Shown: positions 1 to 31,953 of the stretch, one piece after another | Layout: each line of letters opens with the position of its first letter | Numbering within the stretch: the first letter of the stretch is position 1 | Origin: a virus | IMG/VR virus record: IMGVR_UViG_3300048589_000183 | Coordinates: 1-31,953 of that record | Reading direction: 5' to 3' (one strand) | DNA length: 31,953 nucleotides | Notes under the pieces: generated by a model | Seen by the model: only the letters and a program-made list of their open reading frames with translations | The model's database searches: none | What the model was told of the DNA's origin: nothing | Made by a program: the position numbers and the translations under genes

Positions 1-1
1 C

Positions 2-100
2 GAAGTTGTCGTTCGATGGCTGGGCGAGTCAAACGGCTACTACGGCGAGGAAGTTCACTTCCAGAGGACGCACAAGCCCGTGTCTGGTTTTGTTGCCTAA
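2..100 (+). CDS. 3' end of an unrecognised cassette gene (5' truncated by window)
   Basis: The frame is open from the window edge for 32 codons and ends ...KPVSGFVA with TAA at 98-100. That stop lies inside the R'' box (GCCTAAC, 95-101) of the first attC site. This matches the arrangement in later cassettes, where the gene stop is embedded in R''. The visible residues are mixed and charged, and no family is recognised. Confidence 0.6.
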   Translation, partial: EVVVRWLGESNGYYGEEVHFQRTHKPVSGFVA

Positions 101-183
101 CGGCTGCCTTCAGCAGATCGCAGCCAAAGGAGCTTCCATATGAGTGAGCGTGACCGCGATTCTGCTGCAAGGCTTTGTTAGCA
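95..183 (+). other. attC-like recombination site 1
   Basis: The R'' box is GCCTAAC (95-101) and the R' box is GTTAGCA (177-183). The left inner arm GCCTTCAGCAGATCGC pairs with the complement of the right arm GCGATTCTGCTGCAAGGC. This leaves two extrahelical bases (G and A on the bottom strand) and an unpaired spacer next to the R boxes, as in canonical attC folds. The loop contains AAAGGAG (126-132) and ATG (140-142), opening a 13-codon ORF that stops at TAG (179-181) in the R' box. Unlike sites 3-5, this start is not in the reading frame that continues into the next cassette. Confidence 0.85.
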
Positions 184-225
184 ATTCTTTTTCTGGTTCG
201 ATTTCACATCAAGGAGGACGATACG

Positions 226-657
226 ATGACTGAAGATACTTCCCTTGCCTTTGCCCGTTTCGGTGTCGGCGTGGTCATGCTCACGCTCGCCGTGATACTG
301 GCGTGCTCCTGCCTATGGGCCGACGAGCCATCGTATCGCGGTCTGACTATGGAGGAATGGCGGGAGGCACACGAACCGAAGTCTAGGCCGCTGAAGTTCA
401 CGCGCAAGAAGCCGGAGCATGGTGAATATCTACTTGTGGAGGGCGATGGCGAGGACGTCGCTGCGTTCGTTGTGCGATACCAGGACGCCCTCTTTCCTGC
501 GTGGCGGGCGAACGACCCGTATGCCGCGATGGTGAATGAGGCAATCGCGGGAGCCAAGAAGTCTGGCAAGGCGATGGTGTGGGCTGGTAGCGACTTGGCG
601 AAGCGGGCCATCACGACTGCCAGCGTTGACCTGCCGATACCGGGGATCGACGAATGA
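226..657 (+). CDS. Small exported or membrane-anchored protein of unknown function
   Basis: The protein is 143 aa. The start at 226 is preferred over the upstream TTG because AAGGAGGA sits just before this ATG. Residues 12-28 form a hydrophobic segment (GVVMLTLAVILACSCLW) followed by ADEP, which suggests a signal peptide or N-terminal anchor; the Cys pair could be an imperfect lipobox. The rest is soluble and charged. No family is recognised. It is the first gene of a two-gene cassette (178-1230), with the DUF551-like gene 43 bp downstream. Unlike most neighbouring cassettes, it has its own RBS and start and does not use the attC start. Confidence 0.65.
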   Translation: MTEDTSLAFARFGVGVVMLTLAVILACSCLWADEPSYRGLTMEEWREAHEPKSRPLKFTRKKPEHGEYLLVEGDGEDVAAFVVRYQDALFPAWRANDPYAAMVNEAIAGAKKSGKAMVWAGSDLAKRAITTASVDLPIPGIDE

Positions 658-700
658 TCTGCGGCGAATACACCGACCAATCACCGCAAGGAGGATTGAA

Positions 701-1153
701 ATGGGAGCAGTAAAGGACTTCGTCATTCGGATCATGAACGGCGGCAATGACGCGCTGGTAGCAGCGAGCGAGTGGTGGGCTGAGGAGCATTGCCACGCCG
801 AGGCGGCTGCTGAGCGGCTTGGCCTCGTGGTTGATTGCCCGGACGACGAGCCGGTCACGGTCACGAGGATCGTCAATGCGATGGAGAAGGAGATTACAGG
901 GCTGCGATTGGCCGTGCGGGTCATCAAAAGAGGCCCGCTACTCGGCGAGCCGTGGGTTTCCACCAGCGAGAGGCTTCCGGACGAGGAGACTCCCGTGCTG
1001 GTTTGCTGCGAAGGCGGCGAGGTAGTCAAAGTTGCGTGGAGAAAAAGCGGGCACAAGCTCTGGTTCGTGGAGTCGGGAGTTACGTTTGGCATCACTCACT
1101 GGCAGCCCCTACCCAAACCACCAGGCGAGCCATGCCCCTGTCCTGTTTGCTAA
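701..1153 (+). CDS. DUF551-like phage protein
   Basis: The protein is 150 aa and starts at an ATG preceded by AAGGAGGA (688-695). The C-terminal half carries the DUF551 pattern: WVSTSERLPDEETPVLVC, then GGEVVKVAW, a Trp, and ending THWQPLPKPP. This small domain is common in phage and prophage accessory genes, and its biochemical role is unknown to me. The N-terminal roughly 80 residues are not recognised. The protein ends CPCPVC, and the TAA (1151-1153) lies inside the R'' box of attC site 2, so the cassette carries no spare sequence between gene and recombination site. Confidence 0.75.
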   Translation: MGAVKDFVIRIMNGGNDALVAASEWWAEEHCHAEAAAERLGLVVDCPDDEPVTVTRIVNAMEKEITGLRLAVRVIKRGPLLGEPWVSTSERLPDEETPVLVCCEGGEVVKVAWRKSGHKLWFVESGVTFGITHWQPLPKPPGEPCPCPVC

Positions 1154-1236
1154 CGGAAAAGTTGAGCGGCTTGCAGCCAAAGGACTCACCATCATGACAG
1201 ACGTTATCGCAAGTCCGCTCCAACGCTTGGTTAGCC
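1148..1236 (+). other. attC-like recombination site 2 (divergent sequence, same fold)
   Basis: The R'' box is TGCTAAC (1148-1154) and the R' box is GTTAGCC (1230-1236), 89 bp overall. The arms differ in sequence from the other sites but still pair: left GTTGAGCGGCTTGC against the complement of right CGCAAGTCCGCTCCAAC. The same two bottom-strand extrahelical bases (G and A) sit about six bases apart, as in the other sites. The loop retains GCAGCCAAAGGA and an ATG (1194). Arm sequence therefore covaries while fold and loop are kept. Confidence 0.82.
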
Positions 1237-1694
1237 CTCTCGCTGATTCCATCCTGCTTCCGCCTGGGGGCAAGACGCAGACCGACGTATGGGCTACGCC
1301 GCAGTGGCTTTTCGATTCGCTCAATAAGGAGTTTGGATTCACGCTTGACCCATGCACGGACGGGACGAACGCAAAATGCGAGAAGTTCTACACCGAGGCC
1401 GACAACGGGCTTTGCCAGGACTGGGGCACGGAAACGGTTTTCGTGAACCCGCCGTACAGCAACTGCGAGGCGTGGATGGCCAAGGCTTACGGTTCGGCAC
1501 AGGCAGGGGCCACCGTGGTTTGCCTGGTTCCGGCGAGGACCGACACGAACTGGTGGCACCGCTACGCGATGAAGGGGGAGATCCGGTTTCTGCGCGGACG
1601 GCTCAAGTTCGGGGACGCCACGGACCCCGCACCGTTCCCGTCCGCGTTGGTTGTGTTCAGGCCGTGGGAGTTCCGTCTTGTTTCCATGGGCTAA
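1194..1694 (+). CDS. Phage DNA N6-adenine methyltransferase (Dam-like)
   Basis: The protein is 166 aa and belongs to the phage N6-adenine-methyltransferase type (PF05869-like). It has TDVWATPQWLFDSLNKEFGF near residues 30-49, DPC at 52-54, and the catalytic motif NPPY at residues 85-88 (FVNPPYSN), followed by a hydrophobic strand and PARTDTNWW. The likely reaction is SAM-dependent adenine methylation of phage DNA, for example against host restriction. The only plausible start is the ATG at 1194, inside attC site 2, with AAAGGA upstream. Residues 1-12 are encoded by the attC, and codon 13 (GTT) is the R' box. No ATG occurs between the cassette boundary and the conserved domain. The TAA stop (1692-1694) lies in the next R'' box. 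Confidence 0.85.
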   Translation: MTDVIASPLQRLVSPLADSILLPPGGKTQTDVWATPQWLFDSLNKEFGFTLDPCTDGTNAKCEKFYTEADNGLCQDWGTETVFVNPPYSNCEAWMAKAYGSAQAGATVVCLVPARTDTNWWHRYAMKGEIRFLRGRLKFGDATDPAPFPSALVVFRPWEFRLVSMG

Positions 1695-1779
1695 CGGCTG
1701 CCTTCAGCAGATCGCAGCCAACCAACTATGAACAACACGCAAGACGATGACGCGATTCTGCTGCAAGGCTTTGTTCTCT
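1689..1779 (+). other. attC-like recombination site 3
   Basis: The R'' box is GGCTAAC (1689-1695) and the R' box is GTTCTCT (1773-1779). The inner arms are identical to sites 4 and 5. The R' box departs from the usual GTTRRRY, but it is complementary to AGAGAAC, the R'' box at the end of the following cassette (2444-2450), so the pairing would be perfect in that cassette's circular form. The loop carries ATG at 1728 without a clear AAAGGAG, since the sequence there is CAGCCAACCAACT. Confidence 0.83.
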
Positions 1780-2126
1780 CTCCTCATCCGTTGAGGGTGC
1801 AGCGAACCAGGAGCCGTGGGGCGAGGACACCGAAGGGGGCCGTATATGTTGGGCGTCCTACGGTGTGGGGGAACCCATTTCGTGCTGAGTATCGCGACGG
1901 TTCATGGCGAGTAGTTCGAGCCGCAAGCGGGAAATCGGTTTGCGCGATGCCAGGCCAAAATGAAGCAAAGGCATACGCGGTGCGACTGTATCGCGAACTG
2001 ATCCGTCGCGAGCCGACGCTGGCGATCCGAGCCAAGTCAGAACTGGCGGGCAAGAAACTGGCGTGCTGGTGCTCGCTGGACGGCCCGTGCCACGCCGATG
2101 TGCTGGCGGAGATTGCCAATTCCTAG
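1728..2126 (+). CDS. DUF4326 family protein with attC-encoded N-terminus
   Basis: The protein is 132 aa. The DUF4326 signature is clear: LRVQRTRSRG, GAVYVGRPTVWGNPF, then AKAYAVRLYRELI and the end motif LAGKKLACWCSLDGPCHADV with its CWC and CHAD residues. The family is common in phages; its function is not established, though the Cys/His positions suggest metal binding. The domain starts almost directly at the cassette boundary. The only ATG is in the attC, so residues 1-15, including DDDAILLQGF, come from the recombination site. No strong RBS is visible. The gene ends 3 bases before an attC remnant. Confidence 0.8.
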   Translation: MNNTQDDDAILLQGFVLSPHPLRVQRTRSRGARTPKGAVYVGRPTVWGNPFRAEYRDGSWRVVRAASGKSVCAMPGQNEAKAYAVRLYRELIRREPTLAIRAKSELAGKKLACWCSLDGPCHADVLAEIANS

Positions 2127-2129
2127 ATG

Positions 2130-2155
2130 AGCTAACGGCTGCCTTCAACAGATCA
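2130..2155 (+). other. Truncated attC remnant inside a cassette
   Basis: AGCTAAC followed by GGCTGCCTTCAACAGATCA reproduces the left half (R'' box plus left arm) of the local attC type with one substitution. No right arm or R' box follows. The surrounding unit (1774-2526) therefore probably began as two cassettes fused by loss of the right half of this site. Confidence 0.7.
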
Positions 2156-2170
2156 CGCGGCTACTCCATC

Positions 2171-2272
2171 GTGATCCATCGCAAATCGGCCCACATACTT
2201 ATGGATTGGCTGGCGAAGCACGAAAGGCGCAGAGTCAATGAGGAAACCAAGCGAGTCAGGAAACATGACTAG
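2171..2272 (+). CDS. Possible very small ORF after the attC remnant
   Basis: A GTG (2171) or an ATG (2201) opens a 33- or 23-codon frame rich in basic residues (WLAKHERRRVNEETKRVRK) ending with TAG at 2270-2272. It overlaps the start of the next small ORF (ATG 2265). There is no clear RBS and no recognised family. It could instead be the debris of the cassette whose attC was truncated. It is reported because this roughly 300-base stretch otherwise holds no recognised gene. Confidence 0.22.
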   Translation: MIHRKSAHILMDWLAKHERRRVNEETKRVRKHD

Positions 2273-2444
2273 GCTGGTGGCCACTAACGCCACCGCCGAG
2301 GCCGTATCAATTCGGCGTCATCACTGCCAGGACTCGCTTGTGGGGATGCGACGTGAGGCCAGCCCTGTAACCCGCAGGGACGGCGTAAACCGTGGCGGCT
2401 ATACGGCCACGCCGGACTCCGGTAACCGGCTTTTCATTCCGTGA
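2265..2444 (+). CDS. Possible small cassette ORF, unrecognised
   Basis: The ORF has 59 codons from ATG 2265 (weak CAGGA upstream) to TGA 2442-2444. The last base of the stop is the first base of the R'' box of attC site 4, the same stop-in-R'' placement as in other cassettes and the best argument that it is real. The product is basic and contains no recognised domain. Its start overlaps the end of the preceding mini-ORF. Confidence 0.35.
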   Translation: MTRLVATNATAEAVSIRRHHCQDSLVGMRREASPVTRRDGVNRGGYTATPDSGNRLFIP

Positions 2445-2532
2445 GAGAACGGCTGCCTTCAGCAGATCGCAGCCAAAGGAGTATCAATGACGCAAGACGA
2501 TGACGCGATTCTGCTGCAAGGCTTTGTTAGGC
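2444..2532 (+). other. attC-like recombination site 4
   Basis: The R'' box is AGAGAAC (2444-2450) and the R' box is GTTAGGC (2526-2532). The arms match sites 1, 3 and 5. The loop has a good AAAGGAG (2475-2481) five bases before ATG (2487). The start opens a leader peptide that runs across the R' box into the next cassette. Confidence 0.85.
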
Positions 2533-2561
2533 ATTCCTGTTTGACGAGGAGTATGGCATGA
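2487..2561 (+). CDS. attC-encoded leader peptide coupled to the HNH gene
   Basis: The leader is 24 codons. It starts in the loop of attC site 4 behind AAAGGAG and encodes MTQDDDAILLQGFV, the same peptide that is fused to other cassette proteins, then ten cassette-encoded residues. Its TGA (2559-2561) overlaps the HNH start ATG (2558-2560) as ATGA, the classical arrangement for translational coupling. The peptide probably acts through its translation rather than as a product. This is inferred from sequence only. Confidence 0.45.
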   Translation: MTQDDDAILLQGFVRHSCLTRSMA

Positions 2562-3082
2562 AACGAAACCGCACCGCCGCGACGGCGACATCCGCGAAGT
2601 GGAGGCAGGAGCGAACCGAGAAGTTTCGGATTCTTCATCGCGACAATTTCACCTGCCGCTACTGCGACGCCAAGCCAGGCTCCGAATTCCTTGAGGTGGA
2701 TCACTTGATTCCGCGATCGCTGGGCGGAAGCGATGACCAAGCCAATCTCGTCGCGGCGTGCGTAACGTGCAACCGAAGGAAGTCGAACACGATATTCCTG
2801 CCGCCATCAATGGTCGAAGGGCCAGACGATGAAGACGGATGGTCGATCCACAAGACGTTTGGGGTATTCGCGGTCAAGTTCTCGGACGCGCAGGTGGTCA
2901 TTGAAGCCAACTGGGGGTACTGGTTTCCGGCGTGGTGGGTTCACGATCACGAGAAGTGGCAGCACATCCACGACAAGGAGTGGCCCAAGGAATGGATGCG
3001 AGACCTGTACGAATGCGCGAACTACGTTGGACTACTGGTTGCCAGAGATGCGGACGAGGAAGCGGAGTACGACGATGATTGA
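2558..3082 (+). CDS. HNH endonuclease
   Basis: The protein is 174 aa. The HNH fold occupies residues 20-77: FTCRYC (C33, C36), LEVDHLIPRSLGG (D48, H49), NLVAACVTCNRRKSN (N63, C68, C71, N72). The two CxxC pairs bind structural zinc, and H49 and the downstream Asn are the expected metal and catalytic ligands. Such enzymes nick or cut DNA; in phages they can act as homing nucleases or in packaging. The C-terminal half is Trp-rich and acidic (ending DADEEAEYDDD) and unrecognised. The cassette gives it its own ATG with GAGGAG upstream, which is also coupled to the attC leader. Three GGCTCT repeats follow the stop. Confidence 0.85.
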   Translation: MKRNRTAATATSAKWRQERTEKFRILHRDNFTCRYCDAKPGSEFLEVDHLIPRSLGGSDDQANLVAACVTCNRRKSNTIFLPPSMVEGPDDEDGWSIHKTFGVFAVKFSDAQVVIEANWGYWFPAWWVHDHEKWQHIHDKEWPKEWMRDLYECANYVGLLVARDADEEAEYDDD

Positions 3083-3115
3083 ACACGGCTCTGGCTCTGG
3101 CTCTGGCATCCTGTT

Positions 3116-3205
3116 GCCTAACGGCTGCCTTCAGCAGATCGCAGCCAGGAGATACTGCTATGAGACAAGACGACGACGCGATTCTGCTGCAAGGCTTTGT
3201 TCTCT
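3116..3205 (+). other. attC-like recombination site 5
   Basis: The R'' box is GCCTAAC (3116-3122), complementary to the start of the preceding cassette (TTAGGC, 2527). The R' box is GTTCTCT (3199-3205). The arms match the common local type. The loop has AGGAG (3147-3151) eight bases before ATG (3160). This start is in frame with the following ORF. Confidence 0.85.
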
Positions 3206-3399
3206 CTTTTCTGTGCTGCCGATGCGGAGAGAGCTTCCAGAGCCTTCCCCCGCCAGCGGACACCAGGCCCGACGAACCGAACCCGATGTGCATTGATTGC
3301 ATAGAGCGGGCACTGGACGAGGTTGAGCCAGAGCCGATATCGCAGGAGGAGATAGATTCGATTGTTGCCAGAGTGACCGGAAGGGATCGCCGATCATGA
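3160..3399 (+). CDS. Small zinc-ribbon-like protein with attC-encoded N-terminus
   Basis: The protein is 79 aa. MRQDDDAILLQGF comes from attC site 5; the cassette-encoded part begins VLSFLCCRCGESF. Cysteine pairs CCRC (residues 19-22) and CIDC are separated by about 25 residues, a likely zinc ribbon, followed by an acidic stretch (LDEVEPEPISQEEI). No ATG exists between the cassette boundary and the first Cys pair, so translation must begin in the attC, where an AGGAG is correctly placed. The family is unrecognised. Confidence 0.6.
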   Translation: MRQDDDAILLQGFVLSFLCCRCGESFQSLPPPADTRPDEPNPMCIDCIERALDEVEPEPISQEEIDSIVARVTGRDRRS

Positions 3400-3429
3400 G
3401 CAGGATGAACAGTTGGCCGGGAGCACACC

Positions 3430-3648
3430 ATGGGAGGAATGATGGATATCGTTGTCGTGAAGCAGTGGTCGGGTGAGATAGACGACGTTGTTGGGCGGCT
3501 GACGCTGACCGATGACTACAAGGCGGCTTTTGAGTCTGAGCGGATGCAAGCCTTGGTGGATTTCGCATATGAGCGGCAAGATGACGGTACGCTTCGGATC
3601 GTTGCGGCGAGAATCAGGCCGTCGCCCTCCGTGCCCTTGTCCCCGTGA
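3430..3648 (+). CDS. Hypothetical protein, second gene of the last cassette
   Basis: The protein is up to 72 aa. Candidate ATGs are at 3430, 3439 and 3442; GGGAGGA lies too close to the last two for a confident choice, so the start is uncertain. The product is acidic to neutral and ends in a Pro/Ser tail, with no recognised family. Its TGA (3646-3648) overlaps the R'' box AGAGAAC (3648-3654), as in the cassette ending at 2444. No attC arms follow. Confidence 0.5.
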   Translation: MGGMMDIVVVKQWSGEIDDVVGRLTLTDDYKAAFESERMQALVDFAYERQDDGTLRIVAARIRPSPSVPLSP

Positions 3649-3654
3649 GAGAAC

Positions 3655-3774
3655 TACCTATTAGCCCCGGTCGCGCCCCTGATTCGACTTAGCGCCCGGT
3701 TCGACGCCCCACTTATCACCGATTAGCCGCGACTTATCGCCGATTCGGCACCCGGAGATAACTACTTATCCCCG
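3655..3774. repeat. Degenerate short repeats between convergent gene sets
   Basis: Copies of ACTTATCNCCG occur at 3711-3721, 3732-3742 and 3764-3774, with a looser copy at 3687-3699 (ACTTAGCGCCCGG) and a weak one near 3658-3670. A longer imperfect direct repeat links GAGAACTACCTATTAGCCCC (from about 3649) with GATAACTACTTATCCCCGG (from about 3757). The region has no ORF and no clear rho-independent hairpin. It could hold protein-binding sites, a termination region for the converging transcripts, or an old attachment point. Confidence 0.5.
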
Positions 3775-3953
3775 GAATGCCCGCGTGCCACCGCCAACGC
3801 CTCGCACGCCCGCCGATAGGCGTCGATGAGCCGGATCATGTCCGCTGCGAGGGTGCCACCCGTCCCGGTCCAGCAGTTCGCCGGGCCGAGCCTGCGGGCG
3901 CGCTGCTCCATCGCGGCAAGGTCTTCCGGCGATAGCGGCGGAAAGAGTGTCAC
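3762..3953 (-). CDS. Last gene of the late operon, hypothetical
   Basis: The protein is 63 aa from a GTG start at 3953 that overlaps the upstream stop as GTGA. This overlap decides the start over a longer frame reaching 4046. The product begins VTLFPPLSPEDLAAMEQRAR and contains a likely amphipathic helix, MIRLIDAYRRACEALA. The family is unrecognised. It lies directly downstream of the tail-fibre candidate and the 104-aa gene, so it may be an accessory or chaperone of the fibre. Confidence 0.6.
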   Translation of the reverse strand: MTLFPPLSPEDLAAMEQRARRLGPANCWTGTGGTLAADMIRLIDAYRRACEALAVARGHSGDK

Positions 3954-4264
3954 AGCGGCTCGGCCTCGGGGATCAGGGCGACGGCATCGCTCCACGGCAT
4001 GACCGTCGTGCCTTGGGCGATGGCCTGCAAGTCCGATGCCGCCCACATTGCGTGGAGCAAGCCGCCAGGCCCGACTTCGCTGAGAACGTCAGCCGAGAGC
4101 ATGAATCTCCCGTCCGTTAGTTGCACCGGCGACGGCACGCAGTTTGTGCTGCCGTGTTCGGCCCACTTTGCGGAGATGGCTTGCGAGAGCGGAGCGGGAA
4201 ACACCAGGGCGTATTGCCGCAGGGTGGCGATGTCGGCGGTGAGGAGTTGCTGTAGCGTCATCAT
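3950..4264 (-). CDS. Hypothetical protein downstream of the tail-fibre candidate
   Basis: The protein is 104 aa with a double Met start; ATGA overlaps the stop of the fibre gene. It is helical and Ala-rich at the N-terminus (LQQLLTADIATLRQYALVF) with no signal peptide or membrane segment. No family is recognised. Its translational coupling to the fibre gene suggests a fibre-assembly or adaptor role, which is inference. Confidence 0.6.
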   Translation of the reverse strand: MMTLQQLLTADIATLRQYALVFPAPLSQAISAKWAEHGSTNCVPSPVQLTDGRFMLSADVLSEVGPGGLLHAMWAASDLQAIAQGTTVMPWSDAVALIPEAEPL

Positions 4265-5106
4265 GACCTCCCCAGTGCGGTGTTGAGGGCGAGCCAGGCG
4301 TTGTAGAACGCAAGAGCTTGTGCGTCAGTGAACGGCAGGCCGATCGAGTAGCCGAACGAGCGGCCAGTAAAATAGCTTGTTGGCGTGCCCGCGTTGTTGC
4401 GAGCAAACACAAACAAGGCTGCCGGGTTTCCGGTTGCGAACGCGACGGAGCCGGACGTAACCGACGTGGCGGCGATGTTTGTGCCGTTGCGATAGCCGAC
4501 GCCAGTGCCGCTGGACCGCTGACCCAGTAGCAATCCATTGCGAGCCGCAAGTGTGCCGTTTTCGATGCCGGAATTTGAGCCGCCGCCGAAGCGAACGTAC
4601 ATGCCAATCGTTGTGAACGCCGGGAAGTAAATGGAAAACGCCCCTCCATTTGAGGAACCAATCCAGTCGCCGTTCGTACTGAGCGTGTCTGGAAAAAAAC
4701 CTGAGTTGTGGTAGTTTTGCTCGGTCAGCCCGACATTGAACGGGATAAGCCCGGTTGCTAGGTACTTCGTGGAGTTGGCCCCGCTGGTTGTTAGTCCGCC
4801 AGTTGCCGTGAAATCGCCGCCAACGAAGTTGACGTTGGTGTCCGTCGTGTTTCCGTAGGCGGTCGATTGCGAGGGGCCGCGAAACAACGGAACGAGTCCA
4901 GCAGCAAGGTCGCTGCCAACAAATGGATTATGCCGAAACAGAAGCGAGCGGTATCCGCCCGAGTATGCGGCCCGAACGTATGTATCAACAGCCTTCACCT
5001 GCGATCCGGTGACACTGCCGCCATTCGCAACCACAGCAGCACGCCAAGCCAACGCCTCCGGGTGGAGCGTCTGGCGAGGCACCAGCAGTCGATGATTCAT
5101 CGGCAT
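4261..5106 (-). CDS. LamG/concanavalin-like tail fibre or receptor-binding candidate
   Basis: The protein is 281 aa, start in TGATG overlap with the upstream stop. It is rich in Gly, Ser, Thr, Asn and aromatic residues. Its C-terminal segment reads GRSFGYSIGLPFTDAQALAF then NAWLALNTALGR, a pattern typical of phage LamG-like jelly-roll tail proteins, in which a beta sandwich is closed by a short helix. The N-terminus has a short helical stretch (ALAWRAAVVANGGSVTGSQV), often seen in such fibres. It probably sits at the tail tip or surface and contacts a glycan. The receptor is unknown. Confidence 0.6.
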   Translation of the reverse strand: MPMNHRLLVPRQTLHPEALAWRAAVVANGGSVTGSQVKAVDTYVRAAYSGGYRSLLFRHNPFVGSDLAAGLVPLFRGPSQSTAYGNTTDTNVNFVGGDFTATGGLTTSGANSTKYLATGLIPFNVGLTEQNYHNSGFFPDTLSTNGDWIGSSNGGAFSIYFPAFTTIGMYVRFGGGSNSGIENGTLAARNGLLLGQRSSGTGVGYRNGTNIAATSVTSGSVAFATGNPAALFVFARNNAGTPTSYFTGRSFGYSIGLPFTDAQALAFYNAWLALNTALGRS

Positions 5107-5462
5107 CAGGGAGTCCTCGGTGCGTGGATTGATGGCTCTAGCCGCTTGAGCGTGTCTTTGATCTCGGCTTGAATCTGCCCAATCTCCCGCTGCGTCTCGC
5201 TGATGCCGTGGAGAATGTGGGTCTGGTCCGCCTTGGCTTCGGCAAGCGTCTCGATTGCTGAAGCCTGCTGCTGCTGAATCTCACCGCTTTGCTTGATGTA
5301 TTCGACGGTCGTGGAAACGACGGGGACGATTGCCGAGTCGTGGATACGCCAGAACCCGATCCACACCGCAGCCCCCACGAGCGTCAGGGCAACGGTCGGG
5401 TAGCCGAACTCGCGAACGAGCTTCACCCATACCTCGAACTTGCCAAACTCTTCTCGCGTCAT
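5106..5462 (-). CDS. Membrane-anchored coiled-coil protein (holin or spanin candidate)
   Basis: The protein is 118 aa. ATG 5462 is chosen because it forms TGATG with the upstream stop. Residues 18-37 (GYPTVALTLVGAAVWIGFWR) form one membrane segment. After a short linker, residues 57-110 form a heptad-like coiled coil rich in Gln, Ile and Glu. The layout resembles small phage inner-membrane proteins of the holin or hemolysin-XhlA type, but no family is certain and no endolysin is adjacent. Confidence 0.5.
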   Translation of the reverse strand: MTREEFGKFEVWVKLVREFGYPTVALTLVGAAVWIGFWRIHDSAIVPVVSTTVEYIKQSGEIQQQQASAIETLAEAKADQTHILHGISETQREIGQIQAEIKDTLKRLEPSIHAPRTP

Positions 5463-5755
5463 CACTTGCCCCCCTTGGACCACCAGCGGTCGATCAGCAT
5501 GTCCACAATCCGCCCGATAGCCCAAGACAGCGCGAACGCCACGAACACGCTTCCGCATTGCTCGGAATACTGGTCACGCACCCGACGCTTGATGGCCTTG
5601 CGGCCCTCCGGCGATAACGTGCGAGCGGTCAATGGCATGTTGCGTACGGCAAGCTTGGTGAGTCGCAGGCAGCGGTTGCGGCCTAGCAGGCTCCGTCGCC
5701 ACGTTGATGCGGCAAGGTCTTCCCACGCGGCTTCGTAGACGTCTTCCTGCGTCAT
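5462..5755 (-). CDS. Small membrane-associated hypothetical protein
   Basis: The protein is 97 aa. The start at 5755 gives an ATGA overlap with the protease gene; another ATG lies three codons upstream. The N-terminus is acidic (MTQEDVYEAAWEDL), the middle is strongly basic (RRSLLGRNRCLRLTKLAVR), and the C-terminus has one hydrophobic helix (VFVAFALSWAIGRIVDMLI) ending WWSKGGK. A membrane role next to the coiled-coil membrane gene is likely. The family is unrecognised. Confidence 0.5.
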   Translation of the reverse strand: MTQEDVYEAAWEDLAASTWRRSLLGRNRCLRLTKLAVRNMPLTARTLSPEGRKAIKRRVRDQYSEQCGSVFVAFALSWAIGRIVDMLIDRWWSKGGK

Positions 5756-6666
5756 TTTCGGCACCTGCCGTTGGGGCAGTTATCCGGCTTTACCGGAGAA
5801 CTGGACTTGCCACACTTGCCATCCGGGCACTGTGCCGCCGCCACGACATCCTCGATGGTCGGGCCGTTCAGGAACTCCCGAATCCGGCCGGCGTGGGTCG
5901 CATATGTACGGCTGCCTTCACTACCCCACAGGATTCCGGCTATATGTCCCTGAGCGTTAAATACCGGGCCTCCGCTGTCGCCCTGCCTGGCCGGAGTCGA
6001 AATGATGATGTGATCCATCGGGTGCTCGCTAGACGGCCGAGCCCGGCCAATGATCCGGCCACGGGATTCACGCCACGACGATGGATGCGGGCCGTAGCCG
6101 ACAACTGTCAAGGATTCCTTGACGGTTGGCTCGTCACCCAACAACGCGAATGCCGGGCCAGGCGTCTCGCATTGCAGCAACGCCAGGTCAAAAGCGTCGT
6201 CGGCCTTCACAACCCGTGCTTTGCTTTGAGTCCCGTCTTGGAAATACACCGTGGGTATATTCGCAGAGCTATTCGTGCGGACGACGTGCCACGCGGTCAG
6301 CACCTTGCCGTCGCCGATAGCAACGCCGCTGCCACGGCTGGTGGACGGCCCCTCGGCAACGACGATCCGCACGACGGCCTGCCGGTGGTCATGCGCCTTT
6401 TGATGCGCCTCGTCATGCGCTCCCGATCGGGATGGTACGCTTCCTGAATCACCAGGTTTTCCCGTGTGGGAAAAATGGTCCAGATTTCCTACACCCGAGC
6501 AGATCGGACAGACGTAGCGAACCGGGCCAGGCCCGACGAGGCCGGCATCGCAGTTGGGGCACTCGGCGGCGTTGCAGTAGCCGGCGAGCCAAAAACTGAT
6601 AGTGAGCACTGCAATCACAATGCCCACTAGAAGCACGCAGTCGGCTAGGAACTCGCGGAGTTTCAT
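5752..6666 (-). CDS. Exported or membrane-anchored trypsin-like serine protease with Cys motifs
   Basis: The protein is 304 aa. An N-terminal hydrophobic segment (residues 10-29) is followed by paired motifs CPNCDAG (36-42) and CPICSGVG (53-60), resembling half of a DnaJ-type zinc centre. A chymotrypsin-fold protease domain follows: H127 in TAWHVV, D160 in DDAFDLALL, S231 in GDSGGPV, so the triad is complete. The C-terminus carries CPDGKCGK and CPNGRCRK repeats. The predicted activity is peptide-bond cleavage outside the cytoplasm or on the virion. It lies immediately downstream of a papain-like protease gene. Target and timing are unknown. Confidence 0.85.
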   Translation of the reverse strand: MKLREFLADCVLLVGIVIAVLTISFWLAGYCNAAECPNCDAGLVGPGPVRYVCPICSGVGNLDHFSHTGKPGDSGSVPSRSGAHDEAHQKAHDHRQAVVRIVVAEGPSTSRGSGVAIGDGKVLTAWHVVRTNSSANIPTVYFQDGTQSKARVVKADDAFDLALLQCETPGPAFALLGDEPTVKESLTVVGYGPHPSSWRESRGRIIGRARPSSEHPMDHIIISTPARQGDSGGPVFNAQGHIAGILWGSEGSRTYATHAGRIREFLNGPTIEDVVAAAQCPDGKCGKSSSPVKPDNCPNGRCRK

Positions 6667-6669
6667 GGT

Positions 6670-7536
6670 TCACCCTGCTGGTTTCATCCAGTCCTGCGGT
6701 TGCGTTGTCGTCCACACACACACGGCACCACGGCACGCACTGCGGAACGTGGCGGCCGAGTCGTACAAAACACGGTCGTACGAGTCGGCGTACGGGTATA
6801 TGTCTTGGTCGTGCTTCCACCCAGCGACCGCGACAGCATGGCCCCTGCGACCGTAGGCGATGACCCCGCCATGCAGCAGGGCCGAGACAGCTTGATCCTC
6901 GTTCTCGATGATGATGATTTCGAGTGGACGGAAATGCTTCGCCGTTTCCTCCCAACCATCGGGAAGATTGCGAAGGCTCACCCACGGGCCGATGCTCTGA
7001 TTGCTCGACTCCTTGCCGCCAGCCGATCCATGCAGCGTATGCCGCAGGCCGTACTCGGCCGGTTGCACGCGATCCGGCAGCCACCCTCGCCGCTGGGCGA
7101 TGTTCACGTTGCGGACGATGTTGCTGCCACCCCATTGCGACGGATTCGCTTCGAGATAGATAGACAGCGGCGAAAGGTACACGTCGCCCTTTGACGACTC
7201 TGGATAACGGAACCCCTTCTTAGGTCCATCGGCGTAGATGATGCCGCGAAGCCGATTGCGTGCGCCTTCGCCGCTCCGCGTCACGGCATGTCCGGCACAT
7301 TCGTGCGACCCGCCCTGATGGGTGTACCTCGAAAGATAGTTCAGCCCCCAAGTGCGATTGCGGTCGTTCGCTTCCGCCATCGCCTTGCGTTCGTGCTTCG
7401 GCACCATCATCTCAGGCGGGAACGCACGTGCCGAGTCGCCGCACGCCGCAAAGAGGTTGTCGGCGGTATCCTCGTCGCCATCGACGTAGCCGGTGTTGTG
7501 CGACGGGAAAACGTCGATGAGGCTGCGGTCGATCAC
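6670..7536 (-). CDS. Papain-like (C1 family) cysteine protease
   Basis: The protein is 288 aa; ATGA overlaps the upstream stop. The papain catalytic pattern is intact: Q74 (oxyanion hole) six residues before C80 in QGGSHECAGHA, H233 in GHAVAVAGW, and an Asp at 251 in DSYD at the place of the papain Asn. No signal peptide is seen, so it may act in the cell or as a virion protein. It could process structural proteins or attack host protein surfaces. It is adjacent to a trypsin-like protease and a small exported protein, which suggests a joint role. Confidence 0.72.
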   Translation of the reverse strand: MIDRSLIDVFPSHNTGYVDGDEDTADNLFAACGDSARAFPPEMMVPKHERKAMAEANDRNRTWGLNYLSRYTHQGGSHECAGHAVTRSGEGARNRLRGIIYADGPKKGFRYPESSKGDVYLSPLSIYLEANPSQWGGSNIVRNVNIAQRRGWLPDRVQPAEYGLRHTLHGSAGGKESSNQSIGPWVSLRNLPDGWEETAKHFRPLEIIIIENEDQAVSALLHGGVIAYGRRGHAVAVAGWKHDQDIYPYADSYDRVLYDSAATFRSACRGAVCVWTTTQPQDWMKPAG

Positions 7537-7916
7537 TTCACGGCCTCCATTACGGATTCCTTCGTGTCAGCCGTCACGACGCGCAGCACCTGGCCGCCAG
7601 CGAGATAGACGACGCACGGCATCCCATGCTTGACGGCAGCCGCCTCGGCCAGCTTGTATTCCTCAGCGACAACGCCCGTGCCGTCAGTGCCGCCAACCTC
7701 GTAGAAGTCCGCCTCAATGCCGCTGGCATCAATGGCACTGATTGCCGCACGCACGTCCGACGAATGCCGCTTGCCGTTGTGGTCGTAGACGGCAACCACC
7801 CGGTCCACCTCGCTCGTCCGCACCACCGCCACCGGCAGCCAATCCCGCAACGCCGACACGTCGGGAAGCCCGAACATGACGAACAAGCCAGCGGCGATCA
7901 GCACGAGCGGACGCAT
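7533..7916 (-). CDS. Small exported or anchored protein of unknown function
   Basis: The protein is 127 aa, starting at ATG 7916 one base after the upstream stop. Residues 1-20 (MRPLVLIAAGLFVMFGLPDV) are a signal peptide or membrane anchor. The rest has a VVAVYDHNGKRHSSDVR segment and a C-terminal pattern, MPCVVYLAGGQVLRVVTAD, reminiscent of thioredoxin-like folds but without CxxC, so that similarity is weak. It is coupled to the papain-like protease by ATGA. Confidence 0.55.
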   Translation of the reverse strand: MRPLVLIAAGLFVMFGLPDVSALRDWLPVAVVRTSEVDRVVAVYDHNGKRHSSDVRAAISAIDASGIEADFYEVGGTDGTGVVAEEYKLAEAAAVKHGMPCVVYLAGGQVLRVVTADTKESVMEAVK

Positions 7917-7917
7917 C

Positions 7918-8175
7918 TCAAACCTTCTTGGCTGGCGAAAGCATTTCCTGAACGAGTCCACGGGCCAGGTCAGCCGCACGGGTCTTGCCCGCCTCGTCCA
8001 GCCGGATCGAGATGTTCACCACGGTATGCACGTCGCTGTCACCGCCCTTGCCCCACGACGGCAGCTTGAACGCCGGAAGCCGCTTCCAGCCTTCGTAGAG
8101 GCCGTAGAGGCCGTACAGCACGAGGCCGACGCCAACAACTAGCTGCCCGATCTGAACGGCCGTTTCCTGAATCAC
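7918..8175 (-). CDS. Single-membrane-span small protein
   Basis: The protein is 85 aa with an ATGA overlap to the upstream gene. Residues 9-29 (IGQLVVGVGLVLYGLYGLYEG) form one membrane helix, followed by a soluble, charged domain (VHTVVNISIRLDEAGKTRAA). Size and topology fit a holin-like or virion membrane protein, but nothing is diagnostic. Confidence 0.5.
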   Translation of the reverse strand: MIQETAVQIGQLVVGVGLVLYGLYGLYEGWKRLPAFKLPSWGKGGDSDVHTVVNISIRLDEAGKTRAADLARGLVQEMLSPAKKV

Positions 8176-8426
8176 TTCGTCGCCTCCACGTAGTCAGCCT
8201 GCGCCTGATCCACCAACGCCTTGAACTGCGGCGTCGAAATCACGGCCGCAAGCAGCGGCGCGTACTTGTCATCGACCTTGGTGTCGGTCTTCTTCGACGC
8301 CCACTCAAGCATGTCCGCAAGCACCACGGTCTTGGCGTGTGCATCCGGCTTGGCAAGCAACTCCTGCCCCATGTTCAGGAGCGGATACCATTCGGACCAT
8401 AGGGCCAGTTTTTGCCAAAGAGTCAT
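8172..8426 (-). CDS. Hypothetical small helical protein
   Basis: The protein is 84 aa with GGAG seven bases before ATG 8426. It is Trp-rich at the N-terminus (LWQKLALWSEWYPLLNMG) and otherwise Ala/Lys/Asp-rich and probably helical. No family is recognised. It is coupled by ATGA to the next membrane-protein gene. Confidence 0.5.
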   Translation of the reverse strand: MTLWQKLALWSEWYPLLNMGQELLAKPDAHAKTVVLADMLEWASKKTDTKVDDKYAPLLAAVISTPQFKALVDQAQADYVEATK

Positions 8427-8444
8427 TGCATCACTCCAAGAGAC

Positions 8445-8936
8445 TTAGGACGAGAACGAACCCACGCCGATGATCGCAATGTCGATGCTCACGGCGGTTG
8501 CGGTCGGGTTGTGAATCCGCAACGCCGAGCCGGCCCAATCGCTCGCAGCGATTCCGGTCGTGTAGCTGCAAAGGTGGTACTCGCCACCGTACGGCACGCG
8601 GTGGCCGGTCACGCCGGTTGCGTAGCCGACGAACAACTGAGCCCCGGTCGTTGGGGCCACCTTGACCAAAATCTCGCGAACGTCGGTGAACGCCACGAGG
8701 CCGGTCGAGCCGAACGAGTTGTATTCGATGCCGGAGAACGGGAACGTCAGCGTCGATGCCCCGGTAACAATGTGGGTGTTCGTGTAGCCGACCGTCGCCT
8801 GATCCGGCCCGGTGCCGTGCGAGATTGTGCGGCTCGTGCGGACTTCGGCACTGCGGGTGACGGTGCCAACGGACTGGGTTGCCGTCAGCGTCCAGTTGAG
8901 CCGGGTCGATCCGCTTGCGGTGAGGCTATTTGACAT
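8445..8936 (-). CDS. Beta-rich structural protein candidate
   Basis: The protein is 163 aa with AAGGAG six bases before ATG 8936. It is composed of Thr, Ser, Gly and Val with alternating hydrophobic residues, giving an all-beta impression like the small virion proteins elsewhere in this operon (compare the 109-aa gene at 23752). No signal or membrane segment is present. It is probably a virion decoration or appendage protein. The family is unrecognised. Confidence 0.5.
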   Translation of the reverse strand: MSNSLTASGSTRLNWTLTATQSVGTVTRSAEVRTSRTISHGTGPDQATVGYTNTHIVTGASTLTFPFSGIEYNSFGSTGLVAFTDVREILVKVAPTTGAQLFVGYATGVTGHRVPYGGEYHLCSYTTGIAASDWAGSALRIHNPTATAVSIDIAIIGVGSFSS

Positions 8937-9150
8937 TCCTGCTCCTTTGTTCCTCGATGACCTCTGCTACCGTGATGCCACGGAGCCAGGCTTCGTACTC
9001 GATCTCGCTGGACGACCGGCTCGTGATGCACCCAATGCCGCAACCGCGACGTTCAGCGGCGTGCGGATGAATACCGGCAGTCAAAGGCGTTGAGAGTGCT
9101 TCTCGGCCATGCTTGGACCGCCTGTAGACGCCTTCGGACTGCTGAAACAC
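8926..9150 (-). CDS. Hypothetical small protein, GTG start
   Basis: The protein is 74 aa if it starts at GTG 9150, which has AGGAGG six bases upstream; the ATG at 9171 has no RBS, so the GTG is preferred. Its middle has CGIGC, and its end, YEAWLRGITVAEVIEEQR, is probably helical. It overlaps the next gene by 11 bases. The family is unrecognised. Confidence 0.5.
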   Translation of the reverse strand: MFQQSEGVYRRSKHGREALSTPLTAGIHPHAAERRGCGIGCITSRSSSEIEYEAWLRGITVAEVIEEQRSRNVK

Positions 9151-9184
9151 AAGCGGCCTCCTATCCCTCATTGTATACGGACGT

Positions 9185-9472
9185 TCAGCGGTGCCCGGCC
9201 GCCACTTCGGCCAGGCACGCGGCGTATCCGGCGATGTCCACCGGATTGTCCGGCGACGGGTTTCCGCCCTGATGCCGCGAGCACTTGTCGAGAATCATGC
9301 ATATGGCCCAGTCCTCTGCCGTCAGCGGCTCGCGGAGCTTGTGAGCGAATACGGCACTGATGGCACCGGCCGTGCGTGCGAAGTGTTCGTTGGGTGGCCC
9401 GTAGGTGTCGTGCCTATCCTTGACTGCGGCCAGGGCTTCCTTGAGCGTCTTGATTGCTGCTGAATCTTCCAT
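9185..9472 (-). CDS. DUF6378-like phage protein
   Basis: The protein is 95 aa. The pattern DRHDTYGPPNEHFARTAGAI, then LTAEDWAICMILDKCSR and DNPVDIAGYAACLAEV, fits the small all-alpha DUF6378 domain common in phages. His, Asp and Glu residues resemble those in MazG/HD-like helical enzymes, but no activity is established. AAAGGG lies just before ATG 9472. It lies 12 bases after the metallophosphoesterase gene, which suggests a common nucleotide-related function. Confidence 0.65.
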   Translation of the reverse strand: MEDSAAIKTLKEALAAVKDRHDTYGPPNEHFARTAGAISAVFAHKLREPLTAEDWAICMILDKCSRHQGGNPSPDNPVDIAGYAACLAEVAAGHR

Positions 9473-9484
9473 GTCTCCCTTTCG

Positions 9485-10561
9485 CTACCTCTTCGCTGCC
9501 AAGTCGCCATCACAAAACAACGGGTATGCCTTCGTGACCTCGTTCCGCCCGTGGTCAACGATCACCATGCCCTGACACGGCCGTTCGATGGACGCCTTGA
9601 TGTGGACTGCGTACGCCGAATGGCCGATCACGCTGCCGTTGCTGACGTACCGCGAGCCTCGCAGCCAGCCCCACGTGTGGTAGTGGCCGAAGATGGTCAG
9701 GTCGGCCTTACGGTTGGCGTCCCACCCGGCAATCGCCTTGCTGGCCGGCAACGCCAGGCCGTAGACGCCACCGGCGTAGCGGATCGAATGTCCGTGCGTG
9801 GTTCGCAGCAGGAACCCGTCTAGGTCAACGTAGCCGAGGTGGCCTTCGGCAATCTGCCACTGCACGTTGGTGTTCCGCTCCTCGCGGGCCAGCGTTCGGT
9901 ACATTAGTTGTTCCCACGAGTGGTCCAATTCCGTGGCAATTCGGTTCTTCTCGGTTGAACGCCCGTGGTTCCCGGCGTTCGTGCAGATAACCACGCTCTT
10001 GGCGTTGGCCGCCACGGTGTCGATGAGGCCTCGCAGCCGTTCGCCGATCCAGCGGGTTGCGTTCGGCGGCGACAACTGAGCCACCTCGACGCAATCCGGG
10101 TGAATGTGGCCGGTGATGAAATCGCCACCCAGCCACAGCACGACGCGGGACACGTCGGCAATGCTCCGCTCGTGGTCAAGCATCGCCAGGAATCGCCGCT
10201 CTAGTTCATCAAGCCGCTTGTCGCAGACGTCAAGCGAATAGTCGTTGTCGCCGTTGACCGTCTCCGGCGCGACTCGTTCCTCGCAGTGAACATCGGAGAG
10301 CATGAGGATGGCGGTAGCCTTGTGCCGCTTCGATGACTTTCCACGGCTCGCCTTTCCGCCACGACCCTTGATTCCCTTGAGTGCGACCAGCGAATCGGCG
10401 CGCAGCCGCTCGCGGTCGATCTCCGCTAGAGCCGCCTTGTATTGAGCCTTGACGGCAGCAAGATCTGCACGCAGCCGCGCGGCTTCGGCGTCAAGCGTCA
10501 GCCGTTCCTCAGCAGTGATGCCGGCGGCAATCTCGCTCACGATGTCCGGGCGTTTAGCCAT
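9485..10561 (-). CDS. Calcineurin-like metallophosphoesterase
   Basis: The protein is 358 aa. Residues 1-65 are helical and Arg-rich, then a basic linker (KGRGGKASRGKSSKRHK). The metallophosphoesterase core follows: SDVHCE (D90, H92), GGDFITG (145-151), AGNHGRS (N198, H199), THGH (255-258) and GHYH (292-295), so all metal-binding blocks are present. The predicted reaction is two-metal phosphodiester or phosphomonoester hydrolysis; phage members are often nucleases or DNA-repair-like enzymes. The start at 10561 is chosen over the frame opening at 10669 because the latter lies far inside the upstream gene. It overlaps that gene by 25 bases. Confidence 0.82.
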   Translation of the reverse strand: MAKRPDIVSEIAAGITAEERLTLDAEAARLRADLAAVKAQYKAALAEIDRERLRADSLVALKGIKGRGGKASRGKSSKRHKATAILMLSDVHCEERVAPETVNGDNDYSLDVCDKRLDELERRFLAMLDHERSIADVSRVVLWLGGDFITGHIHPDCVEVAQLSPPNATRWIGERLRGLIDTVAANAKSVVICTNAGNHGRSTEKNRIATELDHSWEQLMYRTLAREERNTNVQWQIAEGHLGYVDLDGFLLRTTHGHSIRYAGGVYGLALPASKAIAGWDANRKADLTIFGHYHTWGWLRGSRYVSNGSVIGHSAYAVHIKASIERPCQGMVIVDHGRNEVTKAYPLFCDGDLAAKR

Positions 10562-10803
10562 GCTGACACCCCTTGTTGCCCAACGGTTGCAATTCCCTTC
10601 GAGTGAAGGAAAGCGGATATGCCCTTCGCCGCCCGAGACTTGCTTGGTCCGTAGCGGCCATCCAACCATCCGGTGAAGATCAGATCGAGCGTCGCCGCGT
10701 GCTTAGGATCAACCTTTTCCCACCAAGGCCGCGAGCGATTCGAGGGCGGCATCATCGCCACAATCTCCTCGGCCAGCTTGTCAGCGTCCGTAGCCTTAGC
10801 CAT
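10537..10803 (-). CDS. Small helical protein, possible DNA-binding
   Basis: The protein is 88 aa. The sequence from about residue 45 (GWLDGRYGPSKSRAAKGISA) to the end suggests a small helix-turn-helix (AFLHSKGIATVGQQGVSAWL). It is located between a metallopeptidase and a metallophosphoesterase gene and overlaps both. It may be a regulator or a DNA adaptor for the enzyme. No family is assigned. Confidence 0.5.
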   Translation of the reverse strand: MAKATDADKLAEEIVAMMPPSNRSRPWWEKVDPKHAATLDLIFTGWLDGRYGPSKSRAAKGISAFLHSKGIATVGQQGVSAWLNARTS

Positions 10804-11077
10804 TCGCTTGCTCCCGGTACTTGAGAATCCGATGAATCACCGAAGCAGCAACCCTGCCGGCTTCAGTCACGCACTCTTCCGATGCGTGTTCGCCCATCGT
10901 TGCGTGGACAATCTCATGGACGATCGTGTCAACCTTCGCCTGCCCCTTGAGCCTGCTATCAATGTGGATGAGCCGCTTGTCCCAATCGCACCACCCGGCA
11001 GCACCGCCGCGCAGCTTGGTGAACCGGATCGTCCACCGCTTCTTGTGGATCGTTACGTGGTGGTCTTTCGGCGGCAC
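10796..11077 (-). CDS. Zinc metallopeptidase-like protein (HExxH)
   Basis: The protein is 93 aa starting at GTG 11077. HEIVH at residues 54-58 is followed by a Glu ten residues later (E68), giving a gluzincin/SprT-like or ImmA-like minimal site. WTIRFTKLRGGAAGWCDW and RLIHID form the preceding strands. The size fits a minimal SprT-like domain. In phages such proteins may cleave repressors or host factors, but no target is evident. Confidence 0.65.
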   Translation of the reverse strand: MPPKDHHVTIHKKRWTIRFTKLRGGAAGWCDWDKRLIHIDSRLKGQAKVDTIVHEIVHATMGEHASEECVTEAGRVAASVIHRILKYREQANG

Positions 11078-11119
11078 GTCACCGGCTCCGGGTTGCGGCG
11101 GAATTGACCGTGAAGTCGC

Positions 11120-11422
11120 TTAGTTGGGAAGACCTATTCCGATCCGCTTCCCGGCTTCGTTCAGCCACGCCTGGCGTTCCTTGCACCCGCAAGGCTTGCC
11201 AAGAACCCTGGCAACTCGCTCTTTCGTAATGCCAACGGCAGATAGCCCGGCGGCAACCATGTCGCCGAGGCCCATTCGCGGCCGAGGGTATGCGGGATGC
11301 TCCGTGTCCACATCAATAGTGCCGCCGTCATGCCTAGCGACGATGCACGCCTCGGCGTCGGCCAGGTCGTAGCCGCGTTGGCGGCAGCGTTCTTCGAGGT
11401 GATGGAGGCGACAGCGGATCAC
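11120..11422 (-). CDS. Conserved-looking small Cys-containing protein
   Basis: The protein is 100 aa from GTG 11422, which overlaps the upstream TGA as GTGA and fixes the start. It begins VIRCRLHHLEERCRQRGY, then ACIVARHDGGTIDVDTEHPA and YPRPRMG, and ends with CGCKERQAWLNE. It has a two-part architecture: a helical Cys/His N-terminus and a CxC-containing C-terminal helix. I have the impression that similar proteins sit next to tail genes in other planctomycete-type phages, but the function is unknown. Confidence 0.55.
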   Translation of the reverse strand: MIRCRLHHLEERCRQRGYDLADAEACIVARHDGGTIDVDTEHPAYPRPRMGLGDMVAAGLSAVGITKERVARVLGKPCGCKERQAWLNEAGKRIGIGLPN

Positions 11423-13242
11423 GGGAGCGGGTTGCACTCCCATACTACTTCTGGCTTAACTGGCGTGTAGATACTAGGGCCGTTGACGCCGTACGACTCT
11501 GTAAACGAGAGAAACTCGACGGCGACAGGACACCCGGAGCCATCAAAAAGAAGGCGGACATCCCAGTCCCGTATGGTTTCCTTGCCAGTCAGCCCCTCTT
11601 CTGCGGATGCCACTTGCGACCTCCATGTTGCCCCGAGCACCCACTCGCCATCAACGCACTGGACTGAACTGAACGAAACCGCGTCACTTCTTCGCGTTGG
11701 ACCACCATTGTTCTCGCTCCAAAACACATAGCCGCCCAGCGACTGCGATACAAACCAGTCGTATGTGAAGCCTCCTTCGTCGGGCAAGAAACCCGTCCCT
11801 GTCCTGCCTTGGGCGTACATGACACAAACGTCTTCGCAGTCGCTGCACGGAACCGTGCAGCACGCAATGTCACTCGGCCCGCCGTCGCACTCGCCCGCCT
11901 CCACCGTCACGCTCCCCGGCGAAGAGCAGTCCGAAGTGAAGTCGCTGGACTCAAAAGTCATGTCTCCGCACGAGTTGCCCTCGGCAGGAATCGTGCCTGT
12001 AGCGACAACCTCGCCTCCAATGGACACCGTGAGCGTGTGTTCCTCTGCGCCGATTGACAGCGAGATTTTCCGGCAAACCGGACCGTCACCGCAGTTGATG
12101 TTTTCGCAAAGTGAGTAGGTGCAAGCATCGCCTCCCTCACCCGAAGTCGGAAATATCTTCCCCGGATTCGTGACAGTCGCATCCTCAATGCCGCTGGCGA
12201 CGTAATACTCGCCTCGGTCGGTAGCGTCGTAGATGATGATAGAGACGACCGTGCCATCGGACCGAATGTGGAGATCCTGCGCGGCAGATATAGTCAGCTC
12301 AGTTATCTCGCCGCTGCCGCCAATCCCTGTGACCGTCGCTGCATACCGCGACGCGGGGGCATTCGGCCACTCACCATACGTCTGATGCTCGCCCGAAAGC
12401 GTGTACTCGACGACATCCCCGAGGGCATACCCAGTGCCGCCGCCTGTAATGGATGGCAGCCCGATCTGCCAATACCTCCCGTCGGCGTACCCAAGACCCT
12501 GGATGAACGCCTGCGTTGCCGCATCTACTGCCCAGTTAGGCGTGAACGTCGCACCCGCCCCTCCTGCCGTAGTCACGGAGAACGCGGCAAGAACCGGCTC
12601 GGCTCGGTCCACCTCCCACGTCATCCCGCCGAAAGGCTGAACCTCCACGATACTTGCTGGCTGCGGCGTTGCCGGATTTGTGCCAGACAGGTCTTGCTGT
12701 CCAGAACCTCCGTCAATAATCGTAAATGAGTCAACCGACCATGTCTCCGAACCAACGGTCGCGTTCGCGGGAGCCCACGTGATCGTGAACGTAACCGGAG
12801 TCGCCGCGTCCCAAGCGTCAAATTCCAGTGTGGCCGGGTGTGTTCTTGCGGCAAGAATGATGTCTACCGTCGGCGAGTCCCCGCAACCAATCTTGCCGTC
12901 AATGATATTCACGGCGCCAGTAGCGTCGTTGGAGTAGCCAGAACCAGCAGCTACAACAATCACATCATCCAGCAAGTACGTGCCAGTGGCGTCATCCCAC
13001 GCGAGAACACCTCTGAGCACCGCCCCGCTGCCTGTTGTAGCCGTTACCGAAATAAACGCCGACGGCTTTCTGCCAATGCCACGAGAGAGGATGTAGGTGC
13101 CGTCCAGCGATTGGCAGTCACACCCAGCAGCCTCGCCACCCCAGTCCGCGAACGCAACCGACAGGCATGCGTGCGAGCAATGCTGGCAGATTTCGCAGGC
13201 TCCGCAGTGGCACGTCTTCACGCCAAACAGGTAGCCCGCCAT
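11419..13242 (-). CDS. Large Cys-rich tail or fibre protein
   Basis: The protein is 607 aa; TAATG overlap with the previous gene fixes ATG 13242. The N-terminus carries a dense cysteine cluster (CHCGACEICQHCSHAC, then CDC), resembling a zinc-binding ribbon. A long beta-rich, Gly/Thr/Ala-rich region follows with several GSG..Y and GGTGY-like repeats. A second Cys-rich section follows (CSDCEDVC and others), and the end is NPLP. The position after the 323- and 251-aa tail genes suggests a tail-tip or fibre protein. So many cysteines are unusual for a cytoplasmically assembled virion protein. Confidence 0.6.
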   Translation of the reverse strand: MAGYLFGVKTCHCGACEICQHCSHACLSVAFADWGGEAAGCDCQSLDGTYILSRGIGRKPSAFISVTATTGSGAVLRGVLAWDDATGTYLLDDVIVVAAGSGYSNDATGAVNIIDGKIGCGDSPTVDIILAARTHPATLEFDAWDAATPVTFTITWAPANATVGSETWSVDSFTIIDGGSGQQDLSGTNPATPQPASIVEVQPFGGMTWEVDRAEPVLAAFSVTTAGGAGATFTPNWAVDAATQAFIQGLGYADGRYWQIGLPSITGGGTGYALGDVVEYTLSGEHQTYGEWPNAPASRYAATVTGIGGSGEITELTISAAQDLHIRSDGTVVSIIIYDATDRGEYYVASGIEDATVTNPGKIFPTSGEGGDACTYSLCENINCGDGPVCRKISLSIGAEEHTLTVSIGGEVVATGTIPAEGNSCGDMTFESSDFTSDCSSPGSVTVEAGECDGGPSDIACCTVPCSDCEDVCVMYAQGRTGTGFLPDEGGFTYDWFVSQSLGGYVFWSENNGGPTRRSDAVSFSSVQCVDGEWVLGATWRSQVASAEEGLTGKETIRDWDVRLLFDGSGCPVAVEFLSFTESYGVNGPSIYTPVKPEVVWECNPLP

Positions 13243-13997
13243 TACTCGAAGCACTCCGCAGCAATGAGAAACCACTTCGGCCCGTAGCGGTGGCACGCAA
13301 CCCGCGAATACGATCCGGTCGGCACCGTGACGTTTGCGAACCAGTTCTCGCCAGTGAACATGCCGGTAGTGGCATAGCCGTCCGTGTCGATCGGCTCAAT
13401 CGTCGCCACCGTATCCTTCACCCACATTCCCGACACGCCGCCAGTGATCCGCCCGAGCCGGAACGTCTCGTCATCGTTTCCGAGCCGCACGTAGCCCCAC
13501 TTGCCTTCGCCGGTGCCGCTCTGCTTCCACAGAATGAACGCCGGGCCAGCCAGTGCCGTCTGCAACTGCGTCACGTCGTCCTTCTTGACGCGGGCATACT
13601 TGTGGCTCGTGTCTAGCACCTCCAGCTTGACCGGCGTTACGCCCGCCACGGCACCCATTGCATACGCTCCGGTGGCACACGGTGCCGCCAGGATGCAAAA
13701 ACCACTGCCCGTGTTGTCGTCAGGGTACGATCCCGAAAACACCGGAACCGTGGCAAGCTGCCCACCCACCGGCCCCGTTGGCGTGATAATCGCCGTGCCC
13801 ACCTTCAGCACCGAATAGATGTCCAGCACACCGGTCGTGTCGTTGCGGACGGCCACCCGGAAGTTGAGCAAAGCGTCGGCCGCTTGGGCTCCTCCGAAGT
13901 CCGCACGAGGCGAGACGACGTCCATCGTGCGATTCCATGCCGCAGCATGGATGGTCAGCTTCTCGCCGGGCTGGACACGCTTAAACGGGTCGGCCAT
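13242..13997 (-). CDS. Probable tail-associated protein
   Basis: The protein is 251 aa and begins MADPFKRVQPGEKLTIHAAA and WNRTMDVV, then runs in beta-rich segments. The N-terminal PGEKL..HAAAWN segment looks like a tail-protein attachment motif, but no family is certain. Its start overlaps the previous stop at 13997, and its stop forms TAATG with the Cys-rich gene. The tight coupling of the 323-, 251- and 607-aa genes implies one structure. Confidence 0.55.
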   Translation of the reverse strand: MADPFKRVQPGEKLTIHAAAWNRTMDVVSPRADFGGAQAADALLNFRVAVRNDTTGVLDIYSVLKVGTAIITPTGPVGGQLATVPVFSGSYPDDNTGSGFCILAAPCATGAYAMGAVAGVTPVKLEVLDTSHKYARVKKDDVTQLQTALAGPAFILWKQSGTGEGKWGYVRLGNDDETFRLGRITGGVSGMWVKDTVATIEPIDTDGYATTGMFTGENWFANVTVPTGSYSRVACHRYGPKWFLIAAECFE

Positions 13998-14968
13998 TAC
14001 GTCACCCCGAAGCCGGCCGACTCAAGCGGGTGCGTAAATGCGTGCGTGGATAGGTAGAGGTTGGCCCACGACGTGCCGATCTTGAGATTGGCGAACGGCT
14101 TCCGCTCGATCACCCGAGCGACGTACGCATACTTCGGCTTGCGGATGAGGCTTTGCGACTCAACCTCGTTCTCATACTCTACCCAGAGATAGTCCCATCC
14201 ATCCTTAAAGATGTCGGTTATCTCGCCGATCGTCACGCCGGTCTGTCTCGCGCGAACGTCAAAGCGGAATGTAACGGGCACCATCGTTGCCGTCGCTGAT
14301 GCCTCAAACCTGGCACCACGAAACAGAACCGAACCTTGCGGGAACCCACGGAACGTGTCGGAGTTGACCTTGCAGTTCATCTCCGAAAGCGTCTTGATGT
14401 ACGGGTCGGCTCCACCGCCAGGCCCGAACAGCAGATAGCTTGACGGCATCATCCACGTTTCGGAGAACTGCATTGCACCGACCGGGACGTCAACGCCGTT
14501 GACCTGATTGCCACTCGTATTGATGGCACCATACGTCAGCGGTGCCCCTCCCGTGGCAGCGGACCCAGTGACGTATGCGTCCGGATCGCCGGAGTCGGAC
14601 CAGGCCTGCGTTATATGCTCCGTGCCGTCCGTGAATTCGACCGAAACGGAGTGAGGTACGATCGTGGCTCCGTCGTCATTCGGGACCGCTTCACCTTCTT
14701 CGTACTGCTCAATTCCAGCGTTCGCATACTCAGCAGTGACCGCATACCAGCTACCCGACACCGGCCGCACGCTTAGGCCCGTGCGGCGGTGGCCGAAGTA
14801 GACGCCAGGGGCAAGCGTCTTGGCACGATCCTCCGCTGCGTCGTAGCCCCGCATCGAATGAACCATCCAACGCAGTTCGACATTCCGTTGGACGATAGCA
14901 CCGTCACGGGAAATAGAGCCAGCCCCCGACTCGCGATGCTCAAGGTTGTTGGAGGGTGTTTCGGCCAT
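13997..14968 (-). CDS. Probable minor tail protein
   Basis: The protein is 323 aa, directly downstream of the tape measure gene (nine bases apart). It is beta-rich and contains SVEFTDGTEHITQAWSDS, WMMPSSYLLFGPGG, and a C-terminal ERKPFANLKIGTSWANLYLS. Position after the tape measure corresponds to distal-tail or tail-tip genes in siphoviruses. No diagnostic Dit or Tal motif is recognised. Confidence 0.55.
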   Translation of the reverse strand: MAETPSNNLEHRESGAGSISRDGAIVQRNVELRWMVHSMRGYDAAEDRAKTLAPGVYFGHRRTGLSVRPVSGSWYAVTAEYANAGIEQYEEGEAVPNDDGATIVPHSVSVEFTDGTEHITQAWSDSGDPDAYVTGSAATGGAPLTYGAINTSGNQVNGVDVPVGAMQFSETWMMPSSYLLFGPGGGADPYIKTLSEMNCKVNSDTFRGFPQGSVLFRGARFEASATATMVPVTFRFDVRARQTGVTIGEITDIFKDGWDYLWVEYENEVESQSLIRKPKYAYVARVIERKPFANLKIGTSWANLYLSTHAFTHPLESAGFGVT

Positions 14969-14977
14969 TGCGGTTCC

Positions 14978-16891
14978 TTACGCGAACACGAGAGGCTGGC
15001 TTGAACGAGCGGCAAGCTGCCGCAGAATCTCGTTACTCCGTTCAACGCCCAGGGCCGTACGCTCTGCCGCAGACAGCAACCCGCGATCGCTGACCGCAGA
15101 AACGCCACCACGAACGCCGGTGCCGGAGCCGCCGGCACGCATAGTCCCCTTGGCAGCCTCCGCTGCCCTTGCCGTGTTTTTCTTGATTTCGTCAAGCTGT
15201 CCGGTCATCTTTGCCGTATTGCTTGCCGTCTCCGTGGCGGCAGTGATCGAAGCACCAATCCCAAGCTGACCAAGGACGCCGCCGCCGAAGGTGCCGAACG
15301 TGTCGCCACGCGATTGACCAGCAGGAGAAGCACCACCGCCTCCAGTCTCGGCAAGCGACTGCCTCTCCTCGTCGCGGATCAGCTTTGCCTCATCGTCCAT
15401 CGCTTTTTCGCCTTGAGTCCACAAATAGGCCTCAAGTGCAACGCCAGCAGCAAGCGCACCCCACCCGACCGGACCCATATTCGCCATGACAACCTTCATG
15501 GACCGAGCCGTCGCAATCATCGCAAGCCGCACCCGCGCCAGGGCCGCAACCACCATCGGCCCGAACTTAACGATCGAATCGAAAGCCCTGACGGTTAGCG
15601 ACATGCCTCCACCGAGAAGCAGCATCCCGCCGCCTATGCCCGTAAGTGCCGCAGCAAGGCCGGCGACGATCGGCGCTAGCCCAGGTATGTTGTGTAGAAG
15701 CCAAGCGGCAGCGTCGATCAGCCCGGTGAACAGTGGCCCGACAACTCGCAGCGTCGGCCCGAGCGACGTGCCAAACGCATCCGCGAGCCGCATCGTCGCT
15801 GCGTACAGACTGGTGAAGAAACCAGTCAAGCCTTCCATCATAATTGCGTACTTCTCGGATACGCTGCGGGCGTTCTCCATTTCCGTCGCGATGTCGCCGA
15901 ATCCCTTTTGGCCGGCATCGGCGAACGCCTGGATGACCTTGATGCCGCGAACGTCGAACACCCTGACTAACGCCTCATTCGCGAGCATGGCCTCGCGGGC
16001 GGAATCGCTCATACCGCCAAGTCTCTTCTCGAACATGGCCGCAATCTGCGAGATAGGCAACAGCTTGCCAGACGCATCCACGAACGATTCCATCGAGAGT
16101 CCGAGCGTTGCCAGGGCTTCCTTGGCCTCGTTGGTAGGTGCCAGGAGCTTGGTCAGAACAGTCTTGATGCCGGTGCCTGCCTCTTCGCCCGTCATGCCGT
16201 AGCGAGCGAGAACCGCGATGGCTTGCGACAACCCGAAGAGGCTTTGCCCGGTACCCTTGGCGACCGATGCAATCTGCGGGAACGCCTCGACCATCTGAGC
16301 AATGCTGGTTTCGCTTGCATCAGCAGCGGCGGACATCGTGTTGATGGCCTCCTCTGCTGACGTGCCGAAGACGTTCATTGACACCTTCATGAACTCGGCA
16401 GCGGTCGCGGCATCGACACCGCCTACCTTGGCGAACTCGACCGCTGCCTTGCCGGCACCTCCAAGCACGTCCTCAACCTTCATGCCGGCCTTAATCAGCA
16501 GCGTCATTGCGGCGGCAGCATCCGCAGGCCCAACGCTCAATTCCTTTGACATGCGGATGGCAGCGGCCCGGACGGCATCCATCTCCCTTGGCGTGATGTT
16601 CGATACGGCGCCCTTCAACTCAAGCAAAGAGTCCTGAAACGTGGCTGCGGCTTTTGCCGCGAGTACCATTGGAGTTCCAAGGGCAATGCCGCCTGCCATT
16701 GCCCGCATACCTCCAGACATAAGGCCAGAGCCGACACCCTGAACTCGCCCGCGGGCAGAAGGGTCGGCGAGAGAGTTACCAAACGCCGCCGCCTTGCCTC
16801 GCATTTCACGCATTTTTCGCATGAAAGGCTCAACGTACGCGCCGACTTCAACGAACGCTTTTCCGGCGCGAACGCCAGCAGCACCGCTCAT
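14978..16891 (-). CDS. Tail tape measure protein
   Basis: The protein is 637 aa. It shows the PhageMin_Tail type: an Ala/Gly/Met-rich start, then the block SNITPREMDAVRAAAIRMSK, FAKVGGVDAATAAEFMKVSM and FPQIASVAKGTGQSLFGLSQ with GTGIKTVLTKLLAPTNEAKE, followed by hydrophobic segments (about residues 385-440) and a coil-forming C-terminus. Tape measures set the tail length; at the usual 0.15 nm per residue this one implies a tail of roughly 95 nm. Its ATG overlaps the preceding stop as TAATG. Confidence 0.92.
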   Translation of the reverse strand: MSGAAGVRAGKAFVEVGAYVEPFMRKMREMRGKAAAFGNSLADPSARGRVQGVGSGLMSGGMRAMAGGIALGTPMVLAAKAAATFQDSLLELKGAVSNITPREMDAVRAAAIRMSKELSVGPADAAAAMTLLIKAGMKVEDVLGGAGKAAVEFAKVGGVDAATAAEFMKVSMNVFGTSAEEAINTMSAAADASETSIAQMVEAFPQIASVAKGTGQSLFGLSQAIAVLARYGMTGEEAGTGIKTVLTKLLAPTNEAKEALATLGLSMESFVDASGKLLPISQIAAMFEKRLGGMSDSAREAMLANEALVRVFDVRGIKVIQAFADAGQKGFGDIATEMENARSVSEKYAIMMEGLTGFFTSLYAATMRLADAFGTSLGPTLRVVGPLFTGLIDAAAWLLHNIPGLAPIVAGLAAALTGIGGGMLLLGGGMSLTVRAFDSIVKFGPMVVAALARVRLAMIATARSMKVVMANMGPVGWGALAAGVALEAYLWTQGEKAMDDEAKLIRDEERQSLAETGGGGASPAGQSRGDTFGTFGGGVLGQLGIGASITAATETASNTAKMTGQLDEIKKNTARAAEAAKGTMRAGGSGTGVRGGVSAVSDRGLLSAAERTALGVERSNEILRQLAARSSQPLVFA

Positions 16892-17082
16892 TAGATGGCC
16901 CCCATTGCAATGAGGTCAGCGGCATCCACTTCTTGTACCTTTGGCTTTGGTCGCATCGGGTGCATCTCCGCTGCATCAAACGGTCGCGATCGCTTTTTCG
17001 GGTCGCGGTGAATCTCTGCCATCTGAGCCAGCATCGCGCACGTGTGGTTCCACGATTCACGTTGCCGGCCACGCGAGGCCAC
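16891..17082 (-). CDS. Downstream half of the tail assembly chaperone (gpT-like), read mainly by -1 frameshift
   Basis: As an independent ORF it has 63 codons from GTG 17082: QRESWNHTCAMLAQMAEIHR, then DPKKRSRPF and ADLIAMGAI. This pattern (W.HT..L.....HRDPK..) is that of the small ORF following tail chaperones in lambda-like late operons. The same frame is open upstream, without stops, to the T9 run at 17261-17269 in the overlapping chaperone gene, and the upstream codons include EIAGVIGVHPARWSLGELVV, which reads as a natural extension. The product is therefore probably a gpGT-type fusion made by -1 slippage. The stop shares TAATG with the tape measure gene. Confidence 0.7.
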   Translation of the reverse strand: MASRGRQRESWNHTCAMLAQMAEIHRDPKKRSRPFDAAEMHPMRPKPKVQEVDAADLIAMGAI

Positions 17083-17084
17083 TA

Positions 17085-17552
17085 CTAGTTCTCCGAGGCT
17101 CCAGCGGGCTGGATGGACTCCGATAACTCCGGCAATTTCAAGGCAGAGGCATCGGACAGAAGATGCTGGGCTTCCGCCTTCGCCGCCTCCACTGCCTTTG
17201 CGTTGTGAATCTCCTGGGCCTTGAGGCTCAGTTCGAGGATCGTTCGGTACTCCGGCGGAGAAAAAAAAACTTGCTCATCCAGCAACGCCTTGTGAGCGGC
17301 GTACATGGCAGGGCCGTCCATCGCCTTTGCGAACTGTGCCCGCGTGATGCCACGCTCCACCGCTTGCGGCTCTACCATCGCCCACAAGACCTTGCCACGG
17401 GTGACGGCCGATTGCACGGCCACCACGCTCTGAGGGTTATCCGAGGCGATGTCGTCCAGCTTGACGCCCGTAGAAGCCTCGACACGCTCAAGCGTCTCGA
17501 AGTCCAGCCGAAGGAACCACTCCCGATTCTCTGAATCCCGAAACGATTTCAT
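17085..17552 (-). CDS. Tail assembly chaperone (gpG-like)
   Basis: The protein is 155 aa. ATG 17552 overlaps the upstream stop as ATGA. Its N-terminus, MKSFRDSENREWFLRLDFET, and the segment VEASTGVKLDDI are typical of the first tail chaperone frame in siphoviruses, which binds the tape measure during tail assembly. The frame contains GTT TTT TTT TCT near residue 95, a slippery T run. Its own stop is TAG at 17085-17087. Location between tail tube and tape measure supports the call. Confidence 0.75.
   Translation of the reverse strand: MKSFRDSENREWFLRLDFETLERVEASTGVKLDDIASDNPQSVVAVQSAVTRGKVLWAMVEPQAVERGITRAQFAKAMDGPAMYAAHKALLDEQVFFSPPEYRTILELSLKAQEIHNAKAVEAAKAEAQHLLSDASALKLPELSESIQPAGASEN
17261..17269 (-). 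promoter_or_regulatory. Candidate -1 ribosomal frameshift site (T9 run)
   Basis: On the minus strand nine T residues are read in frame 0 as GTT TTT TTT TCT, providing the heptamer T TTT TTT in correct phase for tandem slippage. After a -1 shift the frame continues TTC TCC GCC GGA without a stop to the end of the gpT-like ORF at 16891. The run is also long enough for transcriptional slippage. Confidence 0.65.
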
Positions 17553-17947
17553 GCGCCTAAGTGCCCCCACTGGTTGAACTGAATCCGCGGCATCACAACA
17601 CCGTCAAGCGGCTGGTCGTCGTCCATGTCCGCAATGACGAACCGCTCTTGGAATGTCATAGTCGCGCCTTCAACAAGCAGCGTGAAGATTCTTGGCAACG
17701 TGAAGTCGCCAACTTGCTCCACGCGATTGCTCCATAACTGGCGAGCAATCCGCAACTCCGAAAACGTGACGAGAATCTGATACGTGCGAGTGACCGGAAC
17801 CTCGCTGACGACCGTCTGGTTGAGACCAGTGACGTCCAGCGTTTCCGTTCGCTCCCGTACCGAAACGTCTGCCACGCCGTCGCATGGCTCGCCGTCGATT
17901 TCGAGCGTGCATTTCCGGCCCAGCGAGTAAATCTTCTCGACTGGCAC
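17549..17947 (-). CDS. Probable tail tube (or tube-like) protein
   Basis: The protein is 132 aa. It is beta-rich: EKIYSLGRKCTLEIDGEPCD, VADVSVRERTETLDVTGLNQ and a C-terminal IADMDDDQPLDGVVMPRIQF. Mid-sized beta proteins directly before the chaperone are normally the tail tube or its relatives. It lies three bases after the neighbouring 122-aa beta protein, and the two may be tube and stopper, or paralogues. No profile-level evidence is available. Confidence 0.5.
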   Translation of the reverse strand: MPVEKIYSLGRKCTLEIDGEPCDGVADVSVRERTETLDVTGLNQTVVSEVPVTRTYQILVTFSELRIARQLWSNRVEQVGDFTLPRIFTLLVEGATMTFQERFVIADMDDDQPLDGVVMPRIQFNQWGHLGA

Positions 17948-17950
17948 GGA

Positions 17951-18319
17951 TCACCCCAGGGCGTACTTGCGGAGCGTGATCGTGTTGACGATCGCGCCGT
18001 CGATCTCCTGCGGCTCGCCGATGTTGTTGACGTAGTAGATGCCGGTGGCGACCATGCCCGTCGTGCCCGCGAGGGGGGCAATCGTCACAAGGCCGGTCGC
18101 GTGCATGACGCACGTGTGATGCCAGGCCGTGACTTCGTAGACGGTGTTCTTCCGAACCGGCAAAAACTCTTGTATATCGCCACTGCCGCGGCTCGTGACC
18201 TCAGCCTCGGCGGACGTCTCAACCGTGACGGTGACGTTCTGAATGTCCACGTTGGCAATGGACGAGCCGAACGTGAAACTGTTGTTTTTTCCGAGTCGAT
18301 AGGACTGGCCGGACGGCAT
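17951..18319 (-). CDS. Probable tail tube-like structural protein
   Basis: The protein is 122 aa; GGAG precedes ATG 18319. It has beta-rich sequence with SYRLGKNNSFTFGSSIANVD, VTVTVETSAEAEVTSRGSGD and a C-terminal EIDGAIVNTITLRKYALG. Its opening resembles that of the 132-aa gene (YSLGRK.. versus YRLGKNN..), so the two may be diverged duplicates. It is preceded by a strong hairpin in the mRNA leader. Confidence 0.5.
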   Translation of the reverse strand: MPSGQSYRLGKNNSFTFGSSIANVDIQNVTVTVETSAEAEVTSRGSGDIQEFLPVRKNTVYEVTAWHHTCVMHATGLVTIAPLAGTTGMVATGIYYVNNIGEPQEIDGAIVNTITLRKYALG

Positions 18320-18340
18320 TTTTGCGGCTCCGTGTGCGGT

Positions 18341-18376
18341 GTGCGGTACCTATACGTCAGTATACCGCTACCGCAC
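18341..18376 (-). promoter_or_regulatory. Intercistronic stem-loop before the tail tube-like gene
   Basis: GTGCGGTA-CC-TATAC, loop GTCA, GTATAC-CGC-TACCGCAC: outer 8 bp and inner 5 bp pair around a small internal bulge. It begins directly after the stop of the gp10-like gene and ends about 20 bases before the next start. No U tract follows in either orientation, so it is more likely an mRNA processing or stability element than a terminator. Confidence 0.5.
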
Positions 18377-19114
18377 TTAGCCCCCGGCCGACATGCCCGC
18401 CACGCTTACCCTAGCCCGAGTAAACGAACCGGCGAACGCCTTTGCGATGTGGCCGCCAGCAATCGCTTTTCGGAGGGCCGGCCGCATGTACGGGCGAGCC
18501 GGGTAACGGGCCGTTTCTGTGCTGATCGTGTTCCATCGCCCCGTGTCTCGAACCGGGCCGATGTCGCCTATCGTCCGAATGATTGGCCGCCGCATCGAGC
18601 GGCCATAGCGAGGAATCCAGGCTTGCGTGCGAAGATTGACCGACCCACCGAACTCGTGCAGGAACGGCAACGCCCTCCCTTTGGCCGATGGCCCAACGAC
18701 GGCCGATCGCGTTGAAGGGTCAAAGAAGTTCCAGAGGTTTCGCTTGAAACTCAAGTAGCTGGCTTGATGCCCAGAGGTCGGTGTGTGCGAGAATGGTGGC
18801 GTTCCAGCAGGCGACCCGTGTGGAAACATTAGCTCAAGAACAATGAGGCTTCGCGTTCGCTCTGGTATCACGCCAGAACGAGTAAGCATCGACACCGTTT
18901 GGCCGTTTGCGACTCCAAGGGCAGCTTTCTTGGAAAGCCTTGCCATTCCTCGCTGCTTGATCGACCGCTTTGCAAAGTCCTTGATTTTTACCGAGGACTT
19001 CATCAACGCCCGGTATTCCATGTCGGAAAGCGCGTCTTTGACGTGCTTGCGGTCGAAGAAAAACTTCGTGCGGCCGGTCAGTGCTATGCGTGGGCGGAAG
19101 CTAGGAAGAGCCAT
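18377..19114 (-). CDS. HK97 gp10-like / tail completion protein
   Basis: The protein is 245 aa and basic. It contains VKIKDFAKRSIKQRG, SHTPTSGHQASYLSFKRNL, LPFLHEFGG and, near the C-terminus, ARYPARPYMRPALRKAI, the conserved ending motif of HK97 gp10-like and virion morphogenesis proteins. Such proteins act at the neck or tail completion step. The position between the tail terminator candidate and the tube fits. Confidence 0.7.
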   Translation of the reverse strand: MALPSFRPRIALTGRTKFFFDRKHVKDALSDMEYRALMKSSVKIKDFAKRSIKQRGMARLSKKAALGVANGQTVSMLTRSGVIPERTRSLIVLELMFPHGSPAGTPPFSHTPTSGHQASYLSFKRNLWNFFDPSTRSAVVGPSAKGRALPFLHEFGGSVNLRTQAWIPRYGRSMRRPIIRTIGDIGPVRDTGRWNTISTETARYPARPYMRPALRKAIAGGHIAKAFAGSFTRARVSVAGMSAGG

Positions 19115-19132
19115 ACCGTCATCTTACCGCCA

Positions 19133-19597
19133 TCACGCCTCATGCTTCTCCACCAGACCACGATACGTCACTGCAATCTCCGCCAGGAATATCCGCCCGT
19201 GGATCACGGACTTGGCATCGTACAGCACCGGATTCTCGATGCTCACGAACTGCATCCCGTACGGCATGGCCGGCACGCTCTCCGGCAACGCATCCGAGCG
19301 AATCTTGTCGGCAATCTCGGCACGCAACCGCGACAGTCCGCCGAGTTCCGAGTTGGCCGTGATCGCTTTGGCGAGAACGACGTTGACCGTCACCTCGTGA
19401 AGATTGGCACCACGCGCCGCCTCGGTAACGTCCACGGCACCCGGAACGACCGACACCCGGAGGTCGGTAGCGTCCAGCCGCTCGAAGTCCGGCACGTACT
19501 CCATCGTGGGTGCGATCGCCGTGGAGAACGGATACCGGGCAAGGCTATCGGCCAAGCTCGTCGCCACCAGCACTTCGATTGCGTCAACCGCTGCCAT
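19133..19597 (-). CDS. Tail terminator/completion candidate (gpU-like position)
   Basis: The protein is 154 aa and begins one base after the stop of the glycosyltransferase gene. Sequence blocks are AVDAIEVLVATSLADSLARY and FERLDATDLRVSVVPG. A later EVTVNVVLAKAI and the end IFLAEIAVTYRGLVEKHEA give the alternating alpha/beta pattern of tail terminator proteins. Location directly before the gp10-like gene supports this. The family assignment is by position and style, not by a diagnostic motif. Confidence 0.55.
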   Translation of the reverse strand: MAAVDAIEVLVATSLADSLARYPFSTAIAPTMEYVPDFERLDATDLRVSVVPGAVDVTEAARGANLHEVTVNVVLAKAITANSELGGLSRLRAEIADKIRSDALPESVPAMPYGMQFVSIENPVLYDAKSVIHGRIFLAEIAVTYRGLVEKHEA

Positions 19598-19598
19598 G

Positions 19599-20651
19599 TT
19601 AATCGGGCTTCGGCCCGTCCTCCGTGACCAGTGATTCCAGCACCGCTACGTTGCGAGCCAGTTCGTCGTTGTCCGGTGCCTTCGCCGCTGCCGCCTTGGC
19701 GAACTTCAACGCCTCGCGGTAGCGGCCGACTTCCACGGCAGCACTCGCACCGATCGAAGCAGGCAGCGGCCCGTAGGCATTCGGGTCGCTTGAGTGCGTC
19801 TGGTCGCACTTCTGGCCCGCCACGGCAAGCCGCGAATAGTAGATAGCCGTCACGTGGTCGCCAATCTCGTAGGCCATCGCGGCAAGATCTGCCCGTGCCT
19901 CCGGCTCCGGCGATTCCAAGACAGCCCGGAGTAGGTGCCGCTGCCGCTGGTCCTTGTCGAGAACCGACAGCCGCCGCCACGCAAAAGCACGCTCGTGCGG
20001 CGAGCCTCCCGGCATCGCAAGGTAATGGCGGTAGGCGTCCGCGGCACCGGTTTCGTTCTCGGTGTCCAGTTCCCGAGCGAGATACCAGTGCATCCTGGCG
20101 TCGTGCGGTGCTTCGCGGACGGCTTGCTTGAGTAGCGTCAGGTCGGACTTGTGCTTCTTGTTCGGGTCGCGGTGGTGGTGAACCGCGATGCTGGTCGTGT
20201 AGACCGGGTTGTGTTCCACCGCCCACGGCACGAGGCCTTCGTGGGTGGCACCGGTCCATCGGTAGCCGTGCCGGGAGTGGATCCGGTCAAGGTTGAACAC
20301 TATGCCCGGCCCCCAATGGTACGGGTAGCGAAGCTGGGTGCAGCCGTCCACCCACGCCGCTTCGATCGCTTGCCGCCAGCCCGGCTCGATCGACTCGTCA
20401 AGGTCAAGCCGCACGGCGACGTCAACGTCGGCCGGAAGGTGCATCAGCGAAAGGTTGTGGGCGTCGTCCCACCGCCACGGCACCGGCGAGCCGTGGCACA
20501 CCGTCACGCCGTGATCCTCCAAAGCCTTTACGGTGCCGTCCGTGCTGCCGGTATCCGTGACGACCCGCACGTCAGCCTCCCGGCAGCAGGCCTCCCATCG
20601 GGCCACGTTGGCGGCCTCGTTCTTTGCCAAGGCATATACGCCGATCTTCAT
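19599..20651 (-). CDS. Family 2 glycosyltransferase with TPR-like C-terminus
   Basis: The protein is 350 aa; start 20651 by ATGA overlap. The N-terminus is a GT-A fold: MKIGVYALAKNEAANVARWE, DTGSTDGT (33-40), and a DxD-type motif in RLDLDESIEPGW (about 81-92). From about residue 165, helical pairs rich in Ala/Arg resemble tetratricopeptide repeats (YRHYLAMPGG, YEIGDHVTAIYYSRLAVAG). The predicted role is transfer of a sugar to a protein, glycan or DNA modification. It is the last gene of a five-gene sugar cluster within the late operon. Confidence 0.85.
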   Translation of the reverse strand: MKIGVYALAKNEAANVARWEACCREADVRVVTDTGSTDGTVKALEDHGVTVCHGSPVPWRWDDAHNLSLMHLPADVDVAVRLDLDESIEPGWRQAIEAAWVDGCTQLRYPYHWGPGIVFNLDRIHSRHGYRWTGATHEGLVPWAVEHNPVYTTSIAVHHHRDPNKKHKSDLTLLKQAVREAPHDARMHWYLARELDTENETGAADAYRHYLAMPGGSPHERAFAWRRLSVLDKDQRQRHLLRAVLESPEPEARADLAAMAYEIGDHVTAIYYSRLAVAGQKCDQTHSSDPNAYGPLPASIGASAAVEVGRYREALKFAKAAAAKAPDNDELARNVAVLESLVTEDGPKPD

Positions 20652-21262
20652 GCGGCACGCTCCCATACGATCAGTTTTTCGCCGGCCGTGCCGCGGCAGA
20701 TGGAGCAACGCGGCGAGCAACGGGTTGCCGAGCCGAGGCCGATGCCGGTGTTGATGTAGCGGACGGTGGTGTCAATGGGCCGACCAACCGAAGTGCCGAT
20801 CAATTCCGCATGGCAGTCGTAGTCGAGGTCTTCGCAGACGTATACGCCGCCTTTGGCAAGGTACGGCAGCAACGCCCCTGCCGTCCGTATCTGGTCAACG
20901 TCGCGGTGTGAACCGTCGTCAACGATGAGGTCGAATTGCAGCACCTCTCGCTGTGCAATCTTGGAAAGCCGCCGTTCGTCGTTCTGGTCGCCGTAGTAGC
21001 ATCGAATCCGCCCAGCGTTGAATAGACACGACTTGTCCACATCCACGCCCACGATCTCCGCATTCGGGAAATACTCCTCCCACATGCGAAGGCTCGCACC
21101 CTTGTGGACGCCAATTTCGAGAACCCGCTTCACCGTCTCACGCCGGTGACCTAGCAACTCGTGATACGCCGGTGTGTAGTTGTGGCAATGCTCGCCCGCG
21201 AGCGTGTGCCATCCGCCCTTGTCGCAAGCGTGTTTCCGTGCCAATTCGCACAGCGGTGTCAT
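20648..21262 (-). CDS. SAM-dependent methyltransferase (sugar O-methyltransferase-like)
   Basis: The protein is 204 aa; ATGA overlaps with both neighbours. Class I methyltransferase motifs are VLEIGVHKGASLRMWEEYFP (48-67), VGVDVD (71-76), DDGSHRDVDQI (115-125) and CEDLDYD (143-149). This pattern matches the macrocin/rhamnosyl O-methyltransferase group that modifies sugars. The C-terminal CSPRCSICRG cysteines are an oddity that may bind metal. The likely role is methylation of the glycan made by the adjacent transferases. Confidence 0.75.
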   Translation of the reverse strand: MTPLCELARKHACDKGGWHTLAGEHCHNYTPAYHELLGHRRETVKRVLEIGVHKGASLRMWEEYFPNAEIVGVDVDKSCLFNAGRIRCYYGDQNDERRLSKIAQREVLQFDLIVDDGSHRDVDQIRTAGALLPYLAKGGVYVCEDLDYDCHAELIGTSVGRPIDTTVRYINTGIGLGSATRCSPRCSICRGTAGEKLIVWERAA

Positions 21263-21963
21263 CGTACTGGTGCCTCCCAAGCCTTGCGATAGTTGAGGAA
21301 TTGCGTCTCGTCGTGGTTCGCCTTGAACCAATTGAACGGGATCACGCCCAGCAGCTCCACGAACGCGAGCGTGTTCATGTCCCACGACAGCCGGCCCGTG
21401 ATGGTCGTGCGGGTCAGCACGACCCCACGGACTGCCTCATACAAGTCCTTCACCCAATCGGCATGGACGACGAAGCACGAGCCCACGAAACGCCAGTGAG
21501 CCTCGGAATCATTGATCGGTCCCATAGGCCAGCATCCACCGGCACAGACGCCATCGAACGGCGTGACCTCCTGCAAGTCTTGGGCGAACTGCCGGATTAC
21601 GTCCTCCGTCACGTTCGTCTGCTTGAGTGCTGACCACTCCACCCACGCGAACACCTCCGCGTCCGGGTCGTTACGCGATGCCGCGTACAGCCAGTAGAAC
21701 CGCTGCAACAGAACGGCATTGCTCCGCACCATGTCCTGCGGCGTTGCGAAGCGATCCGCCGGCGGGTTGAGGCACGACGGCAGCAGATGCTCCACCGATT
21801 TCTCTTGCGGCAACCAGCAGTAATCGAAAGGCGACTCGAACGGCATGAGGCAATCGCCTGCCGCCATCTTGAGCCGTTCGCCCAGGCTACGGAATTGCTC
21901 CTGGCTGAGATGCTTCGCCGGGAATGCGTCCGGCACGAAGCCGGTCACGATGCGGGCTTTCAT
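21259..21963 (-). CDS. Putative glycosyltransferase, HtrL/YibB-like (copy 2)
   Basis: The protein is 234 aa, start 21963 by ATGA overlap. It begins MKARIVTGFVPDAFPAKHLS, has PDAEVFAWVEWSALKQTNVT in the middle and HADWVKDLYEAVRGVV after a CAGGCWPMG motif. It shares the opening (RIVTGF/Y) and the order of acidic/aromatic motifs with the next gene, so the two are probably paralogues from a duplication. The family call rests on overall pattern only. Confidence 0.55.
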   Translation of the reverse strand: MKARIVTGFVPDAFPAKHLSQEQFRSLGERLKMAAGDCLMPFESPFDYCWLPQEKSVEHLLPSCLNPPADRFATPQDMVRSNAVLLQRFYWLYAASRNDPDAEVFAWVEWSALKQTNVTEDVIRQFAQDLQEVTPFDGVCAGGCWPMGPINDSEAHWRFVGSCFVVHADWVKDLYEAVRGVVLTRTTITGRLSWDMNTLAFVELLGVIPFNWFKANHDETQFLNYRKAWEAPVR

Positions 21964-22652
21964 GCCGCCTCCAAGATGGTGTGGTTGTGGTCGCAGAGGT
22001 AGTGGCGGAAGAGGGCGGGCCGTTGCCGCCATGCCGCCGCCCACGTGTTCACCTCGTAAGTGATGCGTCCGAAGTTCGTCAGGCATCGCTCGGCAGCGTC
22101 CATTGCTTCCGCGTGAAACTCGCCCGCCAGCCGGCCGGGACAAATGACGACACCGCCGGCACACCACCACTCCACGCGGTCGGTCAAGATGCCGCGGATC
22201 GGCTCGCCCCAGATGCTCGCGAAAGTCACCTTGTCTTGCGGCAGATTGGCGGCACGCTCCACGAGGCCCAGGATGCCCGCCTCCGTCACGCCGGGAACGT
22301 GAAGGATGCCGAGGTCAACCCATACGAGCGTGTCCCGTGGGTCAATCGCCGCGGCCATTGCGAGCCACTGCGTCTTCTGATGCTGCACGGCATGGAAGTC
22401 GGCCGTGTCCTTCTCTGGGTTGTCGGTCATCGGAATCTTCGGCCTCTTGTCGGCCTTAATCCGCCAAAGCCAATGCACTTCCGCGTCAGCGTGAATCTCG
22501 GTATTCCAGCCCGGCTCGAAGCTCTCGTGCCAGTCCGTGAACAGGTCGATCGGCGTCGGCAAGGCCAATAGCCGATTCCCGAGCCGCACGTACTCCTCAT
22601 GGGGCCGCGGGCCATTCAGTACGTCGTACCCCGTCACAATCCGCACGTTCAT
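21960..22652 (-). CDS. Putative glycosyltransferase, HtrL/YibB-like (copy 1)
   Basis: The protein is 230 aa, start 22652 by ATGA overlap. It begins MNVRIVTGYDVLNGPRPHEE, contains AAAIDPRDTLVWVDLGILHV (acidic Asp between hydrophobic strands, as in nucleotide-sugar binding), then WWCAGGVVICPGRLAGEFHA and a C-terminal WRQRPALFRHYLCDHNHT. The motif order matches copy 2. A GT-A-like transferase is likely; donor and acceptor are unknown. Confidence 0.55.
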   Translation of the reverse strand: MNVRIVTGYDVLNGPRPHEEYVRLGNRLLALPTPIDLFTDWHESFEPGWNTEIHADAEVHWLWRIKADKRPKIPMTDNPEKDTADFHAVQHQKTQWLAMAAAIDPRDTLVWVDLGILHVPGVTEAGILGLVERAANLPQDKVTFASIWGEPIRGILTDRVEWWCAGGVVICPGRLAGEFHAEAMDAAERCLTNFGRITYEVNTWAAAWRQRPALFRHYLCDHNHTILEAA

Positions 22653-23704
22653 AACACCCTCACCGCTGCAAGTGCCGCGTCCAACGGGAACTCCGCCAAC
22701 CACGCCTCGGCATCGCGAACACCGAACGACGCAATCGCACGGCCTTCGATGACCGCCAGCCCGGCACAGAACTCGATGGCCCGCTTCTCGCGGAACCAGA
22801 ACGGCTCGGATACGCCGACGATCCGCCAGCCGTCCTCGGCGAACAAGACGAACCGATGCTCATAGATGCGGCATTTGCCGTCGTGAGCCACCTCGTGGAC
22901 GATGCAGAGCCATTGCCCGTTGCCAACCGGCACAAGCTGCGAGCCGCCGCGGAACCCGCGAGCGATGGCGGGCGATGGCGAGCCGATCGTCACCCTCCAC
23001 GTGTCGCCTTCCTCCGCAGCCGTTGCCGTGTGGCCTTGCACGCTGCACGAGTAGAGCCATTCCCGACGCCCGAGAATCGGCATCCAGTTCTTCTCGGCGA
23101 TGCCCGGCATCGTCTCGCGGACGATGAGGTCAACGTGATCGCCTTGTGCCATCCGAGCAACGCCGATACGGCATGTGCCGTCGTGCGGTGCCGCGTTGCG
23201 GACGGTGGCCGAAACGACCGTGTCAAAGTCAACGTGATTGAGCCGAACGTCCTCAAGGCCGTCTACCGGGAAGGCGGTGCGTTCATATTCGGCTTTGGCC
23301 GGAACTTCAATGAGAATCCCAAGCGTTTCGAGGTCGAGCATGCATCCGATGTTGTCTGTGCGGATAGTTTCGCCATCCTCTGGCGGCATGACGTACTTGC
23401 CATCGACAATCTGGTAGTTCGATGACCGCACGTTAACGAAAGGGTACGTAAGCCCGTCGATGATGCACGGGTTAAACCGCGACCACCCCGGCCGCACCTT
23501 CGGCAGTAGTTGCACTTGCCGCGGCTCGCAGCCGATCACCTCGGCAAGCGACCGCGTGTACCACGTGCGATTCCGTCGCACCTTCTCCTCCCGGCCTTGC
23601 GACAATCCAGGCATCGAAAGCAACTTTTCGCACGCCTTCCGGCCGACGTCATGCTCGCCGCAATGCCAAGCGTGGGCCGCGAGTTGGTACAGGTGTTCGA
23701 TCAT
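22649..23704 (-). CDS. GH130-like beta-propeller protein of a sugar cluster
   Basis: The protein is 351 aa; ATG 23704 is chosen because upstream codons lie in the 109-aa gene. A helical N-terminus (about 60 residues) is followed by repeated beta blades. Characteristic motifs are RGGSQLVPVGNGQWLCIVHE, YEHRFVLFAEDGWRIVGVSE and the end AIEFCAGLAVIEGRAIASFG with DAEAWLA. This pattern occurs in proteins related to glycoside phosphorylases (GH130) that accompany glycosyltransferases. It may act on or bind the glycan produced by the cluster. Catalytic identity is not certain. Confidence 0.6.
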   Translation of the reverse strand: MIEHLYQLAAHAWHCGEHDVGRKACEKLLSMPGLSQGREEKVRRNRTWYTRSLAEVIGCEPRQVQLLPKVRPGWSRFNPCIIDGLTYPFVNVRSSNYQIVDGKYVMPPEDGETIRTDNIGCMLDLETLGILIEVPAKAEYERTAFPVDGLEDVRLNHVDFDTVVSATVRNAAPHDGTCRIGVARMAQGDHVDLIVRETMPGIAEKNWMPILGRREWLYSCSVQGHTATAAEEGDTWRVTIGSPSPAIARGFRGGSQLVPVGNGQWLCIVHEVAHDGKCRIYEHRFVLFAEDGWRIVGVSEPFWFREKRAIEFCAGLAVIEGRAIASFGVRDAEAWLAEFPLDAALAAVRVL

Positions 23705-23751
23705 GCGGACCGAACGTAGCGTGAGTGCCGCTAGTTGGGAACGTCGGGAAA

Positions 23752-24081
23752 TCAGCCCTTCACGCAATACCGGATCGTGGCCGTCCCGGCGTTCAGCACC
23801 GGCACCGCAAACGGGAACCCGTAGCACTCGTCGGGAACCGGATACGCCCGAGCGTCGGTCAGGCTCTGAGTCACGGCGGTATTCGTTCGGTCGTTCAACG
23901 CCACCGGCGTTGCGGTGGCCGACTCGGCAACGTGCCAGGTGATCGTCACGCCGGTAACGAGGCTCGACACAAAAATGCCGCCGCCAGCGTAACGCTGCAT
24001 ATTGACGCGGCCGGTCGTGGAAGCCGACGCGGTGGCGGAAATACTGACTGCACCTTCGTTCTCGCGGTCAATTCCTGGCAT
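23752..24081 (-). CDS. Small beta-rich structural protein
   Basis: The protein is 109 aa with GGAG before ATG 24081. It is rich in Ala, Thr, Val and Gly with alternating hydrophobics (GVTITWHVAESATATPVALN), ending AGTATIRYCVKG. It has no membrane segment. Position between the small head proteins and the sugar cluster suggests a virion decoration or adaptor. The family is unrecognised. Confidence 0.5.
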   Translation of the reverse strand: MPGIDRENEGAVSISATASASTTGRVNMQRYAGGGIFVSSLVTGVTITWHVAESATATPVALNDRTNTAVTQSLTDARAYPVPDECYGFPFAVPVLNAGTATIRYCVKG

Positions 24082-24112
24082 GGGAGGCTCCTGTCTTTAG
24101 GGTTTGTTTTTG

Positions 24113-24385
24113 CTACGAGAGGTTTGGTGCCGCGGCGATTGCGGCGCTGCCAAGATAGATCGTGTTTGCGCCGGTAAATGCGTCCGTGATGACGTAGAGC
24201 GTTGTGGATGACTTTGGCGACAAGGCCGCGTACTGAGCAGAGGTCAGGCCGACGATCGCCGTAACGGCGGTTCCTTCAACCTTCGCATCCACCGCCGCTT
24301 CGATCGCGTCAAGGTTGGCGTCATGCTCCGCGGCCGTCAGTGCCGTGCCCTTCACCAAACGGCGAACAAGTCCTGAAATGCTCAT
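24113..24385 (-). CDS. Small virion protein with tail-fibre-type motifs
   Basis: The protein is 90 aa with ATGA overlap to the gpFII-like gene. It contains RRLVKGTALTAAEHDANLDA and VGLTSAQYAALSPKSSTTLY followed by VITDA, both motifs common in phage upper tail fibre or baseplate-wedge peptides. It is too short to be a fibre itself, so it is probably a small adaptor or decoration protein. Confidence 0.6.
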   Translation of the reverse strand: MSISGLVRRLVKGTALTAAEHDANLDAIEAAVDAKVEGTAVTAIVGLTSAQYAALSPKSSTTLYVITDAFTGANTIYLGSAAIAAAPNLS

Positions 24386-24801
24386 GCTGCATACACTCCC
24401 GAATCGAAGACGCCAGACGCGAACACGGTCGATGCCACCCGGTAATCCTCAATCCGCAGACAATGGATACGACGCAACTTCTCGCCACGGTCCGCCCACG
24501 TCCAGCACTGCTGCCGGCCTGGTGGCACCATCACCTCGTACGCCTCGCCATCCTCCGTCACAATCCGATCGCCCCGCGCGGGCTGGTCGGAGTAATCCGA
24601 CACCGCCACGAAGATGTCACGGGTCTGAATCCGTGCCATCTGCCCGGCGGTGTCCATCACGTCCCACCGTCCCGTCACGACCGTGACGACGCACGGCACG
24701 GCCGTTGACGAGCCGGACTTGTAGTAGTCGGCGTTGATCGACAGATGCGCCCGCCGCTGCGTCTCGAACCACGTAGCGGCCTTGCTCATCATGTCTTGCA
24801 T
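24382..24801 (-). CDS. Head-tail connector protein (lambda gpFII-like)
   Basis: The protein is 139 aa; GGAGG precedes ATG 24801, which is preferred to the ATG at 24825. Sequence blocks are CVVTVVTGRWDVMDTAGQMA, RIQTRDIFVAVSDYSDQPAR, then GDRIVTEDGEAYEVMVPPGR and RIHCLRIEDYR. The order of Asp-rich loop, GDRI, G..YEV and C-terminal strand matches gpFII-type attachment proteins that close the head for tail joining. Position after the DUF2190 gene agrees. Confidence 0.65.
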   Translation of the reverse strand: MQDMMSKAATWFETQRRAHLSINADYYKSGSSTAVPCVVTVVTGRWDVMDTAGQMARIQTRDIFVAVSDYSDQPARGDRIVTEDGEAYEVMVPPGRQQCWTWADRGEKLRRIHCLRIEDYRVASTVFASGVFDSGVYAA

Positions 24802-24873
24802 CGAACGCCTCCCACCACAGACCACGCCCGCCGGTGGCCGCGGTTACAGCGACTCACCGGCGAGCGGAGTCAA

Positions 24874-25200
24874 TCAGTTGCCGCCAGGAACGACGAGAAC
24901 GTCAACGCTCGTATCGGTGGCCGCGCGAGCCTTGGCGAGGAAGCCGAGGTCAACGCCGGTAGACGCCGAAGCGATACCGCTGGTGGCCCAATACTTGATC
25001 GCCGAGCCCTGGGCACCGGTCGAGCCGGTGAGGCAAGCGAAGTTCCAAACACCGTTGGTGGACACGGCACCCAGCTTGCCAGCGGCGATCGCCGAATCGG
25101 CAATCGTCACGAGCGAACCGAGAACCACCACTTCGCCGGCCGCCACTGCGGACACCGGCGTGTAATCGAGCTTGTTTCCATCCGCAACACGACTTGGCAT
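24874..25200 (-). CDS. Capsid cement/decoration protein, DUF2190-like
   Basis: The protein is 108 aa with AAAGGA before ATG 25200. It shows the DUF2190 pattern: DGNKLDYTPVSAVAAGEVVV, LGSLVTIADSAIAAGKLG, then GVWNFACLTGS and a C-terminal LGFLAKARAATDTSVDVLVV. These small beta proteins bind the capsid surface. It lies immediately downstream of the capsid gene, separated by a strong hairpin. Confidence 0.8.
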   Translation of the reverse strand: MPSRVADGNKLDYTPVSAVAAGEVVVLGSLVTIADSAIAAGKLGAVSTNGVWNFACLTGSTGAQGSAIKYWATSGIASASTGVDLGFLAKARAATDTSVDVLVVPGGN

Positions 25201-25251
25201 TGAGAAATCCTTTGAGTGAGAGTGTCGAAATCGAAAAGGTCAGAGCCGAAG

Positions 25252-25280
25252 CCCGGCGGGAGCATCACGCTCCCGCCGGG
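25252..25280 (-). terminator. Strong stem-loop after the capsid gene (possible attenuator)
   Basis: CCCGGCGGGAGC, loop ATCAC, GCTCCCGCCGGG: a perfect 12-bp GC-rich stem in the gap between the capsid gene stop and the DUF2190 start. On the minus strand the following bases are CTTCGGCTCTGACCTTTTCG, with only a T4 tract several bases away, so complete termination is doubtful. It may reduce downstream transcription or protect the capsid mRNA 3' end. Confidence 0.55.
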
Positions 25281-25292
25281 GCTCCGTTGTCA

Positions 25293-26612
25293 TCAGGCGG
25301 TTGCCATCTTGTAGGCACCCTTGGTCTCGGCCACGGCCACGCCGTAGGAGAAGTGGCCGCGGAACTGCACGCCCAACTGAGCGAAATCGACGTCAGCCGA
25401 TTCCACGGTCGGGGCACGCTGCCCGTTGAGGTAGGCAATCTCCATCGCCGGGAGGTCCATCGGGCTGGCGGCGAGCCACCAAGTCGTCGCAGACGACAGG
25501 TAGCTCGATCCGACAACCTCGTACCGCCCAGCCAGCACGTTCTGCGAGGTCTGGGTCGTCGTGCTGCCCGTGATGAGCAACGCGGACGACATCATCTCAG
25601 CCGCAGTGATCTCAAGGTCAGCCGGCACAACAATGAACCGCGGCATGATGCCGAGCGGGTTGTTGTCGCTGTCCTTGAGCTTCCTCCAAGCCGTCACAGC
25701 CGCCTTGAGCGACGTCAGGCTGAGAGCGTTGCCACCGCCAGGAGTGGCGGCGGTGTAGCTCCCAGCGGCAAACGCCGTCCAGAAGTCGGTATTGAGCTTC
25801 AGAGCGGCACCACGACCGAGCCGGCTTGGCACCTGGGTCAGCACGCCGAGGTCGTCGTTGATGAGGTCCACCATCGACACCTTGGTGAGCCGGCCCGTGA
25901 GCTTGGCCTGGATCGTGCGAGTCTCATCGGAAGCCGCAGCGCCCTTGAGTTCGCCGGTCGGGCCAACATCAAGGAAGTCGAAGCCACCGTTGAGCCGAAC
26001 GCCGGTCATGCTCTTGTAGTCGCTGACCGAACGAACCGCCGCGATCTTCTCGTAGCCGCTTTCCACCGAAGAGAACCCGGCAAGGAGGAACTTGCCGTAG
26101 GTCGCCGAAAGCACGTTGCTGATCGAGTGCGTCGAGAACGCATTCGCCAGCACCTCCTTGCAGTTGCCCTGGTCGATTCGGTAGTGCCCGGTGTACCCGT
26201 TTGCGCGGGCAGCCTCGATCAGCACTTCCTGAAGCGAACCGCGGCCGTGCCGCTTGTGGGCAAGCTCAAGCGTCTTGGCATCGAACGACGCCTCGACGTT
26301 GGGCAGACCACCGGCAAGGCAGAGCCCGGCCTCGATCACCTTCGGAGAGTTTGCAGCAGCAGCGTCAACCACGTGGACGGCCGGACTTTTGGCCCGGTCG
26401 GCACGCTCGCGGCCCAACAACTCCTCCTTCAGCTTCGACAGCACGAGGTCGGCAACGCTGTTGGCGTCAACGAGGCTCGCGCCGTCGCCACCCTTGGCTT
26501 CGATGCCGAGCGATGCTTCAACGCTCTTGTTCTCGGTCCCCACGGCGGCCTTCGCCGTGTCTTCCGCAGACGCCTTGACGTCTTCGGGCTTGTCGGTGGC
26601 CTTATCAGCCAT
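25293..26612 (-). CDS. Nested internal start: protease-less scaffold-capsid form
   Basis: An in-frame ATG at codon 185 of the fusion gene (26612-26610, protein begins MADKATDKPEDVKAS) is preceded by GGAGG with eight bases between, better than most RBSs in this operon. The product would have 439 aa and contain the scaffold-like linker and the capsid domain. Internal starts that make excess scaffold or capsid relative to protease are known, for example lambda C and Nu3. This is a prediction from sequence. Confidence 0.55.
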   Translation of the reverse strand: MADKATDKPEDVKASAEDTAKAAVGTENKSVEASLGIEAKGGDGASLVDANSVADLVLSKLKEELLGRERADRAKSPAVHVVDAAAANSPKVIEAGLCLAGGLPNVEASFDAKTLELAHKRHGRGSLQEVLIEAARANGYTGHYRIDQGNCKEVLANAFSTHSISNVLSATYGKFLLAGFSSVESGYEKIAAVRSVSDYKSMTGVRLNGGFDFLDVGPTGELKGAAASDETRTIQAKLTGRLTKVSMVDLINDDLGVLTQVPSRLGRGAALKLNTDFWTAFAAGSYTAATPGGGNALSLTSLKAAVTAWRKLKDSDNNPLGIMPRFIVVPADLEITAAEMMSSALLITGSTTTQTSQNVLAGRYEVVGSSYLSSATTWWLAASPMDLPAMEIAYLNGQRAPTVESADVDFAQLGVQFRGHFSYGVAVAETKGAYKMATA

Positions 26613-27164
26613 AGGGTCAACCTCCGAACTCGCATCCGCTGCGATAGCGGCAGACGTATTGGCGTCTGCTCCAAAGAGGACCAAAGACACTTCCCGCAGC
26701 CGCGAGGCCCGGACGACGGTAATGGGACCAGCGAACTCGCGACCGTTGACGGTCACGCTCGCGCCCGACTTGACGTATTCGGTGCGGTCAACGCTCGCAC
26801 CAATCGAAGCCTGCAACGGCACGCCAGCGGCCCCGAGGCGGATGAGCTTGTCGGCGTTGGGTTCGCCGCGGATAAGGTCGGCCGCAATATCAAGCTGCTT
26901 GCCGTCGTTCTCGATCCGCGTTGACTTGCCTACCACGCTGTCCAGCGAGTTCATGTCCTCGCGACCGTGGGCATACAGAACCGGCACCGTGTCGCCAGCC
27001 TTGACGCCTGCCAGGTCCACCACGAGCGGCACGTCCGACCACGCTTGAGCGATCTGGTCGCCGGTGTACGCCACGATGTCAACGGTCGGCTGACGCTCGC
27101 CCTCGCCAGCGGCGAAGGCAATGTCGGCGGAGAGGTTCAGCGTGTAGTTCTTCTTCTTGCTCAT
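25293..27164 (-). CDS. Prohead protease-major capsid fusion protein
   Basis: The protein is 623 aa; ATGA overlaps the portal stop. Residues 25-165 form an HK97-type (S78-like) prohead protease: the His is H66 in LYAHGRED and the Ser S120 in LQASIGASV. Residues 180-270 are Ala/Lys/Glu-rich, a scaffold-like linker. Residues 275-623 are the capsid domain (Mu gpT-like/HK97 fold style): FSTHSISNVLSATYGKFLLA, TRTIQAKLTGRLTKVSMVDL, INDDLG, ending YGVAVAETKGAYKMATA. The precursor would assemble, then cleave itself between scaffold and capsid domains. An internal RBS and ATG suggest a second, protease-less product. Confidence 0.88.
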   Translation of the reverse strand: MSKKKNYTLNLSADIAFAAGEGERQPTVDIVAYTGDQIAQAWSDVPLVVDLAGVKAGDTVPVLYAHGREDMNSLDSVVGKSTRIENDGKQLDIAADLIRGEPNADKLIRLGAAGVPLQASIGASVDRTEYVKSGASVTVNGREFAGPITVVRASRLREVSLVLFGADANTSAAIAADASSEVDPMADKATDKPEDVKASAEDTAKAAVGTENKSVEASLGIEAKGGDGASLVDANSVADLVLSKLKEELLGRERADRAKSPAVHVVDAAAANSPKVIEAGLCLAGGLPNVEASFDAKTLELAHKRHGRGSLQEVLIEAARANGYTGHYRIDQGNCKEVLANAFSTHSISNVLSATYGKFLLAGFSSVESGYEKIAAVRSVSDYKSMTGVRLNGGFDFLDVGPTGELKGAAASDETRTIQAKLTGRLTKVSMVDLINDDLGVLTQVPSRLGRGAALKLNTDFWTAFAAGSYTAATPGGGNALSLTSLKAAVTAWRKLKDSDNNPLGIMPRFIVVPADLEITAAEMMSSALLITGSTTTQTSQNVLAGRYEVVGSSYLSSATTWWLAASPMDLPAMEIAYLNGQRAPTVESADVDFAQLGVQFRGHFSYGVAVAETKGAYKMATA

Positions 27165-28642
27165 TCGTCCTCCGGTTCGTCGCCTTGCATCGCAGCGGCA
27201 ACAGCCACTTGCGAAAGGCTGGCTGGATCAATTCCGAGTTCACGCTGCAAGGCAAGTTCTTCGGCTCGCTTTCGCATCACGAGCCGGCTGTCCTTGCCAC
27301 GCTTGCCGCAGACTTCCGCAAGGGTCGTCATGTTTGCGGCAAGCATGATCGCGTCGGCCTCGGCTTCCTTCTTGGGGTCCACATGCTCGAAGCCGTCCCA
27401 CGTCCACGACCAGTTCCATTCCGAGAACGGCGGAAGGCCGCGCGGAATCATGCCGCTGATGAGCGTTGCTTCATCGAGCCACGAGTAGAGAATCGGGTCG
27501 AGCCAAACCCGCTCGACGTCCGACCGCTCTACGTTGATCGCCTTGCGATAAACCTGATAGTCGCCACGCATTGACGAGTAGTTCGCGGACGACGAATCCA
27601 TCGCCGCGACGATGTACGGCATGTCGAGGCAGCGGGCGATCTCGTTCAACACCTGGCGGACGAACGCCGAGTGTTCGCTCTTGGGATGCTCCGACTTCAT
27701 CTGCACCGGCTCCCAACCATCGGGAGCGGCAACGCCCATATTCGGGACAACCGGCATCGTCTCGAACAGGTCGAGCGTCTTCGCGCCGCCGGTGTCGGCT
27801 GGCATGGTCGTCTTCAAGACGAACGAAACGTTGGCGGCAGTCTCGTAGGCAAGCACGACGGCACGCCCGGTACGCCGCAACATGGCGAACAGTTCAAGTG
27901 CCGGCGTGATCTCCGGTACGCCGCGGCTCTGGCCCGGTCGCGTTGCGTGGAACCAGTGAAGCACCTTGTCGGCGTCAACCCACTCGCCATCCTGGCCCCA
28001 CCCGGAGAACGACGAGCCAGGGTGATACTTGGCGACCCAATACGCAGCCGGGTTGCCGTCCTCGTCGAACCGGATGCCGTCCACCTCGTTCGGCAGTTCA
28101 ATCGTGCCGAGCGGCGAATAGACCTGATCGGCCTCAAGCAACTTGACGTCGAGTTGCACCTTGCGGAACTTGCGGTTGTTCGTTTTCAGCCCGAACACCT
28201 CGCCGGCGGCGATCTTGGCCTGCTTGGCAAGTCGCAATTTCTGAGCCAAGTCGCACTCGACCGACCAATCGAAAAACGCCGTTTCGACTTGCCGCGTCTT
28301 GCGCGGGTTGACGTCCGGCCCGAGGTCAAGCTGCAACCGTGGCCCGGTGCCAACCATGTCTCGCGCCCACGTCGAAGCCATGCCAGCCGCGTAGGAGTTG
28401 TTGGCAAGTTCGTAGCGAGCCCGGTTGCGAATCTTCGTACGCACGGCCGGCGACAACGCCGCGTCCGGCGAGAACCCGTCAGCGTTGGCCCAGTGCCGCT
28501 CGTTGTTCGCGTGCGTCTTCGCAGCGTCGTAGGACGCCCGCAAAAGGCTCTGGATGGTCGCGTTTTGAGCGTCCACCGTGGCGGCGAGCTTCGCGCGGCT
28601 AGTTCCGGCGAGCGGCGAAAGGAGCTTTCCGAGAAGGCTCAT
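27161..28642 (-). CDS. Portal protein, lambda gpB-like family
   Basis: The protein is 493 aa. Typical segments are RYELANNSYAAGMASTWARD and MVGTGPRLQ, LLEADQVYSP, VLHWFHATRPGQSRGVPEIT, and the C-terminal EIARCLDMPYIVAAMDSSSA with NYSSMRGDYQVYRKAI. These are hallmarks of the phage lambda-type portal family (PF05136), the dodecameric ring through which DNA is packaged and ejected. Overlaps of four bases with the gpW-like gene upstream and the capsid gene downstream support coupled synthesis. Confidence 0.92.
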   Translation of the reverse strand: MSLLGKLLSPLAGTSRAKLAATVDAQNATIQSLLRASYDAAKTHANNERHWANADGFSPDAALSPAVRTKIRNRARYELANNSYAAGMASTWARDMVGTGPRLQLDLGPDVNPRKTRQVETAFFDWSVECDLAQKLRLAKQAKIAAGEVFGLKTNNRKFRKVQLDVKLLEADQVYSPLGTIELPNEVDGIRFDEDGNPAAYWVAKYHPGSSFSGWGQDGEWVDADKVLHWFHATRPGQSRGVPEITPALELFAMLRRTGRAVVLAYETAANVSFVLKTTMPADTGGAKTLDLFETMPVVPNMGVAAPDGWEPVQMKSEHPKSEHSAFVRQVLNEIARCLDMPYIVAAMDSSSANYSSMRGDYQVYRKAINVERSDVERVWLDPILYSWLDEATLISGMIPRGLPPFSEWNWSWTWDGFEHVDPKKEAEADAIMLAANMTTLAEVCGKRGKDSRLVMRKRAEELALQRELGIDPASLSQVAVAAAMQGDEPEDE

Positions 28643-28848
28643 TCAGCAGCCCCCGGAGCCTGGATGCGAGCGAACCGAAGCCCGCCGAATGCACTGGCCG
28701 AAGCGGCCCGCCCGTCGATGACGAACTTGGCTGCCGCGACCTGTTGATCGAGATCGTGCTGCTCAACTTCGCCGGCATCCGTACGCGCCCGCTTCGGCTG
28801 CGCAAGGTTGTCAGCGATCGCGTCGAGAACGTCGTCGTTGTCGGCCAT
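28639..28848 (-). CDS. gpW-like head-tail joining protein
   Basis: The protein is 69 aa. Residues VLDAIADNLAQPKRARTDAG, EVEQHDLDQQVAAAKFVIDG, and the ending GGLRFARIQAPGAAE fit the small gpW-type proteins located between terminase and portal. It would fill the portal-tail interface. It overlaps the portal start by four bases. It is the first gene of the late operon after the plus-strand insertion; no clear RBS and no convincing minus-strand promoter was found upstream. Confidence 0.65.
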   Translation of the reverse strand: MADNDDVLDAIADNLAQPKRARTDAGEVEQHDLDQQVAAAKFVIDGRAASASAFGGLRFARIQAPGAAE

Positions 28849-28971
28849 TCGGCAGCACCCACGGCATGAAAGGCGTGTATTGCCTTCCTACCGTTCAGTG
28901 TACCGGTGTCCAGGTGACCCCCCGGCCGACGCGTGGACGCGGCTATCTTTCGAAAAACTTTTCCAGGGCAC

Positions 28972-28999
28972 TTGACCCACTGTCCGACACTGGTATACT
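28972..28999 (+). promoter_or_regulatory. Sigma70-type promoter for the plus-strand gene pair
   Basis: A -35 TTGACC (28972-28977) and a -10 TATACT (28994-28999) are separated by 16 bases. It is 33 bases upstream of ATG 29032 and correctly oriented. It is the clearest promoter in the window and lies in the 183-bp region between the divergent regulator gene and the gpW-like gene. Confidence 0.65.
28977..28993. promoter_or_regulatory. Candidate operator palindrome within the promoter spacer
   Basis: CCACTGTCCGACACTGG is symmetric except at positions 4 and 14 (CCAnTGTC-n-GACAnTGG). It fills the spacer between -35 and -10, so a bound repressor would block RNA polymerase. The helix-turn-helix protein encoded immediately downstream is the natural candidate for binding it. 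Confidence 0.5.
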
Positions 29000-29031
29000 T
29001 AGTGCGATACGCGGCCGAACTAGCTCAAAGC

Positions 29032-29376
29032 ATGTCCTCAGTTATCGGCGTTGAGCCTACGCAGCGTGACGTGAAAGACATAGAGATCTTGCTGCGATCC
29101 TTGGGAACAGACCGCCTTGCGGACTTTGAAGACGGCCGGTATTTCGCAAGAATCAAAGTCAGGCAAGCTGCCGCCGAGTTAGGGTTGACGATGGGAACTC
29201 TCCAGAAATACAACAAGGACCTCACTGGCCCTGAGTGCGAAATAGGCCACGGCGGACACCTTACCTTTTCATTCAAAGCGATTGACAAGTGGCAAAGTGT
29301 GCGGGAAAAGACATCGCAGGCTCGGCCCGCAAGGACGCTGGTTCGGCAACAGGAACTCCACGCCGTAGCCAGTTGA
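29032..29376 (+). CDS. Small helix-turn-helix DNA-binding protein
   Basis: The protein is 114 aa. ATG 29032 is chosen over upstream in-frame codons because the promoter lies between them. A DNA-binding helix-turn-helix is suggested at about residues 43-63: IKVRQAAAELGLTMGTLQKY. The N-terminus has an acidic helix (RDVKDIEILLRSLG), and the C-terminus is basic. It is encoded opposite to all neighbouring structural genes under its own promoter, as is typical of phage moron or regulatory genes. It probably represses its own promoter. Confidence 0.6.
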   Translation: MSSVIGVEPTQRDVKDIEILLRSLGTDRLADFEDGRYFARIKVRQAAAELGLTMGTLQKYNKDLTGPECEIGHGGHLTFSFKAIDKWQSVREKTSQARPARTLVRQQELHAVAS

Positions 29377-29410
29377 TGCAAGGCAACTACCTTAGCACAA
29401 TGAGCATCCC

Positions 29411-29614
29411 ATGATCGAACGCATCACCTTTCGTCCAGGGCCTCTGGCCGTTCCGCTTGCAACTTATTGTGAGCGGAACGGCGTTACGCCCAGCGTCGCG
29501 GTCCGCCTGGCCGTCTCAAAAATGCTCCGCGTTGAGGCCCCGGTAATGGAAGGCTACGTGGAAACAATACGGCGAGTGAATGCCTCGAAGCGTCCGAAGA
29601 AAAGGCGCAAGTAG
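29411..29614 (+). CDS. Small basic protein, ribbon-helix-helix-like
   Basis: The protein is 67 aa. The beta-like RITFRPGPLAVPLATYCE and helices CERNGVTPSVAVRLAVSKML suggest a ribbon-helix-helix DNA-binding protein, followed by a strongly basic tail (SKRPKKRRK). It is the second gene of the plus-strand pair, 34 bases after the first. Its stop lies two bases from the convergent terminase stop. The partner or operator is unknown. Confidence 0.55.
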   Translation: MIERITFRPGPLAVPLATYCERNGVTPSVAVRLAVSKMLRVEAPVMEGYVETIRRVNASKRPKKRRK

Positions 29615-29616
29615 GC

Positions 29617-31749
29617 TTACCCAAAGCGGCGTTTTATCTCTTCGCGGCGGCGCCTAGCCTCCTCCGAGCTAACAGCCTGCCGCCTTACCGCTGGCTCCGA
29701 TTCGGTGCCAACGTCAGAGATGCCGGAGAACGATGCCGCAACCGCTGCCCCCACAAGGCAGTCCCACAAATGGTTGTCGCGGCCAGGCGTCAGCCGCCAC
29801 TCATCAACGATTCGCTGCCTGCTCGTCACTCGCACTGGATGCTCGCTCGCGAACTGCTCCGCGAGCATGTCGTGTTGACCTTCGTGGAGCGTCAGGCCTT
29901 GCGGATCGCCGACCGGCAAGCGAATACGCGAGGCCACGAACGACTTCCATGCGTTCGTGTCGTAGAGCAAGTGCTTCTGCTTCTGGATCGTGCTGGTTCG
30001 CCAGTTGAACCCGACCCGCTCGCCTCGATCCGGTGCTTTGTCGCTGATTGTTGACGACGAGGCTCCGACGAATCGGCCGTGCGTTGGAATGATTCGCGGC
30101 CCCCATTTGCTTCGCCTCGCAAAGTCTCGCACGACGCCTTGCGTCTGAGCCCAGTTGGCGTCAATGAGCATGTGCGAAACCCGCATCACAGCGTCGTCAT
30201 TCTCGCGTGCGAACTCGCGCTCAAGAAGCATCGTCGCAACGGCACCGAGGCCGGCGTGAATTGCTGGCTCGATCGCATCGACGCCGGCCTCCCGCTGTAG
30301 CGTGCGGCGGGTTTCTCGCAGCGTGAAGTAGCTGCGGCCCTGGTCAGGGTATGCACCGTAGGCAACAACGTGACCGCGGAAGCGGTGCCCCCACGCTGCC
30401 ACGAGCCAATACAGCACGGTTTGCTGAACGTCCACGAAAACCGTGAGGGTGTCCAAGCCGGAAGGCACGATCCAACGGTCAATCTTCACCGCCTTCGCAA
30501 CCGTGTCGTTTACCTTGAGCCCGGCGGCTTCCGAGGCCATTTCGAGCGGTTGGTTCTGATATTCCGCGAAAAAAGCCGCTTCGCCGCGGTCAATTCGCAG
30601 ATTCCAGGCGTGCTGAATGGCCGAAAGCTCGTCATCATTCTTTCGTTCTGCCCACGAAACGATGCCGCCTTCGTCCATCGCCTCGCGGTTGCGAGCGTAG
30701 AACGCGGTCGCCTCCGCCGTGCCTGCACCGGTTCGCTGCCCACGGCGTCGAAGTTCGGCGTATTCCTCCCACAAGGTCGCATTCTTCGGCCATTGCTGGA
30801 CGAGCGAGAACCGCTTGCCTTGAAATGCCGGGTTCCGTTCGCGGTTCAATAGCCGCTCGGCCAGGTCGTCAGGCCAGATGACGGTGACGGTCGCTAGCCC
30901 AGCGATCCTCACTCGCGGCCCGGCGAGGCCAAGGATGGCACCGCGAATGACCGACTCGCGGTTGGCGACCTGCGAAGGCGATCTTGCGGAGTCGTCCGTC
31001 TGCGGGTCGTCGATCAGCACGAGGCCAGGCCGCACCTTTCGGCCGTCGCTCGCACGCTTCGCGGACATGCCACGAATTTGCCCGGTGATGCCAGCCACCC
31101 GGATGATGCCGCCGGCGGCCGGCGAGCCAGGAATCGACGGGAACTGCAATTCGTCCGATGTCCAGCGAATATGAGTCGGCTTGCCTTGGAATAGCTGCCC
31201 CTTTGCCCGCTGGTGAATTCGCTCCAAGGCGACAATCGGATAGATCGCCTCGGGAAAGTCCTCAAGCAGAAGCTCGTTCGTCTCGCACTCCACTTGCACG
31301 CTCTGGAGCATCATCGCGGCGTGCCCCTCGTCGCTGCCAACGATCGCAACGAAGTCGCGATGGCCGTACAGCAACGCCCACAATGCAGCGGCTTCGACAA
31401 GGCTCGTCTTTCCTGAGCCTCGCGGCATCGCGAACGCCAGCAACTCGCCTCGAAGCACTGCTGCCTCGACGGCTGCGATCACCTCCAGGTGGTCCGGCGA
31501 CCACGCAAGCTCGAACGTGGCCGGCATGTAGCTTTCGCAGAAAAGCCGGAACGAATGCCGGCCGGCGTCACGGCGATCGCGTTTGACGATCGGCGGAATT
31601 TCACCGATGTCGCGGCCGGACTCGGAAAGGGCAACGTCACGCTCGCGAGTGCGTGCCTTTTTGGTGTCGTACGAGGCCTTCAGATATCCGCTAGGTGCCT
31701 TTTTTTGAGGCTTTTCGGCGGCCGGCGGTGGCTTTTTCTTGCGTGCCAT
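29617..31749 (-). CDS. Terminase large subunit (gpA-like)
   Basis: The protein is 710 aa. The ATPase domain has Walker A PRGSGKTS (109-116) and Walker B LVLIDDP (243-249). The nuclease domain has D440 in VFVDVQQ, D530 in LIDANW, and the end motif DNHLWDCLVGAAVAA (658-672) that is typical of gpA-type terminases. It translocates DNA into the procapsid and cuts genome ends. The N-terminus is Lys/Pro-rich. The stop codon is two bases from the convergent plus-strand gene. A small subunit gene is expected just to the right, beyond or at the window edge. Confidence 0.93.
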   Translation of the reverse strand: MARKKKPPPAAEKPQKKAPSGYLKASYDTKKARTRERDVALSESGRDIGEIPPIVKRDRRDAGRHSFRLFCESYMPATFELAWSPDHLEVIAAVEAAVLRGELLAFAMPRGSGKTSLVEAAALWALLYGHRDFVAIVGSDEGHAAMMLQSVQVECETNELLLEDFPEAIYPIVALERIHQRAKGQLFQGKPTHIRWTSDELQFPSIPGSPAAGGIIRVAGITGQIRGMSAKRASDGRKVRPGLVLIDDPQTDDSARSPSQVANRESVIRGAILGLAGPRVRIAGLATVTVIWPDDLAERLLNRERNPAFQGKRFSLVQQWPKNATLWEEYAELRRRGQRTGAGTAEATAFYARNREAMDEGGIVSWAERKNDDELSAIQHAWNLRIDRGEAAFFAEYQNQPLEMASEAAGLKVNDTVAKAVKIDRWIVPSGLDTLTVFVDVQQTVLYWLVAAWGHRFRGHVVAYGAYPDQGRSYFTLRETRRTLQREAGVDAIEPAIHAGLGAVATMLLEREFARENDDAVMRVSHMLIDANWAQTQGVVRDFARRSKWGPRIIPTHGRFVGASSSTISDKAPDRGERVGFNWRTSTIQKQKHLLYDTNAWKSFVASRIRLPVGDPQGLTLHEGQHDMLAEQFASEHPVRVTSRQRIVDEWRLTPGRDNHLWDCLVGAAVAASFSGISDVGTESEPAVRRQAVSSEEARRRREEIKRRFG

Positions 31750-31953
31750 TTTGAGAGATCACAGGGCGGACGGAAGGCCTGACCACTTTTGCGGCGTTCG
31801 TTGCCGGAGGCAAAGTAGCCAGGCCTGGGGAAGGAACCGCAACGCCTACTGTCGCAGACTGTCGCGACGGTACCAACCGGCATCGAGGTGCCGTCGCTTT
31901 GCTCGCCACCCCCTGCAAGCCCCTGGCTTGCGTTCTCTGCCACTTGCAGGCGC
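31691..31953 (-). CDS. Possible C-terminal end of an upstream gene (partial, uncertain)
   Basis: One minus-strand frame is open from the window edge to a stop at 31691, overlapping the terminase start by 59 bases. Its residues are Ala/Pro/Thr-rich, ending in a basic tail (EKATAGRRKASKKGT). A second frame is open to 31680 and a third ends near 31845, so the correct one cannot be decided here. If real, it would be the end of a small-terminase or other packaging gene. The region 31750-31953 otherwise shows nothing diagnostic. Confidence 0.25.
   Translation of the reverse strand, partial: ACKWQRTQARGLQGVASKATAPRCRLVPSRQSATVGVAVPSPGLATLPPATNAAKVVRPSVRPVISQNGTQEKATAGRRKASKKGT

Follow-up and report, generated by a model that had tools for sequence, protein, structure and literature searches.

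The window, meaning the whole 31,953-nucleotide stretch analysed here (IMG/VR record IMGVR_UViG_3300048589_000183), is best explained as a phage-borne integron platform that lacks an integron integrase (IntI) of its own and carries inverted cassettes (we put the probability at roughly 0.78); the phages concerned are uncultured, and both recombination and expression are inferred. The attC sites delimit exchangeable units in the phage genome, and a conserved attI-like site ends the array on its 3' side, beside the phage late genes. In the usual view, integron cassettes belong to bacteria, attC follows the gene, and expression is driven by Pc beside attI.

attC sites delimit the cassettes

The left end of the window consists of the following sites and cassettes, the limits of a cassette running from the C of its R'' box up to the AA of the following R'' box:

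1..100, plus strand: final part of another cassette gene (77% identity over 101 nt to a G007/G009 cassette)
95..183, plus strand: attC1, with R'' at 95-101 (GCCTAAC) and R' at 177-183 (GTTAGCA)
101..1153, plus strand: cassette with attC1, ORF 226-657 and DUF551 ORF 701-1153
1148..1236, plus strand: attC2, arms divergent, still pairing
1154..1694, plus strand: cassette with attC2 and a Dam-type DNA adenine methyltransferase, 1194-1694 (Pfam Dam, E 3.7e-33)
1689..1779, plus strand: attC3, from the covariance model and the initial annotation
1695..2449, plus strand: cassette 4, with attC3, DUF4326 ORF 1728-2126, an attC remnant and ORF 2238-2444
2130..2154, plus strand: truncated attC inside cassette 4, left arm only
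2444..2532, plus strand: attC4, from the covariance model and the initial annotation
2450..3121, plus strand: cassette with attC4 and an HNH endonuclease, 2558-3082 (Pfam HNH, E 1e-13)
3116..3205, plus strand: attC5, from the covariance model and the initial annotation
3122..3653, plus strand: attI-nearest cassette, with attC5, ORF 3160-3399 and ORF 3430-3648

Each attC of the window is an imperfect palindrome with R''/R' boxes (AAC..GTT), an internal loop (UCS), an L stem and a variable terminal loop. The initial annotation had described five such elements, with paired arms and two extra bases, and had claimed that each cassette starts with the reverse complement of its own R'' box. All three points were borne out. 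A covariance model built in the analysis matched the five elements where they had been placed, with scores of 84-106 bits against 15.6 bits for the top decoy in 870 kb; the model was trained partly on the window's own attC sites, so these scores are not independent for them. The stems are 95.8% paired, with 10 pairs changed on both sides (compensatory), against at most 46% in slid controls, and the sites of L136 and L138 differ in arm sequence while keeping the pairing. The unit ends are complementary at 7/7 positions in 24 of 26 complete units on 11 phage contigs; permuting the ends among units, in 20,000 shuffles, gave 2.3 such units on average and never more than 9. AAC and GTT are invariant in the R boxes; several boxes deviate from the full RYYYAAC/GTTRRRY (AGAGAAC, GTTCTCT), as host R boxes also do (GTTCGGC). 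With five attC and no IntI, the window fulfils the criterion for a CALIN (at least two attC without intI), a label that leaves out the attI and the gene inversion. Searches of the window found no Rfam family and no tRNA.

The cassette with the truncated attC at 2130-2154 is two cassettes fused. Several arrays carry DNA methyltransferases and small phage genes, and this cargo is consistent with an exchange of anti-restriction and moron functions.

The array lies within a phage genome

To the right of the array lies the backbone of a tailed phage:

3648..3777, minus strand: attI-like site at the array's right end, R box AGAGAA/C (3648-3654)
3762..31749, minus strand: phage late region, converging on the array
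14978-16891, minus strand: tape measure, in the late region
25293-27164, minus strand: protease/major head, in the late region
27161-28642, minus strand: portal, in the late region
29617-31749, minus strand: terminase large subunit, in the late region

G001 is 99% identical to window 1691-31953 and continues beyond the window's right end into RecT/RecE genes, a phage integrase and then the array again; its contig begins at attC3 (window 1689-1779), at an assembly break. The order in G001, G010 and L138 is phage integrase gene, cassettes, attI and late genes, on a single contig each in G010 and L138. The phage tyrosine recombinase adjoining the array in these three could take part. In G003 the array is flanked by SSB-like and helicase-like genes (names from sequence reading). 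This continuity, for which a check in related phages had been suggested, upholds the earlier proposal that the cassettes lie next to or within a phage genome. A host-chromosome boundary between 3654 and 3762, which would have refuted its phage-borne part, is absent, and the conserved attI-like site stands there instead.

A bare R'' box, AGAGAAC at 3648-3654 (G^TTCTCT when the site is read on the minus strand), closes the array. The attI-like site has the core TACCTATTAGCCCCGG and the direct repeats ACTTATCACCGATT, ACTTATCGCCGATT and CGACTTAGCGCC. Its motif AAC/TACCTATTAGYCCCGG is conserved in four phages. G010 and L138, as well as phages unrelated to one another, have attI to the right of the array. 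Three phages share CTGGCA-N17-GACAAT at the other end, on the integrase side; a strict sigma-70 scan did not detect it.

Cassette content varies among related phages

Arrays occur on several phage backbones, at two genomic locations, and unrelated backbones have attC arms and a cassette in common: the part of cassette 4 that follows the attC remnant (window 2153-2528) shares 90% identity with a cassette from the unrelated phage G004. Variation in cassettes among related phages, the lack of which would have spoken against the initial annotation, was found, since the near-identical G001 and G002 differ by one whole cassette; in this cassette gain, cassette X shows 100% identity over 419 nt. From their integrase locus, which has no array, G007/G008 first appeared to lack cassettes, an impression overturned when the covariance model located cassettes after the terminase gene, where the G007/G009 cassette resembling window 1..100 also sits.

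In 40 regions of integrated prophage whose terminase is related (L272-L311), no such array was present near the terminase, which counts against the reading as a phage-integron platform. Two weak attC were seen among them, in L305 only, and these look canonical and chromosomal.

A host integrase likely acts in trans

The initial annotation had also suggested a search for an integron integrase and attI, and only the attI-like site was found. With the IntI profile, none of 11 phage records, all partial, exceeded the TIGR02249 cut-off of 265 (best score 21.6 bits); because the contigs are partial, an IntI elsewhere in a phage genome could be missed. The search for the same attC arms in host chromosomes, also suggested there, fared better: nearly identical arms occur in Planctomycetes MAGs, and one contig (L157) carries phage-like arms together with an intI. 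The fold geometry of a minus-strand attC of L138 is identical to that of the host attC of L216. The window's terminase family was found in 115 of 397 Pirellulales genomes, and IntI in 106 of the 397 (27%). The cultured phages searched gave no attC match, and their terminases were at most 27% identical over half the length. The viruses of this uncultured family probably infect Planctomycetes bacteria.

Compared as sequences, the attI of several relatives match chromosomal attI of Pirellulales. A matrix of host attI gave leave-one-out scores of 14-30 bits for all but one of the host sites and a mean of -12.3 for background; of the ten phage attI, five (G005, L136, L135, L047 and L039) scored 13.7-26.2 bits with it. 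Because of these matches, and because IntI is present in 27% of the host genomes, we infer that host IntI likely acts in trans on the phage array. Recombination by IntI is itself inferred, with indirect support from the cassette gain between near-identical phages. The attI type of the window matches the host matrix only weakly (a background-level score, reached by 3-6% of GTT sites), and in the 397 Pirellulales genomes it gave six matches at up to two mismatches, not above the reversed-pattern control; the partner integrase is therefore unidentified. Other candidates for this type were rejected: the best match in 372 Planctomycetota genomes (8e-5) lies inside an apparent carA-like coding sequence, and a search of eight host genomes yielded nothing that was retained. 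A half-site in a Planctomycetia MAG (L170) has ordinary chromosomal genes around it and no array.

Alternatively, the phage tyrosine recombinase could itself be the cassette recombinase, making this a new, self-contained capture system that resembles an integron. We regard this as unlikely. Its gene does lie directly upstream of the array and reads into it in G001, G010 and L138, in L136 a phage integrase is some 600 nt or less from attI, and no chromosomal counterpart of the window (G000)-type attI was found in the genomes searched. However, two phages with the same attC, G003 (59 kb) and G004 (62 kb), have no homologue, and G002, the array of which has changed, has only a 140-aa C-terminal ORF. 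At the array-free integrase locus of G007/G008, a distant relative occupies this position, as a lysogeny integrase would be expected to. Moreover, the phage integrase does not reach the IntI family, whereas in geometry the attC correspond to the substrates of host IntI.

Cassette genes are inverted and often start in the attC loop

The two extrahelical bases noted initially are present, but their placement had to be corrected: they lie in the arm toward attI and set the polarity. They occupy this attI-proximal arm in all 30 phage attC, always the same arm and two bases in most, and in all 15 intI-anchored attC of Pirellulales; the attC polarity of the phages is thus canonical, as in hosts. It is the genes that differ. 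Host genes point away from attI (11 versus 3) and phage genes toward it (21 versus 4; Fisher p 3e-4), two of the four phage exceptions having a DUF551 gene on the toward-attI strand, and 39 of 44 chromosomal attC adjoin genes on the strand opposite to the phage orientation. Since phage genes point toward attI, each attC lies 5' of its gene, unlike in the usual form, where it follows the gene's 3' end, a placement that recombination does not require. The alternative of pairing each attC with the gene to its left was discarded because of the polarity and the right-end attI; the G001/G002 comparison also speaks against it, by a small margin, as the attC preceding cassette Y is closer (edit distance 11) than that following cassette X (15).

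The attC loop (VTS) usually bears a Shine-Dalgarno sequence and an ATG, which would place the predicted protein start, or a short leader positioned for coupling, within the recombination site. Such signals are present in 17 of 21 phage sites and in one of 51 chromosomal sites; the loop ATG begins the main ORF of the cassette in 11 of 23 cases, and about seven more yield coupled leaders. In the window, the loop of attC1 contains AAGGAGCTTCCATATG, with the leader MSERDRDSAARLC (then a stop), and the loop ATGs of attC2 (1194), attC3 (1728) and attC5 (3160) are in-frame starts of the Dam, DUF4326 and a 79-aa ORF, respectively. In attC4, the ATG (2487) opens a leader of 24 aa, and the TGA of this leader shares bases with the HNH start codon (ATGA at 2558). 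The right-end attI, the inverted genes and the loop starts go beyond what the initial annotation had noticed. According to PMC2727003, the terminal loop of attC plays no part in choosing the strand.

Comparison with known systems

In class 1 integrons, ORF-11 provides a translation start inside attI1. There too a recombination site gives the cassette its ribosome binding, but the signal lies in attI and serves the first cassette only, whereas in the phages it lies in most attC and travels with the gene. The attP/int modules of temperate phages, like G001, G010 and L138, have a tyrosine integrase beside a recombination site; the phage arrays differ in consisting of multiple single-strand folding sites, and several of the phages with an array lack an intact integrase. 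The sedentary chromosomal integrons of Pirellulales/Planctomycetota (L214-L216, L226-L253) have the same attC arms, fold geometry, two extrahelical bases and canonical attC-attI polarity, and share the attI core with five of the ten phages; they differ in having genes that point away from attI, attC 3' of the gene, intI beside attI, and loops without Shine-Dalgarno or ATG.

Phage CALINs are already known, and it is the inverted, translation-coupled platform that is new. Qi et al. 2023 (PMC9892861) report phage CALINs or integrons in Tetrasphaera phage TJE1, Pseudoalteromonas phage PH101 and Polaribacter phage P12002L, and attC of phage CALINs that are substrates of IntI1. Like the window, these are attC clusters without intI in phages, with methyltransferase cargo. 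In the text read, no attI is described for the CALINs of virulent phages, whereas the window array has an attI-like site; nor are genes inverted with respect to attC, start signals inside attC, a family spanning several phages or the gain of a cassette.

These precedents leave some room for an ordinary CALIN, i.e., a fragment of a chromosomal integron acquired by phages and carried passively without special adaptation. Chromosomal attC arms nearly identical to the phage arms exist, and one attC of G002 (9321-9409) has a host-like loop without Shine-Dalgarno or ATG. We nevertheless find this still less probable than a phage-encoded cassette recombinase, since a passive fragment would not be expected to show consistent gene inversion, loop start signals, a conserved attI, several backbones and two locations, or cassette gain between near-identical phages. 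Contigs G000, G001 and G002 end within the array, as assemblers do at repeats, but an assembly or binning artefact joining a chromosomal array to phage contigs through repeats is very unlikely, given the phage genes continuous on both sides in G010, L138 and G003 (from different IMG data sets), the inversion relative to chromosomal cassettes, and the attI conserved on the phage side.

Proposed mechanism and significance

Under the phage-borne platform that we favour, host IntI, during infection or lysogeny, would insert cassettes, folded as single strands, into the phage attI, the newest lying beside the late genes (window 3653/3654), and would reshuffle or excise cassettes through attC x attC recombination. 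The array would be transcribed from a putative phage promoter, CTGGCA-N17-GACAAT, at the integrase end opposite attI, and because attC supplies each cassette with a ribosome-binding site and a start codon, a captured gene could be translated on arrival. Inside a host integron, a phage cassette would be antisense with respect to the canonical direction of Pc, just as any host cassette in a phage array would be antisense to phage transcription. We infer from this that the phages have a cassette pool to themselves and exchange its members with a borrowed enzyme. On balance, and with some reserve, we lean towards the view that Planctomycetes phages have evolved their own class of gene-inverted cassettes with a translation start, moved by host IntI and expressed only in phages, giving a pool shared among unrelated phages and shielded from, or hidden in, host integrons.

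The results suggest that the virus keeps a gene-swapping library for its own use, operated by the integron enzyme of its bacterium. The virus family retains the chemistry of recombination, reverses the gene and puts the start codon in the recombination hairpin. If true, this would be an example of viruses parasitising a bacterial gene-capture enzyme and would account for the fast exchange of methyltransferases and small accessory genes among phages. It makes two things directly testable: how cassettes flow from phages to hosts and back, and how free the terminal loop of attC is.

Cassettes lie within phage genomes

The window, a linear fragment of 31,953 bp that makes up the entire IMG/VR virus record, contains the following regions:

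1-3654, + strand: cassette array, with attC sites at 95-183, 1148-1236, 1689-1779, 2444-2532 and 3116-3205 (attC1 to attC5)
3762-31749, - strand: tailed-phage late region with terminase large subunit, portal, protease/major head protein and tape measure (PHROG matches)

The initial annotation placed integron-type cassettes in or next to a phage genome. A search of IMG/VR with a 24-base arm retrieved six other contigs, and the cassettes proved to be phage-borne, without a host junction: the phage contigs G001, G003, G010 and L138 carry the array within phage genes. G001 (39,999 bp) matches window positions 1691-31953 at 99% identity and extends 10.4 kb further, past RecT, RecE and phage integrase genes into more cassettes at the contig end, which places the array between the integrase and the late genes in a closed or permuted genome. 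This order is present on single contigs in G010 and L138. In G003, an unrelated phage of 59 kb, the array lies between SSB-like and helicase-like genes (named from sequence reading, without a profile test). All these phages are metagenomic and partial, and several contigs end inside arrays.

The backbone relatives G007-G009, L039, L047 and L049 have one or more cassettes close to the terminase gene, a second genomic location of the same system. Inverted cassettes occur there at L017 12847-12934, L028 12844-13248, L039 2421-2505, L047 143-192 and L049 2268-2357, and several terminase-side cassettes end in an attI-like site. The partial first cassette gene of the window (1-100) is 77% identical over 101 nt to a post-terminase cassette gene of G007 and G009, so related cassettes occupy both locations.

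Structure of the attC sites and mobility of the cassettes

The repeats agree with their description in the initial annotation. A covariance model trained on 11 phage and 4 chromosomal sites locates all five with scores of 84-106 bits, against 15.6 bits for the top decoy in 870 kb. Since the five sites were among the training sequences, this tests location and contrast and does not amount to independent detection. Pairing in the stem is 95.8% (26-46% in slid controls), and 10 pairs of the whole structure are altered on both sides. The proposed complementarity between the first bases of each unit and its own R'' box also held: 24 of 26 units, on 11 phage contigs, match at 7/7 positions, against a mean of 2.3 units and a maximum of 9 when starts and ends are paired at random (20,000 trials). 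At the integrase side the array ends in a half attC, with only the arm bearing the extrahelical bases (EHBs) and an R box (G001 39401-39427, G010 13890-13926, L138 3710-3747, array orientation), an arrangement expected to fix the final cassette in position.

Cassette content varies between near-identical phages. The backbones of G001 and G002 are 98-100% identical over about 6.7 kb, and G002 has one additional cassette between cassettes X and Y, the former being 100% identical in the two over 419 nt. Window cassette 4 matches, in its final part, a cassette of G004 at 90% identity; the backbone of this phage shows no detectable nucleotide similarity. The cargo comprises Dam, N6_N4 and MT-A70 methyltransferases, HNH, DUF551, DUF4326, DUF6527 and DUF7352 proteins and small unknowns; anti-restriction and moron functions are plausible but not shown. 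One G003 cassette holds a tRNA-Glu (anticodon TTC; L107 17076-17148) flanked by two attC sites.

Cassette genes are inverted relative to attI and attC

An attI-like site was found at the right end of the array. Its junction in the window (3648-3669) reads AGAGAAC/TACCTATTAGCCCCGG, and it recurs in G003 (CGCCTAAC/TACCTATTAGTCCCGG), G010 (GCGAGAAC/TACCTATTAGTCCCGG) and L138 (CGGAGAAC/TAGCTATTAGTCCCGG), followed in all four by short direct repeats. Arrays of other phages close with different attI-like sites. With a weight matrix built from 14 chromosomal Pirellulales attI, those of G005, L136, L135, L047 and L039 score 25.8, 26.2, 23.4, 20.4 and 13.7 bits; leave-one-out scores of the host sites are 14-30 bits, with one exception (the Pirellulales integron L214, -21.8), and the mean for 4,832 background GTT sites is -12.3. 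The window type falls merely in the 3-6% tail of this background, and its partner integrase is unidentified.

The attC sequence is nearly symmetric, its direction being given by the EHB-bearing arm. The first EHB directs strand choice, crossover moves to R'' when the EHBs are inverted, and selectivity does not depend on the terminal structure (Bouvier et al. 2009, PMC2727003). In 15/15 chromosomal sites anchored by intI and attI, the attI-facing arm carries the extra bases; in 30/30 phage sites, the arm facing the right-hand attI does, although many of the phage sites are interrelated, so that this and similar counts do not represent as many independent events. The phages thus have the canonical attI-attC relation, read on the - strand. 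By longest ORF, host cassette genes point away from attI (11 v 3) and phage cassette genes toward it (21 v 4; a Pfam-matched gene, DUF551, is on the toward strand in two of these four exceptions). When 51 chromosomal attC were set in phage orientation, genes were on the opposite strand in 39/44 cases downstream and 38/45 upstream. It is the phage genes that are inverted; the attI-attC relation itself is canonical.

Because of this inversion, attC lies 5' of its gene in phages. The loop contains a Shine-Dalgarno (SD) sequence and an ATG in 17/21 phage sites versus 1/51 chromosomal sites in the same orientation. Among 23 sites with a loop start, 11 open the main ORF there, including Dam, DUF4326 and a 79-aa ORF in the window. 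About seven loop starts give a short leader that stops at the following start codon or close to it, such as the leader of attC4, whose TGA overlaps the HNH ATG, and two terminate within R'. We infer from sequence that attC serves as the translation start of phage cassette genes. No SD is present at chromosomal Planctomycetes sites that share these arms. One site of G002 (9321-9409) retains a loop of this host-like form, an indication of chromosomal origin. Three phages have kept, upstream of the distal half-site, a promoter-like CTGGCA-N17-GACAAT motif that a strict consensus scan did not call, and the array is probably expressed from the end opposite attI. Just 6 nt separate the motif from the loop ATG in G010 (13860-13895), and likewise at the corresponding place in L138, so transcripts of the first cassette may lack a leader.

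Phages bearing attC are already known: integrons and attC clusters lacking intI (CALINs) have been reported in sequenced phages, and phage attC shown to be IntI1 substrates (Qi et al. 2023, PMC9892861). In the open-access papers searched, which left out preprints and most subscription journals, neither inverted, translation-coupled cassettes in phages nor integrons of planctomycete phages turned up.

Host integrases as the likely recombinases

No integron integrase was found in the phages: 0/11 records, all partial, reach the cut-off (best 21.6 bits v 265). In G001, G010, L138 and L136 the phage integrase belongs to the tyrosine recombinases and fails to score as IntI; G002 has it only as a C-terminal ORF of 140 aa, and none was found in G003 or G004. 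Of 397 Pirellulales genomes, 106 encode IntI, some of them in as many as five copies; in the Pirellulales integron L216, intI reads toward its own array. Near-identical attC arms occur in Planctomycetes MAGs, and one, L157, lies on a contig that also carries an intI. The chromosomal loci L139-L212, mainly from Pyrinomonadaceae MAGs, hold numerous attC of a separate conserved type (CAGCTGCGGCGCGCGATCAGCAT .. CGCGCCGTCAGCTGCAAGGCTTTGTT), frequently with several on a single contig. The same terminase family as in these phages occurs in 115/397 Pirellulales genomes, often twice, so related prophages seem to be very common among Pirellulales. Although our claims on recombination, promoter and translation in the phage array remain inferences from sequence, the lack of an IntI match in the partial phage records, the presence of IntI and of this terminase family among Pirellulales genomes, and the near-identical arms make action of host IntI the best-supported, if unproven, reading: phage cassettes would be recombined by an integrase that the host supplies in trans.

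Follow-up and report, generated by a model that had tools for sequence, protein, structure and literature searches.

A putative glycan-building cassette embedded between the head and tail genes of a tailed phage

Why should a tailed phage carry a run of sugar-related genes in the midst of its late structural operon, and what would their products decorate? The question is raised by positions 19599-23704, on the minus strand, of the IMG/VR virus record IMGVR_UViG_3300048589_000183, whose 31,953 nucleotides were analyzed as a whole and are hereafter referred to as the window. The initial annotation had described this block as five translationally coupled genes lying between the head proteins and the tail terminator, and had proposed the virion, the cell surface or DNA as possible targets. 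All five open reading frames are present, and the locus is laid out as follows, from upstream to downstream.

27161..28642, minus strand: lambda-type portal (TIGR01539, E 3e-36, below the curated cut-off)
25293..27164, minus strand: prohead protease/major capsid fusion (NF045541, E 4e-64, below the curated cut-off)
24874..25200, minus strand: cement protein (PF09956)
24382..24825, minus strand: head-tail joining protein, the upstream landmark (PF25138, E 2.4e-15)
24113..24385, minus strand: short protein with a Phage_tail_C motif (PF24243)
23752..24081, minus strand: small protein between the head-tail joining gene and the cassette, with a 67% identical ortholog in a relative
23704-22649, minus strand: propeller (prop), 351 aa, first cassette gene in transcription order
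22652-21960, minus strand: H1, 230 aa, second
21963-21259, minus strand: H2, 234 aa, third
21262-20648, minus strand: methyltransferase-like protein (MT), 204 aa, fourth
20651-19599, minus strand: glycosyltransferase (GT, or GT2-TPR), 350 aa, last cassette gene
19133-19597, minus strand: putative tail terminator, named from position and size only

Stop and start codons overlap in a 4-base ATGA at all four internal junctions of the block, in agreement with the proposed translational coupling, and the tail-side neighbor starts 1 nt past the GT stop. The head genes upstream also include a TerL with a GpA nuclease domain, and a tape measure gene (PF10145) lies downstream, both identified by profile match. 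The placement between head proteins and tail terminator is therefore upheld, by profiles on the head side and by position and size for the terminator, which had zero matches in profile searches. Within the block we detected no promoter-like sites and four terminator-like ones, neither number exceeding that in shuffled sequence, and a tRNA search of the window found none. Profile searches gave no useful family match for the small 23752..24081 product, which is possibly a virion protein or a glycosylation substrate.

The structure model of prop (AlphaFold2, pLDDT 89.8) strongly supports its assignment as a five-bladed beta-propeller of GH130/GT108 type, capped at the N terminus by helices that resemble a TPR remnant. 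Its best matches in a structure search are GH130 phosphorylases (Z 24-21), followed by the GT108 enzymes of Leishmania (Z 19-18), and the superposition on 5ay9 (Z 24.1, rmsd 3.1, 275 residues aligned) places it within the GH130 fold, bearing out the GH130-like propeller of the initial annotation. The Pfam GH130 profile (PF04041) does not match prop at E<=1, nor anything in the window record at E<=10, in a search whose control gave matches in 8 of 14 genomes; it does match two of the five propeller-family members tested (A3; best E 1.3e-4). Since prop itself has no match over the cut-off, we class it as GH130/GT108-like rather than as a GH130 member. Residues N78, E151, D152, K205, H270 and D331 are invariant across 26 family members, and alignment of the A3 propeller profile with 7fip equates N78, D152 and D331 with Asn28, Asp98 and Asp287 of Teth514_1789, as numbered in PMC4264767, the shift from the numbering of the chain to that of the paper being deduced. 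By this alignment, prop is predicted to keep the Asn/Asp/Asp triad for mannose recognition, in which one Asp is the putative acid. H270 aligns with the His of the YHG motif in nine planctomycete GH130 sequences, at an hhalign probability of only 12.5% and against a selected set, the nine having been kept from 12 loci by a regular expression ([EY]DPR, ORF of 230-480 residues). In phosphorylases this His is presumably a basic residue of the phosphate site, hydrolases having a Glu pair. Given the low hhalign probability, residue mapping beyond the Asn/Asp/Asp triad was dropped. A sequence-only PDB search with the propeller family returned mainly engineered repeat propellers and was uninformative, so the structure search was used instead.

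H1 is, with strong support from its model (pLDDT 94.1), a predicted GT-A-fold glycosyltransferase, distantly HtrL/YibB-like, with a WVDLGI motif and a C-terminal DHN. The structure search recovered LARGE1 (Z 14.0, rmsd 3.8, 197 residues aligned), which establishes the GT-A fold of the model, together with blood-group and alpha-1,3-galactosyltransferases (Z ~12) and the PBCV-1 capsid glycosyltransferase 2p72 (Z 11.4). H1 and H2 are distant paralogs, the H1 of the window being 24% identical to the H2 of a relative (E ~1e-4), and the W-x-D motif has Glu in place of its Asp in all four H2-subfamily members but keeps the Asp in the other 17 aligned sequences (alignment A8). With HtrL_YibB (PF09612) the family shares weak similarity over the W-x-D motif and the residues immediately preceding it; the profile stays far below the Pfam cut-off (11.1 versus 24.1 bits, E 0.29) and reaches E<=1 in 3 of 21 H1/H2 family members (best 0.016), whereas the fold neighbors found for H1 are LARGE1 and blood-group-type GT-A enzymes. 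The earlier call of two paralogous HtrL/YibB-like transferases is thus sustained through the GT-A fold of one of them, H1. For this family, too, a sequence-only PDB search was uninformative, yielding mainly protein A repeats, and was replaced by the structure search.

The remaining two genes also retain their annotated types. MT scores just above the cut-off for the SAM methyltransferase family Methyltransf_24 (PF13578, 27.7 versus 26.3 bits) and matches phrog_21658 (E 2.6e-21). For GT, sequence comparison strongly supports a family 2 glycosyltransferase domain with a TPR region after it: it matches phrog_13126 (E 5e-63), carries the invariant motifs DTGSTD and LDxDE, acidic and of the putative metal-binding type, and, at full length, gives profile matches to TPR structures, while remaining below the Pfam cut-offs for Glycos_transf_2 (E 0.086) and TPR_16 (E 4e-4). 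In the PDB, the profile of its GT domain recovers ThuS-type 7msk, GmaR 22ao, and SunS 7msp and 7msn (E 1.2e-6 to 0.02), its nearest solved relatives, which as far as known are polypeptide glycosyltransferases. Profile assignments of the five genes to non-carbohydrate functions, which would have spoken against a sugar-related block, were sought and comprised only weak or chance-level matches (KOW6 and Cu-amine-oxidase, besides engineered propellers and protein A).

One relative keeps all five ORFs in the same order, with identities of 85, 53, 86, 73 and 91%, and pN/pS against it is below 0.47 for all five, indicating purifying selection; this same-order recurrence and the low pN/pS together argue that the block is more than a chance assembly. 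Across 52 relatives, picked by propeller or H1 queries, prop and GT are both present in 51, in every one of which GT directly precedes the putative tail terminator. The slot between the two holds recognized sugar-tailoring genes in 46 of these 51, and the slot ahead of prop holds fiber, head-decoration, collagen, lectin-like, CBM and virion structural proteins. The block therefore has constant ends and a variable middle. A scan anchored on the capsid gene, taking the top 80 among at least 589 capsid relatives, yielded 26 loci long enough to span the site, and these show an all-or-none pattern, with both end genes in 21 and neither in five. As the spanning loci include contigs that are near-identical by gene spacing (e.g. 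L164/L165 and L135/L139, and among the block-less ones L131/L132, with L126 close), the independent lineages are fewer than these counts. Propeller and GT searches of the five block-less records, which are short fragments searched without a positive control, were empty. This comparison of relatives with and without the block strengthens the argument from late-operon location.

The two end genes are also found joined. In eight of nine bacterial contigs the propeller and GT form a single fused protein, two viral loci (L080 and L097) likewise encode such a fusion, and both orders of the two parts were seen. A genome scan with profile A7 returned bacterial fusions, with no prophages wherever the context was readable, and a scan with profile A5 found no relative. 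The fused enzyme is accompanied by relatives of H2 and MT in L080 and of H1, H2 and MT in L097; in both it lies downstream of a T7-like portal, and in L080 upstream of a major head protein. We propose from these sequence relationships that prop and GT, which may work as partners, may represent the two halves of the fused bacterial glycosyltransferase encoded as separate genes.

Taken as a whole, the block would form a complete unit for building a glycan, co-expressed with the virion genes and most likely decorating a virion protein, a reading to which we give slightly better than even chances. In the route that we infer, catalytic steps, sugars, donors, step order and substrate alike, the TPR region of the GT2-TPR enzyme would grip a newly made virion polypeptide and the first sugar would be attached; the GT-A enzymes H1 and H2 would extend it, with H2 possibly catalytically altered or a helper; the propeller would add, or phosphorolytically remodel, a terminal, possibly beta-mannosyl, residue via Man-1-P or GDP-Man; and the methyltransferase would cap or diversify the sugar. 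A PF00483 nucleotide-sugar pyrophosphorylase-type gene occurs in none of 11 records (that of the window and 10 others), so the donors are probably supplied by the host. With confidence just past the midpoint, we infer the virion as the target, and the evidence leans this way over cell surface and DNA because of the polypeptide-type relatives of the TPR-containing GT, the variable fiber genes next to the cassette and the portal-capsid site of the fusion in a second phage type. The decorated protein is probably one or more of the adjacent fiber, adhesin or decoration proteins. Against a virion target, five relatives make virions without the block, and the late-operon position may reflect expression timing only. 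An MT relative lies among the early genes of phage McProf, ahead of the terminase, another adjoins hli and petF genes within a glycosyltransferase cluster of cyanophage S-SCSM1, and PHROGs files the GT family under moron, auxiliary and host takeover; these genes are accordingly not generally tied to virion operons.

That PHROGs category would also suit a cassette altering the host cell-surface glycan late in infection, by masking receptors, by keeping out superinfecting phages or stopping virions from re-adsorbing to debris, or by changing capsule or LPS. Surface-polysaccharide loci typically hold GT-A and GT2 enzymes, methyltransferases and HtrL-like proteins. Furthermore, HtrL/YibB is named in a paper on the lipooligosaccharide outer core (PMC4172580), and oligo- and polysaccharides are substrates of the GH130/GT108 relatives according to PMC8950772. 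The polypeptide substrates of the nearest solved GT relatives, the position beside variable fiber-type genes and amid head and tail genes in two phage types, and the block itself, in which no flippase-type membrane protein was noticed, make this host-surface role unlikely in our estimation.

A propeller that forms part of the virion or serves as a receptor-binding depolymerase, with the remaining genes merely tailoring its ligand, would fit the mannoside binding of GH130 folds and the rank of prop among the most conserved late genes (a comparison read by eye). An apparent fusion of a virion protein to the propeller in L150 (a 754-aa ORF) proved to be an out-of-frame extension, its first ~400 residues belonging to an open GC-rich frame and the propeller beginning at the usual MIEHL. 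The fusions with GT in both orders and the ATGA coupling to enzymes argue instead for an intracellular enzyme, and we regard a propeller in the virion as quite improbable. Turnover of a host beta-mannan reserve has a precedent in the dual transferase-phosphorylases of Leishmania GT108, which recycle beta-1,2-mannan (mannogen) according to PMC8950772, but a catabolic role does not account for methyltransferases, a changing set of tailoring genes and a polypeptide GT of the TPR type, or for late co-expression with virion genes, and such auxiliary metabolism is very improbable. Phages are known to encode DNA glucosyltransferases, and an S-SCSM1 gene annotated as DNA beta-glucosyltransferase sits near the MT relative; nevertheless, glycosylation of modified bases is the least likely option and scarcely credible here, since a PF00303 thymidylate-synthase/hydroxymethylase-type gene occurs in none of nine block-carrying records (several of them fragments) and the GT relatives act on polypeptides. 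A role in defense or anti-defense was also considered and set aside, no PADLOC match at E<=0.01 being obtained for any of the five genes.

Returning to virion glycosylation, the activity is reportedly described for mycobacteriophages Che8, Corndog and Myrna by Freeman et al. in 2023. Phage glycosyltransferases glycosylate capsid or tail-tube proteins in these phages (PMC11256854, PMC12363180). Virion glycosylation has been shown in few tailed phages, and PMC12363180 names these three. In mycobacteriophage Maravista the glycosyltransferase genes lie near the 3' end of the genome (PMC11256854), whereas here they lie between the head-tail joining gene and the putative tail terminator; the present block differs further in its propeller and swappable middle, and its virion target is putative. 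Like GT, GmaR and SunS/ThuS have a GT2-type domain, in GmaR likewise followed by TPR; GmaR glycosylates flagellin, whose recognition by the TPR is proposed by its authors (PMC9638930), and FlmG is described as a modular flagellin O-glycosyltransferase (PMC7591256). These enzymes modify in the cytoplasm a polypeptide that is later exported or assembled, as we envisage here, although the similarity of GmaR, SunS and ThuS to GT is distant and the partner propeller is here a separate gene. Prop shares the five-bladed fold and the aligned Asn/Asp/Asp with GH130 mannoside phosphorylases and hydrolases and GT108 mannosyltransferase-phosphorylases, and is set apart from them by the missing Pfam GH130 match, the extra N-terminal helical cap and the pairing or fusion with GT2-TPR.

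We found no description of such a cassette in the literature searched, which covered titles and the beginnings of abstracts, with most subscription papers outside its scope; within that literature the split, modular design appears new. More tentatively, with chances we would put at somewhat under even, the block may be a programmable virion-glycosylation cassette of a large, mostly uncultured tailed-phage lineage, its ends a split bacterial fusion, its middle interchangeable and its propeller finishing a protein-bound glycan. If so, interchangeable middle enzymes and variable fiber genes would let the virus swap surface sugars as readily as fibers, glycosylation, far from being a rare extra, would belong nearly to the core gene set across a broad lineage of environmental phages, and relatives carrying or lacking the block at the same site would be natural controls. 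The split and fused pair would also suggest a function for the bacterial GT2-TPR-propeller protein family and join a mannoside-phosphorylase-type fold to protein glycosylation.

Among isolated phages, H1 and H2 are without a match at E<=1, and the propeller was found in three records, GT in seven and MT relatives in 14. The homologous propellers of the large aquatic phages DSL-LC02, DSL-LC01 and S-SCSM2R, annotated as beta-mannosyltransferase or MGP, adjoin tail-fiber, methyltransferase or baseplate genes; they are 25-29% identical, in much larger genomes with a different gene order.

In the 31,953-base IMG/VR virus record, the sugar-related genes are transcribed in the order prop (a GH130/GT108-like propeller), H1 and H2 (HtrL/YibB-like genes), MT (methyltransferase) and GT (GT2-TPR enzyme), and the coordinates that the initial annotation had proposed for a five-gene sugar block are exact:

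23704-19599, minus strand: prop-H1-H2-MT-GT cassette, between the head-tail joining gene and the putative tail terminator gene
Upstream side of the cassette, minus strand: head-tail joining gene (PF25138)

The cassette genes overlap by ATGA at each internal junction, and the putative tail terminator gene, to which no profile was matched in profile searches, begins 1 nt past the GT stop codon. TerL, portal, a protease-capsid fusion and a cement protein are encoded upstream, and the tape measure downstream. The minus strand also encodes a trypsin-like serine protease (5752-6666; PF13365, E 7e-23), located downstream of the tail genes. A 39,999-base record, IMGVR_UViG_3300048930_000238 (loci L002, L006, L007, L014 and L025), shows 99-100% identity to the window in 18/18 proteins compared; it probably represents the same phage, with a further ~8 kb of sequence.

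A related contig (L003/L008) carries all five genes in the same order, with identities of 85, 53, 86, 73 and 91% for prop, H1, H2, MT and GT, respectively. Between this relative and the window, GT has the lowest pN/pS of the ten genes compared (0.154), with values of 0.187 for H2, 0.244 for prop, 0.250 for the capsid, 0.452 for MT and 0.464 for H1. A propeller-family scan of viral contigs returned at least 558 relatives, of which 80 were kept. Among the 52 loci selected by prop or H1 (L028-L079), prop and GT are both present on one strand in 51, the sole exception being L032, where the sequence ends inside H1; the putative tail terminator directly follows GT in 51/51. The genes between prop and GT are interchangeable, comprising, in overlapping categories, Methyltransf_24-type genes (28/51), relatives of H1, H2 or MT (20/51) and GT2 genes (10/51), as well as FkbM methyltransferase and NTP-transferase-like genes; five of the 51 loci have no recognised gene in this position.

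A capsid-family scan, free of the selection bias towards prop or H1, retained 80 of at least 589 loci, 26 of which hold both the head-tail joining and tail terminator genes. These 26 spanning loci are not fully independent, with near-identical contigs among them; prop and GT are both present in 21, both missing from five and found singly in none. The five block-less loci have fibre-like genes at the cassette site; L144 shows PTR there together with a weak match to head fibre, and L131 a Gly-rich domain. Three of them (L126, L131, L132) encode a small protein ~120 bases before the tail terminator, homologues of which directly precede prop in L149 (70% identity), L150 (74%) and L072 (53%). Between neighbours of the same kinds, the block is therefore either there as a whole or missing as a whole. 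The small conserved protein (about 130 aa, no Pfam match; L131:7806-8198, L149:13005-13397, L072:6040-6279) lies between a fibre-type gene and the cassette or tail terminator and, guessing from position, may be a fibre-assembly chaperone.

The prop model (AlphaFold2, 26-member alignment; pLDDT 89.8) returned mannoside phosphorylases, mannosidases or putative glycosidases, all of GH130 type, as its first 33 Foldseek matches, and aligned with GH130 enzymes at Z 24-21 and with GT108 enzymes at Z 19-18 (VIA-align). The GH130-type assignment is structural, since the Pfam GH130 profile does not detect prop. The reported mannose-recognition residues of Teth514_1789, Asn28, Asp98 and Asp287 (PMC4264767), fall on N78, D152 and D331 of prop in the 7fip profile alignment, given a deduced 11-residue offset between the 7fip chain and the published numbering, and all three are invariant in 26/26 family members. 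D152 occupies the position of a putative acid discussed for GH130 (PMC4599007).

H1 was modelled with a GT-A fold (AlphaFold2, pLDDT 94.1). Its best match is LARGE1 (Z 14.0); blood-group and alpha-1,3-galactosyltransferases come next at Z about 12, and 2p72, a capsid-glycosylation enzyme of PBCV-1, was matched at Z 11.4. H2 is a paralogue of H1. Across 21 aligned H1/H2-type sequences a C-terminal His is invariant, and the Asp of the W-x-D motif, found in 17, is replaced by Glu in the H2 subfamily (4/21); in H2 (21259-21963), compared with H1 (21960-22652), this possibly reflects a shift in specificity or a pseudo-enzyme partner. MT belongs to Methyltransf_24 (phrog_21658). GT carries a GT2 domain with a TPR region C-terminal to it, and in the PDB its GT-domain profile matches 7msk (ThuS), SunS and GmaR. 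ThuS and SunS glycosylate peptides. GmaR is reported to glycosylate flagellin (PMC9638930).

Relatives of prop occur in nine bacterial contigs (MAG titles: Chloroflexi, Acidimicrobiia, Actinomycetota, Microthrix, Acidobacteriota, Planctomycetota, Chlamydiae), fused with a GT relative in eight; GT2 and TPR come first in L198 and the propeller in L191. L192 and L193 look chromosomal from their neighbours' sequences, read by eye. Two viral contigs also carry a GT-propeller fusion, followed by cassette relatives:

L080:8747-12512, head-gene region: fusion, then H2 and MT relatives
L097:7421-12434, head-gene region: fusion, then H1, H2 and MT relatives

Both contain a T7-like portal (phrog_332); L080 also has a major head protein downstream of the fusion, and L097 adds a GDP-mannose-dehydratase-type epimerase. 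The genes prop and GT appear to be halves of one enzyme and, from their fusion and adjacency, are predicted to act together; in at least two different types of phage the module has entered the head-gene region. The Chloroflexi MAG containing L191 has seven propeller-family matches, three in open frames of 830-872 aa, and so holds an expanded family.

The cassette very probably builds a glycan, and we somewhat favour the virion as its target. The analysis shows the enzyme classes and how the module behaves, and from there we infer the chemistry, the order of steps and the substrate: in the best-supported reading, the TPR-containing GT would glycosylate a virion polypeptide in the cytoplasm, the GT-A enzymes would then extend the sugar chain, the propeller would finish the glycan and the methyltransferase would cap it by methylation. 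The main rival, modification of the host surface, we regard as rather doubtful; DNA modification is unlikely, with a PF00303 gene found in 0/9 records, several of them fragments. Virion glycosylation by phage enzymes has been reported for mycobacteriophages (as cited in PMC11256854 and PMC12363180); our literature searches found no paper describing this cassette. Homologous propellers in three large aquatic phages are annotated as beta-mannosyltransferase or MGP, and two of the three adjoin tail-fibre or baseplate genes.

For virion glycosylation, natural candidate substrates are encoded directly upstream of prop, in a slot that is the variable part of related genomes and includes tail-fibre, head-decoration and virion-structural PHROGs and Laminin_G/ConA-like lectin, PATR, collagen and CBM5/12 domains. 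The window has only two short proteins there (24113-24385 and 23752-24081). Across L028-L079 the slot between the head-tail joining gene and prop is hypervariable and up to about 7.5 kb long; its genes are of fibre, collagen, lectin-like and head-decoration kinds, and it is likely a host-range or adhesion region.
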